From: Litorimonas cladophorae
GTDB taxonomy: Bacteria; Pseudomonadota; Alphaproteobacteria; Caulobacterales; Maricaulaceae
DNA length: 64,000 bases
Reading direction: 5' to 3'
Assembly (NCBI RefSeq): GCF_014652455.1
Contig: NZ_BMYV01000003.1
Span: forward strand, 1 to 64,000
Part shown: one piece after another, positions 1 to 64,000 of the stretch
Numbering within the stretch: position 1 is the stretch's first letter
Layout of the letters: each line of letters starts with the position of its first letter
The notes under the pieces: model-generated
Seen by the model: the letters and a program-made list of their open reading frames with translations, nothing else
Database searches by the model: none
Told to the model about the DNA's origin: nothing
Program-made: the position numbers and the translations under genes

Positions 1-3000
1 TCTCATTATCAACAGCAGACTGGTCACCAATCGCAGCATCAACAACAGGGATCGGGTTGGTAAAACTATAGGTTACGGGTGTAGAGACAGACGTTCCGTC
101 TGGGTCGGTGGCGATAACTGATATCGTATACACTCCAGCTGCGCCGCCTTGAGAGGCATCTGCTGGTGGAGTTCCCGTAATCACGCCTGTGGCTGGATTA
201 ATCGACATCCAGCTTGGGAGGTTGGTTGCCGTGTAACTTAAAGACTCACCGTCTACATCAGAGAAGACAGTTGAAGCATCAAAAGGTACTTGAGCTGTTC
301 CGTCACTGCCCATCTGTGCGGCCAGCGTTCCTGTCACAATTGGCGTATCATTGGCGCCTTGGATAGTGACTGTTACAGTAGCTGTATCTGTCCCACCTTC
401 GCCATCGGAGACCTGATAGGTTAAAGTTGTTGTCGCCGTCTCACCAACGTCGAGGCCTTCAAAATCACCATTTGGGTCGAAGTTTAGGTCACCATTGGCG
501 TCAATCGTGAACAAACCGCCATTTGCACCCGCGACAGAGTTGCCAACGTTGCCAACTGTTCCATCAACCAAAGACACAAAGAGAGAGTCGCCGTCAGGGT
601 CACTATCGGAACCCGTGATTACATTTGTTGTCAGGGCAGTGTCTTCGCTGGTCGTCAGTGCATCATCAACTGCAGTTGGGGCAGGGTTTGTGACTGACAA
701 ATTAAAGGTGTCGGAGACCGTCCCTCCATTGCCATCAATTGCCGTCACGGTAATGGCATACACGCCCGCTGTTCCGCCTTGGCTAGCGGAGTTGTCGATC
801 ATGCCGAAGATTTCGCCTGTAGCAGGATTAATGTTCAAACCTGCCGGTAGATTGATCGCGCTATATGTAAGGGAATCACCATCCGCGTCCGTGATGTCAG
901 CGGTGATTGAAACAGTTTGGCCATCGATTGCAGAGGTATCGGGAATTGCGGTCGCAACAACGGGCACGTCATTCACATCGCGGAAATATAGATCTCGCAC
1001 GAGCGGAATGGCATTACTCCCATCAGCGTCAAGTGCAGGAACCCCCGCCAGGTTAAAGTTGGTGTTAGATGAATCAAGGTTTTCATCGTTTACATCAAAG
1101 CCATCATTGACGTTCGACCCCTCAAACACATCAGCAAGTCCATCGCCATCCGTGTCGCCGGCAGCATAAGTTGCGCCGTGGCCCGCTTCGTCTATGTCTG
1201 CAATACCGTCGTCGTCTGAGTCAGGATCAAGCACGTCTGCTGTGCCTAATCCGTCAGTGTCAACTGGCAGTAAACCGACGCTACCTGCGCCATTAGACGA
1301 GCCCGTTGGAGTCGCGTCATAGACATCATCAAGACCGTCGCCGTCGAAGTCGCCCATAAGGGCACCTGTCCCAGATGGCGCGATATAGCCGGCTGTTGTT
1401 TGAGCTTCGACATTATCAGTGATGCCGTCATCATCGCTGTCGATGTCGAGATGGTCCGCAATACCATCTCCATCAGTGTCTCGGATCACGATTGGCATTT
1501 GGATCAAGAACTCAATTCCATCACCGAGCGTATTGGAGCTATCATTACTATTTGCTGCATCGAAGGTCAGCGTAAAACTAGAGGCCGCGCCCTGTATTTC
1601 CAATGAGCCTGCAGCTGTTTGGTCTGCACCCCAATTAGATTCAGATGCTTGTGTTCCCGTTGTGCCATTTGAGCTGTCGACAGCCGTTGTTGCGGTTGTT
1701 CCAAAGTCAGTGGTTCCTGAAAGTTCTGCCCACGTAAGCCCGCCCGTCAAAGTGATAAGCGCGCTGTTATGTTCATTACCTTGGGTGGTTGGCGTTAATT
1801 GAACGATGGCCGCACCACCGATCCGGTCCATGTGAATAACCGGGTTTAGAACGACTACGGGGTCGCCCGTAACCGTGTCGTAAAATTCAAATGTCAACTC
1901 GCTGCCGAAGCTGAAAACGCCAGACAAGCTGGCATCATTTGCAAGATTGCTAGGGTCCCAAAATTCTTGCCCCGCAGCCTCGCCACCTGGGTTAAGTACA
2001 TTATTCGAAAAGTTACCTAAGAAGGTCGTGCCCGAAACTGAAGTCGAATTTGTCTCCGCGCGAACGGAAATGCCATTTCCAAAATCATAAGTCGCTGTTT
2101 GGCCAGAAAGCACCCAAACGCCCGTTTGTGAATTTGTTTCGATATACCCTTCATTGACATCCAAAATGCCGTCATTGTCGTCATCAATGTCATCTGAGTT
2201 TATGACACCGTCTCCATCAGTGTCAGCTGCGAGAGACGCAGTAAAAGCTGCCGTCGAAAGTGAAGACGTGTTTCCTGACCCAGATCCGCCCGAATCATCA
2301 GAGACGCTCGAAGGAGGATTAGACGCTGTACCGACAGTTCCATCCCAAACTCGGAATCGGATTTCAGCATCGTTGGAAAAACCAGGATTGGGAACAAAAC
2401 GCAGAATTGCGTCTGGATCCATTAATAATGCTTCGCCATCTGGAACAGGATTTGAGTCGGAATTTTCAGGATCACCCAGTTGGAAGTTGGTCCATTGGTG
2501 TTCGAAGTCAGTTTCGACTTCTGAGGTGTCTGGATTATCCGTGATGTCCGGACGACGATACTGCCACACGCCTTCCGTTTCATCTGCGTAAATAATACCA
2601 ATACCAAGATCATTCCCCTCGGCATCAACTGTATCAAGTTGCGCCAAAAGCTCGGCCACCGTAATGATTGTCGGCTCGCCTGCAACCACTGTTGCAAACG
2701 GTGTTGGGCTGCCGCTGCCGACTGTCGTTACCGTACCATTGGAAGAGGTAGATGTTGTTGGAACTGGCGCATCATTTGACCGCTCTACGGTCATGGTTGT
2801 CGTGGCGATGGTCACACCGACAGGGTCAATCACGTTAAATGCAAAGGAACGATTGCCTTCAGAATTGTTCTGGCTTGCGTTTTGATAGGCTAACAACCGC
2901 ATGAACCCTTGCAGGTCATCAGAATTCATCACGCCGATTTGAGAATTTGCATTTTCAATCGTTAGAACGCCTGTTTCATAGGACACGGCGAAAGTTGTCT

Positions 3001-6000
3001 CTCCATATACCAATGGATTCGGCGCTGTAATTTCGCCTGTGCTCAAATCGACAGTAAGCTGTAAATCGCCTTCATCAATTCTGAAAACTTCATCGGAACC
3101 ATCATTATTTGCGGGTAAATTTATCTCAATTTGAATCTGCCCGATATTGTCTTCAGGATCATCAATAACGGCGTCAAAGGTTAGCAGATTGGCAAGTGGT
3201 GCGCCTGGTGTATCTTCAACGAATACAGCGTCGTAATCGGTGCCCGGCAGTGCACCATTCAAGTCAATGATCGGTGAGTCGTTCGTGCCCGTAAGCGTAA
3301 GTGTGACAGTGGCTGTATCCGAACCACCGTTTCCGTCGGAAATGGAATAGGTGAAAGTCTCTTGAGCAGACTCACCTGTATCAAGGTAGTCAAACGCTCC
3401 ATTTGGATCATACTCAAATGATCCATTGGCATTGACAGTTAACAGCGCTCCTGAGCTAAGCGTGATTTGGTTTCCGACATTTGCCGCGACACCTTCCACA
3501 GCGGAGATCGTCAAACTGTCATTGTCCGCGTCACTATCAGCGCCATTCCCATTATCGGTAAGCAGGCTGATGACACTAAGGACGCCATCTTCACTCGTCG
3601 TAAAAGAGTCATTCTGAGCGATTGGCGCCCGGTTGTTCAGGACGCTGTCTCGGAAATCCACATCTGCTGTAAGCGGAACGCCCGCAGACGCGTCTGTGTC
3701 AATATCTGGATAGGACGCGGCGCCGGTCGCGATCCCCTCATTAACCACATATCCATCTGAAGAAGTTGTACCATTTTGCGTATCAAAGACGTCAAAAAGA
3801 CCGTCACCGTCAGCATCATTTAAGGCCGTCGATAAACCTGTGGCCGTGCCGGTCAGACCCGCTTCAACCGTATCATTTGCACCTTCATTATCCGAGTTCG
3901 TATCTCGGAAATCTGGGTTATCCGTGTTATCCGTGTTAACCGGTGACAGACCATTGGGCCCGTAATTGTCATCCAATCCATCTGCGTTTGCATCAGCAAA
4001 ATCTGGAGTGCTTCCGACACCGCTTGGCGCGATATAGCCTGCAGTCGTCTGCGCTTCGATGTTATCTGTTATACCGTCATTATCTGAGTCGATGTCTAGA
4101 TGGTCTGCAATACCATCTAAGTCAGTGTCGATCGGCATCCTTGCCGAAAAATTCAGAGTCAGGTCATCAAACGCAATGGTATTATCAGGCAACACAGTGC
4201 CATTCGCTAAACTGGCGTTATTCTGCTCATTATAAACGTAGAAACGAACTGTATAACTACCCGCTGCGAGGACGGTATCAACATTTTCAAAGGACGTTTC
4301 ATACCCACCGTTAGGTTGAGGCTGGTAACCATCCTGATAGAGGATCGACGAAGTCGCAAAACCGTCGCTAGAAATTTCTGCGGTAACATTATAATTACCA
4401 GCCTGAGATCCGCCCCAACCCGTCGGAACAAGACCATGTTGTATCGAGTTTAAGGTCGCGGCTTCCGATAGCGTGAAGGACACCTCGACGTAGTCATTCT
4501 GGTCACGTGCTTCCTGATATGTATCTGCAGACGCGTCTAAAAGGACATGTTCATAATCTGACCCCGTGGTCGTTAGACCGCTGCCGAAAGAAATATTTTG
4601 AGCCGTCGAAATAAAGCCCTGAGCTGAAGCATCGATGCCGCCTGCAAAGGACGTTCCCGCAGGCGAGCCACCGTTATGGTTCCAAGTTATACCGCCAGAC
4701 ACCAAAGCGCCCATTTCGGCACTGTCTAAGATGCCATCATTATCATCATCGCGATCCGTTACATCCAGAACACCATCGCCATCCGTGTCATACCCAACGG
4801 TAATCGTACCAGAAGACGCGAAGCCCTCTTCGCCCATCTCGTTCGTCACACCGAATGAGATCACTCGAGCCAATTCCATCGTACTGGTTGTGGTGAATCC
4901 AACTTCTTGAAGTGCTAGATCGAAGGTGGACTCTGGCAACGCAAAACCACCAGTCGCCACCAATACAATTTCAGTTGATGTTTGGGATTGGACGCTAACA
5001 TTCACTGGAAGATCAGTCGTATTGACTGTCAAACTATCACCAATTTGGGCGTCCGTCAGGCTGATACGAACCGCCGAAATATCTCCGACGACATTTCGGA
5101 TCGTTACGTCGCTGTCGACAACCGCGATCGTTGCACCAGACCCGATTGCATACGTGCTGTTGTACCCCGTTCCGAGAGCCCCAGAGGAGTCATCCGCGTC
5201 CAAATCAATGGTCGCCTCTCCGCGGAAAGCGATGTGATAAGTAAAGGTCTGGGCTACCCCTGGGTCGTCCAAGTTAAATTGGATGCCAAGTCCGTTATCG
5301 GTATTAGGGTTGACGTCAATCGTGTTCTGAATGTCGCCACCATCGTTGATGCCAACTCCTGGCAATCCACCATAGAGGTTAGATCCATCATATGCCGCAG
5401 AATAATATTGATCAAATTCTTCTCCGCCTTGCTGCTCAGCGAAAGCAGTAAAAGCGTCGATTGTCCCATCACCATCGGCGTCGCGCGCCACACCAACAAC
5501 AGAGGGGTTACCGACACTTTGGTCTAATGTGAAACCTGGTCCCGCGTCAGGGTTTAATCCGGCAGGGACATTGATATTTAAATAGGTGTCAATCGTATGA
5601 TAAAATTTGATCGGAGCTGTATTTGTAGATGGCGGCGTGATTGTAACGCTCTGTGTGAAATATGGATTAGGTGCTGAATATGTGGTGGTTATGACAACTT
5701 CGAAATCGGTCGCTGCATCATAAATACCCGATAGACCACCGGCATCATAAAACATGGTTGTAGTGACAATGTATGGATCGGATCCAGTTCCTGACCCCGT
5801 CACCGTTTGCCCCGACTCAATAAAAGTTACGTCGGTCGAAGCTATTCCAGGACCGTTCGCGGGACCTGAATATGGCCCCGTCAGCGCACTATCTGTGAAA
5901 CCGCCAACCACAGTATTATCGACGGCTAGATACACACCGTTAAAGAGGTGAGCGCTATCGTCTGTCGCCAACGGATGATAGAGTTGTGTCTCGCCGCGGA

Positions 6001-6925
6001 ACACAACTTGCAACTGTCCATTTGACGCTACGTAGATCAATAGTCCATCAGACCCGTCAGCGGCCATACCGCCTGACTGATTTAAAACGGTCCGGTCGAG
6101 CAGGTAGTTCCAATTATCTAAAGTTAGAACATCGGAGTCTATCTCGCCATCCGAAGCTTCCAAATCCCAGTTTCCGCCAAGGTCTGCGGAACCCGTGTCA
6201 TTTGTGGAGGCCGCGATATCAGCACCCGTTAGATCGGCCATTAGACTCAAAGCATCAGAGTTCTGTCCGAAGTCGCAGCCGTAAATCAGGATATCTGCGG
6301 ACTCGGTCAAAGAAGACGCGATGCCAGCAAAATCGTCGGCATGCTCGCCCTGTAATGTTTCGGCCGTAATAATACTGGTACCCAGCGTCAATTGGTCAGA
6401 CTGACCATGGGATAAAATATGTATTGCCGCGACATCGTTGCGATTAGCTAACGTGGTCGTGATGACCTCTAACCCATCCGCATCGGCAGGAATGAATATG
6501 GTTTCATATCCATCGGGTATTTCTGCAGCTAATGATTCCCATCCCTCTACGGACTGGTCAATGAATACAAGTCCAGCGCCATTGACGGGTGGCTCAACCC
6601 AATCAATGTCCAGAACTTCTGCAGCGTTATCCCCAATTGTGTTTGTGCTGGATTGATAGTCAGCTTCGGCCTCACTTAGGGCAGATAGCAAAGCATTGAC
6701 CTGACTAACTTCGCCTCTCGGCGCCAGAGGTGTCGCCTCAGTGTTGAAAAGGATCGCCATATCCTCAGCAACATTTTGCGTATCCATCGCGTCCATTGCA
6801 ACATCTGCCCCAGTCACAAATCCCGCTGCATCCAATAGTATCCGGGGCTCTAGAGCGCGAAGACCCAGGCGAGAGGTGCTGTTTTTCAACTTATTGGTGA
6901 TAGGGTTTTTGGTTTTCTCGGACAT
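1..6925 (-). CDS. Giant LEPR-XLL / DUF4347 / cadherin-like surface protein (3' part outside window)
   Basis: The reading frame is open from an ATG at 6925 (GGAAGAG ribosome site just upstream) to the left edge, giving at least 2308 residues with no stop. Residues 25-32 read LEPRILLD, the LEPR-XLL motif found at the N-terminus of very large secreted proteins. Residues about 118-268 match a DUF4347 domain (HILSHG and LIYGCDFGQN segments). The rest is a low-complexity, Asp/Thr-rich array: thrombospondin-type-3-like Ca-binding runs (DTDGDGV, DDDNDGI), cadherin-like or VCBS-like domains (FTYSISDGNGGSDTATVT), and putative Ig domains (INPATGVITGTP). No Sec signal peptide is apparent. The family suggests a Ca-stabilised adhesin exported by a type I-like route. 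The adjacent TolC and adaptor genes are the likely exporter, which is an inference. The true length and C-terminal signal are unknown. Confidence 0.9.
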   Translation of the reverse strand, partial: MSEKTKNPITNKLKNSTSRLGLRALEPRILLDAAGFVTGADVAMDAMDTQNVAEDMAILFNTEATPLAPRGEVSQVNALLSALSEAEADYQSSTNTIGDNAAEVLDIDWVEPPVNGAGLVFIDQSVEGWESLAAEIPDGYETIFIPADADGLEVITTTLANRNDVAAIHILSHGQSDQLTLGTSIITAETLQGEHADDFAGIASSLTESADILIYGCDFGQNSDALSLMADLTGADIAASTNDTGSADLGGNWDLEASDGEIDSDVLTLDNWNYLLDRTVLNQSGGMAADGSDGLLIYVASNGQLQVVFRGETQLYHPLATDDSAHLFNGVYLAVDNTVVGGFTDSALTGPYSGPANGPGIASTDVTFIESGQTVTGSGTGSDPYIVTTTMFYDAGGLSGIYDAATDFEVVITTTYSAPNPYFTQSVTITPPSTNTAPIKFYHTIDTYLNINVPAGLNPDAGPGFTLDQSVGNPSVVGVARDADGDGTIDAFTAFAEQQGGEEFDQYYSAAYDGSNLYGGLPGVGINDGGDIQNTIDVNPNTDNGLGIQFNLDDPGVAQTFTYHIAFRGEATIDLDADDSSGALGTGYNSTYAIGSGATIAVVDSDVTIRNVVGDISAVRISLTDAQIGDSLTVNTTDLPVNVSVQSQTSTEIVLVATGGFALPESTFDLALQEVGFTTTSTMELARVISFGVTNEMGEEGFASSGTITVGYDTDGDGVLDVTDRDDDNDGILDSAEMGALVSGGITWNHNGGSPAGTSFAGGIDASAQGFISTAQNISFGSGLTTTGSDYEHVLLDASADTYQEARDQNDYVEVSFTLSEAATLNSIQHGLVPTGWGGSQAGNYNVTAEISSDGFATSSILYQDGYQPQPNGGYETSFENVDTVLAAGSYTVRFYVYNEQNNASLANGTVLPDNTIAFDDLTLNFSARMPIDTDLDGIADHLDIDSDNDGITDNIEAQTTAGYIAPSGVGSTPDFADANADGLDDNYGPNGLSPVNTDNTDNPDFRDTNSDNEGANDTVEAGLTGTATGLSTALNDADGDGLFDVFDTQNGTTSSDGYVVNEGIATGAASYPDIDTDASAGVPLTADVDFRDSVLNNRAPIAQNDSFTTSEDGVLSVISLLTDNGNGADSDADNDSLTISAVEGVAANVGNQITLSSGALLTVNANGSFEYDPNGAFDYLDTGESAQETFTYSISDGNGGSDTATVTLTLTGTNDSPIIDLNGALPGTDYDAVFVEDTPGAPLANLLTFDAVIDDPEDNIGQIQIEINLPANNDGSDEVFRIDEGDLQLTVDLSTGEITAPNPLVYGETTFAVSYETGVLTIENANSQIGVMNSDDLQGFMRLLAYQNASQNNSEGNRSFAFNVIDPVGVTIATTTMTVERSNDAPVPTTSTSSNGTVTTVGSGSPTPFATVVAGEPTIITVAELLAQLDTVDAEGNDLGIGIIYADETEGVWQYRRPDITDNPDTSEVETDFEHQWTNFQLGDPENSDSNPVPDGEALLMDPDAILRFVPNPGFSNDAEIRFRVWDGTVGTASNPPSSVSDDSGGSGSGNTSSLSTAAFTASLAADTDGDGVINSDDIDDDNDGILDVNEGYIETNSQTGVWVLSGQTATYDFGNGISVRAETNSTSVSGTTFLGNFSNNVLNPGGEAAGQEFWDPSNLANDASLSGVFSFGSELTFEFYDTVTGDPVVVLNPVIHMDRIGGAAIVQLTPTTQGNEHNSALITLTGGLTWAELSGTTDFGTTATTAVDSSNGTTGTQASESNWGADQTAAGSLEIQGAASSFTLTFDAANSNDSSNTLGDGIEFLIQMPIVIRDTDGDGIADHLDIDSDDDGITDNVEAQTTAGYIAPSGTGALMGDFDGDGLDDVYDATPTGSSNGAGSVGLLPVDTDGLGTADVLDPDSDDDGIADIDEAGHGATYAAGDTDGDGLADVFEGSNVNDGFDVNDENLDSSNTNFNLAGVPALDADGSNAIPLVRDLYFRDVNDVPVVATAIPDTSAIDGQTVSITADITDADGDSLTYSAINLPAGLNINPATGEIFGMIDNSASQGGTAGVYAITVTAIDGNGGTVSDTFNLSVTNPAPTAVDDALTTSEDTALTTNVITGSDSDPDGDSLFVSLVDGTVGNVGNSVAGANGGLFTIDANGDLNFDPNGDFEGLDVGETATTTLTYQVSDGEGGTDTATVTVTIQGANDTPIVTGTLAAQMGSDGTAQVPFDASTVFSDVDGESLSYTATNLPSWMSINPATGVITGTPPADASQGGAAGVYTISVIATDPDGTSVSTPVTYSFTNPIPVVDAAIGDQSAVDNE

Positions 6926-6962
6926 GGTCAACTCTTCCATTCGATTAAGCGGTGGCGATATT

Positions 6963-7049
6963 GGCCCGGCATTGACGAGAGCGGGGTAGAACTCTGTTGC
7001 TTGCCGGGCCGGTTGTTGCGCGGAAAATTCAGGGACGTTCGCGCAACAA
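6963..7049 (-). promoter_or_regulatory. Two adjacent perfect inverted repeats in the giant-gene leader
   Basis: TTGTTGCGCG (7013-7022) pairs with CGCGCAACAA (7040-7049), a 10-bp perfect stem with a 17-nt loop. Two bases away, GGCCCGGCA (6963-6971) pairs with TGCCGGGCC (7002-7010), a 9-bp perfect stem with a 30-nt loop. Both lie 38-124 nt upstream of the giant gene's ATG and downstream of the TolC stop. They could be a TolC terminator or attenuator, a structured 5' leader, or protein-binding sites. Neither is followed by a long U run. Confidence 0.55.
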
Positions 7050-7154
7050 ATGTTATTAATTTGCCAATTAGGTTGAGTTGCGAAATGCGCCGATCAGGTC
7101 CATCACAAGATGGCATCGGAGCTTTCGGAACAAGCCCATTCAGCCGTTGGGACG

Positions 7155-8642
7155 CTAGCCTGGAGCGCGGGCACGCTCGGTCCAAAGGACCTTTAAATCG
7201 GCTGCGATGGTGTCGATATTTTCAGTTCCATCAATAGCTGTGGTGTAAGGATCATATCCAAGTGCCGTGTAGATATGCGCTGAGGCCTCAGCCATTTCCG
7301 CCATCACCGCATCACGACGAGCTTCCGATAAAATCGAATTCATTCGTTCACGAATAAGAGTTTGCTTCGACGCAGAGGACGCTTTCGCCAAGGACTCTAT
7401 CTGACCGAGGATGTCACCCTGGACCATGGCGCCGTCACTGGCTGTTTTATATTCGCTGGCTAGACTTTCATATCTAGTGCGCGCCACACCGACTTGGGTC
7501 ATAACAGCCATAGCTGTCGCTAAACCACGCTCTCGCTCAAGTGCAGCCTGCGCTTTCGCTTTTTTCTTTCTCTTCCCAGTTGAGAAAACTTTCAGGAGAT
7601 TCCAGCTCGCCCTTGCGCCATATCCGGCCCAGTCATTATTGAAGAGGAAGTCGTTTGAGGAAGCATCAATCCCAACGAAACCCTCCAAAGATGGAAGAGC
7701 CTCTAGGGTAGCTTTCTTGATTTCCATTTCGCCTATTCTTTGCGCGTAAAGGCTCTCACGGATTTCTGGGCGGTTCTGTAACGCCTGATCGATCATTTCC
7801 TCATACGTCATAACCATCCGATTTGGACGCGGCATTTGTTCGGGCAATTGCAATGAATACTGCTGATCAGGTGCAAGCCCCATTAAAGCAGCTAATTCTA
7901 ATTTTGCCATTTGCATGTCGCGAGTAAGTCGCTGCGCTTGCCCTTGAATATCGTTTAATTCACGCTGGTACGATAGGGCGGGCATCGGCGCAGTTCGACG
8001 AAGGGCGAATTGCTGGCGTGATGTTTGAAAAGCGCTGCTAACATCGCCTTCGAGGGCACGCAGACGGCTGGCAAGGCGTTCCGCCGATACAGCTCGATAA
8101 TACGCACGATGCACGTCTTCCATAATTTGAATGATCGCTTTGCGACGACGTTCTTCTTGAATCAGAGCTTCATCGCCCAACTGCTGTGCGCGGATTTTAG
8201 ACAGACCGAAATCAAGAATATTCCAACTTGCCGTCAGATCGCCTGTGTAAATATCACGTTCTTGCGACGTCGATGGTTCAAGAGATTGCCTGCCAGACAG
8301 GAGGGAAAGTGACGACGCCCCGGCCTCATTTGATCGCCCGTAATATTGCCCATTCGCAACGATTTGCGGCAGCATATCCCAGCGTGACAAATCATAATCG
8401 GCTTGAGCTAAATCCGCTTCCATCATGGCCACATGATGATCGAGATTATGTTTCAACGACCTTGCCATCGCTTCGTATAACGAGATTGACCCCGTTACTG
8501 GGGTCTGGCGACTTTCTATCTCAACGCGAGAAGAAGTTGCAAAATTTGCGGCTTCAGCATCTGTGACCCTCGATACGGTTGCCGAGCACCCCACTAGCAA
8601 TACAGCTGCGCCGCAGGCTGTTCCCAAGAGTATTTTTCGCAT
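7155..8642 (-). CDS. TolC-family outer membrane efflux lipoprotein
   Basis: This is a 495-residue outer membrane factor of the TolC superfamily, forming the trans-periplasmic exit duct of tripartite exporters. The ATG at 8642 has GGAG seven bases upstream and gives an N-terminus whose lipobox (LLVGC, Cys19) marks a lipoprotein; an in-frame TTG four codons earlier lies over the ribosome site and is less likely. Two long alpha-helical repeats rich in Ala, Gln and Arg (about 55-230 and 270-460) are typical of OEP domains. The length fits the family. It lies between the giant surface-protein gene (same strand, downstream) and the divergent adaptor operon, so it probably serves their export. Confidence 0.88.
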   Translation of the reverse strand: MRKILLGTACGAAVLLVGCSATVSRVTDAEAANFATSSRVEIESRQTPVTGSISLYEAMARSLKHNLDHHVAMMEADLAQADYDLSRWDMLPQIVANGQYYGRSNEAGASSLSLLSGRQSLEPSTSQERDIYTGDLTASWNILDFGLSKIRAQQLGDEALIQEERRRKAIIQIMEDVHRAYYRAVSAERLASRLRALEGDVSSAFQTSRQQFALRRTAPMPALSYQRELNDIQGQAQRLTRDMQMAKLELAALMGLAPDQQYSLQLPEQMPRPNRMVMTYEEMIDQALQNRPEIRESLYAQRIGEMEIKKATLEALPSLEGFVGIDASSNDFLFNNDWAGYGARASWNLLKVFSTGKRKKKAKAQAALERERGLATAMAVMTQVGVARTRYESLASEYKTASDGAMVQGDILGQIESLAKASSASKQTLIRERMNSILSEARRDAVMAEMAEASAHIYTALGYDPYTTAIDGTENIDTIAADLKVLWTERARAPG

Positions 8643-8897
8643 GAAGTTCTCCAATATGCCACTTTTGGTTGTAGCTAGAGAGAATGTTTGAACTAATTCT
8701 TAATATGCTATCACAAATTGTAATTTCATTCGGGGGGCGCCTTGGAATACTAAACGGCTAGGTTCCTCACACGCGTCGAAATACAGATGCGTGCTACCGA
8801 TACAGACACTGATAAATTCAAAACTTATAATTGTATTTTAAGATCAGGTTAAGTCTTCCTATGCAATCTTTGAGTGTATTTATAAATAGGCTCGCTT
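8643..8897. promoter_or_regulatory. Divergent promoter region between TolC and adaptor operon
   Basis: This AT-rich spacer of about 255 bases separates two divergent genes and must hold both promoters. It contains an imperfect dyad near 8770-8795 (CACGCGT and ATGCGTG) and AT-rich tracts around 8695-8735 and 8815-8890. No clear -35/-10 pair is assigned. Confidence 0.4.
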
Positions 8898-9674
8898 ATG
8901 TCTCGAATTCTACGGCACACTATTCCAACTCTTGCATTTGCACTGGTTTCAACCCCAACCTTTGGTCTCGAGACCGCAGGTAAGGAAGTTGCGATCCCAA
9001 AAGACGAAACTGCGCTCTCAGTCTCTACACGCGGCGTGCTTGTCGCTGGGCAGTCAGCCGACATCTCTGCAGGAATGACGGGGCGCTTAACATTTACCCC
9101 CTTTAAGACAGGTCAGTATTTCAAGCGCGGCGCCACTTTGGCAAAGTTTGATTGCGAGCGTCAGGAAGCGGAACTACAATCACGACAGGCCGCGCATGCA
9201 ACACAATCTTTAAGATATGAAAATCAGGCAGAGCTACTCAAAATGGGGGCTGCGGGAGAGTTAGATGTCTCTATCGCGAAGTCTGAACGCGATCAAATCG
9301 CGGCAGAGGTCTCCTCTCTGAAGATTGCCTTGAAAGATTGCGTGGTCTCAGCGCCCTTTCCTGGATTCATAACCGCACGCCACGTAGATGCCTATGAAAG
9401 CGTCCAAGCGGGCCAACCGCTTTACTCTCTCAATCGCGCCGGGACGACCGAAATCTCGATCATTGCCCCTTCGGCCTGGGCCAGTTGGGTCAAAAGCGGC
9501 ACGAAATTGACGTTTAAAGTCGACGAAACAAGCGAGTCTGTGGCGGCAAAAGTCCAACGCCTATCCGCTATCGTCGATCCCGTTAGTCAGACAATCGAGA
9601 TTACGGCACAATTGACAGGAAAACACTCTGGCCGACCCGGCATGAGCGGAATTGCGGTTTTTGAGGCGCCATAA
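8898..9674 (+). CDS. Periplasmic adaptor (HlyD/RND membrane-fusion-protein family)
   Basis: This 258-residue secreted adaptor has an N-terminal signal peptide of about 23 residues. A barrel-sandwich (lipoyl-like) half follows (GMTGRLTFTPFKTGQYFKRGATLAKFD split around residues 59-85), then a short coiled coil (about 90-145), the second lipoyl half (VVSAPFPGFITARHVDAYESV) and a beta-barrel domain. It lacks the C-terminal membrane-proximal part of large RND adaptors. It is first of three genes with 3-nt gaps, so it is probably translated with the next two adaptors and docks to the divergently encoded TolC protein. Confidence 0.85.
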   Translation: MSRILRHTIPTLAFALVSTPTFGLETAGKEVAIPKDETALSVSTRGVLVAGQSADISAGMTGRLTFTPFKTGQYFKRGATLAKFDCERQEAELQSRQAAHATQSLRYENQAELLKMGAAGELDVSIAKSERDQIAAEVSSLKIALKDCVVSAPFPGFITARHVDAYESVQAGQPLYSLNRAGTTEISIIAPSAWASWVKSGTKLTFKVDETSESVAAKVQRLSAIVDPVSQTIEITAQLTGKHSGRPGMSGIAVFEAP

Positions 9675-9677
9675 CTG

Positions 9678-11030
9678 ATGGCCGAACCTGTCAAATTAAG
9701 GTCTGTTGCACCACCGGAAGCTCGACGTTCGCGTCCCAGCGTCTTAGAAACACTGATCCGCTTGGAAGGCGAAGCCATTGCCGCAACCGATGCGCTGTCC
9801 CTGCAACATCAGGCCGTCAACAAGCCCAGAGACATCCTCGACTGCGGACACATCTTTTGGGTCTCTAGAAAAGGCTCAGCCGTTAAAATCTTGGCTGTTA
9901 CTGGCCAAGAACAAATGGAACGCCACACGCCTTTCGGGCAATGGCTCAAATCCGATTTAAAGACTCGAATTCAGAAAGGCGAATTGAACACGGCCAGTCA
10001 ATGGCAATTCAAATCTGGGAAGAGTGGCGATGTCATTACCTACCCCTTTATTCACGCATTCTTCGCGCCCTTTTCCCCAAACCCAAAATCTGGCGGGCTC
10101 TTATTCGCCTTTGCTGCGCCACCGCCTGAATCGCATGTGCCAATTATGGCGAGATTGGGTGAAATCTACGGTCTTGTACACGCAGCGCGACGCGGCGCCA
10201 AACGCGCGCGCATGGCGCCGCGCAAACGCAACTTGTTTTTGGGAACGGTTGGAGCTCTCGCACTCATTGGTTTAATTCCAATTCCAATGACGACACTCGC
10301 CCCTGCGGAAGTCGTAGCGGATTCTCCATTCATACTGTCAGCTGAGTTTGATGGCGTGATAAAAGATATTCTTGTGGCGCCGAACGCCCAAGTAAAGGCA
10401 GGTGACGCTTTGGTTCAATTGGACGACGTCACTCTACGAAATGAGCTGATCCTAGCGGAAAAAGAGCTCCAATTGTCAGAAGTAAGGCGCAAAATGGCAG
10501 GGTTGCGCGCCTTTGTTGACGCTGAAGCGAAACGGGAATTGGCTGTGGCCAATGCCGAAGCCGATTTAGCCAAAGCGCGGCGCGATTATGCGCAAGAGCG
10601 GCTAGATAAAACAATTCTACGAGCGCCTCGCGATGGCTTGGCACTATTTTCAGATGTCTCCGAGCTGACTGGGCAGCCCGTGAGCAATGGTGAGGCAATT
10701 CTTCGAATTGCTGAACCCACACGTGTACTCTTGCGCCTCCATGCCCCCCTCGCTCATGGCGAGGCGTTGCGCGAGGGTGCGCGTGTGCGGATGTTCCTCG
10801 ATACCGATCCTGTAACCCCTTTAGAAGCAGAGCTGGTCAGAGCGAGCTACCGAGCTGTCACCCTTCCAGAAGGCGGCATGGCCTTTGATGCGCATGCTAT
10901 GCTGACTGATGGTGACGTGCCTCGGATTGGCGCGCGCGGCGTCGCGAAAATCTATGGAGAAAAAGCGCCACTTGGCTATTTCCTTATTCGCCGCCCATTA
11001 ACGTTGTTCCGTCAAATGACAGGCCTCTGA
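9678..11030 (+). CDS. Membrane-anchored HlyD-family adaptor with cytosolic N-terminal domain
   Basis: The protein has 450 residues. Residues 1-180 are cytosolic and resemble a GAF-like sensory fold in length and position, which is a tentative reading. One transmembrane helix lies at about 186-206 (LGTVGALALIGLIPIP). A periplasmic HlyD-type lipoyl/coiled-coil/beta-barrel module follows (FDGVIKDILVAPNAQVKAG near 225; LRAPRDGLALFSD near 315). The start at 9678 is 3 nt after the previous stop. Together with the next gene it provides a two-adaptor inner-membrane platform. No ATPase domain is present. The extended cytosolic head could recognise cargo, which is an inference. Confidence 0.8.
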   Translation: MAEPVKLRSVAPPEARRSRPSVLETLIRLEGEAIAATDALSLQHQAVNKPRDILDCGHIFWVSRKGSAVKILAVTGQEQMERHTPFGQWLKSDLKTRIQKGELNTASQWQFKSGKSGDVITYPFIHAFFAPFSPNPKSGGLLFAFAAPPPESHVPIMARLGEIYGLVHAARRGAKRARMAPRKRNLFLGTVGALALIGLIPIPMTTLAPAEVVADSPFILSAEFDGVIKDILVAPNAQVKAGDALVQLDDVTLRNELILAEKELQLSEVRRKMAGLRAFVDAEAKRELAVANAEADLAKARRDYAQERLDKTILRAPRDGLALFSDVSELTGQPVSNGEAILRIAEPTRVLLRLHAPLAHGEALREGARVRMFLDTDPVTPLEAELVRASYRAVTLPEGGMAFDAHAMLTDGDVPRIGARGVAKIYGEKAPLGYFLIRRPLTLFRQMTGL

Positions 11031-11033
11031 CCC

Positions 11034-13148
11034 ATGCAGGCTGCGGCAGAGGAGCAAGCACCGCCGCTTCCGCCATTGCGGCAGGAGTTGCGCCTAGAGC
11101 GCGATGAATTGCGAGATCGTTGGCTATTGCATGATCCCGTCCGGGGACGGTTTCATGCCATCGGGCATGTTGCGTTCACGGCTTTAGCCCACTGGGATAC
11201 CATCCAGCCCGATGAATTCATCACACAACTAAATGCAGAAAACCCAGATCTAGATTTCGACGCAGAGGAATTAAAAGAACTCACGGAGTTTCTTTTTGCA
11301 GAAAAGCTCCTGGACCAAAAGGGAGGCCAAGACGCTGAACGGCTGGCAACACATGAGGCGGCGCTTCGCAAACCGTGGCATGAACAGCTGATACACAAAT
11401 ATCTTTTTTTCAGGATACCTCTCTGGAATCCACAGGCTTTTCTGGATCGGACTGGCCCATCTGTCTCAAGATTTTTAAGACCGTCGGTTTTTAAAGTTAT
11501 TTTTTTTGTGGGCCTTATCGGCCTCTATTTCGCCTTGCGACAATGGGATAACTTCACCTCAACCTTTCTCTATTTTTTCACGCCACAAGGGTTTCTTTTT
11601 TACGGCCTGAGTTTGATCGTATTAAAAATCTTGCATGAACTCGGACATGCCTACGCGGCTCGTCATTTCGGCGCGCGAGTTCCAGTTATTGGCATCGCAT
11701 TTTTGGTCATGTTTCCAATCCTCTACACCGACACCACCGACGCTTGGCGGGTACAGGAGCGACGTTCCCGGACATTGATCAACGGCGCTGGTATCACAGT
11801 AGAGCTCTGCATCGCCGCGATCTCTGTATTTTTATGGGCCTTTCTCCCCGATGGAATTTTTCGCTCTATCGCGTTTTTTGCCGCCACGACGAGTTGGGCG
11901 ATGAGCTTGTTTGTCAATTTGAACCCATGGATGCGTTTCGATGGCTATTATTTGATAAGCGACCTTCTAGGCGTTGAGAATTTGCAAAAGCGGGGCTTCG
12001 AAGTTGGCCGCTGGGTGATGCGAAACACACTATTTGGCTTAGACGAAGGTCTTTCGGAATCTTATCCGCGGAAAGCACTTTTCGGGATGACGATCTACGC
12101 TTGGTCGACATGGGTTTATCGGTTTTTCCTGTTCTTAGGGATCGCCATCCTCGTTCATCATATTTTCCCAAAGGCAATCGGGATTGTGCTGTTTACCGTT
12201 GAGATTGCCATGTTCATCGCCGTTCCTATCTGGCGCGAAATCAAACATTGGTGGAGCCAACGTATGTCTATCTTGTCCCATAATCGCGGCCGTGCAACCT
12301 TGGCCGTGTCGACCCTCGCACTTTTGGCCTTCGTTGTGCCTTGGCCCTCAACGGTCAGTGCCCCCGCCCTTATCCGACCTGCGGACGACACCCGACTCTA
12401 CCCGCCTGCAGCAGCTCGCATTCAGTCAATCTCTATTCGCAATGGAGACACCGTAAGCGAAGGCACAATTGTAATGCAGCTTTCGTCCCCGGCATTATTG
12501 CACGCCAAGGCGCTCGCCGAGCTAGAGTTAAAAGTTGCAGAAGCACGTTGGGCCCAACGCGCGGCGTCGCTACAGGACCGTCAATCGGGCGAGCTTCTTC
12601 GGGATGAATTGGAGCAAAAACGCGAAGCTCTGGAGTCAGTCAATCGGGAACTGGACCGCTTGACTCTGCGTGCACCCCACAAAGGTGTGATTTCCGACAT
12701 GCCCGACAGCTTGACGTCAGGCACACAAGTCCAGGTCGCTTCGGCGCTTATGAGGATATCAGACCACGAAAAAATTGAACTCATTGCACTTCCTTCGGAA
12801 AAGCACGCCGATCGTTTGGCCAGCGGCAATGATTTCGTATTCATCAGCGATCAAGCAGGCCGGCCCAAACGTGGCGGACAACTTGCCCATCTAGCGCCAA
12901 CAGCCGACATCTACGTGACCGAGCCCGTGCTAACAGTCATGGGTGGGGGGCCAATCGCCGTGAAAGAAGATGACCAAGGTCACGCGATTGCCGATATTCC
13001 TGTGTTTAAAGTCTCAGGTCCGCTGCCCAATGAACAGCTCTTACGAGAGGAGCGCGGCGTCGTACGTATTGATGCCAAGCCGCGCAGCGCAGCTCGTGCC
13101 GTCTATAATTCAACTATGGGCATATTACTGCGGGAGACGGACTTCTAA
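11034..13148 (+). CDS. PqqD-like / M50 site-2-protease-like / HlyD fusion protein
   Basis: This 704-residue protein has three parts. Residues about 15-95 resemble a PqqD-type peptide-binding winged helix (WLLHDPVRGRFHAIG). Residues about 150-440 form a polytopic membrane domain with the M50 zinc motif HELGH at 201-205 and the second ligand motif NLNPWMRFDGYY at 295-306 (Asp303). Residues about 445-704 form a HlyD-type lipoyl and coiled-coil module (IRNGDTVSEG near 469; LRAPHKGVISD near 545). All M50 catalytic residues are present. It ends an operon with two adaptors and probably sits in the inner membrane, cleaving or gating an exported partner; the giant LEPR-XLL protein is the obvious candidate. 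That link is inferred from position only. Confidence 0.85.
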   Translation: MQAAAEEQAPPLPPLRQELRLERDELRDRWLLHDPVRGRFHAIGHVAFTALAHWDTIQPDEFITQLNAENPDLDFDAEELKELTEFLFAEKLLDQKGGQDAERLATHEAALRKPWHEQLIHKYLFFRIPLWNPQAFLDRTGPSVSRFLRPSVFKVIFFVGLIGLYFALRQWDNFTSTFLYFFTPQGFLFYGLSLIVLKILHELGHAYAARHFGARVPVIGIAFLVMFPILYTDTTDAWRVQERRSRTLINGAGITVELCIAAISVFLWAFLPDGIFRSIAFFAATTSWAMSLFVNLNPWMRFDGYYLISDLLGVENLQKRGFEVGRWVMRNTLFGLDEGLSESYPRKALFGMTIYAWSTWVYRFFLFLGIAILVHHIFPKAIGIVLFTVEIAMFIAVPIWREIKHWWSQRMSILSHNRGRATLAVSTLALLAFVVPWPSTVSAPALIRPADDTRLYPPAAARIQSISIRNGDTVSEGTIVMQLSSPALLHAKALAELELKVAEARWAQRAASLQDRQSGELLRDELEQKREALESVNRELDRLTLRAPHKGVISDMPDSLTSGTQVQVASALMRISDHEKIELIALPSEKHADRLASGNDFVFISDQAGRPKRGGQLAHLAPTADIYVTEPVLTVMGGGPIAVKEDDQGHAIADIPVFKVSGPLPNEQLLREERGVVRIDAKPRSAARAVYNSTMGILLRETDF

Positions 13149-13266
13149 GACTTAGGGACCCAAAAATCTTGGTTGGCTGAACTTCGATCATAGAACCGAC
13201 ACCTAACATCATCCATTCAGCTCACTCGGACGTATTTTGAAGGTAACCCACTCAAAGTAGGCCTAA

Positions 13267-14259
13267 GTGAAACCATCGATAACGACATATTTGCCCCTCC
13301 GGTCTGGAGAGCGGCCTGTTGAGAACGCGCCTTTAGTTCAAACAGAGTCTGGCAACCAATGTATTCCCCAGCATTATCTGGAGTTCCATCATACCTTAGG
13401 AACCATCGAGGAAATCGTTTCTCAAATTGCCTACTCGGCGCGCTACCCTGTATTCGTCAGCGAAGATGAAGGTGGGATATTCGTGCAGATTGGGGTTATC
13501 GGACCCGATAATTACAAGGCCATACCGAGCGAAAAAATCGTATTCGGGCGGCGCTGGCGTGTAGAACCACATCTTCCGACATCCGAAATCATTCAAACGG
13601 TTTTCCTGGCTCTAAAAAAAGCGCGCGAACATGAAATTCGTGAACAATTTGTGCTCTTGTCAGATGAACGCGTAACGACACCCTTTAATTGCCATCATGA
13701 CTTACCGCTTATGGTTCATTTGTCAGATGAGCTGTCGAGACACCACCGCGAGGATTTTTCACTGATAGAGTTGCAGGACTTGCTAACTTGCATGCGGTTC
13801 CAAGACGTCGAATATGAACTTCTTGAGTCTTTGCAATTGGCTAGCGGAGCATTTGCCGTGACCTTGCGGGCGCAGACACGTTGCTCAGATTTTATCGATG
13901 TTTATGGCGCGAAAATAAGTTTTATAACCCCAACGCTCGACAGTGCGGCGCTATTGCACAATATCGCTGCAGAGTTGATCCGTCTGAGCGACCGACATGT
14001 CGACGAAACCTTTACATTCGATGGCTTCGCGAGGTTTAGTCACGCCATCGACCCCTTCGCCATTGCAGAAATGTCGGCGAAATATCGTGCACATCCGTCC
14101 AAATTCATGGATCCAAACGCGGTCGCGCCACAATTAAAGAATGCGCTAAAGTCGATGAATTATGAAGTTGACCAGAAACGCATTCCCGCTTTGTCAGACA
14201 GCCTTTACGGGGCGCGTATCAGAGAGAATTTGGCCACTTTTGGCCTAGCTATAAGCTAA
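13267..14259 (+). CDS. Conserved-looking hypothetical protein of the export locus
   Basis: I do not recognise this 330-residue soluble protein. It starts at a GTG (13267) with only a weak AGTAGG upstream, 118 nt after the M50 fusion gene and on the same strand. It has no signal peptide or membrane helix. It is His- and Asp-rich with mixed alpha/beta character; the first 130 residues (around FHHTLGTIEEIVSQIAYSAR) and the rest look like two domains. Its place downstream of the exporter suggests an accessory or cytosolic chaperone role. That is inference, and it could be an independent gene. Confidence 0.6.
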   Translation: MKPSITTYLPLRSGERPVENAPLVQTESGNQCIPQHYLEFHHTLGTIEEIVSQIAYSARYPVFVSEDEGGIFVQIGVIGPDNYKAIPSEKIVFGRRWRVEPHLPTSEIIQTVFLALKKAREHEIREQFVLLSDERVTTPFNCHHDLPLMVHLSDELSRHHREDFSLIELQDLLTCMRFQDVEYELLESLQLASGAFAVTLRAQTRCSDFIDVYGAKISFITPTLDSAALLHNIAAELIRLSDRHVDETFTFDGFARFSHAIDPFAIAEMSAKYRAHPSKFMDPNAVAPQLKNALKSMNYEVDQKRIPALSDSLYGARIRENLATFGLAIS

Positions 14260-14267
14260 AATAGTTT

Positions 14268-14300
14268 GTCTGGACTTGATATCGTGCATCAAGCCCAGAC
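14268..14300. terminator. Hairpin between convergent genes
   Basis: GTCTGG/CCAGAC and CTTGAT/ATCAAG pair around a 7-nt loop with one A/C mismatch. The hairpin lies between the convergent unknown gene and the Dcp-type peptidase gene. It would act as a bidirectional terminator, although the following T run is weak. Confidence 0.5.
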
Positions 14301-14311
14301 CTAGTCTTTCA

Positions 14312-16507
14312 TCACTTCTCTTCGGGAACGGGAAAACCGCGTTTTCTCATGAGCGGGGCAATCGAAACATCGCGACCACGAAATGCGCGGAACCCGTCAG
14401 CAGGGTCAACCGTATCGCCAACGCTCATGATATTCTCATAAAGAGATTTGGCGGTCGCCTCGTCATAAAAACTGCCCGCTTCCTCAAAAGCTTCAGCCGC
14501 GTCCGCAGTCAAAGTATCGGACCACAAATAGCTGTAATAGCCCGCGCTATATCCACCGGAGAAAATATGCCCAAAATGCGGGGTACGGTGACGCATAACG
14601 ATCTGTGGCGGCATACCCAGTTGTGCCAGCGTTTCGCGCTCAAAGGCATCTGGGTCGATTGGGTCGCCGCCAGCCATATGAAGTTTCATGTCGATCAGCG
14701 CACTACCCAAATATTCTACGGTGCTAAACCCTTGATTAAACGTCGCGGCCTTCCGCATCTTTGCCAAAAGCTCAGCAGGAATGGGCTTACCCGTCTCATA
14801 GTGAACCGCATATGTGTTCAAGACCTCAGGCGTTTCTAACCAGTGCTCATTTAGTTGCGACGGAAATTCAACATAATCTCGCGCGACGGATGTCCCAGAC
14901 TGACTTGGATAGGTTACATTGGAGTTGAGTCCATGTAACGCGTGACCAAATTCATGGAACATAGTGTTAGCGTCATCCCAGCTGATCAACACAGGTTCCC
15001 CTGGTGCAGGTTTGACGAAGTTTGAATTGTTGGACACGATAACTTTTATATCCTGTCCGTCCATACGATGCTGGGTCCGATAGGCATTCATCCAAGCGCC
15101 AGAGCGCTTGCCTTTGCGCGCATAAGGATCAAAATACCAAAGTCCAACAAGGTCATCGCCATTGGTGACTTTCCAGACGCGGACGTCTTCATGAAAGACT
15201 GGCACATCTGTGACCTGCTCAAAGTCAAAATTATAGAGACGCTTGGCCGCATAAAACATGCCCTCGCGTAGTTTCTCCATCTGCAAATAAGGTTTCACCA
15301 AATTGAAATCGAGATCATATTTCTCTTTGCGAACTTTTTCCGCGTAGAAGCGGTAATCCCAAGGCGCAATTTCGATCTCTGCGCCCTCTCTATCGGCGAC
15401 GGCTTGCATATCCGCCACTTCTTCCGTCGCTCTTGCTACGGCGGCCGGCCAGACAGCTTCCATCAAATCAATGGCGTTTTGCGGTGTTTTTGCCATGCGC
15501 GTCTCCAGCGCCCAATGAGCGTGGGATTCATATCCAAGAAGCTGTGCGCGCTGAAAGCGCAGCTGCAAGATTTCCGTGATGATCGCATTGTTATCGAACT
15601 CGCCACCATTATCGCCACGACCATAATATTTATTCCATACGGTTTCACGCAGCCCGCGATTGGTAGAATAGGTTAGGAACGGATCCATAGAGGATCGAGT
15701 GTTGGTTACCGCCCATTTGCCCTCTTCGCCCAATCCCTTGGCTGCATTTGCCATAGAAGAGATCAACCAATCTGGTAGTCCATCGAGGTCAGATTCATTC
15801 AATATCGTAGGGTAATTTTCTTCGTCATTTTGGACATTTTGACCAAACTTAGTGCTGAGTTCTGCCAGTCGCGAATTTATCGTCGAGAGCGTTTCTTTGT
15901 CATCTTCAGACAAGTTTGCACCCTGACGAACAAAGCTGCGGTATTGGTCCTCAACCAATCTTTGTTGGACAGGGTTCAGACCTTCCTCGTCCATATTTTC
16001 ATAAACGGCTTTGACCTTGTTAAACAACTTTTTGTTCTGCGTGATTCCATCATAGAAAGCCGAGAATTTCGGAGACATTTCTGATTGAATGGCCTGCATT
16101 TCAGGCGTGGACAAATTACTGGCGTGAACGCCATAGAGCCGCGACGCACGATCTAACGCTGCACCACTGCGTTCCATGGCCAAGATGACATTCTCGAAGG
16201 TTGGCATCGCTTTATTGTCAGCAATCTGATCAATGTCTGCCTGTGCGGTAGCCATGGCCTGTTCCAAGGCTGAGCTAAAGACGTCTGGATCGACTTTATC
16301 CCAAGGTGGGACGCCGCCATAGGGACCCGTCCAATCTGCATTGATCACGTCGATGGCGGCTTGATTGTCTGGCAATGGAATACTTTCAATCTCAGTCGTC
16401 ATTGGGACTTCGACCTTCGAAGTCTTGGGTGAACAAGCACTCAACAAAGCTGCGCTCAAAAGAACGGCACTCAGGGAAGCGGTCGACAAAAGCTTAGATT
16501 TAACCAC
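14312..16507 (-). CDS. dcp: M3-family peptidyl-dipeptidase lipoprotein (Dcp-like)
   Basis: This 731-residue zinc metallopeptidase of family M3 removes C-terminal dipeptides from oligopeptides. The N-terminus carries a lipobox (LLSAC, Cys25), so it is anchored in the envelope rather than cytosolic like E. coli Dcp. The catalytic motif HEFGH is at 518-522, followed by the conserved long M3 C-terminal helical region (FPSQLNEHWLETPEV; HRTPHFGHIFSGGYSAGYYSY). The GTG start at 16507 has GGAG eight bases upstream. Length is normal for the family. It stands alone, probably with its own promoter in the spacer toward 16620. Confidence 0.92.
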   Translation of the reverse strand: MVKSKLLSTASLSAVLLSAALLSACSPKTSKVEVPMTTEIESIPLPDNQAAIDVINADWTGPYGGVPPWDKVDPDVFSSALEQAMATAQADIDQIADNKAMPTFENVILAMERSGAALDRASRLYGVHASNLSTPEMQAIQSEMSPKFSAFYDGITQNKKLFNKVKAVYENMDEEGLNPVQQRLVEDQYRSFVRQGANLSEDDKETLSTINSRLAELSTKFGQNVQNDEENYPTILNESDLDGLPDWLISSMANAAKGLGEEGKWAVTNTRSSMDPFLTYSTNRGLRETVWNKYYGRGDNGGEFDNNAIITEILQLRFQRAQLLGYESHAHWALETRMAKTPQNAIDLMEAVWPAAVARATEEVADMQAVADREGAEIEIAPWDYRFYAEKVRKEKYDLDFNLVKPYLQMEKLREGMFYAAKRLYNFDFEQVTDVPVFHEDVRVWKVTNGDDLVGLWYFDPYARKGKRSGAWMNAYRTQHRMDGQDIKVIVSNNSNFVKPAPGEPVLISWDDANTMFHEFGHALHGLNSNVTYPSQSGTSVARDYVEFPSQLNEHWLETPEVLNTYAVHYETGKPIPAELLAKMRKAATFNQGFSTVEYLGSALIDMKLHMAGGDPIDPDAFERETLAQLGMPPQIVMRHRTPHFGHIFSGGYSAGYYSYLWSDTLTADAAEAFEEAGSFYDEATAKSLYENIMSVGDTVDPADGFRAFRGRDVSIAPLMRKRGFPVPEEK

Positions 16508-16625
16508 GTAAAGTCTCCATATTTTTTAACAATATGGGCTTTTAAATCCTCATGACAATGCGCAACGGGGCCATAGTTGCGGCGCGGCCCTCCCATACTC
16601 TGGATATAAATTTGACGGCAGAGAC

Positions 16626-17129
16626 CTAATCAATCCATTTTAGTTTCTCCAAAGGATATCCAAGATACCATTTGGCGCGCTCTAAAATGATGCGTGTCTT
16701 CACAATCTTTATTCCCAGATCCTCGCGACCACTTATGTCGTCAATCAACGCGTTCAGGGCCTGAGTATTTGAGCAACAGGTGAAACAGATATAATCCACA
16801 TCTCCCGTGATCCGCAGACAATCCATGAACTCGGGGATTACCTCAATTGCCGCTTCAAAGCTTTTCCGAAAGGCCGTGCTGTTATTCTCCAAGGTAAACT
16901 CAACATAGGCCAAAACGTTCTCGACCATCCTGTCCAAGTCTAAGTCGGTGTGAAAGCTCACGAAGTAACCAGCTTCTTTTAGCGCCTTCATGCGTTGAAA
17001 ACAGGCGCTGGGTGACAGGCCAACCCGTTCCGCAAGTTCTTGGTTTGAGATATCTGAGTTTAGATGAGTGATGGAAAGAATCATTTTATTGATCGCATCC
17101 AGCTTCAGGTTTCTTTTCTTTGACGGCAT
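16626..17129 (-). CDS. Lrp/AsnC-family transcriptional regulator
   Basis: This 167-residue regulator has an N-terminal helix-turn-helix (LDAINKMILSITHLNS, then NQELAERVGLSPSACFQRMK at about 25-45) and a C-terminal RAM ligand-binding domain (YVEFTLENN to the end). The frame stays open to 17315, but the ATG at 17129 has GAGG just upstream and aligns with the usual Lrp N-terminus; the longer form would run into the divergent permease leader. It is encoded head-to-head with the permease/hydantoinase operon and likely controls it in response to an amino-acid-like or hydantoin-like ligand. Confidence 0.9.
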   Translation of the reverse strand: MPSKKRNLKLDAINKMILSITHLNSDISNQELAERVGLSPSACFQRMKALKEAGYFVSFHTDLDLDRMVENVLAYVEFTLENNSTAFRKSFEAAIEVIPEFMDCLRITGDVDYICFTCCSNTQALNALIDDISGREDLGIKIVKTRIILERAKWYLGYPLEKLKWID

Positions 17130-17267
17130 CTTTTCCTCACTTCGTTCAAACCATAAAGCGAATTTTGATTTGTCCGCAATGACGAAATTGTTCTTTGCTG
17201 GCGCTATCGCATTCGACCGATAATTCTGTAGGGATACCGCTAATACTGGAAAAAAGAGGGTGGGCCA
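17130..17267. promoter_or_regulatory. Divergent control region, Lrp regulator / permease operon
   Basis: A 138-bp spacer between the Lrp start and the TTG start of the permease. By family habit the regulator would bind here and control both directions. It is AT-rich (for example near 17160-17190), but I assign no specific operator. Confidence 0.4.
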
Positions 17268-18551
17268 TTGGAAGATAATAGCGAATTTGCAGCGGTTACG
17301 ATTACCGAGAGCCAACTTGTGCCTTGGCCGCGCGTCGCAGCCGTAGGGGCAATGGTAGCATTTTCGCTACCGACTTTTGTGACGGGTCTAGAAGTCGGCG
17401 CAGGATTGAGCCCAATGAACACGGTTTGGGCTCTGCTTTGGGGCTCAATCATTATCGTCATTATCGGCGCAACCATGGGAGTTATCGGAGCCAAATCTCG
17501 GATGAGTTCATACCTCTTGGTCCGAATAGCATTTGGTGATGTCGGCGCAGGTTTAGTGAATATCGCTTTCGCTGTCTCCTTACTGGGATGGTTCGGGGTC
17601 AACATTAATCTATTTATGGACGCCGTTGCGGGATTAGGGCGAGACGTTTGGGGCATCGAACTGCCGCCTATCGGCCTCGCAATTTTCGCGAGTTTCTGCA
17701 TGACGCTCACGACATTGATCGGTTTCAAAGCGATCAACCTGTTGGCAAGTTTACTGGTCCCAGTCCTGGCTGTCGTGACAGTTCTATTGGCGAAATTTGC
17801 GCTCTCCACACAGACCCTCTCCGAAGTTTTCGCTGCAGAAAAGGCGGAAGCCCTCACTGTTGGCGAAGGCATTTCCGCGATTGTCGGAGCCATCATTATA
17901 GGAGCAATCATCCTGCCTGACATTACGCGCTTTTTGAAACATTGGAGTGGCGCAATCTATACAGCCATAATCTCCTACATTATTGTTCAGATGGCCGTCA
18001 TGGGGGCTGCGGCGCTTGCGGGAGCGACATCAGGTAAAGACGACGTCCTTGAAATCATGTTGGACCTAAACTTAGGCATTGGCGCGTTCATCATCGTGAT
18101 TGCGGGCAGTTGGGTTCTTAATTCTCTAAACCTCTACAGCGCCGTTCTCGGAATGAAGGCGACATTTCCCAAACTTAAAACCGTCCTGCTAACGATCGCG
18201 CTAGGCGTAATCGGCGTAGCGGCAGCCCTGATGAATATTTTAGATAACTTCATTATTTTTCTATTCTATCTTTCGGTCATTTTCATCCCAGTCGCGGGGG
18301 TTCTCATGATTGATGGTCTACTCATTCGGCCCAAGGCGTACCGGATAGAGACGCTAGAAAATAATAGAAGCTTGAACTGGAAGGGCTTTGTGGCTTGGGC
18401 TGTCGGCGCGGCCATTGCTATCTTAGCCTCTGAAGGCATCACCCAACCCCTTTCAAAGATAGCGGCCATAGACGCCGTATTGTTGTCTGCCATTATTTAT
18501 ATCGCCTTGGCGTGGAACGAGCGCGAGAAGAAACAGGTTATTTCGGTATGA
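17268..18551 (+). CDS. NCS1-type cytosine/purine/hydantoin permease
   Basis: This 427-residue, 12-helix membrane transporter belongs to the nucleobase-cation-symport-1 family (cytosine permease CodB and hydantoin permease relatives). The N-terminus (VPWPRVAAVGAMVAFSLPTF) and the GFKAINLLASLLVP segment fit the family. The start is a TTG at 17268 with GAGGG eight bases upstream. It shares an ATGA stop/start overlap with the hydantoinase gene, so the two are co-translated. Substrate is unproven; the context points to a hydantoin-like or cyclic-amide compound. Confidence 0.85.
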   Translation: MEDNSEFAAVTITESQLVPWPRVAAVGAMVAFSLPTFVTGLEVGAGLSPMNTVWALLWGSIIIVIIGATMGVIGAKSRMSSYLLVRIAFGDVGAGLVNIAFAVSLLGWFGVNINLFMDAVAGLGRDVWGIELPPIGLAIFASFCMTLTTLIGFKAINLLASLLVPVLAVVTVLLAKFALSTQTLSEVFAAEKAEALTVGEGISAIVGAIIIGAIILPDITRFLKHWSGAIYTAIISYIIVQMAVMGAAALAGATSGKDDVLEIMLDLNLGIGAFIIVIAGSWVLNSLNLYSAVLGMKATFPKLKTVLLTIALGVIGVAAALMNILDNFIIFLFYLSVIFIPVAGVLMIDGLLIRPKAYRIETLENNRSLNWKGFVAWAVGAAIAILASEGITQPLSKIAAIDAVLLSAIIYIALAWNEREKKQVISV

Positions 18552-20086
18552 GAATAGGGATTGATGTCGGCGGCACGCATACAGATGCGGTGATATTGAA
18601 TGGTGACGACGTCATTGCCGCGACTAAGGCTTTGACATCGGCTGATGTGATATCTGGCGTGACGGCTGCGCTCGACGAAGTCTTAAAACAATCTGGGGTG
18701 TCGGTCTCATCAATCAGAACCGTTATGATCGGGACAACCCAATTTACGAATGCAATTATCGAGCGACGCGAGCTCTCGCGGGCGGCCGTCATTCGCATCG
18801 GTCTACCTTCGGGTCGAGGGATGCCGCCAATGGTAGATTGGCCGCAAGATATGATCGATGCCATCGACGCAGAAGTCTACATGTTGCACGGCGGGTATCT
18901 TTATAACGGTTGGCCTGTGGCAGATATGCGGGATGATGAAGTCAACGCCGCAGTTTCTGACATCCAACGCAAAGGCATCAAGAATGTCTCGATCGCGTCT
19001 GCATTTTCGCCGATGAACAATACGCCAGAGACTCAAGTGGCTGAAAAAGTTCGGGCGGCCATTCCCGACGCGCGCATAACTTTATCTCATAGCTTCGGGC
19101 GGCTCGGCCTGATGGAACGTGAAAATGCGGCGATTATGAACACGACGCTTCTACCTTTTGCAGATCGTGTCGTGACGTCGTTCCTTGGCGCCTTGGCCCA
19201 GCGCGGCCTCACCTGCCCAGCGTTCATTAGCCAAAATGATGGCACGCTTATGAACGCCGATTTCGTTCGCGCTTATCCCGCCCTTACCTTTGCGTCGGGG
19301 CCGACGAACTCCTTGCGCGGCGCCTATAAATTGACGGGTTTAGAAAATGCGATTGTCGTAGATATCGGGGGTACAACATCTGATATCGGCGTTATCCAAA
19401 ATGGGTTCCCACGCGAGTCTAATGTGATTGTAAATGTTGGTGGTATTCGCACAAACTTCCGTATGCCCGACATCCTCGCGATCGGGCTCGGCGGGGGCAG
19501 CTTGGTGTCGAGTGATGGCAGAATAATTGGCCCTCAATCGGTCGGCCATAAGCTTGTGACCGAAGGGTTAGTCTTCGGAGGGCGAACGCTGACGACAACA
19601 GATATTTTAGTAGCGAGTGGTCATTCCGATATCGGCGACAAAGCCCGAGTTGCCCATCTGGCACCTGAGGTCGTCACCCAAGCCACGGCGACAATGCACA
19701 CAATGCTAAACGACAATATCGAAATGATGAAGCCTGGCGGAAAAGACATGCCCGTCATCTTGGTCGGCGGCGGCGCGGTGCTTGTGACCGACGGATTAAA
19801 TGCGGCGTCCAAATTGCATCGCCCTGAAAACGCCGGTGTCGCCAACGCGATTGGAGCCGCAATTGCGCAGGTCGGCGGAGAGTCTGAGCGTATGTTGTCT
19901 TATCGTCAAACGCCACGAGCGGAAGCGATCGCGTCGGTGACGCGTGCCGCAACAGATCGCGCGATTAAAGCAGGTGCTGATCGCGCAACCATACGCGCGG
20001 TTGATATTGAAGAAACGGCAGTGCCCTACATGGATGAGGGCGCAACGCGAGTAAGGGTGAAGGTTATCGGAGAATTGGCGCAATGA
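18548..20086 (+). CDS. Hydantoinase/oxoprolinase family protein (HyuA-like)
   Basis: The protein has 512 residues from the ATG at 18548, which overlaps the permease stop as ATGA; an in-frame ATG at 18512 lies inside the permease gene and is rejected. The N-terminal actin-like ATP-binding signature IDVGGTHTDAVI (5-16) and the second glycine-rich motif VVDIGGTTSDIGVI (around 283) identify the HyuA/oxoprolinase superfamily, which opens cyclic amides with ATP. The usual HyuB partner is absent; a DUF917 protein replaces it, overlapping this gene by ATGA. Confidence 0.88.
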   Translation: MRIGIDVGGTHTDAVILNGDDVIAATKALTSADVISGVTAALDEVLKQSGVSVSSIRTVMIGTTQFTNAIIERRELSRAAVIRIGLPSGRGMPPMVDWPQDMIDAIDAEVYMLHGGYLYNGWPVADMRDDEVNAAVSDIQRKGIKNVSIASAFSPMNNTPETQVAEKVRAAIPDARITLSHSFGRLGLMERENAAIMNTTLLPFADRVVTSFLGALAQRGLTCPAFISQNDGTLMNADFVRAYPALTFASGPTNSLRGAYKLTGLENAIVVDIGGTTSDIGVIQNGFPRESNVIVNVGGIRTNFRMPDILAIGLGGGSLVSSDGRIIGPQSVGHKLVTEGLVFGGRTLTTTDILVASGHSDIGDKARVAHLAPEVVTQATATMHTMLNDNIEMMKPGGKDMPVILVGGGAVLVTDGLNAASKLHRPENAGVANAIGAAIAQVGGESERMLSYRQTPRAEAIASVTRAATDRAIKAGADRATIRAVDIEETAVPYMDEGATRVRVKVIGELAQ

Positions 20087-21171
20087 AAAAAATCGATTTG
20101 AGCCACCTCGACGATTTAGCATTAGGTTCGGTTTTCCTTGCAACAGGCGGCGGTGGTGACCCGCATGTGCCGCAACTCATCACGGAACAGGCAATTAAAG
20201 CCTATGGGCCCATCTCGTTGATCGCTCCGGAAGCTCTTGATGACGACGCCTTCATCGTCCCGATTGGAAATGTTGGCGCCCCGACCGTAAGTTTGGAGCT
20301 TCTTCCCTCCGTCGACGAAGCCGCGAAGACGATTGATGCATTTGAAGCCCATGTAGGACGAAAAGTTGACGCAGTCGCCTCATTCGAAATTGGAGGAGGG
20401 AACTCTCTGATCCCATTGGTTGCCGCAGCAGTGAAAGGCATTCCCGTCGTCGATGGTGACGGCATGGGGCGCGCCCTGCCCGAGGCACAAATGATGTCCT
20501 ATGCCATCGCAGGCGTAAGACCTACGCCCGCCTTAGCGTTGGATTATGCTGGGAACCAAGCGACGTTTCAGACCAAGACTACAGAAGTTTATGAGCGCCA
20601 TATTCGAAGTTTTGCTATGGCGGCCGGCGGCATGATTACGACGGCTGAACACGCAATGAGTGGCGCAGAATTGAAGCGATCCGTAATCCCCGGAACGCTC
20701 AGTTTTTCTATCGAACTGGGTCGCACATTGCGTGAAAATCGCGGGCAAGCAGAAGGACTATTGAAACCCCTTCAAGACATCTTCGTTCCCTCTATCTACG
20801 GAGAGTGTAGATTAGTCTTCCAAGGTAAAGTCATCGACAAAGCCACGCGTATTGTGGGCGGATATGATGTCGGGGAAGCGACCATTGATCGTTTCGATGG
20901 TTCGGGTGAACCTCTTAAAATCAGTATAAAAAATGAGTATCTTCTCGCGACTATTGGCGACAAAGTTATTGCGAGCGTTCCGGATTTAATCGTGATCGTA
21001 GACTATGAAACCGGTACGCCGATCAATGCGGAGCGTTTGCGTTACGGACATCGGGTTGCCGTTTTTGCTGTCGGATGTCCTGAGTTTTACCGAACACCAG
21101 AGGCCTTGCGCGTGGTGGAACCGCGCTGCTTTGGATTTGATATTGACTATGTCCCGTTAGAGAAACTCTAA
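20083..21171 (+). CDS. DUF917 family protein
   Basis: This 362-residue DUF917 protein starts with the family's DDLALGSVFLATGGGGDP segment (about 10-27). The family sits next to HyuA-like genes and is thought to act with them on cyclic amides; the activity is not established. The start overlaps the hydantoinase stop (ATGA). The gene ends in a 4-bp tail-to-tail overlap with the sulfotransferase gene (21168-21171). Confidence 0.85.
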   Translation: MKKIDLSHLDDLALGSVFLATGGGGDPHVPQLITEQAIKAYGPISLIAPEALDDDAFIVPIGNVGAPTVSLELLPSVDEAAKTIDAFEAHVGRKVDAVASFEIGGGNSLIPLVAAAVKGIPVVDGDGMGRALPEAQMMSYAIAGVRPTPALALDYAGNQATFQTKTTEVYERHIRSFAMAAGGMITTAEHAMSGAELKRSVIPGTLSFSIELGRTLRENRGQAEGLLKPLQDIFVPSIYGECRLVFQGKVIDKATRIVGGYDVGEATIDRFDGSGEPLKISIKNEYLLATIGDKVIASVPDLIVIVDYETGTPINAERLRYGHRVAVFAVGCPEFYRTPEALRVVEPRCFGFDIDYVPLEKL

Positions 21172-22730
21172 TCGGCCAAATTTGCGAGGGCGGCCTGCAG
21201 GCCGTCCAGTTTATTACCGTACTTTTTCCATCGATCTATTGAGCCCGAATAGAGAGGTTGCCTGACTTGCACCGAACTCGCCGTTGAAACGGCCGCGGTA
21301 TTCTCGTGGAAGCGAAGACAGGCCTCTTCCCAATCCAAACCGCAAAAACTGAGCAACCGTTGGGTTTGATTTTCTTGATCGTGCACGATGTCTTCGTACC
21401 GAACTTCCATGAACCGATCCTCCGGCAGCGTTTCGCGCCAATGCGTCATCAGGTCATCAAATAGGCGATAAAAATAGGCCGTGTCGTCGAGGTCGAACGT
21501 ATAATTATAGTAGGAAAACTGCGTCGAAAATAGCTGTCGAAAATTTGACAAACAACTATCCATCGCCCCGCGCCGCAATGCGATGATTTTGACCTTGGGA
21601 AAAGCGTTAGCGATCAGAGCCGCGTAGAAGAAATTAAGCGGCATTTTGTCGACCATATGGGGCGCCCCCCCAGCTAGACCTTGGGTTTGGGATAAATAGC
21701 CCTTGGCTGCGTCTTGCAGCACGAGGTCCTTACTGGCGTCCAGTGTCTCTGCATCCAATACGAACGGACTCTGGCTATTTGTCAGTCTTTTGATTTGCTC
21801 GGCGAAAACATCCAGCTCGCCAGCAGATTTGACTTGACTATGCGACGATAAAATCCGGTCCACGAGTGTGGTTCCTGTCCGAGGTAAGCCAACGATGAAA
21901 ATTGGGACTCTAACTGGATCGAAAGATTCGGTGGGACGTTTGATATGAGCTGTGTTTTTGGCCGCCTCGAAAACTTTTGCCGCGCTGTCGGTGTCAAATG
22001 GGAACTCGGCCCGTTTTTCCAATTTTGCCCTTAACAACCAAGAAAGGCTCTCCTCATGCTGCCCAAGGTCCTCCAGAGTTTTGGCAATAGCGTGCCCGAG
22101 ATGAAGTTTAACGTCAGAGGAATTGCTGGGCCTATCGAACATATCCTTGAGTGTCTGGAGTTGCTGCGTTTCCGGGGATTGTTTGTTCAAAGCAATCAGA
22201 GATGACCAAGCGCGATGGTGTGTGGGTTCAAGGCTAAGAACTTTTTCGTAAGCAGTTTTTGCCTCATCAAATCGACCTAAAAATTGTTGAGAGGCCGCGA
22301 GATTGTAAAAATAGTTGGGCTCTTTATCGTTCAATCTCACGGCAACTTTGAAATGCTCCACTGCCTTTTCATGATCCCCGCAGCGACTGTAAACTACGCC
22401 GAGCATATCGCGTAGATGCGCATTATTGCCGACGACTTTTGAGGCTAGATTGGCGGCTAAGAGAGCCTCATTTGAGCGGCGGAGCGTAGATAGAACCATC
22501 GCTTCATAGGCGACGTAAAAAGGCTCTTCGGGATCAAATTGTTTGGCTTTAGAAAAAAGATCCAAAGCTTTCCCGAAATTATTGTGATCGAAGGCGATAA
22601 CGCCCAATAAGAAATAAGGAATTGGCGCTATAACATTTGCTTTGATCTCTTTAATCGCACTGGCGTGAACCGCCTTGTAAGCCTTCTCGCGCAAAAGCCC
22701 CAATCCGCTTTCAAGTGTGAGTTTGGGCAT
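21168..22730 (-). CDS. TPR-containing sulfotransferase family protein
   Basis: The protein has 520 residues. About 1-235 is a tetratricopeptide-repeat array (YFYNLAASQQFLGRFDEAKTAYE near 140-160). About 270-520 is a PAPS-dependent sulfotransferase domain with the 5'-phosphosulfate loop PRTGTT at 283-288 and a 3'-phosphate-binding region (KVKIIALRRGAMDSCLSNFR). There is no signal peptide. Cytosolic sulfation of a protein, peptide or glycan is implied by family, but the acceptor is unknown. It is divergent from a TonB-dependent receptor, a pairing that suggests a shared pathway. Confidence 0.88.
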   Translation of the reverse strand: MPKLTLESGLGLLREKAYKAVHASAIKEIKANVIAPIPYFLLGVIAFDHNNFGKALDLFSKAKQFDPEEPFYVAYEAMVLSTLRRSNEALLAANLASKVVGNNAHLRDMLGVVYSRCGDHEKAVEHFKVAVRLNDKEPNYFYNLAASQQFLGRFDEAKTAYEKVLSLEPTHHRAWSSLIALNKQSPETQQLQTLKDMFDRPSNSSDVKLHLGHAIAKTLEDLGQHEESLSWLLRAKLEKRAEFPFDTDSAAKVFEAAKNTAHIKRPTESFDPVRVPIFIVGLPRTGTTLVDRILSSHSQVKSAGELDVFAEQIKRLTNSQSPFVLDAETLDASKDLVLQDAAKGYLSQTQGLAGGAPHMVDKMPLNFFYAALIANAFPKVKIIALRRGAMDSCLSNFRQLFSTQFSYYNYTFDLDDTAYFYRLFDDLMTHWRETLPEDRFMEVRYEDIVHDQENQTQRLLSFCGLDWEEACLRFHENTAAVSTASSVQVRQPLYSGSIDRWKKYGNKLDGLQAALANLAD

Positions 22731-22754
22731 GAATTTTCTCTGCTAGGCTAAGTT

Positions 22755-22814
22755 CGTCTGAATACGTCTAAATACGTGACTCATGTGCACATATTGAAAT
22801 CTAATTTTGTGCAC
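22755..22814. promoter_or_regulatory. Tandem 10-bp repeats and paired GTGCAC sites
   Basis: CGTCTGAATA (22755-22764) is followed at once by CGTCTAAATA (22765-22774) and then CGTGA, a 10-bp period that places sites on one helix face. Further on, the palindrome GTGCAC occurs at 22785-22790 and 22809-22814, 24 bp apart. All lie in the spacer between the sulfotransferase and the TonB receptor, so they are candidate operators. Confidence 0.45.
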
Positions 22815-22949
22815 TACGGGAATTTAGATAGAATGGTTAGAGTTTTGGCTTGATTTCAAGGCCTAATTTCGCTGAAGCTGCTGTATCAATACCGTCGACC
22901 AACCACGTTTGTTTGGCATTTCGACCAGTTCTTAGGACAAAAGAAGACT

Positions 22950-25361
22950 ATGATCACGCCCCGCACAACCCTAAAAAACCGTTTGAAGATGACAGCGAGC
23001 CTTTTAGCCTTGCCAATCAGCTTTGCAACTTTTGCCGCTCCAGTACAAGCTCAAGACCAAGTCCAAGATGAGGATCAAATCATCGTCACAGCAACGCGCC
23101 GCGACGCCACAGTGCAAGATGTACCTTTCAACATTTCTGCTGTGTCTGCGGTTGAGCTCGAAGACATTGGGATTACAGATCTGGCAGAACTGTCTGCCTG
23201 GGTGCCCGGTTTTCACATCATCAATGGCGGTGGTCGTGAGCAAGATGGGATTGTCATTCGAGGCCTGAATGCGGATGGCCTAGGCGCGGCTAATAACAAC
23301 GGAACTGTCGCGACCTACATTGGAGAGATACCACTCTTCGTGGATTTGAAGCTCAACGATATGAAGCAAGTTGAAGTTTTACTTGGGCCGCAAGGCACGC
23401 TTTATGGTGCGGGGACGATGGGCGGCGCCGTCCGATACATCCCGAACAAACCAGAAATTGGAGAACAGCTTTTCACTGTAAGAGCAGACGCCTATAATTA
23501 TTCTAAAGGGAGCGGAATTTCGACGGACATTGGTTTGACGGCCAACATTCCTGTTTCTGATACATTTGCTATCCGAGCAAATTTGGACTTCTTGAATGAC
23601 GATGGTTACATTGATTATGTCAATGTCGTGAACCAGATTGGTTTCTCAAACCCTGATGTTGCGAGCGACGTGCGCACAGTCAAGGATGCCAACAAAGAAG
23701 AGACACTTTCCCTTCGGGTTGCGGGGCGTTGGACGCCTGTAGATGCCGTCGATGCCACACTCACCTATTACGGACAGTTTCAAGATGTTGATGGACGTTC
23801 CCATAATGGATTTGTCGATGGACGAGATGCAAACAACACATTTATTACAGGGCGCTATGAATCGGGTACGCGAGTATTAGAGCCTAACAAACGTGATGAC
23901 GAGTTGTTGGCATTAGAGGTTGTCGCAGATCTTGGCTTTGCGGAACTAACATCAGCGACTGGTTTTGGTAAATATGACGAGCTAGGTAATCGCGATCAAA
24001 CGGATTTGCTGATCGGTCTGCAATATAGCTATGAGAGCTTCCCTAACTTTACAGCGATTACCGAAGAGGCCGTTCAAAGCAAGTTCTTCAACCAAGAGGT
24101 ACGTTTGGTATCCAAAGGTGATAACCGCTATAATTGGATTATCGGAGCGTTTTACAACGAAAATGAGACCCAATCTTATTCCCAAGAATTCACGCCTAAT
24201 CACCCCTTCTCAACAAGATCCGATGATCTAGAGTATGACGCTTTCTCGAATTCCAAGAATATTGAACAAGCGGTGTTCGGAGAGATTGGATTCGATATTA
24301 CCGAAGCGTGGCAGGTCACTGTAGGCGGACGGTATTTTGAATATGATTTGAAATCCGCCAGTGAAGCCTTCGTCCCGTTTTTCGAGGCCGCAAGCTACCA
24401 ACGCTCCACATTGGATGGGATTGAATCCATAGACTTTGACCCCAATAATGACGCCAAAGATGATGGTACACTTTTCAAGTTTAATACATCATATGCAATT
24501 AATGACGACGTAAATATTTACGCGACCGTATCCGAAGGGTTCCGCTTAGGTGGATCCAACGGCATCGCTCCCTGTCCAGACGTCATTCCAGATCAGCAAA
24601 CTCTTTGTGCCTTACCTGACGAACAGAACTATGGGCCTGATACCACAACGAACTATGAAGTGGGTGTCAAATCCACTCTCATGGATGGGAAACTGATTTT
24701 GAATGGTGCTGTCTATTTGCTCGATTGGGAAGGAATTTTACTGGCGGGTGCAACTGAGAACGGCGGCCTTACCTTCTTACAAAATGGAGGTACCGCTCAG
24801 TCGAAAGGATTGGAAGTTAGTTTTGATTATGAGCCGGTTGAAGACCTAAACATTCGCGGCAACTACGCTTACACCAATGCAGAACTTACGAGCGATGCAC
24901 CTGGATTGTACACGGAGAATGCATTCTTTAGCGTCGCCGCAGATGATACAGGCGGTGTCGACGGCGACCGTTTACCAGGTTCGCCAGAGCATCAATTCAG
25001 CCTCTTCGCAGACTACACGCATGGTCTGTCTGGTGGTCAGGACTTGGTGGCACGCGCGGGTCTATCCTATACAAGTGATATCCTCCAGCGGGTCGGGTCG
25101 ATCGCGAATGGCGAAACCCTCGATGGGTACCTACTCACCAATGCGTCGATTTCTTATCAGGAAGACAATTGGAGCCTTACGCTTTACGCAAACAATCTTT
25201 TTGATGAGTATGCCGAAGCTACGATTACAGGGACAGGTGCGTCCGTGCAGACGTTCAGGGACGACTTTGGTGACGGTGGGTTGCACGTCTTCAGAGGTTT
25301 CCGCCCAACACCTATCCCGCCACGGGTCATCGGAATGCGAGCGTCCTATACATTTGAGTAA
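22950..25361 (+). CDS. TonB-dependent outer membrane receptor
   Basis: This 803-residue receptor has a signal peptide ending near AQA (33-35), a TonB box-like segment (DQIIVTATRR, about 42-51), a plug domain (VPFNISAVSAVELEDIGITD; VEVLLGPQGTLYGAGTMGGAVRY) and a 22-strand barrel ending in a terminal aromatic strand (MRASYTFE). It takes up a large or scarce ligand with TonB/ExbBD energy. The ligand is unknown. The barrel is of the sphingomonad/caulobacterial type often used for carbohydrates, siderophores or lipophilic compounds. Confidence 0.93.
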   Translation: MITPRTTLKNRLKMTASLLALPISFATFAAPVQAQDQVQDEDQIIVTATRRDATVQDVPFNISAVSAVELEDIGITDLAELSAWVPGFHIINGGGREQDGIVIRGLNADGLGAANNNGTVATYIGEIPLFVDLKLNDMKQVEVLLGPQGTLYGAGTMGGAVRYIPNKPEIGEQLFTVRADAYNYSKGSGISTDIGLTANIPVSDTFAIRANLDFLNDDGYIDYVNVVNQIGFSNPDVASDVRTVKDANKEETLSLRVAGRWTPVDAVDATLTYYGQFQDVDGRSHNGFVDGRDANNTFITGRYESGTRVLEPNKRDDELLALEVVADLGFAELTSATGFGKYDELGNRDQTDLLIGLQYSYESFPNFTAITEEAVQSKFFNQEVRLVSKGDNRYNWIIGAFYNENETQSYSQEFTPNHPFSTRSDDLEYDAFSNSKNIEQAVFGEIGFDITEAWQVTVGGRYFEYDLKSASEAFVPFFEAASYQRSTLDGIESIDFDPNNDAKDDGTLFKFNTSYAINDDVNIYATVSEGFRLGGSNGIAPCPDVIPDQQTLCALPDEQNYGPDTTTNYEVGVKSTLMDGKLILNGAVYLLDWEGILLAGATENGGLTFLQNGGTAQSKGLEVSFDYEPVEDLNIRGNYAYTNAELTSDAPGLYTENAFFSVAADDTGGVDGDRLPGSPEHQFSLFADYTHGLSGGQDLVARAGLSYTSDILQRVGSIANGETLDGYLLTNASISYQEDNWSLTLYANNLFDEYAEATITGTGASVQTFRDDFGDGGLHVFRGFRPTPIPPRVIGMRASYTFE

Positions 25362-25490
25362 ATCGTAACGAAAATCTCAAACAAACGGACCTCACATCCC
25401 CGAGTTTTGAAATACGTGTGAAGCCGGTCAGGACCATGATCGGCTTCCAGTCGCGCTTACTCACTCTTAAACCGGCTCAAGAGTCTCATC

Positions 25491-25518
25491 GGGCGACCAT
25501 TTTTCAAAATGGTCGCCC
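25491..25518. terminator. 13-bp perfect hairpin between convergent genes
   Basis: GGGCGACCATTTT (25491-25503) and AAAATGGTCGCCC (25506-25518) form a perfect stem with a 2-nt formal loop. It separates the convergent TonB receptor and MFS genes and is probably a bidirectional terminator. The U run after it is interrupted. Confidence 0.65.
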
Positions 25519-25610
25519 GTAATATATTTGGGTTCTAGCATTTAGACGATGTTGCATTACGCAGACACACGGGGCCTCTGATCCCTTCACGCCAAAGCGC
25601 CAAGGAAAAC

Positions 25611-26876
25611 TTATGCTGCACTCGCTCTCGCAACGCCTGCGCGATAATGGTTGGCCGCATCCAAATAAAAAACAATGCTCAACAAATTGAATCCCAAGAT
25701 GATCGTAAGGGCGCGTTTGATGGAATCCTGACCCAAGGACGGCGCAAAGAAGTCTGACAATAGGCCAAGGATAACCGGCCCAAGACCAATACCCAATAAC
25801 GTCAAACACAGAAGCATCACGGCGGAGGCCATTGCCCTCATCCGAACTGGAACAAGCTCTTGCATCGCCGCGTAAGAAATAGATGCGTAGAGAAGCCCAA
25901 ACAATCCTGGCACAATATAGGCCCAATACGCCGTCGTTTTATTAGGGGCGTAGAGAAACATCACGATGAATGGAAACGCCAGTAGACCCGTTATTAAAAT
26001 CGTCCAAGGCCGCCATCTCAGGTCTTTTTCTGAAAGCTTATCACAAAGCGCCCCAACGGTGATGGCCCCAATGCCGCCTAAGCCGCCCATGAGCAGTCCC
26101 AATGCCACACCGAGCTCCCCAATTGGAACGGAGTGAACGCGAATAAGGTAGAGCGGAATTCCGGATAAAAAAGCGTTCGCGGAAATACAGACAAAGACTC
26201 CGCCGAACAGAAGACTAACCATTGCGCGTTGGGATTTAAAGAATGTCAATGTTTCGCGAAGGCTCGGAGCGTCTTGATCGGTCACACGACTTTCAGAGGC
26301 TCCACGTTTCGGCTCTTTAACGGTGAGAAACAATATTGTTGCAATCAGCAATCCTGGGGTCCCGGCAACGAAAAAGGCAGCGCGCCACCCAAATTTTGCC
26401 GCGATGAAACCACCTAAAATGAAACCGATCAAAATACCCAGACTAATTCCTGTTGTGTATATGCCCAAGGCGAGGGCGCGACGTTTCGGTGGGAAAATAT
26501 CTGCGATCATTGCCGTTGCAGGCGGCGTCCCACCAGCCTCACCAATGCCGACGCCCATACGAGCTAATGCCAGGTGCCAGAAGTTGCCAGCAAATCCGCT
26601 TAACGCGGTCATGCCAGACCATATCGTCACTGCGAGAGCGATTATATTCCGTCGATTTCCGCGATCGGCCCAAGCGGCAAAAGGAATACCCAATGTCGCG
26701 TAAAACGCGGCGAATAATATCCCCGTAAGCAAACCAAGCTGTGTATCGCTAATTCCAAATTCTTGTTTGATCGGCTCTTGCAAAATCACCATGATTTGTC
26801 GGTCAACGTGGTTCAACGCATAGACGATGGTTAAAACGCCGAGAATATACCATCGGTTAGAGGAACGAATGTTCAT
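25611..26876 (-). CDS. MFS transporter (spinster-like)
   Basis: This 421-residue major facilitator protein has 12 predicted helices. The N-terminal YALNHVDRQIMVILQEPI segment and the GxxADRxxRR-type loop (AAWADRGNRRNI) match spinster-like and sugar/organic-anion MFS members. Its ATG overlaps the stop of the upstream hydrolase gene (ATGA), so it is the last gene of a four-gene operon. It may import a substrate released by, or export a product of, the operon's hydrolases; direction is unknown. Confidence 0.88.
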   Translation of the reverse strand: MNIRSSNRWYILGVLTIVYALNHVDRQIMVILQEPIKQEFGISDTQLGLLTGILFAAFYATLGIPFAAWADRGNRRNIIALAVTIWSGMTALSGFAGNFWHLALARMGVGIGEAGGTPPATAMIADIFPPKRRALALGIYTTGISLGILIGFILGGFIAAKFGWRAAFFVAGTPGLLIATILFLTVKEPKRGASESRVTDQDAPSLRETLTFFKSQRAMVSLLFGGVFVCISANAFLSGIPLYLIRVHSVPIGELGVALGLLMGGLGGIGAITVGALCDKLSEKDLRWRPWTILITGLLAFPFIVMFLYAPNKTTAYWAYIVPGLFGLLYASISYAAMQELVPVRMRAMASAVMLLCLTLLGIGLGPVILGLLSDFFAPSLGQDSIKRALTIILGFNLLSIVFYLDAANHYRAGVARASAA

Positions 26877-27802
26877 GGCGTTTCCGTTGTTAAAATGAAG
26901 TCTCGAATGTCAGCCGCAAGACGGGAAGTCGCTTCTTCTTGGGGAACATGACCGACGCCCTCATAAGAAATTAATTTGGCGTTTGGCATTATATTGGCAA
27001 ATTCCTGACCCTGTTCTGGCGGCACCATGACATCTCTATCGCCCCAAATAATAAGTGTGGGTTGCTCAACTTTGGCAAGGTCACCTTCTGGATTTGGCAG
27101 AGTAAACTGCCCTGCGCGCGCGACAAACGCGTCCCCATTTCCTGGCTGGAGCATCAAATCACGCATCTGCGAAATACGCGTTTCAGAAACTTTTGAGGCG
27201 TCGCCGAAAAGCGCGGCGCTAGCTTGTTTTACTCCGGCTTCAGGCGCTTTGGTAAGATAATATTTCACCATCATGGGCACCTCCACAGGGGTCTCCGTCA
27301 CACCGTTGATCGAAAACCCACCCGGAGATATCAGGACAAGTTTTGAAGCGATATCGGGATTCGCCACAACAGCGCGCCAAGCGACCAACCCGCCCAATGA
27401 ATTCCCGAGCAATGTGGGGGTTTCCAAATCCAACGCTTTGACGAACGCATTAAAAACTTCGACCGTTCGGGTGTTGGAATAATCTGACAGAGGATCCGTA
27501 CCGCTCAAACCATGCCCCGGAAGGTCCAATCGGATGAGACGGAAATCGTCAGAAAGATCAGCCGCAAGCGCGTCCCAGGTCTCTAGCGACGAGGTGAACC
27601 CGTGGATCATAACCAAGGTGGGCGCATCGATGTTCCCTTCCTCGCGATACCGCAGGGACACGCCGTTAACAGTGACCATCTTGTCAGTGGCTTTGAAATA
27701 CGGGTTTTCCATTGGAGATGTAACGACTGGACCACTCGGATTTCCACAGGCGGTAAGTCCCATCCCAAGCCCAATAAAAAATGGAATTAATCGAAGTGTC
27801 AT
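26873..27802 (-). CDS. Alpha/beta hydrolase lipoprotein
   Basis: The protein has 309 residues from the ATG at 27802, which overlaps the upstream stop (ATGA) and has AGGCGG before it; the longer in-frame form to 27898 lacks support. The lipobox LTAC (Cys19) anchors it to the envelope. The fold shows the HGF oxyanion loop (67-69), the nucleophile elbow GNSLGG (Ser136), the acid in WGDRDVMVPP and the base in YEGVGHVP. It is an esterase/lipase-type hydrolase, and its envelope location suggests it acts on incoming substrate. Confidence 0.87.
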   Translation of the reverse strand: MTLRLIPFFIGLGMGLTACGNPSGPVVTSPMENPYFKATDKMVTVNGVSLRYREEGNIDAPTLVMIHGFTSSLETWDALAADLSDDFRLIRLDLPGHGLSGTDPLSDYSNTRTVEVFNAFVKALDLETPTLLGNSLGGLVAWRAVVANPDIASKLVLISPGGFSINGVTETPVEVPMMVKYYLTKAPEAGVKQASAALFGDASKVSETRISQMRDLMLQPGNGDAFVARAGQFTLPNPEGDLAKVEQPTLIIWGDRDVMVPPEQGQEFANIMPNAKLISYEGVGHVPQEEATSRLAADIRDFILTTETP

Positions 27803-28677
27803 GTGACCGCCTTTAAAAAATTTTGGATAGCCAGTAGACTCTCCGGCTCGTCTAACATCGGAGCATGGCCAATATCGGGGATTTCGGCGACGATACAATC
27901 AGGGTGACGGCTCTGCATTTTCCGGGCTGTCTTTGGCGATAATATATCGGATGTCGCCCCTCTGATGATTAAAAGCGGTGTCGATCGCAACGCGTCAAAA
28001 ACAGGCCAGAGGTCAGGCGGTGCGGCAGATGTGTCGTCTGTCCTAAATGGCGTGCTCAGTGCGGGATCATAGGCAAATTCGACTGAGCCATCCTGACGTT
28101 CACGGCAGGTTCTCTTCGAAAAGTTGATCCAGTCCTCTTCAGTGTACAGAGGGAAAACGTCAGGTCCTTGAGCCTTTATGGCAGCAACCGCCTCGTCCCA
28201 GTTTCTGAAAGGGCCCGCATTACCAACGTAGCCTTTGATCCGTTCGAGACCTGCGGGATCGATTTCCGGACCAATATCATTTATTACAGCCGCACGGATT
28301 GATTTGGGCCGCATGGCGGCCATCATCATCGTCATCAATCCCCCCATCGACGTTCCGACGGCTATCACATCAGGTAATTGAAGATGGTCCATTAAGGCAA
28401 ACATATCGCCGCAATAGATATCAGGCCGGTAATTTTGAGGGTCTGGGTCGTAGGCAGACAATCCCCGCCCCCTTTGGTCAACAGATATCACGCGGTGCTT
28501 ATCCCGCAACTGAAGCGCAAGATTGTGAAAGTCCGCCGAATTCCGTGTTAGTCCATGCATGCAGAGAATTGTCGGAGTCAAAAACTCACCGCGGTAGTCT
28601 CTGGCGTATAGCTCAAGCCCGTCCGAGGCGTTATAGAAAATATCTTTGTAAGCCTCAGTCAAAAACACGGTCCTCAT
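27799..28677 (-). CDS. Cytosolic alpha/beta hydrolase
   Basis: This 292-residue serine hydrolase lacks a signal peptide. It has the HGL oxyanion loop (41-43), nucleophile elbow GTSMGG (Ser110), and catalytic base in DIGHAPMLDEP near the C-terminus. It overlaps the acyl-CoA ligase gene by 23 nt and the next hydrolase by ATGA, so translation is coupled. It may cleave an ester or a lactone in the same pathway as the ligase. Confidence 0.87.
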   Translation of the reverse strand: MRTVFLTEAYKDIFYNASDGLELYARDYRGEFLTPTILCMHGLTRNSADFHNLALQLRDKHRVISVDQRGRGLSAYDPDPQNYRPDIYCGDMFALMDHLQLPDVIAVGTSMGGLMTMMMAAMRPKSIRAAVINDIGPEIDPAGLERIKGYVGNAGPFRNWDEAVAAIKAQGPDVFPLYTEEDWINFSKRTCRERQDGSVEFAYDPALSTPFRTDDTSAAPPDLWPVFDALRSTPLLIIRGATSDILSPKTARKMQSRHPDCIVAEIPDIGHAPMLDEPESLLAIQNFLKAVT

Positions 28678-30217
28678 AGGTTTTCCGTAATTCTCTTTTC
28701 AGAATTTTTCCATTTGGATTACGGGGAATTTCATCGATCAATTCAAGTCCGGCAATGCGCTGTTGTTTCCCCAGCTTCTCATTGGTCCACTTTTTTATGT
28801 CTGTAGCTTCGCCGCGTCCATTCTTTAAAGCGACGAGGGCTAATGGCGTCTCGCCCCATTTATGGCTTTTGACGCCGATAACGGCGACGTCTTCAACATC
28901 GGGGTGCTGAACGATAACGGCCTCGATATCCTGCGGGTAAATATTTTGACCGCCTGAAAGGATCATGTCCTTCTTTCGGTCGACGATGTATAAATAACCC
29001 TGTTCATCTAAATAGCCGATGTCTCCCGTGCGGAGCCAATGGGTGCCTTGTGAGTCCACCCATAAGGCTTCTCTGGTAGCATCCTCTCGACCCAAATATT
29101 CTGGCATCACAATTCTTCCGGCAGACAAAATTTCTCCTGATTTTCCAGATGGGCACTCCTTCCCATCGTCATCCAAAATTTTGATATCTGTACCGATCAA
29201 AGGCAGACCAACAGATGCGAGCCGTCCTTTGGCGTCCTCAGGGTCGAGCGTCGTAATGACCCCCTCGGTAAGGCCATAAAGCTCTATAATCCCACACTCA
29301 AATCGATCGAATAGTGCGGCTTTGACGGGTTCGCGTAATGGAGATCCTGCGCTCATCATACCGCGCATGGCGCCAACGTTAAAACGCCGAGTATCTTCTA
29401 TGGCCATCATGCGTTCATACATCACGGGCACCATCGAAAGGTGAGTGATCCGATCGCGCTCTAATTGCTGCCACAAGGCTTCTGCGTCAAACTTATCGGC
29501 GATTATCAATGTTCCGCCCGCGAGCAATGTACACAACATACCGACCCAAGTGATGTTGGAGTACAGCCCGATAGTTGCAAGAAAACGCGCGGAGCTATCA
29601 TATCGAAGTGCGATGGCAAGATCATAAGCCCAATCTCTGCGGCCTTGGTGCGTATGCACGATGCCTTTGGGCTGACCCGTTGTTCCTGAAGAATAGATGA
29701 TATTTAAAAAATCATCCGGATTAATTCGGGTTGCAGGCCGAGCCTCGGATTGCGCCTCACGCCAATCGGTATAAGGCGTCCAATCTGGCTTTTTTTGGCC
29801 AGCGCAAATTAAATTCTGTTTGAGGGTCTTAGGGAGATGCGCCGCCAATGCATCGATCCGAGCAGATTGATCGTCAGTACAGATGATAGCTTTTGCTCCA
29901 CTATCGAGGATCATACTCAGGATTGCGTCATCCGTAACGGAAGTATTCAAAGGCGCAGAGACAAAGCCGCCCATCATCGTACCAAAAAGGACTTCTGCCA
30001 TGGGGGCACCATTGGCCATGAGCAAAACAACGCGGTCACCCTTTTCTAGCCCTTTTTCAGCAAGACCATTTGCGACTTGATTCATGCGGCGCGTGAAGGC
30101 CCCCCAGTTCAAAGTTTCGGTCGATGTGACCAACGCATCTTTGTCGCGGCGCCATTTTCCATGCAGTGAAAATATATCTGGCAGTAACGGATTGGTGGGT
30201 TGAATGATTTTAGACAT
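28655..30217 (-). CDS. AMP-dependent acyl-CoA synthetase/ligase
   Basis: This 520-residue ANL-superfamily enzyme makes an acyl-adenylate and then an acyl-CoA. Visible motifs are the phosphate loop YSSGTTGQPKG (about 175-186), the GLTEG adenine region, the hinge DRKKDMILSGGQNIYP and the C-terminal lysine motif NPNGKILKRELR (Lys near 510). It is first in a minus-strand operon with two hydrolases and an MFS transporter, under a divergent TetR gene. Acid substrate unknown; a released fatty or aromatic acid is plausible. Confidence 0.92.
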   Translation of the reverse strand: MSKIIQPTNPLLPDIFSLHGKWRRDKDALVTSTETLNWGAFTRRMNQVANGLAEKGLEKGDRVVLLMANGAPMAEVLFGTMMGGFVSAPLNTSVTDDAILSMILDSGAKAIICTDDQSARIDALAAHLPKTLKQNLICAGQKKPDWTPYTDWREAQSEARPATRINPDDFLNIIYSSGTTGQPKGIVHTHQGRRDWAYDLAIALRYDSSARFLATIGLYSNITWVGMLCTLLAGGTLIIADKFDAEALWQQLERDRITHLSMVPVMYERMMAIEDTRRFNVGAMRGMMSAGSPLREPVKAALFDRFECGIIELYGLTEGVITTLDPEDAKGRLASVGLPLIGTDIKILDDDGKECPSGKSGEILSAGRIVMPEYLGREDATREALWVDSQGTHWLRTGDIGYLDEQGYLYIVDRKKDMILSGGQNIYPQDIEAVIVQHPDVEDVAVIGVKSHKWGETPLALVALKNGRGEATDIKKWTNEKLGKQQRIAGLELIDEIPRNPNGKILKRELRKTYEDRVFD

Positions 30218-30239
30218 ATCTGATCTTGTAAGGTTTGAC

Positions 30240-30257
30240 CTGCGCGCGGAAGCGCAG
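30240..30257. promoter_or_regulatory. Palindrome in the TetR/ligase spacer
   Basis: CTGCGC (30240-30245) and GCGCAG (30252-30257) flank a 6-nt centre in the short 79-bp spacer between the ligase start and the TetR start. TetR proteins bind palindromes of about this size, so this is a candidate operator. Confidence 0.35.
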
Positions 30258-30296
30258 CAATAGAGAGCGCATTAGTTCCGTTTTTAAGGTCGTAAG

Positions 30297-30944
30297 TTGT
30301 CGAGTGAATCCACAAAGAAGTCGCGAAAAGAACGTATCTTGGATGCGGCGGAAGAACTGTTTTCCGAGCATGGCTTTGACGGTGTAACCCTCCGTAATAT
30401 TACAACAGCGGCCAACGTAGACGTCGCTTTGGTGAATTATCATTTCGGCCCAAAGCGCGATTTGTTTGATGCTGTCCTGAACCGCCGCGCCGAAGTTTTG
30501 AACCAAGTCCGAAGTGATGCTTTGGACGCTTGCCTTCTCAACGCGGGTGATGGGCAATTGACCGTTGAAGACATTATTCATGCTTATCTTGCGCCGATGG
30601 GCGAAATTCAGGGATCCGCTGATGAAGGTTGGCGCCATTATTTTGCTTTGATCGCCTATGTGAATAACTCCCCAGAGTTTGGTCGAGAGGTGATGAGCCA
30701 GTATTTTAACCCCCTTGTATCGCGGTTCATCGAGGCTTTGCGGAAAGCCCTCCCGGATGCAGATGATGAGGCTTTGTATTGGGGGTACCACTATCTCTCC
30801 GGGGCGCTCACATTGACGATGGCAGACACCGGCCGATTGGATACATTGTCCAACGGTTTGGCGAAATCTGCGGATGCTGAAAAAGGCTACGCGCATATGA
30901 TCCCATTTATCGCTGCGGGATTTAGGGCCATATGCGCGCGCTAG
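30297..30944 (+). CDS. TetR-family transcriptional regulator
   Basis: This 215-residue repressor-type protein begins at a TTG (30297) preceded by AAGG. The N-terminal helix-turn-helix is clear (RKERILDAAEELFSEHGFDG, then VTLRNITTAANVDVALVNYHF). The C-terminal part matches the TetR_C ligand-binding all-helical type. It is divergent from the ligase/hydrolase/MFS operon and convergent with the TonB receptor, and probably regulates both; an acyl-CoA or the substrate itself would be the usual inducer. Confidence 0.9.
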   Translation: MSSESTKKSRKERILDAAEELFSEHGFDGVTLRNITTAANVDVALVNYHFGPKRDLFDAVLNRRAEVLNQVRSDALDACLLNAGDGQLTVEDIIHAYLAPMGEIQGSADEGWRHYFALIAYVNNSPEFGREVMSQYFNPLVSRFIEALRKALPDADDEALYWGYHYLSGALTLTMADTGRLDTLSNGLAKSADAEKGYAHMIPFIAAGFRAICAR

Positions 30945-30950
30945 TTTGCT

Positions 30951-33212
30951 CTAGTATTTAAACCCGAGCGTCGCACTTACAGTGCGGGGAGCACGATAAA
31001 ATGCGGAATATGCGCCATCGGCTCCTAATTGCCCTGGCGTTACAAAGTTATAAGCCGCAACCCGAGCGCGTTCATCCGTGAGATTGCGTCCGTAAATTCC
31101 GAAGTCCCACATTCCACTTTCGCTTGTCCATTTGGCTCCAAGATCGAATACGGTATAGGCATCCGGATCAAGAGCGGGGCCGCCCTCTGGGAAGACAGCA
31201 CTTTGACCCGCTGGGAACCCTGGGTTCGCGACATTAAACAGGAAATAATCATCCCGATAAGCCGCTGAACCTGTGAACATGATGCTTCCGTGATTTTCGA
31301 CATCATGGGTGTAAGCAAAACCGAAACGTGATGTTAGCTCGGGCGTATTTTGCGTCTCAAAATTATCAGCGATATTGACACCCGCGGATAAAATTTCTTC
31401 AATTTCGGCATCAATGTAACCGGCCATCGCGCTCAGCGTGAAATTCTCAGATAGACGCAAAGCGCCTTCGAACTCCAGACCCTTATACTGAGAGCTACCC
31501 GCATTAAAGACGGAGGATACGAACGTATCATTCGTGCCATCATTGTCGGAATCTACGCCCTGCTGCGTTGTGATTTGCTGATCATTATAATCAGCGACAA
31601 AGCCGGCTAGGCTGTAGGTTAAGCGGTTCTCAAAGAGACTTCCTTTTACACCCAACTCGTAGCTATCCACTGTTTCAGGACCGAAACCTTCTTGAGACAA
31701 TCCGAGTGGATCTAGATCAGCGCGAGCACGAGGGTCGAAGCCACCCGCTTTGAAACCCTGCGAGAATGATCCGTAGACATTTGTATTGTCTGCAACTTTA
31801 TAGCTGACAGCGATGCGAGGCGAGAATTCAGAATCTTTACGCTCCAACCCCTGGTAACCGGTCTGCGTTGCAAGGAAAATGGAACCGGTATTTGCAGCGT
31901 CGAAGGATGCCGAACCGAGGCCAAACCAGACTTCTCGTGTCACATCGGCGACGGTTTTGTCTTCCGTATATCGACCGCCCAATGAAACGCTCAACGCATC
32001 GGTGACATCATAGGTAAAGTCAGCATAGGCAGAGAGGTTTTCTTTTTTCTGGTCACCGGCCTGATAAATTGTGAGACCGAGAGAACTGAGGAGCAGATCG
32101 AAATCGCCATTGGCAGACCCATCAAGATAATAGACACCCGCAACGCCTGAAAGTCGATCCGACGAATAAAGAATCTGAAATTCTTGGCTGAATTGGTCAT
32201 CAGAATAATTTGCAGGCACATCAAAATCTTGCTGTGGTAAGGCATCGAAATCAATCGGGGTAACTGTATCGCCTTCGCGATAGGCCGTGATGGATTTAAG
32301 CGTGATCGCTTCGTTTACATCCCAAGAGCCAGTGAAGGAGACGCCTTTTGTCTTGACCTCATTGCGGTCCCCCGCACCGCCGCGCGTATCATATTCGTTG
32401 TCTGTGACTGGAATAGTGCCGTCGCCACTTGGCAGAAGGCGATGCCCGTGCTTGGCGTTAGAATCATCATCCGTCATGTCGGCAGCTAGACGGAAATTCA
32501 GGCTTTGCGTTGGTGACCACTCCGCGCTGACCCTGGCGGCGAGAATGTCTTTGTTGTAGTGGCTCGCGCCTGTGAACAGGTTGTCGCCAAATCCAGAGCG
32601 CTGATAATTTGCGACAGCGGCCCCAATCGCGAATGTATCAGAGACGGGCAGTGAGCCAGACAAAATCTGATCGAATTGCCCATACGAACCCACATTAATG
32701 CGAGCTTTTAACTCAGGGTCTTCCATATTCAGACCCTTGGTGACGTATTTGATCGCCCCACCAATTGTATTTCGGCCATAGAGTGTGCCCTGCGGGCCAC
32801 GGAGAACTTCGACGCGCTCGACGTCAAAAATATCAAGCACAGACCCTTGCGGTCTTGCGACATAAACATCGTCAACATAGATGCCGACCCCAGGTTCAAA
32901 CCCCCACAATGGGTCCTGCTGGCCCACACCGCGAATAAAAGCGATCAGCGTCGAGTTCGAGCCGCGCGCAACTTCTATCGTCGCATTAGGCGTAATTTTT
33001 TGAACGTCAGTAATGTCAACCGCGCCAATGCTATCCAGAAAATCACCGGATATAGCCGTCACGGAAATAGGTACGTCTTGGACATTCTGGGCTCGGCGCT
33101 GCGCTGTAACGACGATTTCGTCGTCGACTTGAGCGTAAGCGGGCGCGGCACTTACTAGCGCCGCTAAAATGAGACACGAGGACGAAACTTGGAGGCGTGA
33201 GCGGTTTAACAT
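30951..33212 (-). CDS. TonB-dependent outer membrane receptor
   Basis: This 753-residue receptor has a signal peptide ending AYAQ (about 27), a TonB box-like DEIVVTAQRR, a plug (NVQDVPISVTAISGDFLDSI; VEVLRGPQGTLYGRNTIGGAIKY) and a barrel that ends with the aromatic ATLGFKY. The ATG at 33212 has AAGGGAAAG upstream. It is adjacent to the TetR-controlled catabolic operon and is probably its outer-membrane uptake route. It is also the last chromosomal gene before the genomic island. Confidence 0.93.
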   Translation of the reverse strand: MLNRSRLQVSSSCLILAALVSAAPAYAQVDDEIVVTAQRRAQNVQDVPISVTAISGDFLDSIGAVDITDVQKITPNATIEVARGSNSTLIAFIRGVGQQDPLWGFEPGVGIYVDDVYVARPQGSVLDIFDVERVEVLRGPQGTLYGRNTIGGAIKYVTKGLNMEDPELKARINVGSYGQFDQILSGSLPVSDTFAIGAAVANYQRSGFGDNLFTGASHYNKDILAARVSAEWSPTQSLNFRLAADMTDDDSNAKHGHRLLPSGDGTIPVTDNEYDTRGGAGDRNEVKTKGVSFTGSWDVNEAITLKSITAYREGDTVTPIDFDALPQQDFDVPANYSDDQFSQEFQILYSSDRLSGVAGVYYLDGSANGDFDLLLSSLGLTIYQAGDQKKENLSAYADFTYDVTDALSVSLGGRYTEDKTVADVTREVWFGLGSASFDAANTGSIFLATQTGYQGLERKDSEFSPRIAVSYKVADNTNVYGSFSQGFKAGGFDPRARADLDPLGLSQEGFGPETVDSYELGVKGSLFENRLTYSLAGFVADYNDQQITTQQGVDSDNDGTNDTFVSSVFNAGSSQYKGLEFEGALRLSENFTLSAMAGYIDAEIEEILSAGVNIADNFETQNTPELTSRFGFAYTHDVENHGSIMFTGSAAYRDDYFLFNVANPGFPAGQSAVFPEGGPALDPDAYTVFDLGAKWTSESGMWDFGIYGRNLTDERARVAAYNFVTPGQLGADGAYSAFYRAPRTVSATLGFKY

Positions 33213-33241
33213 GACTTTCCCTTATTATATTTTTACAGAAA

Positions 33242-33274
33242 TTCAACAAACGTTCAATTTCAACATTTGTTGAA
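33242..33274. promoter_or_regulatory. Dyad upstream of TonB receptor
   Basis: TTCAACAAA (33242-33250) and TTTGTTGAA (33266-33274) are perfect inverted arms around a 15-nt centre that holds further TTCAA copies (33253, 33259). The site lies 30-62 bp upstream of the receptor's start, where a repressor would block the promoter. The nearby TetR protein is one candidate binder. Confidence 0.5.
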
Positions 33275-33443
33275 TAACTAAAAGAACGATTTTGTCAATC
33301 ACCCACTTTCGGCAAGGCTATCTCTCAAAATTTAGGACGGGAGCAACGAAACGAAATTGGTCTACGGCAGCCGAAAACACTTGAAGAAAGGCGAGGCTTC
33401 CCTGAAGCATTCGAATGGATCAAAAAGTTGAGAATGGCAGGAA

Positions 33444-33460
33444 AATGGTGCCAGAAGAGG
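33444..33460. repeat. Candidate island attachment site (left)
   Basis: AATGGTGCCAGAAGAGG copies the 3' end of the tRNA-Leu gene (43342-43359) with one base deleted, in direct orientation. This is the position expected for the distal att site of an element integrated into the tRNA. Confidence 0.6.
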
Positions 33461-33522
33461 CAACGAATATTCTAGCTAAGTTATTGAATTATCATCATTA
33501 TCTTTATAGGTAAAAATAAGGC

Positions 33523-33543
33523 ACCCCCAAAAACACCCCCAAC
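33523..33543. repeat. Paired C5 tracts, candidate integrase arm site (left)
   Basis: ACCCCCAAAAACACCCCCAA closely matches ACCCCCAAAATCGACCCCCAA at 43211-43232 at the other island end, in the same orientation. Such paired tracts lie beside the start codons of P4-type integrases. Arm-site function is inferred. Confidence 0.5.
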
Positions 33544-33564
33544 CATTGTATTTGTCGGAAAATC

Positions 33565-36219
33565 TTAGGCGTTTATCGCTTCGTCAATCGCCTTCAGATC
33601 GTTGTTCACTGGCATAGCAAAGACGCAATCACCGCCGCTGGCGTCAGCCCAGAGCTGGCCAATATCACGTTTCGGCTTGGCTTGCTCTTCTAAATGGCCG
33701 CCTTTGTATTCAACCGCCATCTTACGGCCATCGGTTAAGAGCGCCACGAAATCTGGATAAAACTTACCATTGGGGAGCTGAAGCCAAAATGAGTTCTGTT
33801 TACGGTCAACATTGCGTAGCCAATAGGCAACTTTAGAATGCTCTTCTAAATAAACCGCGCAGTTAAACTCTTCACCGCTTGGCTTCAGATCGCCAATGAT
33901 TGGAAAGTAGTGCTTATGGAACCTCCGCGCGCCACGATAGGGTTCGTTATAGTCGTAGCTTTGTTCATCGAAGAGAATGGAGAGGTCTGCACTTGTTGCA
34001 AACTTATCAGCTTCAGCGTCAAACAACGCGCCATAGCTTCCCGTTTCGCGTTCTTTCCGCAACGTACTGATAACGTCCGCCATCTTTCGTCGCGCCTCAT
34101 ATTTGTAGCGGGCAATCTCATCAAGTGAATAACCACGTTTCGCCATGACGGCTTCAATCGCATTTAGTATAAACATGCGGGCAGCTGGCTTTGTTATGTC
34201 GCGGTGCGGTATCCCTCTATCAATCCAGTTGACTAGGCGCGGAAGTGTCCAAGCGGGTTCATGGATGATCATTGAGAGCTGGGCTTGCAAGGTTCCCACA
34301 AAATCAATGAACGTTCTGCCATCTTCGCTTATGTCCAATTCGCCAGCGTGAGCCGTGTCCGTAATCGTGAACGCATCAGCGAAAGCCATCGGGTCGCATT
34401 CAGCAAGGTTCCACGGCAAACTTAGAAAATGGTCAGTTCCGAAAAGCTCCAACTCACCTTGCCGCATAAATCCAAGGCGGGGCATTAGGAAAGGCGGCTT
34501 CACGCCATCGGTTGGCGTTTCGCTGGCCTGTATGGCGTTCGATTTCAGGAATAGTCGGTCAATGACTTTTCCCGCGCCTTCAACTTTGGCAAAGCTCAAC
34601 AACATCGTGTTGCGTTCATCACGCCCCATCGGGCGCTCAATTCCCAATACACGGGTTACGGGATCAAACTTCACGCGCGCCTTTAATGAAGCGGGCAAAC
34701 GGTCCATCGCTAAGATGACATCGGCGGGTTTCGCAGTTGGCGTTTCCGGTAGCGGATCAGACTCATGGACATATCCGACTTGCTCTTCAACAAAGGCCAG
34801 CCGTTCATGCGGCTTGATCAAGTCTTCTGTTTCCAGTCGATCAAATCCAGCGCCTTGAACAAGGCCATCCTTCAACTTCATGGCTACATCGTTAAAGCTA
34901 TTGGACGCGACAAAAGCATAGGCGCGGTTCAACTCATCGCGGGTTTTCCGCCGCGCTTTTGGCATACGCAACACGCGGCCCAAGATTTGTTCAACCGCCG
35001 TTGGAGAGCTTAATTCCGCTACGGAACACAATACATAGGCAAAGGGGCAATCCCAGCCTTCGCGCAGTTTTTGCACGGTCACGACATAGCGGATCGGGCA
35101 ATCTTTCGCCTCAATATCCTTCACATCGTCCAGCTCTTTGAAGCCCGTGGCGTGAATAGCGATTTGATCGCGGTTTATGCCCTTATCCGTCACTAGGTAA
35201 TCCACCACGGCTTCAGGGGTCAGGCGGTGCGGGTCTGTCTTAGACTTCGATTGCGCCTGAAACAGAATAATAGGGCGGATATACTCGCCTGTATCGGCCT
35301 CTTCCGCCTTCGCGACTTTTTCCAGAGCTTCGCGGCAATCCAGCGCCCCACCGACAACCTTTTTCCAATCCGTTTCGGTTTCCAAACGGATGGGCAGCTT
35401 GATCATTTCCGCCGCTTTCAGCGACGCCGCAGATACATGATACAAAACGTTAGAGGGAACCGTTCCCTTTCTCGGGTCAGCTTTCAGTTGCGGGGTCGCG
35501 GTCAATTCCAGAATGAGGGACGGATCGAAACGTTGTAATGTGTCGAAAGATAGATCGGTGCGGGCATTATGCGCTTCATCCACAATGACCATTGGGCGGT
35601 GTAAGCGTAGAACATTGGCCAGCGACGCAATCGGGCGGTGCGTGCCCTCAACCTTGTCCAAGCGCGCCGTTTGCGCATCCGTCAGGCCGCTGAAATGATC
35701 CATAAGCGCGCCCGAGTCCTGATAGACCTTGCGCCCCGCCGTATCGTCCACACGAAACGCCTGAATGGTTGAGACGATGATACACGCCCCGCCCGTGGCA
35801 TCGGGACGTGACAGCGAGAGCGCTTCTGCAACGGTTAATACGGAAATGTTGCGGCCAAAATCAGCGGCCAGCGCCGCGCGGTAGGGATGATCCAGATTGC
35901 GAAGCGCGTTTAATGTTTGATCCAATATGGCGGTCGATGGCACCAACCAAAGCACCATCGGATTATTGACCTGCAAAAAGGATTGCGCCGCGATGCCAAC
36001 CGCATGGGCCGCAACAATGGTTTTGCCGCCACCCGTTGGAATCCGAACACAGACATAAGGCGTTTCAGGCGTCACTAAGGGCGCGGGAATGAAGGGGCGC
36101 TTGGCTACATCATAAAAGGCCGTATCCGCTCCCATCGCAGGCACCTTGCCCAAATAGGTACGCAGTGTATCCAGCGCATCTGTTTGATAACCGCGTAATT
36201 CGAAATTCACCGCTGCCAC
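33565..36219 (-). CDS. res: Type III restriction endonuclease subunit (Res)
   Basis: The protein has 884 residues with a superfamily-2 helicase core: Walker A PTGGGKT at 61-67, the DEAH box (VDEAHNAR, near 213), motif III LTATPQ and a late helicase motif (VEQILGRVLRMP). The C-terminal nuclease has a PD-(D/E)xK-like pattern (YPDFVALL then AVEYKG, around 815-840). It cuts DNA with its Mod partner after ATP-dependent movement from unmethylated sites. The GTG start is 2 nt after the mod stop, so the two are translationally coupled. Confidence 0.93.
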   Translation of the reverse strand: MAAVNFELRGYQTDALDTLRTYLGKVPAMGADTAFYDVAKRPFIPAPLVTPETPYVCVRIPTGGGKTIVAAHAVGIAAQSFLQVNNPMVLWLVPSTAILDQTLNALRNLDHPYRAALAADFGRNISVLTVAEALSLSRPDATGGACIIVSTIQAFRVDDTAGRKVYQDSGALMDHFSGLTDAQTARLDKVEGTHRPIASLANVLRLHRPMVIVDEAHNARTDLSFDTLQRFDPSLILELTATPQLKADPRKGTVPSNVLYHVSAASLKAAEMIKLPIRLETETDWKKVVGGALDCREALEKVAKAEEADTGEYIRPIILFQAQSKSKTDPHRLTPEAVVDYLVTDKGINRDQIAIHATGFKELDDVKDIEAKDCPIRYVVTVQKLREGWDCPFAYVLCSVAELSSPTAVEQILGRVLRMPKARRKTRDELNRAYAFVASNSFNDVAMKLKDGLVQGAGFDRLETEDLIKPHERLAFVEEQVGYVHESDPLPETPTAKPADVILAMDRLPASLKARVKFDPVTRVLGIERPMGRDERNTMLLSFAKVEGAGKVIDRLFLKSNAIQASETPTDGVKPPFLMPRLGFMRQGELELFGTDHFLSLPWNLAECDPMAFADAFTITDTAHAGELDISEDGRTFIDFVGTLQAQLSMIIHEPAWTLPRLVNWIDRGIPHRDITKPAARMFILNAIEAVMAKRGYSLDEIARYKYEARRKMADVISTLRKERETGSYGALFDAEADKFATSADLSILFDEQSYDYNEPYRGARRFHKHYFPIIGDLKPSGEEFNCAVYLEEHSKVAYWLRNVDRKQNSFWLQLPNGKFYPDFVALLTDGRKMAVEYKGGHLEEQAKPKRDIGQLWADASGGDCVFAMPVNNDLKAIDEAINA

Positions 36220-36221
36220 GC

Positions 36222-37889
36222 CTACGCCCCATCAATCTGATAGGGGATTTGTTTGAACACGACGCCCGCCGTTTTCATGCGCCCCGCCGACACTGTGCAG
36301 CCTTCGCCATAGACGACGCGCAAGCCTTCAAATCCTTCGGGCGGCTGCGGTAGTGCGTCCAATCGGTCAGGGGTCAACACATTGCCCACCGCTTCGCGCG
36401 GGCTTTCCACATGGGCCGCATCATAGAGCAGATAGACCGCGCGGTCTTGGAAGACTCCCAAAAATTCGCTGGCCGCCTTGGCTGGGATCGGAACACCTGT
36501 TTCACTAAAAAATATATGCGCCGCCAGATCAGGAAAGGTCACTTCAGGGGCAATGTCGCCATATTCGTCAAAGAGAGGCTTTCCCAACTGGCAAAAGCGA
36601 AAACCTCCGCCCAGCGCGGCCATAGGTTTGGTTTTATCACCGCCTTTATCATAGCCACTAATAACACGACGCAAACGTTCCGCCGTAACGTTTTCGGAAA
36701 TGCTTTTATCCATTTCAACAAGGATAAAACGTCGATTCCCCGCGTCTTGTTTGTTTAGGGAGAGAACGGCATGCCCAGTTGTTCCCGACCCGCTGAACGT
36801 GTCCATCACTATAGCGTCGCGATCCCAGTAACACGCCGCCTGAACAAGATGTTTAATAAGCCCAGAAGGTTTGGGGTAATTGAAACTACCCTCTTCAGCG
36901 AAAATACCTTCCAATTCCTCATAAGCATCCTCGTTGGTTGACCCAATAGAGACACCATCAATAAAAGAAGAAAGTCCTTTGCTCGCATCATTGTCAGGTG
37001 CTTTGAAAGCCCTTACTTGCAAGTTCATTGTATTCGCCGTTAAAGTTGATCCCCTGCTTAATTGATCATCCAGATAAGATTGAGACCAAATAAATGGCCC
37101 CCGTAAGCTTACCGGGGTAATAAATCGCCCCCCTTCAATCGTAGCATCGCTCAGCAACTCTACGCTACTTGATCCCTTGCCAAACACACCTGCTTTAAGG
37201 GTTTTATCTCCAATTTTTGTCGAGATTGATCCACTAGGAAAGTTAAGTATTCCTACACTATTGGTTCTCTTAATGAGGGGCTGAGACTCGTCTGCATCCG
37301 GTGCGCCGCCATACAGTTTTATTTTATGGTTCTTTCGATAAGCGACCACATACTCTGTTACTGACACATAGCTTTTAGACAGATAGCTACCCTTGCGTTT
37401 TTTTGCCCAAACGAATGATCCGACAAAATTTCTCTTCCCAAAGAGCTCATTACAAAGGCCCATCAATGAGCAATGCTCAATATCGTCTATTGATATAAAA
37501 ATAATTCCGTCATCACGTAAAAAGTCGCGAAGCAATCTAAGCCTAGGATACATCATGCAGAGCCATTTATCGTGGCGAGAAAGATCTTCACCCTCTTTAC
37601 CTACGACAGTATCTAGCCATGCCTTTATTTCAGGCGAGTTCACATTATCGTTATAGCGCCACTCTTCATTTCCCGTGTTATAAGGTGGGTCAATGTAGAT
37701 ACATTTCACTTGCCCCGCATAATAGGGAAGCAAGGCGCGAAGGGCTTCCAGATTGTCACCCTGCACCAATAGGTTTCCAGCGTCAGGGTCGCCCGCCGAT
37801 AGGTCGCTATCGCAATGCACAAGGCGGTAAGGCACTTCGCGATGGTGATTTACAACGGCCTGTTTACCGATCCAGTCGAGTGTCGGCAT
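36222..37889 (-). CDS. mod: Type III DNA methyltransferase subunit (Mod)
   Basis: This 555-residue N6-adenine methyltransferase of the beta class has the catalytic DPPY (IDPPYNTG, about 65-73) before the AdoMet motif FSGSGTT (near 363). The variable region between about 160 and 320, which recognises the target, is AT-richer than its flanks and looks independently acquired. It is about 50-100 residues shorter than many Mod proteins but complete. With Res it forms the main defence cargo of the island. Confidence 0.93.
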   Translation of the reverse strand: MPTLDWIGKQAVVNHHREVPYRLVHCDSDLSAGDPDAGNLLVQGDNLEALRALLPYYAGQVKCIYIDPPYNTGNEEWRYNDNVNSPEIKAWLDTVVGKEGEDLSRHDKWLCMMYPRLRLLRDFLRDDGIIFISIDDIEHCSLMGLCNELFGKRNFVGSFVWAKKRKGSYLSKSYVSVTEYVVAYRKNHKIKLYGGAPDADESQPLIKRTNSVGILNFPSGSISTKIGDKTLKAGVFGKGSSSVELLSDATIEGGRFITPVSLRGPFIWSQSYLDDQLSRGSTLTANTMNLQVRAFKAPDNDASKGLSSFIDGVSIGSTNEDAYEELEGIFAEEGSFNYPKPSGLIKHLVQAACYWDRDAIVMDTFSGSGTTGHAVLSLNKQDAGNRRFILVEMDKSISENVTAERLRRVISGYDKGGDKTKPMAALGGGFRFCQLGKPLFDEYGDIAPEVTFPDLAAHIFFSETGVPIPAKAASEFLGVFQDRAVYLLYDAAHVESPREAVGNVLTPDRLDALPQPPEGFEGLRVVYGEGCTVSAGRMKTAGVVFKQIPYQIDGA

Positions 37890-38001
37890 GGCTTAGTAAC
37901 TACCCTTTAGTCTAATGCTGGTCACGCGGTTCCCCAAATACTTGATATGGCGGGTTTGAATCAATTCAGGGTCACGGGCAAGGGATGATTCAGGTAATCG
38001 G

Positions 38002-38535
38002 CTACTTGCCATTAGGATCGGGGGCGTTCTCCAGCGCGTAATGACCACTGACTTCAGGCGGTAAGTCGCCAAGGTACCCTGTATTGAAAATCCGATAACC
38101 CCAGCTATTTTTTGCAGCCATTCTGTTTCTTACATTACCCGCTGGCCAAAGCGCATAGATTAGCAGCTCTTCAATTCCAGTTATAATTTCGACGTGATCT
38201 TTACCGTTGCGAATATAGTTTTGCTTCAAAAACCGCTTTTTGTAATTGGCCGCTGAAGCTTTCCAGCTTTCGAAAGGATAGATCGTTGCGACGTAAACTG
38301 TTTCAGTGTCCAGATCATGTTGCCCTAGTCGTTTTACAACAGTTTGACCGATGGCTTTGCCGATGTAGGTCAAAACTTTTCGCCCATATAGGGGATGATC
38401 CTGATACTTAGCATATAGAGAAAGGGTATTGGTAAAATCTGGGTCGACTTTCTCATATTCTTTCAATTCTTCGTAAGTGTAGGGTCCACTCCATGTGACC
38501 TCATAAATATCTTCAGGCGGATATTCGGTGGTCAT
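38002..38535 (-). CDS. GIY-YIG-like nuclease family protein
   Basis: The protein has 177 residues from the ATG at 38535, which has GGAG seven bases upstream; an in-frame TTG four codons earlier overlaps that ribosome site. VLTYIGKAIGQTVVKRLGQH (about 53-72) resembles the YIG half of a GIY-YIG nuclease with its Arg/His, and EELLIYALWPAGNVR supplies the Glu helix. It lies just upstream of mod on the same strand. An endonuclease linked to the R-M system is likely, but the first GIY strand is not obvious. Confidence 0.6.
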   Translation of the reverse strand: MTTEYPPEDIYEVTWSGPYTYEELKEYEKVDPDFTNTLSLYAKYQDHPLYGRKVLTYIGKAIGQTVVKRLGQHDLDTETVYVATIYPFESWKASAANYKKRFLKQNYIRNGKDHVEIITGIEELLIYALWPAGNVRNRMAAKNSWGYRIFNTGYLGDLPPEVSGHYALENAPDPNGK

Positions 38536-38756
38536 GTAAAGCTCCAAAGAAAAGTGAGTCTAAGCCCCACAAAGCCTGAATGCGAGACAAAACCAAACTG
38601 GATTCAGGTTAGCGTTTTGATTTCCCGTCGGTGTCCCTTCAGGATCGGGCCAAGGTTTAACCAACCCCTACACCCTTCCTATTTTTTAGCTCATATTGCA
38701 AACGGCGCTGGGAGATGGGTGTCCTTAAAGAAAACCCTAGAGGATTCGCCCTCCCC

Positions 38757-39824
38757 CTACCCCATGCGCTTTGCTACCGCCTCATCAATCATCGCCTGAA
38801 TTGCGGCCATTCCAGCGTCAGGCTTTGGCGCTTTGCCGATATTCAACATTGCGCGGCGCTGGGCATTAGCATCCAGATTGCCATAGCTGTTAAAGGTCAC
38901 GTCCAATTTGCTATGTCCAAGGTTCTGACTCCACGCTTTCATCTGTTTAGGACCGAGGTCGCGCTCATAAGCCAGCGCCATCAGCGTATTTCTAAAGCTA
39001 TGCGGGTTGTAATACTTCATTCCGTTTTCAGTGAAGGCGACCTTGAAGATTTTACGCATCGGCGCGGCGCTGGACCAATGCGCTTTGGTCAGGCCCATTG
39101 GCGCAAAGCGGTCCAAGGCGTCCTGCCTTACAAGCGTAGATGGGAAAAGCGGGTCAGTCGGCGCAAAGCCCAGATCATCTTTTAGATAGTCCAGATAGCT
39201 TTTGACCTCATCTTCAATAGCTTCCCCAACGGGGAAAAACCATGTCTGTATCATCTTGCTGGCCTTCGTCGCGACCTCATCAGGGTCTTGGATGATTTCG
39301 CGGTCGTTCCAGAGAACATGCTTCAGCTTCATGGAAACGATTGCGCCATCACGCGCACCCGATAGCAGGGTGAAGGCCAACAAGGCTCGATTGCGTCGGT
39401 CGATGGCGCTGGCCTTTGGCATGGATTGTATCGTGGCGATGATTTGCGCCACGGTCGCATGATTGACCCGTTTGACGGCATTGCCCGCCCGTTCCTCTTT
39501 ATCAGTCAGGCGAAGGCTTAGAAGCGCTTTACGGACCTTTTTAGGGCTGAGCTTCTCATCATCCCGCATCCAATCAAAGAAGCCGCGCACGTGGCGGACC
39601 TTGGCCTTCTTCGTACGCATACGGGTAGGTGTCGCGCGTATCGCTTCTAGATAGAGATTTACCTTATCACGGTCGATGGCGGCAAAGTCTGCCCATCCTG
39701 TCGCGGCCTCATATTGACCCAGCGCGGCCAGCCTTTGGTCGATGGTGGACTCGGCTTTCTGGATTTGAAGTTCTTCAATCCACTCTAGTTTCAGTCGTTC
39801 GTTTTTCGGATTCACTTCGGGCAT
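38757..39824 (-). CDS. Tyrosine-type site-specific recombinase (internal)
   Basis: About 355 residues if it starts at the ATG at 39824; a longer form from 39851 is possible but lacks a ribosome site. The N-terminal SAM-like core-binding domain (RLAALGQYEAATG) precedes a catalytic domain with the Arg motif (SGARDGAIV), HSFRNT and LGHSKLDVTFNSYG with the probable Tyr. It is a phage/ICE-type integrase lying inside the island rather than at its end. Confidence 0.88.
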   Translation of the reverse strand: MPEVNPKNERLKLEWIEELQIQKAESTIDQRLAALGQYEAATGWADFAAIDRDKVNLYLEAIRATPTRMRTKKAKVRHVRGFFDWMRDDEKLSPKKVRKALLSLRLTDKEERAGNAVKRVNHATVAQIIATIQSMPKASAIDRRNRALLAFTLLSGARDGAIVSMKLKHVLWNDREIIQDPDEVATKASKMIQTWFFPVGEAIEDEVKSYLDYLKDDLGFAPTDPLFPSTLVRQDALDRFAPMGLTKAHWSSAAPMRKIFKVAFTENGMKYYNPHSFRNTLMALAYERDLGPKQMKAWSQNLGHSKLDVTFNSYGNLDANAQRRAMLNIGKAPKPDAGMAAIQAMIDEAVAKRMG

Positions 39825-39886
39825 ATGTTTAACCTTTCGCCAAGTGGACATTTAAGGGGGGAATTGAGAATGCTATTAGGTGTAGG

Positions 39887-40321
39887 TCACGCCGCTGGAT
39901 TGTCTGGCCGTTTTGGACCGAATTCGGCTTCCAGCGCGGCGCGATTTGCGGGTGAGCCAAAGCGGTTGAGCGTTAGATCGCACCGGCAACACTCGCCTTT
40001 GACTGTCAATTTCGACTGATTAGGCTGGACGATAAGAAAGCTATCGGGTTTGATCCGTCGCGGGGTTTTGCACCGCACGCAATATATCTCACCATAGGCA
40101 CAAGGCTGTTTTTTAGCCCTCTGTCTCGCTGTGCCCCAAGCCTTCACTTTAGAGCCTAGCAGGATAACGGGGCGCGAATGCTCAACGATGGCCACGTCCA
40201 GCCTGTCGCTTTCGATCCAGCGCCGCACCGTTCTTTTGTCTACACCTAATAGCGCCGCCAGCGTCGCAATCGTATAGGGACGATGGGACCGCACCCGATG
40301 AAAGTCGTAAGAGCGTTTCAT
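39887..40321 (-). CDS. HTH DNA-binding protein with C-terminal zinc ribbon
   Basis: This 144-residue protein begins with a MerR/excisionase-like helix-turn-helix (YTIATLAALLGVDKRTVRRW). It then has a four-cysteine region (CVRCKTP near 81 and CCRC near 112) that looks like a zinc ribbon. It is basic. It sits between the recombinase and the AlpA-like gene on the same strand and may help excision or control island genes. Confidence 0.7.
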   Translation of the reverse strand: MKRSYDFHRVRSHRPYTIATLAALLGVDKRTVRRWIESDRLDVAIVEHSRPVILLGSKVKAWGTARQRAKKQPCAYGEIYCVRCKTPRRIKPDSFLIVQPNQSKLTVKGECCRCDLTLNRFGSPANRAALEAEFGPKRPDNPAA

Positions 40322-40330
40322 CGCCTTGGC

Positions 40331-40534
40331 CTAAGTTTCATCGGTTTCGAAGAGCGCCCGTATCTCTTCCACGCGCCAGACGGTCGTTCGCGGCCCGAGT
40401 TTCTGCGGTTGCGGAAAGCGCCCATCTTTCACGCCTTGCCACCATGTGGACTTAGAGACGGGTATGGGGCCACGCGGGGATAGAATTTGGGATAGGCGGA
40501 CTAGACCAGTTTGGGGGAATGCGGGGTTGTCCAT
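40331..40534 (-). CDS. AlpA-like phage regulator/excisionase
   Basis: The protein has 67 residues; the ATG at 40534 follows GGAG with good spacing. The pattern VRLSQILSPRGPIPVSKSTWW, with GRFPQP and a final W-R-V-E-E-I segment, matches AlpA-type winged-helix regulators that trigger integrase or excision in P4-like elements. It is followed 9 bp later by the zinc-ribbon HTH gene, probably as one operon. Confidence 0.82.
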   Translation of the reverse strand: MDNPAFPQTGLVRLSQILSPRGPIPVSKSTWWQGVKDGRFPQPQKLGPRTTVWRVEEIRALFETDET

Positions 40535-40641
40535 ATTGATTGCTCCAAGGCGATTAACGATGGATGCAATCTGTTTTAGTTCATATCAAACTTGGGGCAC
40601 TTCTCTAATTTTAAAAGGAACTTCCGCCACTGGCATTGTTT

Positions 40642-41553
40642 TCACTGATTTTTATCTTTCACACGATCCGCTTCTGAGACACCTTCTCGAAGATACTTTC
40701 GGATTGTTTTGTCGCTCATCCTTAAACCAGCGTCCTGAATCGTGTTCTGAATTCGATTGATTGCACCATTATTCACGTTTTCAGGATCATATAAATAAGG
40801 CTTTTGAGCTGCTATTGCGTGGATTAGCTGTAGCAGTGAAGAGCGTTCCTTGGGGTTAAGCTCACGTTCTTCAGTATCTGAGGCCGTATGCTCCCCTTCC
40901 GTTTTCCGAGAATGGTACTTCTTTGCTAAAGCGAGAAGCTGGTCGGGCAAATCAAAGTCCATTCTCTCAAACCATTCAAATATCTCAAGCGTGTCTATTT
41001 CGCCCCCGCGAAATCTCCAGTGACTAATCTCAAAAAGGTCGCTGCGCGACAACGCCTCTTCACGCTCTATGAAAGCTAAACTGAGCGGAAACTGCTGCAA
41101 ATCAATCGAAAGTCTATTGTTCATTCTATCGTCGTAAATAAATTTCTCGAAATCAGATCGTCCATCTTTCGGCTCGAGGAAACCCAGAGACAAAAGAGTA
41201 GCCTCCATTCTTCCCATCTTTGGTTTTTTAAGCCTATCTTTCAAATCTGCATCAGAGATACCACAGGGGACTGACCGCTTCGTCAATGGACCGCTTTCAG
41301 AAAATCTGGACGACGCTTCGGCAAACTTTATTTCGATCGACTCATCATCAAGTTCGTTAAGTAGACCCAAATGAGCATCAACGGCTCTTAGGTCCGTGCT
41401 GCTAAATCCATTCTGTCGTGTGAAAAGGCGCTGAGCAGGTCCGAGCGTTTCCACCTTGCTAAACTCTCGCAGTTCCCATTGCGTGGCGTGATAAATCAAC
41501 TTCTGATTTTCGATCAGGAGAAACAGAAGTTTTTGACGGTTCATCGCGCTCAT
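40642..41553 (-). CDS. Hypothetical island protein
   Basis: I do not recognise this 303-residue protein. It is soluble, Leu/Glu/Arg-rich and largely helical. The C-terminal LRMSDKTIRKYLREGV looks like a short helix-turn-helix, so DNA binding is possible. It lies at the start of a minus-strand run of island genes. No ribosome site is clear before the ATG at 41553. Confidence 0.6.
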   Translation of the reverse strand: MSAMNRQKLLFLLIENQKLIYHATQWELREFSKVETLGPAQRLFTRQNGFSSTDLRAVDAHLGLLNELDDESIEIKFAEASSRFSESGPLTKRSVPCGISDADLKDRLKKPKMGRMEATLLSLGFLEPKDGRSDFEKFIYDDRMNNRLSIDLQQFPLSLAFIEREEALSRSDLFEISHWRFRGGEIDTLEIFEWFERMDFDLPDQLLALAKKYHSRKTEGEHTASDTEERELNPKERSSLLQLIHAIAAQKPYLYDPENVNNGAINRIQNTIQDAGLRMSDKTIRKYLREGVSEADRVKDKNQ

Positions 41554-41607
41554 AATTTTTGACGTAACCTATCAATCAAATCTTTCAAAGTTCGCAATAG
41601 ATTTCAC

Positions 41608-41690
41608 CTACCAATCCGCTTGCTTCACGCACTCATCCCAGCGTGCCGCGCGGTTAGAGGCTCGCCTTTTCACCGCACTCGCCAAGGATT
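41608..41690 (-). pseudogene. Decayed C-terminal tail of a P4-type integrase
   Basis: Read on the minus strand this stretch ends SNRAARWDECVKQADW-stop, matching the end of the intact integrase (NRAAYWDERVKIADWW) at about two thirds of positions. Nothing upstream continues the homology, and there is no start. It is a remnant of an earlier integrase. Confidence 0.65.
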
Positions 41691-41802
41691 GGGACCTTTC
41701 TTTCTCGCTGGTTAACTATGTCATTTTCCAAGCACAAATAGACCCTCACTTGGTCTTGTTTGAGGCGATTTTAGGACAAGAATTAACTTCACCATGGTTT
41801 CA

Positions 41803-41823
41803 GTCTTCGGGTCGTCTGAAGAC
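41803..41823 (+). promoter_or_regulatory. Short hairpin upstream of the small gene
   Basis: GTCTTC (41803-41808) and GAAGAC (41818-41823) flank a 9-nt loop, ten bases before the small gene's ribosome site. A leader hairpin or operator is possible; it may be chance. Confidence 0.3.
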
Positions 41824-41843
41824 ATTATCAATGGAGCAACGTT

Positions 41844-41966
41844 ATGTTTTACAATTTATCAATCGGAGACGAGAGAGAATCCGACCATCCCGATGAGGGC
41901 GGAAACTGGCCCAGTACGACGGGCAACCCGTCGGGAGGTGGACGCGGTAACGCAAAAGATGACTGA
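41844..41966 (+). CDS. 40-residue Gly-rich small protein
   Basis: The ATG at 41844 has GGAG seven bases upstream and encodes 40 residues ending TGA at 41966. The N-terminal half is acidic (GDERESDHPDEGG); the C-terminal half is Gly/Ser/Asn-rich (STTGNPSGGGRGNAKDD). A strong terminator follows 14 bases after the stop. It is the only plus-strand gene in the island and lies between an unknown gene and the integrase. I assign no function; a small regulator, anti-defence or peptide product are all possible. Confidence 0.6.
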   Translation: MFYNLSIGDERESDHPDEGGNWPSTTGNPSGGGRGNAKDD

Positions 41967-41980
41967 TTGCCTGAAACTTT

Positions 41981-42000
41981 AGAGAGGGTCACCCCTCTCT
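41981..42000 (+). terminator. Terminator after the small gene
   Basis: AGAGAGGG and CCCTCTCT form an 8-bp perfect stem with a TCAC loop, followed by ATTTTC. It lies directly after the 40-residue gene and faces the end of the integrase gene, so it may serve both. Confidence 0.7.
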
Positions 42001-42023
42001 ATTTTCAAACTAATTGATTGAGC

Positions 42024-43208
42024 TCAGAAAAAAGAGCCAGTCACTTTTTCAGCCCACCAATCGGCTATTTTCACTCGCTCGTCCCAATATGCGGCTCGGT
42101 TATAGGTTCGCCTGATCGCGTTCTTATCTTGGTGTGAAAGATAGGCTTCTATCGCATCAGCGCTCCATAGGCCGCTTTCATTGGCGAACGTGGAAAATGT
42201 TGTTCTGAAACCATGCGACGTGACCTCCGCCGCGCTGAACCCCAGACGCCGTAAAGCCTGATTGAGCGTATTTTCACTGATCGGCTTTTCGGCGGAGCTA
42301 AGAGACGGAAAGAGCAACGCGCCCCAACCTGTCAGCTCTCGCAATTCACCTAGCAAGGCCAAAGCCGCATCCGATAGGGGCACGTTATGCGGCACCCGCA
42401 TCTTCATCCGCTCCGCTGGGACGTTCCAGATGCGCTCTTCAATATCGAATTCCTCCCAGCGCGCTTTGCGAATTTCGCCAGGCCGTGATGCGAATAGGAT
42501 GTGGAGTTTCAATGCAATTCTTGTTTCAGCCTTGCCGCCATAGCTATCCAGCGCCCTTAGAAACTCCTTCAGCCGCTCTTTGTCCGTTATCGCGGCGTGA
42601 TATTTCACTGTAGGGCGGATCAGCGCATCTTTCAGGGCAAAGGTCGGATCAGTCTCTGCAACGCCAGACGCCACCGCATAACGAAACACGGCGCTAATGG
42701 TGGCTCTAAGGCGTCGCACGGTTTCATAGTGCCCCAGCGCTTCGCGCTTCTTCAGTGTCTTTAGGACGGTTTGCGCTTTAATTTCATTGATCGGCATATC
42801 GCCCAGATCGTCCATCGCCAGCCGTAAGAGCCATTCCTTCTTCTGAATCGTGGCTTCGGACTTTCCCTCTTTGAGCTGTTTAGCGAGAAACTTTTCAGCG
42901 AATTTCGCGAAGGTGTGTTCAGACACGCTGGCTTTTTTCGCTTTCTTCTTTTGCTTATTCGCGGCTGGGTCAACGCCTTCGGCATGAAGTTTGCGCGCCT
43001 CATCTCTAAGAAAGCGAGCCCTCTTCAAACTAACGGCTGGATATTTACCTAGGGACAAGCTCTTCTCTTTACCGCCCAAACGAAATTTGAATTTCCAGAG
43101 TTTTGACCCTTTAGGTGTCACCAAAACGAAGAGGCTGTCATAGTCCGAAACCTTGTAGGGCTTGCCCTTAGGCTTCAGCGACTTCAGCTTTGCTTCGGTT
43201 AACGGCAT
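42024..43208 (-). CDS. int: P4-type tyrosine integrase
   Basis: The protein has 394 residues from the ATG at 43208 (G5 tract as ribosome site); an in-frame TTG at 43232 lies within the paired C5/G5 tracts. The N-terminus MPLTEAKLKSLKPKGK is the DUF4102 arm-binding domain typical of P4-like integrases. The catalytic domain shows Arg (FASRPGEIRKARWEEF), HGFRTTF, and LSHQDKNAIRRTYNRAAYWD with the Tyr. It faces away from the adjacent tRNA-Leu gene and is the integrase of this island. Confidence 0.94.
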   Translation of the reverse strand: MPLTEAKLKSLKPKGKPYKVSDYDSLFVLVTPKGSKLWKFKFRLGGKEKSLSLGKYPAVSLKRARFLRDEARKLHAEGVDPAANKQKKKAKKASVSEHTFAKFAEKFLAKQLKEGKSEATIQKKEWLLRLAMDDLGDMPINEIKAQTVLKTLKKREALGHYETVRRLRATISAVFRYAVASGVAETDPTFALKDALIRPTVKYHAAITDKERLKEFLRALDSYGGKAETRIALKLHILFASRPGEIRKARWEEFDIEERIWNVPAERMKMRVPHNVPLSDAALALLGELRELTGWGALLFPSLSSAEKPISENTLNQALRRLGFSAAEVTSHGFRTTFSTFANESGLWSADAIEAYLSHQDKNAIRRTYNRAAYWDERVKIADWWAEKVTGSFF

Positions 43209-43210
43209 CA

Positions 43211-43232
43211 AACCCCCAAAATCGACCCCCAA
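43211..43232. repeat. Paired C5 tracts, candidate integrase arm site (right)
   Basis: Two CCCCC blocks 9 nt apart sit at the integrase start, matching the pair at the island's left end in direct orientation. On the coding strand they also give the G-rich ribosome site. Confidence 0.5.
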
Positions 43233-43341
43233 TTAGGGTGGATTTGGTAAAACAGCATGATACGCCTTCGGACTAACATAGGCATAAAACACCGTATTTA
43301 CTAGGCTTTATCGGACGATTTCGGATTTTATGGGAGGTCGC

Positions 43342-43359
43342 AATGGTGCCCAGAAGAGG
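43342..43359. repeat. Island attachment site (right, in tRNA-Leu 3' end)
   Basis: AATGGTGCCCAGAAGAGG spans the CCA end, acceptor stem and T-arm side of tRNA-Leu. It matches 33444-33460 apart from a single-base deletion. Confidence 0.6.
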
Positions 43360-43430
43360 ACTCGAACCTCCACGTCCATACGGACACTAGCACCTGAAGC
43401 TAGCGCGTCTACCAATTCCGCCATCTGGGC
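43344..43430 (-). tRNA. tRNA-Leu(CAG)
   Basis: This 87-base tRNA with encoded CCA has acceptor GCCCAGA paired with TCTGGGC, D arm with GGTAGA, anticodon stem CTAGC/GCTAG around TTCAGGT (anticodon CAG), a long variable arm and T-arm GGTTCGAGTCC. The long variable arm and the anticodon identify leucine. Its 3' end is the island's insertion site and is preserved. Confidence 0.95.
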
Positions 43431-43576
43431 ACGTCATTGGGAAGCGAGCCTCTAGCCCTGCGGGTGGGGTGGGTCAAGCCAGCACGTGAAAGGCGATGTT
43501 CGTTTTTCATCACGAATACGCGCTCGCCAATTCGGCACGATTATTAGCGTATAAAACTTGCTCTGAGCAGTTCGCC

Positions 43577-44131
43577 TTAAGGCGCGACGCCCTCGCCGAG
43601 AAGCGGGTAACGCGCCTCTTCTTTGTAAAGATTAGGACCCCGTTTTTTAGGATGACTAGAGATGAGGCTGAACTGATCGACGAGAAACGGACGCGTTTCA
43701 AAATCCGCCATCCGTTGCTCAAACGAGACAATGCGGTCGAGCGGCGAACGCGGCTTCATATAGGCCATCGTCACATGCGGCATATATTTGCGGCTTTCCA
43801 TTTGGACCTCGGCCCGCCGCGCGGCGTGGCGGCAATGTGCGTGTAAACGCTCCAACGCCGGGTGGGGTTTGACGCCTGCCCAAATGGCGTGCGGTTCGGT
43901 TTTCCCGAAATGGCCACCGCCCGCGAGTTCCAGCTCAAAACTCCCCATGCGCAAAGTGCCAATTTCATGGTCCAAAAGCTCCGCATAATCGGGATCGACG
44001 TCGCCAAAAAATCCCAGCGTTATATGAAGACGCTCTTCGCTAACCCAACGTGCGCCGGACACACCTTTTTGCTCGCGGACAATGTCACCCGCAATTTTTT
44101 CAGGGAGGAAGATGGCAGCAAATAGTTTCAT
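43577..44131 (-). CDS. thpR: RNA 2',3'-cyclic phosphodiesterase
   Basis: This 184-residue LigT-like enzyme carries both HxT motifs, HIT at 36-38 and HVT at 119-121. It opens 2',3'-cyclic phosphates in RNA and was formerly called 2'-5' RNA ligase. The true start is the ATG at 44131 (MKLFAAIFLPE is the family N-terminus); the longer frame to 44257 runs into the aldo/keto reductase gene. It follows that gene by 7 bp and is likely cotranscribed. Confidence 0.9.
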   Translation of the reverse strand: MKLFAAIFLPEKIAGDIVREQKGVSGARWVSEERLHITLGFFGDVDPDYAELLDHEIGTLRMGSFELELAGGGHFGKTEPHAIWAGVKPHPALERLHAHCRHAARRAEVQMESRKYMPHVTMAYMKPRSPLDRIVSFEQRMADFETRPFLVDQFSLISSHPKKRGPNLYKEEARYPLLGEGVAP

Positions 44132-44138
44132 AGGCGAA

Positions 44139-45182
44139 TTAAGCGGCAGGTGACCGATATGTCTTGTGAATACGCGCGGCTTCTTTTTCCATATCATCCG
44201 TCCATTCGATGTCGTGGGCGTCGATATTTTCTTTGAGCTGCGCCATGGTTGTTGCACCGATAATATTGGACGTCACAAATTCACGACTTTCGACAAATTT
44301 CAATGCGAATTGCGTGGGCGTTAAACCGAGGCGACGGGCGGTGTCATTACAATCTTTGACGGCTTCATGGGCGAGGTCATATCGCCCTAGGAACGTTGGG
44401 AATTTTTCCCACCGGGAGCCTTCAGGTTTGTTCCCATCATCATATTTCCCCGTCAGCAATCCCATCGCCAGAGGTGAGTAGACCAATAAGCCAACGTCTT
44501 CACGCATTGCGATCTCTGCGCGCTCATAATCGAAACGCCGTGCGACCAGAGAATACACACATTGGTTAGACACCATGCGCGGCCAGTTGTTTTTTTCGGC
44601 GAGTTGCAGGAACTTCATCGTGCCCCATGCGGTTTCATTGGACAGGCCAACATGACGGATATTTCCCTTCTCGACGTGACGGTTTAACGCCCCGAGAATA
44701 TCCTCGAGCGGCACCATGTCAGAGGCATCATAATCTTGATAGGAGTGAAAGCCGAACCCTGGGATTGCGCGGTCTGGCCAATGTAATTGATAGAGGTCGA
44801 TGTAGTCAGTCTTCAGTCGCTTGAGAGATTTCTCAACGGCTTCGTCAATTTGCGCCGGCGTGTGTCGCGTCAGAGGTTCATCCCCATCCCGCGCCCAAGT
44901 CATCTGCGAACGGCCTGTCACTTTGGTGGCCAGAACATATTTATCACGGTTTTTACGCTGCTTTATCCAATTCCCGATGTAGGCTTCTGTTCGGCCTTGC
45001 GTCTCGGCTTCGCCAGGAACGGGATACATTTCGGCAACGTCGATGAAATTGATGCCGCGCTCCAGCGCATAGTTCAGTTGCTCATGCGCCTCTGTTTCTG
45101 TGTTTTGCTTACCCCACGTCATTGTCCCAAGGCACACAGACGTCACATCAATATTTGTTCGGCCAAGTTTACGCAGGTCCAT
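44139..45182 (-). CDS. Aldo/keto reductase (Tas-like)
   Basis: This 347-residue (beta/alpha)8 NADPH oxidoreductase has N-terminal LGRTNIDVTSVCLGTMTWG, the catalytic Asp/Tyr segment FIDVAEMYP, the Lys in VLATKV and the His in DLYQLHWPD. Length and the E. coli Tas-like GETEAYIG pattern fit the Tas/YajO group. Substrate unknown. It is divergent from the Bax-inhibitor gene. Confidence 0.92.
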   Translation of the reverse strand: MDLRKLGRTNIDVTSVCLGTMTWGKQNTETEAHEQLNYALERGINFIDVAEMYPVPGEAETQGRTEAYIGNWIKQRKNRDKYVLATKVTGRSQMTWARDGDEPLTRHTPAQIDEAVEKSLKRLKTDYIDLYQLHWPDRAIPGFGFHSYQDYDASDMVPLEDILGALNRHVEKGNIRHVGLSNETAWGTMKFLQLAEKNNWPRMVSNQCVYSLVARRFDYERAEIAMREDVGLLVYSPLAMGLLTGKYDDGNKPEGSRWEKFPTFLGRYDLAHEAVKDCNDTARRLGLTPTQFALKFVESREFVTSNIIGATTMAQLKENIDAHDIEWTDDMEKEAARIHKTYRSPAA

Positions 45183-45222
45183 GAAGTCGCTCCAAATAAT
45201 ATGAAATATAGCAAAGGGCTAT

Positions 45223-45251
45223 TTGTATTAACGTCTTTGGGGCACTATATA
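45223..45251 (+). promoter_or_regulatory. Promoter of the Bax-inhibitor-1 gene
   Basis: TTGTAT (45223-45228) and TATATA (45246-45251) are separated by 17 bases, a sigma70-like arrangement, 49 bases before the start codon at 45300. AAGGAGA lies just before that ATG. Confidence 0.6.
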
Positions 45252-45299
45252 AGGAGAAAGCCCCCTGCAACGGGGAAATGAGATGTTCAAGGAGATGTC

Positions 45300-46034
45300 A
45301 TGAACCAATTCGATTCAACCAAAGTCACGGGCGGCGCACAGACCGACCTGGGTCTGCGCACATTCTTGCTCGGGACCTACCGCTATATGGCAATGGCGAT
45401 GGCCGTTACCGCTGTTGTCGCGTTCTTTACGGGTCAAGCCATCACAAATGGTGTGATTCCGGTTTCACTAATTTATAACCCAATCACAGCGATTGCGTCA
45501 TTCCTCATTATCGTATTCGGTTTTGGCGCTGTCGGAAAAAAACTTCCGTCTATGTCACAAGGTGGCGTGCTGGCGTTCTTGTTTGGCTTCGCCGCCTTTA
45601 TGGGCGTTCTTATGTCAGCCTATGCGACAGCCTTTTTTGACCCGACCATCGTTGCGAAAATCTTCTTTATGACCGTGGCTATGTTCGGTGCTTTGTCGCT
45701 GTTCGGTTACACAACGAAGTTTAATCTCAGTGCCGTAGTAAAATATGCCTTTGCCGCATTCATGGGCTATGTCCTGATCGGTTTGGTCGGCATGTTCGTT
45801 CCAGCCCTCAGCGTTTTTGCGGGCGGCACATTTGGCATGATCATCAACATCGTTGCACTTGCCGCGATTGCAGTGATCACAGCTTGGGAAACACAGCATT
45901 TGAAGCGCGTCTATTACGCCTATGCAAATGACGCCTCCATGCAGGGTAAAATGCAGGCCTTTGGTGCCGCATCCTTGCTGCTAGCTTTCATCAACATGTT
46001 CCAAATCTTGATGAACCTTTTTGGCCGCGAATAG
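45300..46034 (+). CDS. Bax inhibitor-1/YccA family membrane protein
   Basis: This 244-residue protein has seven hydrophobic helices and the BI-1 pattern: N-terminal DLGLRTFLLGTYRYMAMAMA, and a C-terminal TAWETQHLKRVYY segment whose charged residues correspond to the proton/Ca-leak site. It is an inner-membrane YbhL/YccA relative linked to protease FtsH quality control in E. coli; exact role here is unknown. It has its own promoter and terminator. Confidence 0.92.
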   Translation: MNQFDSTKVTGGAQTDLGLRTFLLGTYRYMAMAMAVTAVVAFFTGQAITNGVIPVSLIYNPITAIASFLIIVFGFGAVGKKLPSMSQGGVLAFLFGFAAFMGVLMSAYATAFFDPTIVAKIFFMTVAMFGALSLFGYTTKFNLSAVVKYAFAAFMGYVLIGLVGMFVPALSVFAGGTFGMIINIVALAAIAVITAWETQHLKRVYYAYANDASMQGKMQAFGAASLLLAFINMFQILMNLFGRE

Positions 46035-46070
46035 TCCCTAGCGGAAAATCTATTCAGGTAAGCATTCCGA

Positions 46071-46107
46071 GCCGCCCTTTGAGAAATCAAAGGGCGGCTT
46101 TTTCTTT
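46071..46107 (+). terminator. Intrinsic terminator after Bax-inhibitor gene
   Basis: GCCGCCCTTTGA and TCAAAGGGCGGC form a perfect 12-bp stem with a GAAA tetraloop, followed by TTTTTCTTT. Confidence 0.93.
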
Positions 46108-46188
46108 GCCGAAATGTAACGCACGCGCTGCAGTTCTGGCAGATATGTTTAACACACCCTTAATCGCGCGCGGACTATGTCCTGAATC

Positions 46189-48060
46189 ATGCGCATCTCT
46201 CGCAAATATTTAATCGAAACGCTTGTTCCACGTCTGTTTGTGGCGGGACTTAGCTGTACCTATTTGACGGGTATGGCTGTGTTGGCAGGTTTTGCGATGT
46301 CGGCCAAAGACCTGCCTGACCCGAAAAAACTATGGGAGCGGAACCGTCCCGTCTCCGTACAGATCGTGGACCGTAATGGGCGCGATGTTTTAGTGCGCGG
46401 CGCCACCGTCGAGCGCCCTGTTGATTTGGATACCCTGCCTTTTCACGTCCCGATGACATTTCTTGCCACGGAAGATGAGCGCTTTCGCAACCATATCGGT
46501 GTCGACCCGCGCGCTTTAACCCGCGCGATGTGGCAGAATATTCGCGCCAAACGCTATGTGCAGGGCGGATCGACCCTAACGCAACAATTAACCAAAAACA
46601 TCTTCCTGACGCCCGATAAAAAGCTGTCGCGTAAAGCCCAAGAAATGATGCTGTCCATTTGGATGGAAAGAGATTTCAGCAAAGACGAGTTGTTGGAGAT
46701 GTATCTCTCTCGCGTTTATTTTGGCAGCGGGTCTTGGGGGCTGGAGAATGCGAGTTTGCGCTATTTCAACAAACCTGCGGCAGAGCTGACGCTGGCAGAG
46801 GCCGCCATGTTGTCAGGGCTCTTGCGCGCACCGTCTCGCCTAAACCCTGTGGCTGATTTTGACGGGTCAGTGAAACGCCAACACGTCATTTTGAATTCGA
46901 TGGAGGCGCAAGGTCTTTTGGATGTCGGGGTATTAGACGCAGCGAAAGCGGACCCTATCGAAATCCACAGCCCAAAAGACACCGAAGGCGCGCAATATTT
47001 CGTCGATTGGATCTGGGATGATTTGGAGCGCCGTATCGGTGTGCCAACCCAAGATATAATCGTACAGACAACCCTCGACATTGAGGCGCAGACGGCGGCG
47101 CAAGCCGCGTTAGTCACCCACCTCGACCCAGATCGGGGCGCGACACAAGGCGCGATCATTAGTTTGGACGGTACTGGCGGTGTCTTAGCGCTGGTCGGCG
47201 GACGCGATTATGGCGAGAGTCAGTTTAACCGCGTCACGCAAGCGGTGCGACAACCGGGATCCGCCTTTAAACCCTTTGTCTATCTCACCGCACTCCGCGC
47301 TGGGAAGTCACCTTGGGACACAACACTCGACGCACCGATTACGATTGAAGGATGGACGCCAGAGAATTTCACAGAAAAGCACTTAGGAACAGTCACGCTC
47401 CACACGGCCTTAGCGAAATCGCTGAACACCGTCGCGGTTTCGCTGGGCGAAGAGGTGGGGCGCGAAAATGTCGTTTCCACGGCCACGCAAATGGGTCTCG
47501 CAAATTTGAAACCATTCCGCAGTCTTGCGCTGGGTGCGCAGGGACAAACCCCGTTAGCTGTCGCGGAAAGCTATTTGCCCTTTGCAAACTGGGGAACACA
47601 GCGCGCTGCCTATGGCATCCTGTCAATTTCCACAGCCGACGGTACGCCGCTCTATGATCGGGTCGCACCCAATGGCGCAATGGTACTGTCCCCGAATGAA
47701 TTGGCGGACATGAACTATATGATGATAGAAGCTGTGGAGCGCGGCACGGGTCGACGGGCGCGGGTTGAAGGCCATATGATTGCGGGGAAAACAGGAACGA
47801 CCAACGATTTCCGTGATGCGTGGTTTGTCGGATATGCGCCCGACCATGTGACGGCCGTTTGGGTCGGCGATGACACGAATGCGCCAATGGCAAAAGTCAC
47901 AGGCGGCAGCATTCCTGCGATGATCTTTGCCGACACAATGAAGGTCCAACTCGTCGATGCCCCGGCCGCCAGACTCCCTGTTTCTGTTGAACCGGACTGG
48001 GCGCGAAAGGATGCCCAACTTTTGAATCTATTAGACCAATTAGAAACCCGCTTGCCTTAA
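46189..48060 (+). CDS. Class A penicillin-binding protein (PBP1A-like)
   Basis: The protein has 623 residues: one N-terminal transmembrane anchor (about 10-38), a GT51 glycosyltransferase with EDERF (96-100) and GGSTLTQQLTKN (126-137), and a transpeptidase with SxxK (Ser358-Lys361), SLN (411-413) and KTGT (534-537). It polymerises and crosslinks peptidoglycan. It is shorter than typical PBP1A (no OB/linker insert, short C-terminus), closer to the compact PBP1C/2-domain forms. Confidence 0.92.
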   Translation: MRISRKYLIETLVPRLFVAGLSCTYLTGMAVLAGFAMSAKDLPDPKKLWERNRPVSVQIVDRNGRDVLVRGATVERPVDLDTLPFHVPMTFLATEDERFRNHIGVDPRALTRAMWQNIRAKRYVQGGSTLTQQLTKNIFLTPDKKLSRKAQEMMLSIWMERDFSKDELLEMYLSRVYFGSGSWGLENASLRYFNKPAAELTLAEAAMLSGLLRAPSRLNPVADFDGSVKRQHVILNSMEAQGLLDVGVLDAAKADPIEIHSPKDTEGAQYFVDWIWDDLERRIGVPTQDIIVQTTLDIEAQTAAQAALVTHLDPDRGATQGAIISLDGTGGVLALVGGRDYGESQFNRVTQAVRQPGSAFKPFVYLTALRAGKSPWDTTLDAPITIEGWTPENFTEKHLGTVTLHTALAKSLNTVAVSLGEEVGRENVVSTATQMGLANLKPFRSLALGAQGQTPLAVAESYLPFANWGTQRAAYGILSISTADGTPLYDRVAPNGAMVLSPNELADMNYMMIEAVERGTGRRARVEGHMIAGKTGTTNDFRDAWFVGYAPDHVTAVWVGDDTNAPMAKVTGGSIPAMIFADTMKVQLVDAPAARLPVSVEPDWARKDAQLLNLLDQLETRLP

Positions 48061-48067
48061 ACCCAGA

Positions 48068-48778
48068 TTAAGGCGCGAAGAACCACCGTCCACCCACGAA
48101 AAAATTATAAGATCTATGGATACCCGGTAAGTCTCTGTAGTTCGCCCGAATGTTGCGATCGCGGCCAGACACATATTCAAATCCTGCGGCTAAACGTAAG
48201 TTTTTGGTCAGTTCATACGACGACCCCGCAAAAGCATTGGCATAAGTATCCGTATAGGCATCATCGGCAAAGACGGCGAAATTTGGGTCATTATCTGCGG
48301 TGCCTTCGAATGTCACTTCGCGGCGTAAGACCCCTGCACCTGCGCCAAGAAACGGGCGGAATTTGTGACCGTCACGGAAGTCGTAAAACACATGCAAGCC
48401 GTAGGTTTTGACGGAGCTATCACCCCGCGTATCCGAAGCCCCATTCAGCCCGACGATGTCGGAATAACGATAGGCATGTTCCAACTCTGCGCGCCAATTT
48501 TTGTTCAGCCTATATCCAACCGCCCCTGCGATCTCATAGCTATTGTCAAATAGAAGATTGTTCTCATCTTCGATCGCACCATATCCGCGCAGCGCGATGT
48601 AATAGCCTTCGCCTTTGGTGGCTTGCGCGGTTGCGGTTTGAGCGGAAGTTCCCAGAATCAGAACAGCGAAGCTCAGAGAACAGCAAAGTTTGGAGAGTGG
48701 GCGAAGCAATCGAGCGGGTCTGGCCGCAGAAGATCGAATGGATAAAATCATATCTGGTATATTTTGATCGCGTTTCAT
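48068..48778 (-). CDS. Outer membrane beta-barrel protein
   Basis: This 236-residue protein has a signal peptide (hydrophobic LCCSLSFAVLILG, cleavage near ATAQA at 51-55) and then a small barrel of the OmpA-like/porin-like outer membrane type with alternating strands (YYIALRGYGAIED; AGAVGYRLNKNWRAELEHAYR) ending in GGRWFFAP. The first ATG gives a long n-region; ATG 48751 is an alternative start. Function not recognised. Confidence 0.85.
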   Translation of the reverse strand: MKRDQNIPDMILSIRSSAARPARLLRPLSKLCCSLSFAVLILGTSAQTATAQATKGEGYYIALRGYGAIEDENNLLFDNSYEIAGAVGYRLNKNWRAELEHAYRYSDIVGLNGASDTRGDSSVKTYGLHVFYDFRDGHKFRPFLGAGAGVLRREVTFEGTADNDPNFAVFADDAYTDTYANAFAGSSYELTKNLRLAAGFEYVSGRDRNIRANYRDLPGIHRSYNFFVGGRWFFAP

Positions 48779-49035
48779 TTTTCGCGCCTAAATCCTGCCT
48801 GCCAACTTATCAAGACAACTAAGCACGGTCTGGGGAAAGTCGACATTATGAGAAACCGCCTTAATTCCGTTCACTTTCAGTTCACACTGGCACTTTATGG
48901 GGGCCACGATTGGACGTCGCCCCTTTTGAGGTGTTCAATCTGTCGGCCCCCAATACACCGACATATGCGCCTTCCGCAGTATGTGGGCTGGGGAGGGCGC
49001 ATATTTTAATCGAGCGCGTTGAGTGCTATAGGCTG

Positions 49036-49809
49036 CTAAAATTCCGCACCGACGGCATGTAGAACTGGGCCGTTTTTACTGAGCCAACGTTTGGCGCTTT
49101 TCACATCATCGAAAATACGGTCACAAACGGCCCAAAATGCGGCACTGTGATTGGCTTCAATCATATGCGCACATTCATGCGCACACACATATTCCAATAC
49201 ATGAGGCGGCGCGCAGATCAGGCGCCAAGAATAAGAAATATGGCCTTCTCCCTGTCGGGTGATGCAACTTCCCCAACGGCTCTCCGTATCGCGGATCGAA
49301 ACTTTGCCCACGCGCTTATCCAGTTTCTCAGCATAATGATGGCTGGCCGCTTCTAACTCGGCGCGGGCTTCGCGGATAAGGAAACGACGGACACGGCCCG
49401 GGAAGCTCTCCGCGTCAGGACTGGGCACAATGATCTTCTGCCCGATTCGGTCTATTTTCGCCCGACCTCGTCCCGTCGGATTCACCAATCTAAATGGCTG
49501 GCCCTGAAATAAAATTTCCCCACCCGGCACAAAAGGCTGGGGAGAAGGTAACGCTTCGAGTTGGACATCAATCCAATCGCGCTGCTGCTGTGCAAATTGA
49601 CGGGCCTTAGCGAAAGCAGAGGTGCCGGGCACCACAACATGTACTTCACGCGACCCCGCTTTGACCTTTAGTGAGATACGGCGTGCCCTGTCTGAGTGCA
49701 CATAGAGCACGCGCGGGTCGCCGCCATCTCGTAACGGGAAATCTGCCTTGCTCGGTCGGGCCGGCATGTTATCGTCCACGCCAAGTAAAGATTTCAGGAA
49801 ACCACTCAT
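49036..49809 (-). CDS. YgjP-type zinc metallopeptidase (DUF45/M48-like)
   Basis: The protein is 257 residues. The zinc motif HECAH (211-215) with His221 (MIEANHS) and the conserved SRWGSC segment (177-182) define the YgjP family of predicted metal-dependent hydrolases. No signal peptide. The ATG at 49809 shares a CATG with the divergent lipoprotein start; an alternative ATG at 49767 would shorten it by 14 residues. Confidence 0.88.
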   Translation of the reverse strand: MSGFLKSLLGVDDNMPARPSKADFPLRDGGDPRVLYVHSDRARRISLKVKAGSREVHVVVPGTSAFAKARQFAQQQRDWIDVQLEALPSPQPFVPGGEILFQGQPFRLVNPTGRGRAKIDRIGQKIIVPSPDAESFPGRVRRFLIREARAELEAASHHYAEKLDKRVGKVSIRDTESRWGSCITRQGEGHISYSWRLICAPPHVLEYVCAHECAHMIEANHSAAFWAVCDRIFDDVKSAKRWLSKNGPVLHAVGAEF

Positions 49810-51412
49810 GTCGCGTCAGTTATCATCTCTGTTAAAAATTTCGGTCGCTGGATTCGTCCTCTTAAGTGTGGGGGCGTGTAAGCCCGCAGACAAGGGCCAA
49901 GGTGCATTGAAGTCTGCGGGTGTGGAAGCGCTGAATTTGAGCAAAGCAGATACGTCCATCTTTGGCAAATATTTCGAGACAGCCGCTTGTGACGTGGATG
50001 AAATGGAAGCGCTCGGTGCGCTAGCAGGCTTAGGATTGGGTGAAACAGGCACAAATAATCTTACATTCGCAAAGCGTAAATTTGAGGCTGGCCGCGTCGT
50101 TTACTCAGATTTTCGGATAGAGACATCAGACACGGAGTCTTTTTCTTCCAAACAGATCACGTTCCATTGTCCGCAGATGGGCGAAGAAGCGCCCAATTTT
50201 GAACGCCTTGATCTGAAAGATGCAACGCTGCGCGAGGATGAAATTACCGCGAATTTCGGGACGCTGAGTGTTTCCCACCCAACAGCCGACGCCGCCAAAG
50301 CCCTCGTCGCAGGTATGATGAGCTCAGACAATGACACCTCTGGTGATATCGGATTTGGTGCTGTGTCTGTCACAGGCGTCAAAGTAACAGGCGACGCGTT
50401 CTCGGGTACACTTTCGGCCCTCGCCTGGGGTGAAGACCGCGGCGCGGACAAACGCGGGACAGCCGACCTCATGTTAGAAGAGCTGAAAATGACAGTTCCA
50501 GGCAAAGATGGCGTTCAGGATATGACCGTCGACTTTGAGGGCATGGGTGCGCGCAACTTAAACATCGGCGCAAAGCTGCTCCCGCGATACGGCCTGTCTC
50601 CAAACGGCGCGATCAGCCAATTTATCGGCAGTTTGAATACAGGTACCAAGCCCTATGACGAATTGATTATTGGGGATCTTGATGTTGATGCCGAAGGCTT
50701 TTCGCTAGATTTTGACGGCATTGAAGGAAAAACAACCGAGGCAGGCGATGTCATCACAACGCGGCAATCTTTCAACCCCATGACCATCACACTGAAACCT
50801 GCATTGGGCGAGAACCCCGAATTTAAACGGGCATATACGATCCTTAAATCACTGGATTTCGAAACCATTGAAATGTCAGGCAGCTCTGTAACACGTTTGG
50901 ACAAGAGCGATGACAGTATCGCCGTCTCGGACGGTTTGTGGGTCATCAAGGATGCTATGAAATTAAATTTTGAATATGAAGCTGAAGGTCTGGCAGAGAT
51001 GCTGAAAAGCTTGCAGACAGCTCAGAGTGTGACGTCGCAATCTCAAATGGCGGCGATGTATGAGCCGCTGAAACTGCGGTCCATGCGTTTTACGATGGAA
51101 GATAATTCTATCGTGGCGCGCGGCTTGAAACTCGCAAGTGAAATGACGGGTCAATCCGAAGCCAATATCAAACGCGGTTTGGGCATGTTGGTTTTTGGGG
51201 CCGCGATGGCCGCCGAGAATGAGGTGCAGGCCGAAGTCTATTCCGAAACGATTGAGGCCTTCGCCGATTTTGTGAAGAATGGCGGCACGATGACGATCGA
51301 AGCCAACCCGCCCGCACCCTTCTCGCTCGCTCCGCTTGTTACTGGAAAAGGCGCAGATGTGGATCCCGCGACACTAGGTTTCTCAGCCAGTCAGGAAAAT
51401 GAAGCGCCTTAA
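49808..51412 (+). CDS. Large hypothetical lipoprotein
   Basis: The protein is 534 residues from ATG 49808 (AGGA eight bases upstream), giving a classic lipoprotein signal with lipobox SVGAC (Cys24). A longer frame from 49748 is rejected because it would overlap the divergent peptidase. The mature protein is Asp/Ser/Thr-rich, about 500 residues, with repeated beta-rich blocks (EMSGSSVTRLDKSD; DLDVDAEGFSLDFDG). Family not recognised. The downstream TMEM175-like gene follows 24 bp later. Confidence 0.7.
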   Translation: MSRQLSSLLKISVAGFVLLSVGACKPADKGQGALKSAGVEALNLSKADTSIFGKYFETAACDVDEMEALGALAGLGLGETGTNNLTFAKRKFEAGRVVYSDFRIETSDTESFSSKQITFHCPQMGEEAPNFERLDLKDATLREDEITANFGTLSVSHPTADAAKALVAGMMSSDNDTSGDIGFGAVSVTGVKVTGDAFSGTLSALAWGEDRGADKRGTADLMLEELKMTVPGKDGVQDMTVDFEGMGARNLNIGAKLLPRYGLSPNGAISQFIGSLNTGTKPYDELIIGDLDVDAEGFSLDFDGIEGKTTEAGDVITTRQSFNPMTITLKPALGENPEFKRAYTILKSLDFETIEMSGSSVTRLDKSDDSIAVSDGLWVIKDAMKLNFEYEAEGLAEMLKSLQTAQSVTSQSQMAAMYEPLKLRSMRFTMEDNSIVARGLKLASEMTGQSEANIKRGLGMLVFGAAMAAENEVQAEVYSETIEAFADFVKNGGTMTIEANPPAPFSLAPLVTGKGADVDPATLGFSASQENEAP

Positions 51413-51436
51413 GTCCATTCAGCATAAGGATGTGAT

Positions 51437-52162
51437 ATGATCAGAGACAGTCTGTCAGAGCTTAAAGGCCTAGATCACGATCCAGACTTCCGTTGGCGTG
51501 GGACGAGTGTCACGCGCATCGAGAATCTGTCTGATATTGTCTTTGCGATTGCCTTAGGCATGCTGATTACAGGCGTAGATGCGCCCCGTACATTGGTGGA
51601 CCTGCGCGAATTTTTGGTCAACATCTTCCCGACCATTCTGGGGTTTTGCGTTTTATTAGGGTTGTGGAATGGGCATTACACATTCTTCCGTCGCTACGGC
51701 GTTGCCGACTCGAAGATCATTATCTTAAATGCGGTCTTGATTTTTATTGTCCTATTTATGGCTTACCCGCTTCGCTTCGCCTTTGACTCACTCTTTGGGT
51801 TTATCACACAAGTTTTCACGGGGGATTACACGCGATCCATCAACCTCGGACTCAGGAGCTACAGAGACGCCGCCGAAATCATTGCCTATTTTAGTCTCTT
51901 CTATTCTGCATCCTTTGCGGTTTTCGCGATGATGCAGGGACATGTGCTAAAGAAAGCTGAGCTCCTAAGTCTCAACGCGCATGAATTAGCGGTTTCCAAA
52001 CAAATGCATTTGGTCCGCTGGTTACAATGCGGCACAACCCTGCTCTGCGCGATCCTCGCGTGGTTTACCCCCCTTGGCCCCGCTGCTGCGGGACTAATGG
52101 CTACATTCAGGCCTCTCTTCCTGATTGCAGCCAAGCGCTATCCTGTTCCAGAGACAACATAA
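51437..52162 (+). CDS. TMEM175-like (DUF1211) membrane protein
   Basis: The protein is 241 residues with six predicted helices. The N-terminal RIENLSDIVFAIALGMLI matches the TMEM175/DUF1211 signature (R-x-x-x-x-SDxxFAIA), and LLGLWNGHYTFFRR matches its second conserved segment. Relatives form potassium-selective channels. The ATG has AAGGA upstream; it may be cotranscribed with the preceding lipoprotein gene. Confidence 0.78.
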   Translation: MIRDSLSELKGLDHDPDFRWRGTSVTRIENLSDIVFAIALGMLITGVDAPRTLVDLREFLVNIFPTILGFCVLLGLWNGHYTFFRRYGVADSKIIILNAVLIFIVLFMAYPLRFAFDSLFGFITQVFTGDYTRSINLGLRSYRDAAEIIAYFSLFYSASFAVFAMMQGHVLKKAELLSLNAHELAVSKQMHLVRWLQCGTTLLCAILAWFTPLGPAAAGLMATFRPLFLIAAKRYPVPETT

Positions 52163-52278
52163 GCCATACATTTTCATAGCCCCACCCTGCGCGGATTGGC
52201 CGCCCACGCTCACTTGAAACCTTCACACGCGTCGCGCATATGGTGGGCAACGTAATCTAAACCCTCACGGAGCCTTCC

Positions 52279-53028
52279 ATGAAAGTCCTCGTCCCCGTCA
52301 AGCGCGTGCTTGACTATAACGTCAAGGCCCGGGTCAAACCCGACCAATCGGGCGTTGACCTGTCCAATGTCAAAATGAGTATGAACCCGTTTGACGAAAT
52401 CGCCGTCGAAGAGGCTGTCCGTCTCCAAGAAGCTGGTACAGCGACCGAGACAATCGTTGTTTCGATTGGTCCCGCAAAGGCGCAAGAGACAATCCGCACA
52501 GGCCTTGCTATGGGTATGGACCGCGGTGTTCACGTCCAAACAGATGAAGATCTTGAGCCTCTCGCAATTGCGAAAATCCTTAAAGCGGTCGCAGAAGCCG
52601 AAGGTGCCGATCTCATCGTGATGGGCAAACAAGCTATCGACAATGATTATGGCGCAACAGGCGGTATGCTCGCAGCTCTCCTCGGCTGGCCAATCGGCTC
52701 AGCCGCAAACTCTATCGCTCTGGATGGCGGCGCGCTTAGCGTTGTCAAAGAAGTCGATGGCGGTTTGCAAACGGTGAAACTGCAAATGCCAGCCCTCGTA
52801 ACGGCTGACTTGCGTTTGAACGAGCCACGCTATGCGTCGCTTCCAAACATCATGAAAGCCAAGCGTAAGCCAATTGACGCGAAGACACCTGCCGATTTTG
52901 GTGTGGACACAACGCCGCGCCTCAAGACCCTAAAAGTCACAGAGCCAGCAGCACGCGAAGCTGGTATTAAAGTCGAAGACGCAGCAGCGCTGGTCGATAA
53001 ATTGAAAAACGAAGCAGGAGTGATCTAA
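52279..53028 (+). CDS. etfB: Electron transfer flavoprotein subunit beta
   Basis: The protein is 249 residues. It has the family N-terminus [21 protein letters not shown], an AMP-binding region ([22 protein letters not shown]) and the recognition-loop signature of EtfB ([21 protein letters not shown]). With EtfA it takes electrons from acyl-CoA dehydrogenases to ETF:ubiquinone oxidoreductase. It overlaps etfA by one base (TAATG). Confidence 0.95.
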
Positions 53029-53969
53029 TGGCTGTCCTCGTTATTGCAGAACATGACAACACAACGTTGAAAGACGCGACACATAAAACTGTCACCGCAG
53101 CTTCCCAGATGGGCGGCGACGTTGACATTCTCGTTGCAGGTAAAGGCATCAAAGATGTTGTCGCCGCAGCCGCCAAAATTGACGGCGTCCGCGCGGTTAT
53201 CGGCGTTGACCATGACGCCCTAGAGCGTCAGCTGGCCGAAGCCATGGAAGTCGTCGTCGTCGGCCTAATGGATGGCTATGACGCGGTCCTTGCGCCTGAC
53301 ACAACCTCGCATAAAAATTACATGCCACGCGTCGCAGCCAAGCTCGATGTGCAGCAGATTTCTTCCGTCACGGGCGTTGAAAGCGCGGACACATTTGTCC
53401 GTCCAATTTACGCCGGTAACGCCATGGCGACTGTGCAGTCCACAGATAGCAAAAAAGTCGTCACTGTGCGCGCAACAGCCTTTGCAGCGGCAGGCGAAGG
53501 CGGCTCTGCCTCGACGTCCGATGCGGATGCAGGCCTCGGCGCGCTGAAATCTGAATATGTAAGCGAAGAGCTGTCCAAATCGGATCGCCCAGAATTGACA
53601 GCGGCAAAAGTCGTCGTCTCTGGTGGTCGCGGTATGGGTTCGGGCGAGAACTTCAAATTGCTTGAAGGCATTGCCGACAAACTCGGCGCCGCGATGGGCG
53701 CTTCACGTGCTGCCGTGGATGCGGGTTTTGTGCCCAATGATTGGCAAGTTGGCCAAACAGGTAAAGCCGTGGCACCACAGCTTTATATCGCCGTCGGTAT
53801 TTCTGGCGCGATCCAGCATTTGGCTGGCATGAAGGACTCGAAAGTCATTGCCGCTATCAACAAAGACGAAGATGCGCCGATCTTCTCCGTCGCTGATTAC
53901 GGCCTCGTCGCAGACCTGTTCAAAGCTTTGCCTGAGCTAGAAGCTGAATTAACTAAAGCTGGCTACTAA
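53028..53969 (+). CDS. etfA: Electron transfer flavoprotein subunit alpha
   Basis: The protein is 313 residues. The C-terminal FAD domain is clear: [12 protein letters not shown] (about 203-214), [27 protein letters not shown] and [16 protein letters not shown]. It binds FAD at the interface with EtfB. It is followed by a strong terminator. Confidence 0.95.
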
Positions 53970-53990
53970 GCCCTATTGTTATCATAAATG

Positions 53991-54026
53991 AAAAAAACCC
54001 CGACACTTTCGTGTCGGGGTTTTTTT
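53991..54026. terminator. Bidirectional intrinsic terminator
   Basis: A7, CCCCGACAC, TTTC, GTGTCGGGG and T7 form a perfect 9-bp GC-rich stem with a U run on both strands. It ends etfA and, on the other strand, the FG-GAP lipoprotein gene. Confidence 0.95.
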
Positions 54027-54052
54027 ATGGCTCTAATTCTAAAAGACTGAAT

Positions 54053-55942
54053 TTACGGAATTATCGTCACGCCCGTTGCGCCAGAGCTAAAGGCGTCGCG
54101 CACAACGCCTGCATCAAAGAAAATCATGCGGCCAGGGTCTGTCTCGACCTGCGGATTATTATCGCTTGCCCATGCCACGACGAATTGATCTGTTCCGTCC
54201 AAATAAGCCGGCGTAAAAGTAACGTCACGGTCGCTGCCAAAGAAATTTGACAGATCAATGTCGAATTCATCTTCTTGCGGTAATTCCGTGATCATGCCGC
54301 TATTATTGAGCGTATCTTCAATAATTTGCCCGTCAATCACATAAACAGCGCTTCGGAAACGCGAAACGCCCAGGAACTCCTGCTTTCCATCACCATTCAT
54401 ATCTTCGACCATAGCGCCGAAACTGGAGCCCTGCCCCCCTTGGCGCGTTAAGGTGGCGGAGGATGATCCAAAAAGACGGGTATTTGTATCGGGATCAATC
54501 GCTGCGAATTCATCCCCGTCGATCATGAAAACATCATTCACACCGTCGAAGAACAGCAAAGTCGGGATACCATCGCCGTCATAATCCTGCCCGGCCACCA
54601 CTGTGCCAAATTCATGGTCCCGCAGTCGAAAGCCTTGCGTGGTCAAATCTAACGCGTCTAGATCGACGGATGTGGTGCTTGCGGTTCCCAAAACCGCACT
54701 TTTGAGGAAGAATAGGTTATTGTCCGAGAAATTACGTTGGCGTAAAATCAAGTCTGCAACGCCATCCCCGTCGACATCTGGGATCGGGAGAAAATCTGCC
54801 GTTTCGGCCCGAACGAAACCGTTAAACTCATTTCGAAAATTAAACGTCACGTCGAAACCGTCGGCTATGGTTTTAGGCGTACCCGTTCCGTCGACACCAT
54901 AAATAATGCCAGCTTCGCCCGATCCGTCATTCCCGCTAAGCAGAACGACGGCAATATCATTGATGTCATCCCCGTTCACATCTGGGATGAGCGTTGCATT
55001 TATTTCCCCATCGGGGCTGGTGATCGAATAAACAATGCGGTCGGCGATACTGCTCGGGTCTATATTTCCCCTCAACGCGGCATATTCCGCTTCGCTATCG
55101 ATGGGGAATACATAAATATTACCATCTGCAGACAGCAAAACATCTGTCCCACTCCCATCGGCCTGCGCCAATGCACTCAACGCATTTGGTGTGAAATCGC
55201 CTGTATTGTTAGTGGTTGTAAACCTCACACCTGAGGCTGTATCGGCGCCAACACTTTGGTTCGACGTAGCGCCCGCGATAAATTCGCTCTCAATGATATA
55301 AGCGGAGGCATTGCCCTTGCCCGTGACATTGGTAACGGCCAGTTCGGCGTTCCCGTCACCGCTCACATCTGGAATTTTCGTAAAAGGAACTCCGAAAGTC
55401 TGAAGCGCTGTCTCGCCTTGGATCGTGAAAGCGGATGTTTCGGCATCATCGTCGACATCCAATATTTGGACTTTGAATTCAGACGCTAGATCAACGCCTT
55501 GGAAGGTCCCGGTCAGATCGAACTCATAAAGATTATCGCCATTTGCATCAGCGGGGGCTTCAAAATTGAAAACCCGCGAAGTCAATAAGGTTGTTGTCAC
55601 AACGCGGTTCCCATTAGAATCGGGAGCAGTAATTGCGAAACTCACCGTGAAAGGTTCGGCGTCAGGCCCCACCAAAGCCAGATTGCGCGGCTCTTCATTG
55701 CTCGGCGCACTGACGGTGAAATCCGTAAAAACGATATTCTCGAAACTATTATTTTCTTCGATGCTGGCTTCGAACAGGCTCGGGATACCGCCGTTTGCAG
55801 GGGGTTGCACAACAACGGGTGGCGTGGGCGTCGGCGTGGGAGCGCTGGATCCACCACCTCCCCCACCGCAAGCCGATAGAACCGTAAAAAGAGCTGATCC
55901 CATTAAGGGCTTAAACGCCTGTCCGCGCGCAATCTGTGTCAT
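54053..55942 (-). CDS. FG-GAP/VCBS-like repeat lipoprotein
   Basis: The protein is 629 residues from ATG 55942, which has GGGAGG upstream; the frame continues to 56434 but the extension looks noncoding. The lipobox LSAC (Cys about 22) is followed by a Gly/Pro/Thr-rich linker. A series of Asp-rich Ca-binding loops (DVDGDGVADLIL; DYDGDGIPTLLF; DVNGDDINDIAV; DMNGDGKQEFLG) fits FG-GAP/beta-propeller repeats. It is probably an outer-membrane-anchored propeller; partner unknown. Confidence 0.85.
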   Translation of the reverse strand: MTQIARGQAFKPLMGSALFTVLSACGGGGGGSSAPTPTPTPPVVVQPPANGGIPSLFEASIEENNSFENIVFTDFTVSAPSNEEPRNLALVGPDAEPFTVSFAITAPDSNGNRVVTTTLLTSRVFNFEAPADANGDNLYEFDLTGTFQGVDLASEFKVQILDVDDDAETSAFTIQGETALQTFGVPFTKIPDVSGDGNAELAVTNVTGKGNASAYIIESEFIAGATSNQSVGADTASGVRFTTTNNTGDFTPNALSALAQADGSGTDVLLSADGNIYVFPIDSEAEYAALRGNIDPSSIADRIVYSITSPDGEINATLIPDVNGDDINDIAVVLLSGNDGSGEAGIIYGVDGTGTPKTIADGFDVTFNFRNEFNGFVRAETADFLPIPDVDGDGVADLILRQRNFSDNNLFFLKSAVLGTASTTSVDLDALDLTTQGFRLRDHEFGTVVAGQDYDGDGIPTLLFFDGVNDVFMIDGDEFAAIDPDTNTRLFGSSSATLTRQGGQGSSFGAMVEDMNGDGKQEFLGVSRFRSAVYVIDGQIIEDTLNNSGMITELPQEDEFDIDLSNFFGSDRDVTFTPAYLDGTDQFVVAWASDNNPQVETDPGRMIFFDAGVVRDAFSSGATGVTIIP

Positions 55943-56526
55943 ATACTCAACCTCCCGAAACCGCGCGCCCACCAGTAAAGTGCAGAATGGGAAAATAAAC
56001 GCAAGGTCATTTTCTACGCCATTTGATTTTATCTCTTCGAGGAGGACGTCCGCTTTTTGCGGAATTTGAAAACCTGTCCCGTCTTCGAAGCCAGCTAACC
56101 CTCTGTAATCATGTACTTTCCTATAATCGCATTCCCGCTCCAAAAACTTGTGATACTTTACACAGGTTCTTTCGGACACGGGACAGGCGGGGCCTCGCTT
56201 GCTGGTTTGAGAGACGGTGGGTCTGAGCGTTGGGTGGTGAGACATCCGAGTGTGCCGGGACTTTAGGAGTGAGAGCCGACCGCTGGTTCCAAGTGTGCCA
56301 ACTGCGGGGTTTATGACTGGCCGCTTCTTCAAAAACCATTGCCGCAAGGTTTGCATTATTCGTCTGACAATCGGGTGATGTGGCAATCGCGTAAAACAAA
56401 AACTATAAATTTGGTATTCCATCGCGGATGCCAACCTTGCGGACGGTCCCGCTTATAATTTTGGCTTCGGCAGTTTCCCCCTGAAATATGGAGATGGGCT
56501 GTGTAAGCTTTCGCTTGCCCAATCTC
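55943..56526. other. 584-bp region without a supported gene
   Basis: An open frame continues from the lipoprotein gene across 55943-56434, but it has no ribosome site or domain signal and its translation is irregular. Only the lipoprotein's ribosome site and a hairpin (56490-56527) stand out. Confidence 0.5.
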
Positions 56527-56527
56527 C
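56490..56527 (-). terminator. Hairpin at the hydrolase lipoprotein's end
   Basis: GGAGAT-GGGC pairs with GCCC-AATCTCC around a 17-nt loop with a one-base bulge, overlapping the stop codon of the hydrolase gene. Weak evidence for a terminator. Confidence 0.4.
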
Positions 56528-57402
56528 TAACGTGCAGTGGTTCCGATAAACATAAGCGCCTCTGTCACAAATTTTGGATCCATCACGGCGCTAACATGCG
56601 ACCCCGATAATTCACGATATTCAGCATTTGGGATAATCTTCGCAAGCGCCACCCCCGAGCCATTGTCAAAATCGCGATCGCCCGTCATCACCAAAACAGG
56701 AATGTCAAAGGTCCGTAGGAGGTCGGCACCCGTGTAAAGCCGCGACGAGAGCGCCCCACGAAGCCCCGCCACGCTGCCGCCTGTCGCTTCAATACGCGCT
56801 TGAAAAGCCCGCGCCCCGGCGGTGTCTTCTCCACGCGCGAGTTGGTCAAGCGCGGCACGAAATGCGTCATTACGGTCTGTATTGGTCTCATCTGCGGCTG
56901 CGTCACCAATACCGCCCAACACCAAGCGTCCACCTTCTCGGGTTAGCAAATGATATCGCAACGCTGTCAACGCTCCAAAGGAGTATCCGACAATTGCATG
57001 GGCATCCGCATCCAAATGCGCCATCAACGCGATTTGATCACGCGCAACGGCGTCACGGGGCCAAGCGCTTTCAACGTCTCGCACTTGGGACTGTCCGTGA
57101 CCGCGCAAGTCGGGGGCAATGACGCGATATCCCGCATCGACAAGGGCATCGAAAATACCCGTCTCCACAAAGTTCTGCTGCGCCGAAGAAGAAAACCCAT
57201 GCAGGAGCAACAAAACAGGCCCCTCGCCGCGTTCCAGAAAACTGATCTTTTCGCCGTCAAAGGATGCGAATGATTGGCGTTGCGTTTGCAAATTTTCGCT
57301 GGCTTGAACCGCCAAATTTTCGATATTCAACGCGGGTGTTTGGCAGGCTGAAAGTCCAATTACGCAACCTAAAACGAAACTCATTTTTCGAAAAATATCC
57401 AT
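56527..57402 (-). CDS. Alpha/beta hydrolase lipoprotein
   Basis: The protein is 291 residues. The N-terminus has a lipobox LSAC (Cys20). The alpha/beta hydrolase fold shows HGFSSSA (68-74), nucleophile elbow GYSFGA (Ser141), the acid in MTGDRDFDNGSG and the base in ELSGSHVSAVMDP. It is an envelope-anchored esterase-type hydrolase, divergent from gamma-glutamyltransferase by 58 bp. Substrate unknown. Confidence 0.87.
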   Translation of the reverse strand: MDIFRKMSFVLGCVIGLSACQTPALNIENLAVQASENLQTQRQSFASFDGEKISFLERGEGPVLLLLHGFSSSAQQNFVETGIFDALVDAGYRVIAPDLRGHGQSQVRDVESAWPRDAVARDQIALMAHLDADAHAIVGYSFGALTALRYHLLTREGGRLVLGGIGDAAADETNTDRNDAFRAALDQLARGEDTAGARAFQARIEATGGSVAGLRGALSSRLYTGADLLRTFDIPVLVMTGDRDFDNGSGVALAKIIPNAEYRELSGSHVSAVMDPKFVTEALMFIGTTAR

Positions 57403-57460
57403 GTCGGCAAAATGCGAGTTGCCCCTCGAATGTAAAGCAGAAATCCTCTAGAGGTCTCCT

Positions 57461-59251
57461 ATGACACGTACACTCCTCCTCACATCTGCTCTGCTCTTCT
57501 CCGCTTGCAAAGGCCTCGACGTTCCACCGCCCAGCTCGGATATGAACACGCCGCAGATCGCAACGACGCCAGCGCCGAAAACAGGCATGGTTGCGGCGGC
57601 AAACCCATTGGCAACGGAAGCGGGCCTGAAGGTCCTACGTGCCGGTGGCTCTGCTGTGGATGCCGCGATTGCTGTGCAAGCCACATTAGGTCTCGTTGAG
57701 CCACAGTCGTCAGGCTTGGGCGGCGGTGCGTTCATGGTACTCTATGATCCGAAATCCGCCAAAGTCTGGGCCTATGATGGGCGCGAAGAAGCCCCAACAG
57801 GCGCGACGGCAACCATGTTCCAAGACCCGACAACAGGAAAACCTCGCAGTTATTTTGAACGCGTCGGCTCCGGACAAGCCACAGGTACGCCCAGCGCGAT
57901 GGTCATGCTGCACAAGGCACATGAAGATTACGGCACCTTAGATTGGGGCACCCAATTCGACAGCGCGATCACGCTGGCCGAAGACGGATTTTCTGTCAGC
58001 CCCCGCTTGGCTGGATTGATCACGCGTTTTGGCGGCTATATCCTCAAGGATAACCCCAATACGCGGGATTATTTTTTCACCGAAGACGGAACGCCAATTC
58101 CTGAGGGCTTTCTCCGCGACAACAAACCTTATGCCGAGACATTGCGGGCCTTGGCAGAAAACCCGCGCGCCCTTCTTGAAGGTCCCATTGCCGAAGACAT
58201 TGTCGCGGCCACACGTATGGACCCCTTCCCTGGGACATTGAGCCTTTCGGACATGGCCGCCTATCAGCCCCGTAAAACGGAAGCGCTGTGTACAGAATAT
58301 CGAGAACACGCGATATGCGGCGCCCAACCCCCAGCCAGCGGCGGTGTCGCTGTGCAGTCGCTACTGGGCGTGTTAGAAAATTTTGACATGGCCGATGTCG
58401 GGCAAACAGCACAGGGTTGGCATCTTTTTGCCGAAGCCAGCTTCCTGGCCTATGCTGACCGCGATAAATATGTCGCCGATCCAAAATTCGTCGCTGTTCC
58501 CATTCGCGAAATGCTCGATAAATCTTATTTAAAAAAACGCGCAAGTTTGATTTCAGACGATGCTGTTATGCAAAATGTTACGGCGGGGGACCCCGTCGCC
58601 TTTGCTCGCGGGAAAGATGCGACGCCCGATAATCCGGGCACGTCTCACTTCACAATTGTCGATAAAGACGGCTTGACAGTTTCCATGACAACAACGGTCG
58701 AAGGGGCCTTTGGCAGCCAGCGAATGGTGCGCGGTTTTCTACTCAACAATCAGCTCACCGATTTTTCAGCCCTTGATCAGGACGCCGACGGCGTTTTGAT
58801 TGCCAATCGTGTGGCCGCTGGAAAACGTCCGCGCAGTTCCATGAGCCCGCATATTGTCTTCGCGCCAAATGGCGAATTCCTCTTCACCACAGGATCGCCT
58901 GGCGGAAATTCAATCATCGCTTACACAGCAAAAACGATTGTCGGGATGGTGGATTGGGGCCTGTCGCCACAAGACGCAATTGAGCTCCCCAATGTGATTG
59001 CACGCAATGGGTCGCTGCGATTGGAAGCTCAGAATTTACGGAATGCTGAGACGTCCGAAATTGATCGCGGCGTCGGCGCAAAAGAATTTGGCATGGATGA
59101 GGCAACCGTTTCCGCACTCGAAACAATGGGTCACGATGTCCGCCGCTCTCAAGGCGAAATCTCAGGTCTACATATTATCTATCGGCAGCAAGATGGCACC
59201 CTTATTGGTGGTGCCGATCCACGCCGCGAAGGTACAGCTATCGCCCAATAA
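57461..59251 (+). CDS. ggt: Gamma-glutamyltransferase (lipoprotein)
   Basis: The protein is 596 residues. It has a lipobox (LFSAC, Cys16). The family core MVAAANPLATEAGLKVLRAGG (43-63) and GSGQATGTPSAM precede the autocleavage site with catalytic Thr394 (NPGTSHFTIVD) and the TGSPGGNSII motif. It cleaves glutathione and other gamma-glutamyl compounds after self-processing into two subunits. It is membrane-anchored, unlike the soluble periplasmic E. coli enzyme. Confidence 0.93.
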   Translation: MTRTLLLTSALLFSACKGLDVPPPSSDMNTPQIATTPAPKTGMVAAANPLATEAGLKVLRAGGSAVDAAIAVQATLGLVEPQSSGLGGGAFMVLYDPKSAKVWAYDGREEAPTGATATMFQDPTTGKPRSYFERVGSGQATGTPSAMVMLHKAHEDYGTLDWGTQFDSAITLAEDGFSVSPRLAGLITRFGGYILKDNPNTRDYFFTEDGTPIPEGFLRDNKPYAETLRALAENPRALLEGPIAEDIVAATRMDPFPGTLSLSDMAAYQPRKTEALCTEYREHAICGAQPPASGGVAVQSLLGVLENFDMADVGQTAQGWHLFAEASFLAYADRDKYVADPKFVAVPIREMLDKSYLKKRASLISDDAVMQNVTAGDPVAFARGKDATPDNPGTSHFTIVDKDGLTVSMTTTVEGAFGSQRMVRGFLLNNQLTDFSALDQDADGVLIANRVAAGKRPRSSMSPHIVFAPNGEFLFTTGSPGGNSIIAYTAKTIVGMVDWGLSPQDAIELPNVIARNGSLRLEAQNLRNAETSEIDRGVGAKEFGMDEATVSALETMGHDVRRSQGEISGLHIIYRQQDGTLIGGADPRREGTAIAQ

Positions 59252-59264
59252 ACGGGCTGCACTC

Positions 59265-60674
59265 TTACGCTGAAAGCGGCAGCGTGAGTAAAAACCGAGT
59301 CCCTGTCTCATCCGAGGACATGAGGTTCAAATCGCCGCCTTGCGCTTTGGCTAACTCCTTGGATATCGACAGGCCCAAGCCCGTTGAACGGGTCTCCGCG
59401 CTATGGGCTTGGCCACCTGAAAATGCTTGAAACAGATTATTGCGGGCGCGGTCTGGCAACCCGGGGCCCGTGTCTGATATGCGCAATTCGGCAAGACCTT
59501 CGCGGACTTCTGCCCCGACGAGTAAACGACATTGTGCCGATTTATGCGCGATCATCGCTTGGGCCGCATTCCGGAACAGATTGTGAAAAATACGATAAGC
59601 GTGGTCTGGATCGGTCCGCACCATTAAATCCGTCGGAACAGTATTGCGAAAATTGACCCCCGGAAACTGCGCAATGACGTCAGCCGCGGCTTCACCGATA
59701 ATAAACGCAATCCGCGTGTCTTGGATTTGCGGGTCGGCCGTTTCGGCTTTGGAATAAGACAAGACGTCGTCTGTCAAACTGATCCCGCGTTCTACCGTGC
59801 GCGTCAAACGTTCCCCCATCTCGGCCATCTTTGGCTCCGGGTTCATAGACAGGCGGTCTGATATCAGGAGGGCCGACGATAGCACATTTCGTAGATCATG
59901 GTTGATCTTCGCCACAGCCAATCCCAATCCCGCCAAGCGTTCGCGCTGATGGAAGGCGGCGCGCAGGGATTGTTTCACATCGGTAAATTCGCGTTGGAGC
60001 TGCCCGATTTCATCTTGGCGTTTGGAGCGCGTCCGAATAGCGCGTCGCCGCGCAGGGTCTTCGCGAAACGCTGTCATGTCTTCGGCCAATTGCTGAACAG
60101 GACGAATAATCATGGCCGACATCGACAAATAAATGAGCCCCCCTGTAATGATGGCAATGATTAAGGAGAGCCAAAAAATTCGTCTGAAATAGTCGCGCAA
60201 CGCCAATCGCAATTTCTCACGCGGGATAAGAAGCTCTAGGGAGTCTTGCCCCGCAACGGGGCTGTTCGAAATCACACGCAGGACTTCTTCACCATCAGAA
60301 AATAGATCACGAAAGGGCTGAAGGAGCGACGGGAACCGAGGGGCTTCGCGCAAATCTAATGTGGTGACAGCCCCCGTTTCTGTCGGCGGGGCACCTAACA
60401 TTAACTCAGTCATACCATCACGCTTGGCCGCCATCAGCATGACGTCGGTGTCAGCCATGAATTGATTAGTCAAAATCGTTGAGGCTTCGTAATCAGGGAC
60501 ACCGGTCAAAGCCTGCGCGAGCAGTCCCGCTTGCTGCGTGCGTTCAGACAGCCAATCCTGACGAAACAACGCTGCGGACGGAATGAAAAGAAGCATCTCC
60601 GCCAGCATGACAAAGCCAATCGTTAAAAGCAGAAGCTTTGACGATAATCGGCGCGATATGAAGCCATCAATCAT
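59265..60674 (-). CDS. Sensor histidine kinase
   Basis: The protein is 469 residues with transmembrane helices at about 13-35 and 167-187, a periplasmic sensor domain of about 130 residues between them, a HAMP domain (about 190-240), an unusual H-box AKINHDLRNVL (phospho-acceptor His259), N-box FHNLFRNAAQAMI and G-boxes DTGPGLPDRAR and STGLGLSISKELAKAQGG. No response regulator gene is adjacent, so its partner is elsewhere. Confidence 0.92.
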   Translation of the reverse strand: MIDGFISRRLSSKLLLLTIGFVMLAEMLLFIPSAALFRQDWLSERTQQAGLLAQALTGVPDYEASTILTNQFMADTDVMLMAAKRDGMTELMLGAPPTETGAVTTLDLREAPRFPSLLQPFRDLFSDGEEVLRVISNSPVAGQDSLELLIPREKLRLALRDYFRRIFWLSLIIAIITGGLIYLSMSAMIIRPVQQLAEDMTAFREDPARRRAIRTRSKRQDEIGQLQREFTDVKQSLRAAFHQRERLAGLGLAVAKINHDLRNVLSSALLISDRLSMNPEPKMAEMGERLTRTVERGISLTDDVLSYSKAETADPQIQDTRIAFIIGEAAADVIAQFPGVNFRNTVPTDLMVRTDPDHAYRIFHNLFRNAAQAMIAHKSAQCRLLVGAEVREGLAELRISDTGPGLPDRARNNLFQAFSGGQAHSAETRSTGLGLSISKELAKAQGGDLNLMSSDETGTRFLLTLPLSA

Positions 60675-60722
60675 GTGGGATACTTAGGTCGCAGCGCCCA
60701 ATTTTCCTAGGGGAACTTATGC

Positions 60723-62177
60723 CTAATGAAACTTAGCCCAGAAAGCGGCCGTCTTTCGCGGCATCGCATTAGGGCCGAACAGATCTTCGGTATACAGGCT
60801 AGATGCCGCACGTTTCACGGCTTCCGACCGGGTTGGGTAAGGCGAAATTATTTGCGCCAATTTAGAGAGCTTCATGCCGCCGGTCATCGCGACGGACAAC
60901 ATATGGATCATCTCTCCCGCATGTTCGCCCACAATGGAACCGCCAAGAACCTTTCCTTTGTGGTTCACAACGATCTTTACCCCGCCCTTGGTCGAACGTT
61001 CTGCGATAGCACGGTCATTTTCGTCAAAATGAAATTCAACTGTTTTGACCCGATCTCCAAATTTCTCACGCGCTTGCGCTTCGGATAAGCCAATATTGGC
61101 GAGCTCTGGGGACGTGTAAATCGCGGCCGGCATACGGTCATTTTTCGCACTCGAAAAACCTTTGTTCAGTGCCTGCGGGAGAAGGAAGAAGTTCTTGAAG
61201 AGCTGGCCTGCGTGGAAGCCCGCAATATGAGTCAGTCCACCCATGCCTTTGACGACGTCCCCCGCTCCGTAAATCCTCTTATTTGATGTTCGGAGGTTGC
61301 CGTCCGTTTCGATGCCGCGCTTGTCGAACTTCACGCCGGCCGCATCTAGACCTAGATCGTCCACCGCTGGAGCCCGGCCTGCGGCGACCAGAAGATGAGA
61401 GCCCTTAATTAGAGTCCCGTTTTCCAGTTCAATAATGATGTTTTTGGCTGTCTTGCGTATCTCCTTCGTCGCGGCGGGCGCGTGAAAGGTGACGCCTTCT
61501 TCCTGCAATGCTTCAACAAGGACTCTCGCATGTTCTGGCTCGTTACGGCCCAATGGCGGGGCAATATCGACAATCGTAACTTTGGCACCAAGACGGCGGA
61601 AGGTTTGCCCCATTTCCAATCCAATAGGTCCCGCACCAATAATGAGTAAGTGTGATGGGAAGGTCTTAAGGCTAAAGATAGTCTCATTTGTCGCGTAGTC
61701 GACCTTATCCAAGCCTGGAATTGGCGGCGCGGAAGCGCGACTGCCCGTGGCCACAACAAAACGCTTGGCGCGCACCCGGGTAGTGTCGGACTCAACTGTC
61801 TTTTCATCGACGAAATGAGCGTATTCAGAGATGACCGTTGCCCCGAAACCTTCGAACCGTTCGACAGAATCCATTGGCGCGATTGTCGCAATCACGCCTT
61901 GAATATGCGCCTTCACGGCCTCCCAATTCACTTCGGGTTCGACAGGCTTAACACCAAGGGACGCGCCCTCACGGCGGGCTTGGGCGACTTTACCCGCTTT
62001 CAGAATAGCTTTTGATGGAACGCAGCCGTGGTTCAGACAATCGCCGCCCATTTCGGCACCTTCAAAGAGGACAACGGATCGCCCAATTTGCGCCGCGCCC
62101 GCGACCATGGATAGGCCAGCAGAGCCCGCGCCGATTACGCAGAGGTCGACGTCATATTCTGTTTTGCTAGTGGACAT
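60723..62177 (-). CDS. Pyridine nucleotide-disulfide oxidoreductase (MerA-like)
   Basis: The protein is 484 residues. It has a FAD-binding GAGSAG (16-21), redox disulfide GGDCLNHGCVPSK (Cys47/Cys52), NAD domain GAGPIGLEMGQ and a dimerisation domain. The usual dihydrolipoamide-dehydrogenase HAHPTxSE motif reads SPYPTRSE, with Tyr in place of the catalytic His, as in mercuric reductases. The C-terminal Cys pair of MerA is absent. It is last in a DUF547/TVP38/oxidoreductase operon; its acceptor is unknown. Confidence 0.9.
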   Translation of the reverse strand: MSTSKTEYDVDLCVIGAGSAGLSMVAGAAQIGRSVVLFEGAEMGGDCLNHGCVPSKAILKAGKVAQARREGASLGVKPVEPEVNWEAVKAHIQGVIATIAPMDSVERFEGFGATVISEYAHFVDEKTVESDTTRVRAKRFVVATGSRASAPPIPGLDKVDYATNETIFSLKTFPSHLLIIGAGPIGLEMGQTFRRLGAKVTIVDIAPPLGRNEPEHARVLVEALQEEGVTFHAPAATKEIRKTAKNIIIELENGTLIKGSHLLVAAGRAPAVDDLGLDAAGVKFDKRGIETDGNLRTSNKRIYGAGDVVKGMGGLTHIAGFHAGQLFKNFFLLPQALNKGFSSAKNDRMPAAIYTSPELANIGLSEAQAREKFGDRVKTVEFHFDENDRAIAERSTKGGVKIVVNHKGKVLGGSIVGEHAGEMIHMLSVAMTGGMKLSKLAQIISPYPTRSEAVKRAASSLYTEDLFGPNAMPRKTAAFWAKFH

Positions 62178-62261
62178 AAAAGCGTTCTTTCTCGCTAAAA
62201 TTTTGACTGGCAGCAGGCGAAATTCCAGCCACCAAATATTGTTTGGAAACGTCAGATAACG

Positions 62262-63029
62262 CTATGAAGCGTCCAGATTGACAGACGAATTTTTGAAGAA
62301 TTTTTTATAAATCGCAGGGATGAGCGCAACGAAAGCCAGTGCGCAAAATGCTGGAAATAAATTGGCTCCAGCCGCCTTAACAACCGCACCTACGTCAACT
62401 GCCTCGCCAGCCGCAGCTGCGTCCAGTAATGTCCCACGCAATCCTGCGCCTATCCATGTATAGGCAATTGTACCTGGAATAATTCCCAGCGCGGTTGAAA
62501 TAAAGAAATCTCTGAATTTCGCGCCCAAGATGGCTGGTGCGATATTCACGACCGCAAATGGGAAAATTGGGATCAAACGCAGCGTGAATAGATAGGACAA
62601 TGCATTTTCATTAAACCCCGCCTCCATCTTGCCGACAAATGGACCCGCAACGGATTTCAGGGTTTCGCCAATCGACGTCTTTGCCGCAAGGAATAGGAGA
62701 CAGGCCCCGATGGTCGCACCAACAATCGTTGCGGGCGCACCGACGGCCAAACCAAAGAGAAAACCCCCACCAATTGTTAGAGCGCTAGCTGGCACCATAA
62801 AGACCGTCGCCGCGACGTATATTGCTATGAAGGCTAGCAGAACGAGGATAAAGTTCTCCTGCACTAAGCTGTTCAAATAAACGGCATTCTCGCCCAATGA
62901 AGTGGGGCTGAGGTAGGTGTGCCATCCTTGAGATATGGCGAAAGCGAATCCTAGCAAGATGACGTAAATCGGCCAGAGTTTAATCCAGATAGGTTTGGAC
63001 AGTTTTTTGGAAGTTTGCGTGTCGGTCAT
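62262..63029 (-). CDS. TVP38/TMEM64 family membrane protein
   Basis: The protein is 255 residues from ATG 63029 (AGAG upstream); an in-frame TTG two codons earlier is less likely. It has six helices and the family core FMVPASALTIGGGFLFGLAVGAP and FPFAVVNIAPAILGA, of the DedA/VTT superfamily. Relatives move lipids or small solutes; role here unproven. It is co-directional with its neighbours, with an 84-bp gap to the oxidoreductase. Confidence 0.9.
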   Translation of the reverse strand: MTDTQTSKKLSKPIWIKLWPIYVILLGFAFAISQGWHTYLSPTSLGENAVYLNSLVQENFILVLLAFIAIYVAATVFMVPASALTIGGGFLFGLAVGAPATIVGATIGACLLFLAAKTSIGETLKSVAGPFVGKMEAGFNENALSYLFTLRLIPIFPFAVVNIAPAILGAKFRDFFISTALGIIPGTIAYTWIGAGLRGTLLDAAAAGEAVDVGAVVKAAGANLFPAFCALAFVALIPAIYKKFFKNSSVNLDAS

Positions 63030-63062
63030 TTTCAAATCTCTTATCTTCGCTTTACCAAAAGG

Positions 63063-63971
63063 CTATTCGTTCAGCGACCAATCATAATCGTAACCCTCAA
63101 TCTTCGCGCCAGCGTCAAGTGCGGTTTTCAACTCGGGTCCTGCATATTTACGGAAATGATCTAACGTCGCAGATTTTGAACCGCCAAAGTCTTCTCTGAA
63201 CCAGTCATAGATAGATGATGCCTTGAGTTTACTCCCCTTAATCGCGACGCCGCGCGGGGAGTTTATAAAATCCCGTGCCGCCTGCTCTCGGTCCGCATCC
63301 AGCGTCGCGCCGACCCAGATTTTATCACTGAGGTTTGGGCAGCCAATCGAGGCGCAATTGACCATGTAGTGAACCAATGACGGGTTCGCATAGCGCTTAC
63401 GTAGGATCTCGTGCTCAATTTTGTCCAGACTCAAGGCCGCACCATTGACTGTCACGACATCGCGCTTCCAAGGCCCCATCGAGAAAATTCCGTCTTTAAT
63501 CTTCCGAATGGATGAAACGGGATAATTCTCCAATACGATTTTCAACGTCAGTGCGTTGTAGAGATTTGCCCAATAGGCGATCTGATTGGCCTCGGACATA
63601 GTGTCAGGATTTTGGGTCGCGAGGTAATCGGTATACCCAGAAATCGTTTCCAGCTCCCCTGCAGCTTTGGCACCAGCGTAATCAAAAAGATTGAGGCCAG
63701 CATCACCACGAGAGATACGGCGTTTCAAAATATCAGCATAGGCCTGAACGGCGGGCGCAAGGTTTGGCGCTGCGGGTGAAGGCATTGAAACACCTTCTGC
63801 GGCCTGTGCGACCTGAGCTACGATGGTCTGCGGTGTTGATGTGGGATCGGCGATAAGGGGCTCACTTTGTATAAGGGACGATGGGCTATCCGCCACAACT
63901 GGTTCAAGGACAGCAACGTCTGGCGCTACAAATTGTTCTGGTGTCTTTATTGTATGTGTGACTTCAGCCAT
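63063..63971 (-). CDS. DUF547 family protein (start possibly outside window)
   Basis: The protein is 302 residues from the ATG at 63971. The DUF547 core is clear: ANQIAYWANLYNALTLKIVL, SLDKIEHEILRKRY, MVNCASIGCPNLS and IYDWFREDFGG. The visible N-terminus lacks a signal peptide, which members usually have, and the frame is open to the right edge, so the true start may be beyond it. First of a three-gene operon with TVP38 and the flavin oxidoreductase. Confidence 0.85.
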   Translation of the reverse strand: MAEVTHTIKTPEQFVAPDVAVLEPVVADSPSSLIQSEPLIADPTSTPQTIVAQVAQAAEGVSMPSPAAPNLAPAVQAYADILKRRISRGDAGLNLFDYAGAKAAGELETISGYTDYLATQNPDTMSEANQIAYWANLYNALTLKIVLENYPVSSIRKIKDGIFSMGPWKRDVVTVNGAALSLDKIEHEILRKRYANPSLVHYMVNCASIGCPNLSDKIWVGATLDADREQAARDFINSPRGVAIKGSKLKASSIYDWFREDFGGSKSATLDHFRKYAGPELKTALDAGAKIEGYDYDWSLNE

Positions 63972-64000
63972 GCTGACGGTTGCCTCTCCGCAATCGGGTG

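Follow-up and report, generated by a model that had tools for sequence, protein, structure and literature searches.

A conserved TolC-HlyD module with an M50 protease-HlyD fusion is a candidate export machine for giant LEPR-tagged proteins

Results

Gene organization of the locus

The window, a stretch of 64,000 nucleotides of Litorimonas cladophorae, carries four genes resembling parts of a tripartite exporter next to the gene of a giant, adhesin-like protein. A TolC-family outer-membrane lipoprotein is encoded on the minus strand (7155..8654; OEP, 1.1e-35); it is kept in relatives and bears a lipobox-like LVGC, and its start is likelier the ATG at codon 5 than the TTG. By gene positions, a divergent intergenic region (8655..8897) separates the TolC and giant-gene side from an operon on the plus strand, the three genes of which follow one another with gaps of 3 bases. 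The first, HlyD1 (8898..9674), is a periplasmic adaptor whose N-terminus includes a hydrophobic stretch, assigned from profile matches and relatives. HlyD2 (9678..11030) combines a head of about residues 1-185, one hydrophobic segment and a HlyD part; in the clade of the window, the head is GAF-related by profile comparison only, aligning to the GAF-bearing head of a sister clade with an hhalign E-value of 2e-7. The third gene (11034..13148) fuses a PqqD-like head, an M50 intramembrane protease and a HlyD part (Peptidase_M50, 2.8e-7; HlyD_D23, 3.7e-10). All the parts claimed in an earlier note on this DNA, a TolC, two HlyD proteins, the M50-HlyD fusion and the giant neighbor gene, were found where it had placed them. 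Its span up to 14259 was too long, as the gene at 13267-14259, which we considered as a fifth component, occurs in L002 and is absent from L001, L003 and L004.

The giant gene, the product of which we refer to as the cargo, lies on the minus strand (2..6940), outside the coordinates of the earlier note, and encodes the N-terminal 2313 residues before running off the contig start. Because the window starts at the start of its contig (C3), the gene has been cut by the assembly. At its end, contig C1 carries a 2873-residue frame that aligns with the last part of a relative's cargo (72.5% over 1194 residues) and has a tail of the same type; the window cargo is described here as two separate, unjoined pieces. 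The N-terminal piece contains Ig/cadherin repeats and a DUF4347 domain (4.5e-42; 6128..6571, minus strand) with a predicted caspase-like fold and conserved His and Cys residues.

The M50-HlyD fusion protein

For the head of the fusion (residues 10-95; 11061..11318, plus strand), a beta3-alpha3 order that fits the PqqD/RRE-like class is predicted. The PqqD-like label rests on relatives and on this predicted order: a PqqD Pfam match was obtained for three of 26 homologues, whereas the window protein itself gave none at E 0.1. Columns 20-97 of the head profile matched TfuB1 (PDB 6jx3_B) weakly, with an E-value of 0.24. The M50 catalytic motifs are complete, as had been claimed. The His, Glu and His of the zinc-binding HELGH motif (residues 201-205; 11634..11648, plus strand) and N295, P298, F302 and D303 of the second motif with its Asp, NLNPWMRFDG (residues 295-304; 11916..11945, plus strand), were invariant in 26/26 aligned proteins, and both motif patterns were present in 69 of 72 proteins. 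The HlyD adaptor part (residues 435-702; 12336..13139, plus strand) resembled MacA (1.6e-12) and an AcrA model (7.0e-12) in Foldseek searches. The membrane part was modeled weakly, with pLDDT values of about 31-51 over residues 100-310, so neither a passage nor the topology of the active site is readable from the model.

The best-scoring named families for the M50 part were RiPP-linked metalloproteases, namely the daptide peptidase NF041824 (3.6e-38; 131.7 bits, under the cut-off of 300) and YydH/LiaK (2.3e-8). Since the daptide family is an RRE-dependent leader peptidase, the reading and cleavage of a leader are favored as the role of the M50 domain.

Conservation of the module

We compared the neighborhoods of 60 loci, one per genus; seven positive genera, two of them at contig edges, were left out. 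Many stretches were cut, and the counts of HlyD1, TolC and cargo are lower bounds. HlyD2 accompanied the M50 gene in 58 neighborhoods, HlyD1 in at least 51 and TolC in at least 31, and two loci (L157, L168) had M50 without either HlyD. An ABC ATPase was seen once among the 60, as an edge fragment, which bears out the claim that the module has no ABC component. The gene order was identical in plasmid records of Variovorax, Azospirillum, Kosakonia, Burkholderia and E. coli. Thus, TolC, two HlyD proteins and the PqqD-like-M50-HlyD fusion, with a giant LEPR-XLL protein as neighbor, constitute a conserved module. A further conserved motor or substrate gene was sought by clustering ORFs of at least 60 residues, and no additional family was common to more than 5/60 loci. 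Among the small clusters was a SecA-like one, and a direct search then located SecA-like frames in 7/60 neighborhoods.

An N-terminal tag linked to the module

The N-terminal tag region of the window cargo (6776..6883, minus strand; core LEPRILLDAA at 6824-6853) scored 53 bits against a profile of 30 cargo N-termini, the window cargo being one of the 30. The NCBI LEPR-XLL model NF012209 gave 14.6 bits, below its cut-off of 17, so the LEPR-XLL label of the earlier note is upheld by our profile but not by the NCBI model. The profile was built from cargos picked by a motif pattern, partly from genomes searched later. The Leu, Glu and Arg of the tag were invariant in all 30 rows, which had been selected by a motif requiring L/M, E/Q and R at these positions, and most tagged members have the form LExRx(M/L)(F/L)D(A/G)A. 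The tag was found on 22/26 cargo-like N-termini, the four misses not being cargo starts, and among 731 other ORFs on one, which is a truncated cargo. There was no match in 198 module proteins or in 100,499 residues of cargo interior, and shuffled sequences matched in 2/5200 cases.

We then turned to 397 genomes of the phylum, of which 88 had a match to head plus M50 (five of them weak, 1.9e-13 to 3.3e-59) and 309 had none. The LExR tag occurred in 72/88 M50-positive and 0/309 M50-negative genomes, with five partial matches set aside post hoc that begin at profile column 13 or 16, past the LE columns; counting these would give 5/309. Without the 17 genomes that contributed profile rows, the tag occurred in 55/71 M50-positive and again 0/309 M50-negative genomes. 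The co-occurrence that had been proposed as a check, of LEPR-XLL cargo, HlyD proteins, M50-HlyD fusion and often TolC, was thereby found across genomes. No tag match was obtained by the profile search in 16/88 M50-positive genomes, and a Phyllobacterium locus has an untagged neighbor. Tagged open frames in the sample reached 14,920 residues, the tag match of that frame having an E-value of 0.009. In the literature searched, we found no pairing of LEPR-XLL with such an export machine.

The module could have come to lie beside the giant gene by coincidence and export a small peptide or compound, as the RiPP origin of its best-scoring named M50 relatives might suggest, and the survey took in only ORFs of at least 60 residues. 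We regard this as very improbable, given that all 72 tag-positive genomes carry the M50 gene (the five partial matches set aside) and that ORFs of this size disclosed no further family in more than 5/60 loci.

Other cargo features were considered as the export signal or as common traits. DUF4347 alone is linked more loosely than the tag, occurring in 68/88 M50-positive and 19/309 M50-negative genomes, none of the latter with the N-terminal tag; moreover, the tagged cargos of G001, G022 and L003 (837 residues seen of the last) lack the SHG and GC(D/N) signatures of this domain. We therefore rejected it as the export tag. RTX-type repeats were rejected as a cargo feature as well: the motif GGxGxDxU was absent from both pieces of the window cargo and from five full-length cargos of relatives. 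Among 37 cargo-like frames of more than 800 residues in neighborhoods of the window's clade, RTX matches were confined to L120 and L165, and 6/10 sister-clade cargos have RTX repeats. A Sec signal peptide was disfavored, as the 12-residue hydrophobic peaks at cargo N-termini were low, 1.12-1.93 in 18 cargos and 0.93-2.05 in 20 neighborhood cargos (one gene in both sets), compared with medians of 2.42 for 43 HlyD1 and 2.52 for 30 TolC proteins, although the ranges overlap with those of these signal-bearing proteins.

A conserved motif, F/L-S/T-x-Q-hydrophobic, lies approximately 13-45 residues before the cargo C-terminus. It was defined after inspection of the tails and counted afterwards: the strict form was present in 20/35 cargos, compared with a mean of 0.63 (highest 4) in shuffles, 5/925 other ORFs and 3/200 module proteins, and a looser core form was missing in 8/35. 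The count left out frames that had no visible end, were shorter than 800 residues or were masked, as well as untagged frames, save a single one from L132; also left out were L005-L010, the first frame of L012, L015 and all sister-clade cargos.

An N-terminal tag with a separate conserved motif at the C-terminus would also suit a release switch, in which the complex would retain the N-terminus of the exported adhesin until cleavage by M50 frees it, as in LapA-type control. The GAF-related head of HlyD2, often a sensor fold, would fit such a role; we consider it possible but rather unlikely. LapA-type adhesins are likewise giant, and proteolysis near the N-terminus is conceivable as a control point for both. 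The LapA system relies on an ABC exporter and on a cysteine protease of the periplasm, neither of which was seen in the module.

SecA-like ATPases and the question of the motor

In a quick M50 tree with SH-aLRT support only, the window's clade was separate from the sister clade, and deep; genomes outside the tree were placed in the clades by bit score. None of the 60 tree rows of the window's clade showed a SecA-like gene at the locus. In the sister clade, 9/12 members have a SecA-like ATPase adjoining M50 (one degenerate, one in two frames). In a search of 80 genomes, 15/16 extra SecA_DEAD copies had an M50 gene of sister-clade score no more than 3 kb away, the second SecA of G497 having been left out of this check. 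The seven full-length SecA-like proteins tested all had no SecA_SW, the wing/scaffold domain, which in canonical SecA works with SecY. The genome of the window has a single SecA (926 residues, contig C2), a housekeeping one with SecA_SW, and in the carriers searched that have members of the window's clade only, the housekeeping SecA was again the only one.

According to the earlier note, M50 replaces the ATPase. This is supported only in part, and not in the form stated: members of the sister clade retain a SecA-like ATPase next to M50, so M50 more likely acts alongside a motor than as one. A model without any ATPase, in which the M50 membrane domain is both receptor and gate and export is driven by the proton motive force or by folding outside, would agree with the single edge-fragment ABC in 60 loci, with the lone housekeeping SecA of the window genome and of the clade-only carriers searched, and with the 7/51 carriers that have no type I ABC over a cut-off. 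We nevertheless find it improbable, because the ATPase is intact in most sister-clade members; besides, cargos of the window's clade are almost free of RTX repeats, so that an outside folding ratchet is not obvious, and the M50 part is poorly modeled.

A dedicated motor can be absent, because sister-clade genomes G659 and G558 showed no second SecA apart from short matches of less than 26 bits, and G428 carries a degenerate copy. The gene table of the E. coli plasmid with the module, which is incomplete, lists no ABC exporter or SecA. Together with the SecA relative beside M50 in the sister clade, these observations are consistent with the housekeeping SecA, with or without SecYEG, driving the crossing of the inner membrane, while the module would only process the leader and build the periplasmic and outer-membrane conduit. 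The hydrophobic cores at cargo N-termini, weak though overlapping in range, and the loss of the SecY-partnering domain from sister-clade SecA argue against it, and we rate it as nearly an even prospect.

Type I ABC exporters elsewhere in the genome

No PF00664 ABC exporter was found on C3, and five are located on C1 and C2, one of them in a HlyD-ABC-TolC gene set on C1 (its HlyD extends beyond the stretch read). Of 51 carrier genomes, 44 had a type I ABC scoring above a model cut-off. The remaining seven had none over any of three model cut-offs; by our reading, the best scores in G335, G438, G574, G629 and G748 are in the range of ordinary ABC exporters, whereas G062 and G488 have stronger sub-cut-off relatives. 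An ABC exporter elsewhere, which the earlier note had named as a refuting observation if required for secretion of the giant protein, thus exists in this genome and in most carriers, but not over a cut-off in all of them. Such an exporter could move the cargo, with the module only processing or retaining it, and a Vibrio LEPR-XLL protein with RTX domains would be in keeping with that route. We judge this unlikely, because no ABC is linked to the module, which owns its adaptors and TolC, and because five of the seven carriers have only ordinary-ABC-range scores.

Discussion

It seems fairly probable, from sequence comparisons, that the module is a machine dedicated to exporting and processing giant surface proteins with an N-terminal LExR...DAA/DGA leader. 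The products of the four genes probably recognize the short N-terminal tag of the giant protein, trim it and pass the protein to the surface. The PqqD-like head would bind the leader in the cytoplasm, and the M50 membrane domain would receive, hold and cut it, the cut either starting or finishing export. The HlyD part of the fusion could form with HlyD2 and HlyD1 a mixed adaptor ring docking on the TolC-type lipoprotein, and the giant protein would exit via this one conduit. The tail motif may be a second address, and its end of the protein is perhaps the first to engage. Export in the sister clade would be pushed by the SecA-like ATPase; the lack of a wing/scaffold domain in this ATPase suggests that the cargo crosses the inner membrane through the M50 membrane part. 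For the window's clade, the motor would lie outside the module, with the housekeeping SecA as the first candidate and a motor-free or proton-driven route as the second.

More tentatively, and as a possibility rather than a probability, the module could represent a separate kind of secretion system, in which a leader-reading intramembrane protease is the inner-membrane gate of a TolC conduit for cargos of about 900 to more than 14,000 residues, one branch being pushed by a SecA derivative no longer working with SecY and the branch of the window having no dedicated motor at all. If the module is indeed an exporter of tagged giants, this would explain the route to the surface for many of the largest bacterial proteins and assign a role to the LEPR-XLL tag, to many giants with DUF4347 and to a SecA locus described in 2015; the choice of motor would become a direct genetic question.

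That locus has the order SecA_DEAD, GAF-HlyD, Peptidase_M50-HlyD and HlyD, and its authors suggested the secondary SecA as the ATPase and M50 as the pore, listing Methylobacterium extorquens AM1 among the bacteria that carry it (Kamneva, Poudel and Ward, 2015; PMC4452313). Like the window, it combines an M50-HlyD fusion with a HlyD whose head is GAF or GAF-related and with one more HlyD; an OEP protein is sometimes present, and there is no ABC. Unlike the window's clade, it includes the secondary SecA_DEAD. The earlier note knew no characterized system of this form, a statement that this SecA-bearing relative qualifies. The main text of the 2015 paper names no cargo and contains none of the words LEPR, cargo, giant or adhesin.

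Type I secretion (HlyB-HlyD-TolC) shares the HlyD adaptors, a TolC-type channel and giant repeat cargo. It differs in having an ABC exporter where the module has the M50-HlyD fusion, and the cargo of the module has an N-terminal leader, with no RTX in the window pieces and almost none in the clade. The NF012209 LEPR-XLL proteins are similarly very large with an N-terminal LEPR motif, the copy in the window scoring below the cut-off of that model.

Unlike RiPP leader peptidases, the fusion carries a HlyD part and would act on a substrate thousands of residues long rather than on a short peptide, and no RiPP tailoring genes were seen at the locus. The M50 part is related to YydH/LiaK as well as to the daptide peptidase MpaP, in which a PqqD/RRE-like head, predicted in the window protein, is likewise fused to a site-2 protease. 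MpaP has been described as a leader-removing intramembrane peptidase dependent on an RRE, and daptide precursors bear an ELExMEAP motif (PMC10036551), an N-terminal motif with an LE core like that of the window cargo.

Locus and conservation of the module

The window begins at base 1 of a 399-kb contig (C3) of the 3.02-Mb genome, and the giant LEPR-XLL cargo gene (2-6940, minus strand) encodes 2313 aa up to the contig end. The gene of the TolC-family lipoprotein (7155-8654, minus; Pfam OEP) lies beside it. Divergently from both, the plus strand carries the adaptor genes HlyD1 (8898-9674) and HlyD2 (9678-11030), both Pfam HlyD family, and the M50-HlyD fusion gene (11034-13148; Pfam Peptidase_M50 and HlyD family), the three spaced by three bases. 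The closest named relatives are uncultured Caulobacterales, with M50 proteins 78-84% identical to that of the window. A 330-aa orphan without Pfam match (13267-14259) was found in locus L002 and was absent from L001, L003 and L004.

The window's cargo is known as two pieces. Its C-terminal 2873 aa lie at the end of another contig, C1 (L181:11377-19998), in a frame open at its start, rich in Ig/cadherin repeats and sharing 72.5% identity across 1194 aa with the end of a relative's cargo. Evidently C1 and C3 lie next to each other in the genome, with an assembly gap between them. Complete cargos in five relatives range from 3277 to 5948 aa.

A profile of the fusion's head and M50 domain matched 26/387 genomes of the class and 88/397 of the phylum (E 1e-10). 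Distribution is patchy within the window's genus, where 8 of the 18 genomes, our own included, carry a full-length M50 gene as read from the score table. The earlier note had proposed conserved co-occurrence across genomes as a check, and co-occurrence was seen for the tagged cargo, the HlyDs, the fusion and often TolC: among 60 neighbourhoods, one per M50-positive genus with seven positive genera omitted, HlyD2 was present in 58, HlyD1 in 51 and TolC in 31, all lower bounds because many stretches end at contig ends. The M50 gene stood without HlyD1 or HlyD2 in two loci (L157, L168), and the Phyllobacterium and Eleftheria records have no annotated TolC or HlyD1.

The order giant, TolC, HlyD, HlyD, M50-HlyD also appears on plasmid records of Variovorax, Azospirillum, Kosakonia, Burkholderia and E. 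coli; the Variovorax cargo CDS spans 48.7 kb, and the Azospirillum cargo is annotated as two genes. The module is rare in E. coli (24/5426 genomes; 21 places on plasmids, 4 on chromosomes). Small proteins annotated as tail fibre adjoin it on Kosakonia and Burkholderia plasmids, and a cluster resembling them occurs in 5/60 loci (L122:16615-17322, L014:17062-19169, L017:379-993). In Variovorax paradoxus VAI-C, the module is followed immediately downstream by a type II secretion gene set (L011:14204-22834).

Terminal motifs of the cargo

Cargo-like frames from the 60 loci (low in Arg, Cys, His and Trp, at least 600 aa, visible start; n=26) carried the N-terminal tag, an LExR...DAA/DGA leader, within the first 160 aa in 22 cases. 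Of the four frames that lacked the tag, one is probably antisense, one is a masked run, one an internal fragment, and the last a protein of 668 aa that belongs to a different kind. The tag was found in 1/731 other ORFs, itself a cut cargo, in 0/198 module proteins and 2/5200 shuffles, and nowhere in the interiors of cargos (100,499 aa). Thirty cargos yielded a 36-column profile, which, run on the same 397 genomes (E <=0.01), matched 77; of these, 72 were M50-positive, and in the remaining five (G495, G561, G617, G656, G754) the match starts past the LE columns. With these partial matches set aside, 72 genomes have both tag and M50, none has the tag alone, 16 have M50 alone and 309 have neither; leaving out the 17 profile-row genomes as well gives 55, 0, 16 and 309. 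The 16 genomes with M50 alone all have lower M50 scores in the score table, at sister-clade level or weak. Exceptions are a Phyllobacterium locus with an untagged neighbour and a Vibrio giant bearing both LEPR-XLL and RTX domains, described in PMC10868602.

Of 35 window-clade cargos whose end is visible, 20 had a strict tail motif, [FL][ST]xQ[LIVMF], near that end and 27 a looser core, as compared with means of 0.63 and 2.36 in shuffled tails, 5/925 and 40/925 other ORF ends, and 3/200 and 15/200 module proteins; these counts are descriptive and carry no test because the motif was first found by eye. The last 60 residues of the window's cargo, on the C1 piece, contain LQQQM and LREQV, the core form only.

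The fusion protein and its probable working

The reading of the fusion as containing a complete M50 zinc protease held up well. Across 26 aligned fusions, with identity to the window copy falling as low as 22%, the residues H201, E202, H205, N295, P298, F302 and D303 do not vary, and both motif patterns were matched in 69 of a wider set of 72, with one pattern missing in three; this conservation argues for an active protease. The best NCBI model for this part was a daptide intramembrane metalloprotease (3.6e-38, below the model's own cut-off), and YydH/LiaK also matched. An AlphaFold model built from 11 sequences was confident for the HlyD part (Foldseek hits: MacA at 1.6e-12, an AcrA model at 7.0e-12), fairly confident for a head of three strands and three helices (aa 10-95, pLDDT about 70-88), and poor in confidence for the membrane part. 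The PqqD-like head claimed by the earlier note is likely for the window copy, given this predicted fold, Pfam PqqD matches in 3/26 members and a weak profile match (E 0.24) to TfuB1, a lasso-peptide RRE protein; the window protein itself gave no Pfam match for the head. The HlyD2 head is related to its sister-clade counterpart (profile comparison, E 2e-7); GAF_2 matched directly in 3/18 HlyD2 proteins, the window's not among them.

In PMC10036551, MpaP is described as RRE-dependent and cuts leaders off daptide precursors that carry an N-terminal LE motif. The window fusion, with its PqqD-like head and M50 domain, resembles MpaP. By this likeness, the head would bind the giant protein's LExR leader, the M50 protease would cut it, and the three adaptors with TolC would carry the chain out of the cell. 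Cleavage might start export, end it, or later free a held adhesin. That cargo N-termini show low hydrophobicity is weak evidence against an ordinary Sec signal.

Motor and relation to known systems

A SecA-like ATPase emerged from the clustering of neighbour genes. In a quick tree, the 72 fusions formed two groups (SH-aLRT 100). In the sister clade (12 rows), SecA-like frames stood beside nine fusions, including L136 (two frames) and L176 (degenerate); in the window's clade (60 rows, window included), none was seen. The L176 frame (15542-17494) adjoins the M50 gene and reaches only 16.5 bits for SecA_DEAD. A DUF3467 protein lies upstream of the HlyD2/M50 genes in sister-clade loci L020, L021 and L171.

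A survey of 80 genomes, 61 with and 19 without M50, counted 16 extra SecA_DEAD copies (>=45 bits) in 14 genomes; 15, those covered by the neighbour check, lay <=3 kb from an M50 gene with a sister-clade score. All remaining extra matches were short and below 32 bits (below 26 bits in the M50-negative genomes). In all seven full-length dedicated proteins scanned, DEAD, P-loop and preprotein-binding domains are present and SecA_SW, a domain of the window genome's housekeeping SecA, is absent. In canonical SecA, wing and scaffold work with SecY; the domain content of the dedicated form therefore hints at some other partner in the membrane, for which the M50-HlyD protein is the simplest candidate. 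No second SecA was seen in the sister-clade genomes G659 and G558, so the dedicated copy is dispensable. A single true SecA, of 926 aa, is present in the window's genome.

The earlier note called the exporter ATPase-free, with the M50 domain in the ATPase's place. Of this, the ATPase-free label stands for the module, as the only ABC ATPase in the 60 neighbourhoods was a fragment at a stretch edge; it is unproven for the export process because the sister clade has a SecA-like ATPase and most carriers have ABC exporters. A type I ABC exporter over one of three model cut-offs occurs elsewhere in the window's genome, as in 44/51 carriers. Seven fall below all three; by the score table, G062 and G488 have stronger sub-cut-off relatives and the other five only scores in the ordinary ABC exporter range. 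A 69-kb E. coli module plasmid lists neither ABC exporter nor SecA in its gene table, which is known to be incomplete.

The module is real, conserved and barely studied. We found no experimental study in the open-licence PMC literature, outside which many subscription papers lie, and to that extent the claim that no system of this form has been characterised survives; the SecA-bearing form was, however, described in 2015 by Kamneva and colleagues, whose proposal already made SecA the ATPase and M50 the pore, and whose main text names no cargo (PMC4452313). Within the reach of our searches, the following are new: a clade lacking SecA, the tag together with its link to the module, the motif at the tail, and the absence of the wing/scaffold domain. 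The module falls outside both type I secretion and the SecA locus as defined, with a partial likeness to each in working, and has a fair chance of deserving a class of its own.

DUF4347 and other cargo domains

DUF4347, inside the cargo, is a looser companion of M50 (68/88 vs 19/309 genomes, odds ratio 52; by genus 40/11/13/168). Its His and Cys are conserved in 6/6. The top Foldseek match was 9qpe_G, a DUF4347 protein of a type VI secretion complex (7.7e-5). Legumain and caspase-3 came next, at about 1e-3 and with low TM-scores, on a level with some unrelated folds. The domain is predicted to be caspase-like, and a later self-cut of the cargo by it is possible. RTX nonapeptides, 10-27 each, occur in 6/10 sister-clade cargos (L019, L020, L170, L172, L173, L174) and are nearly absent from frames of the window's clade (six in L165; one and three in two frames of L120). 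Magnetococcales cargos (L008, L009, L010, L138:3931-8676) are short, at about 1580 aa, and have DUF4347 close to the N-terminus; L138, which was the one scanned, has a Peptidase_C14 caspase domain at its end.
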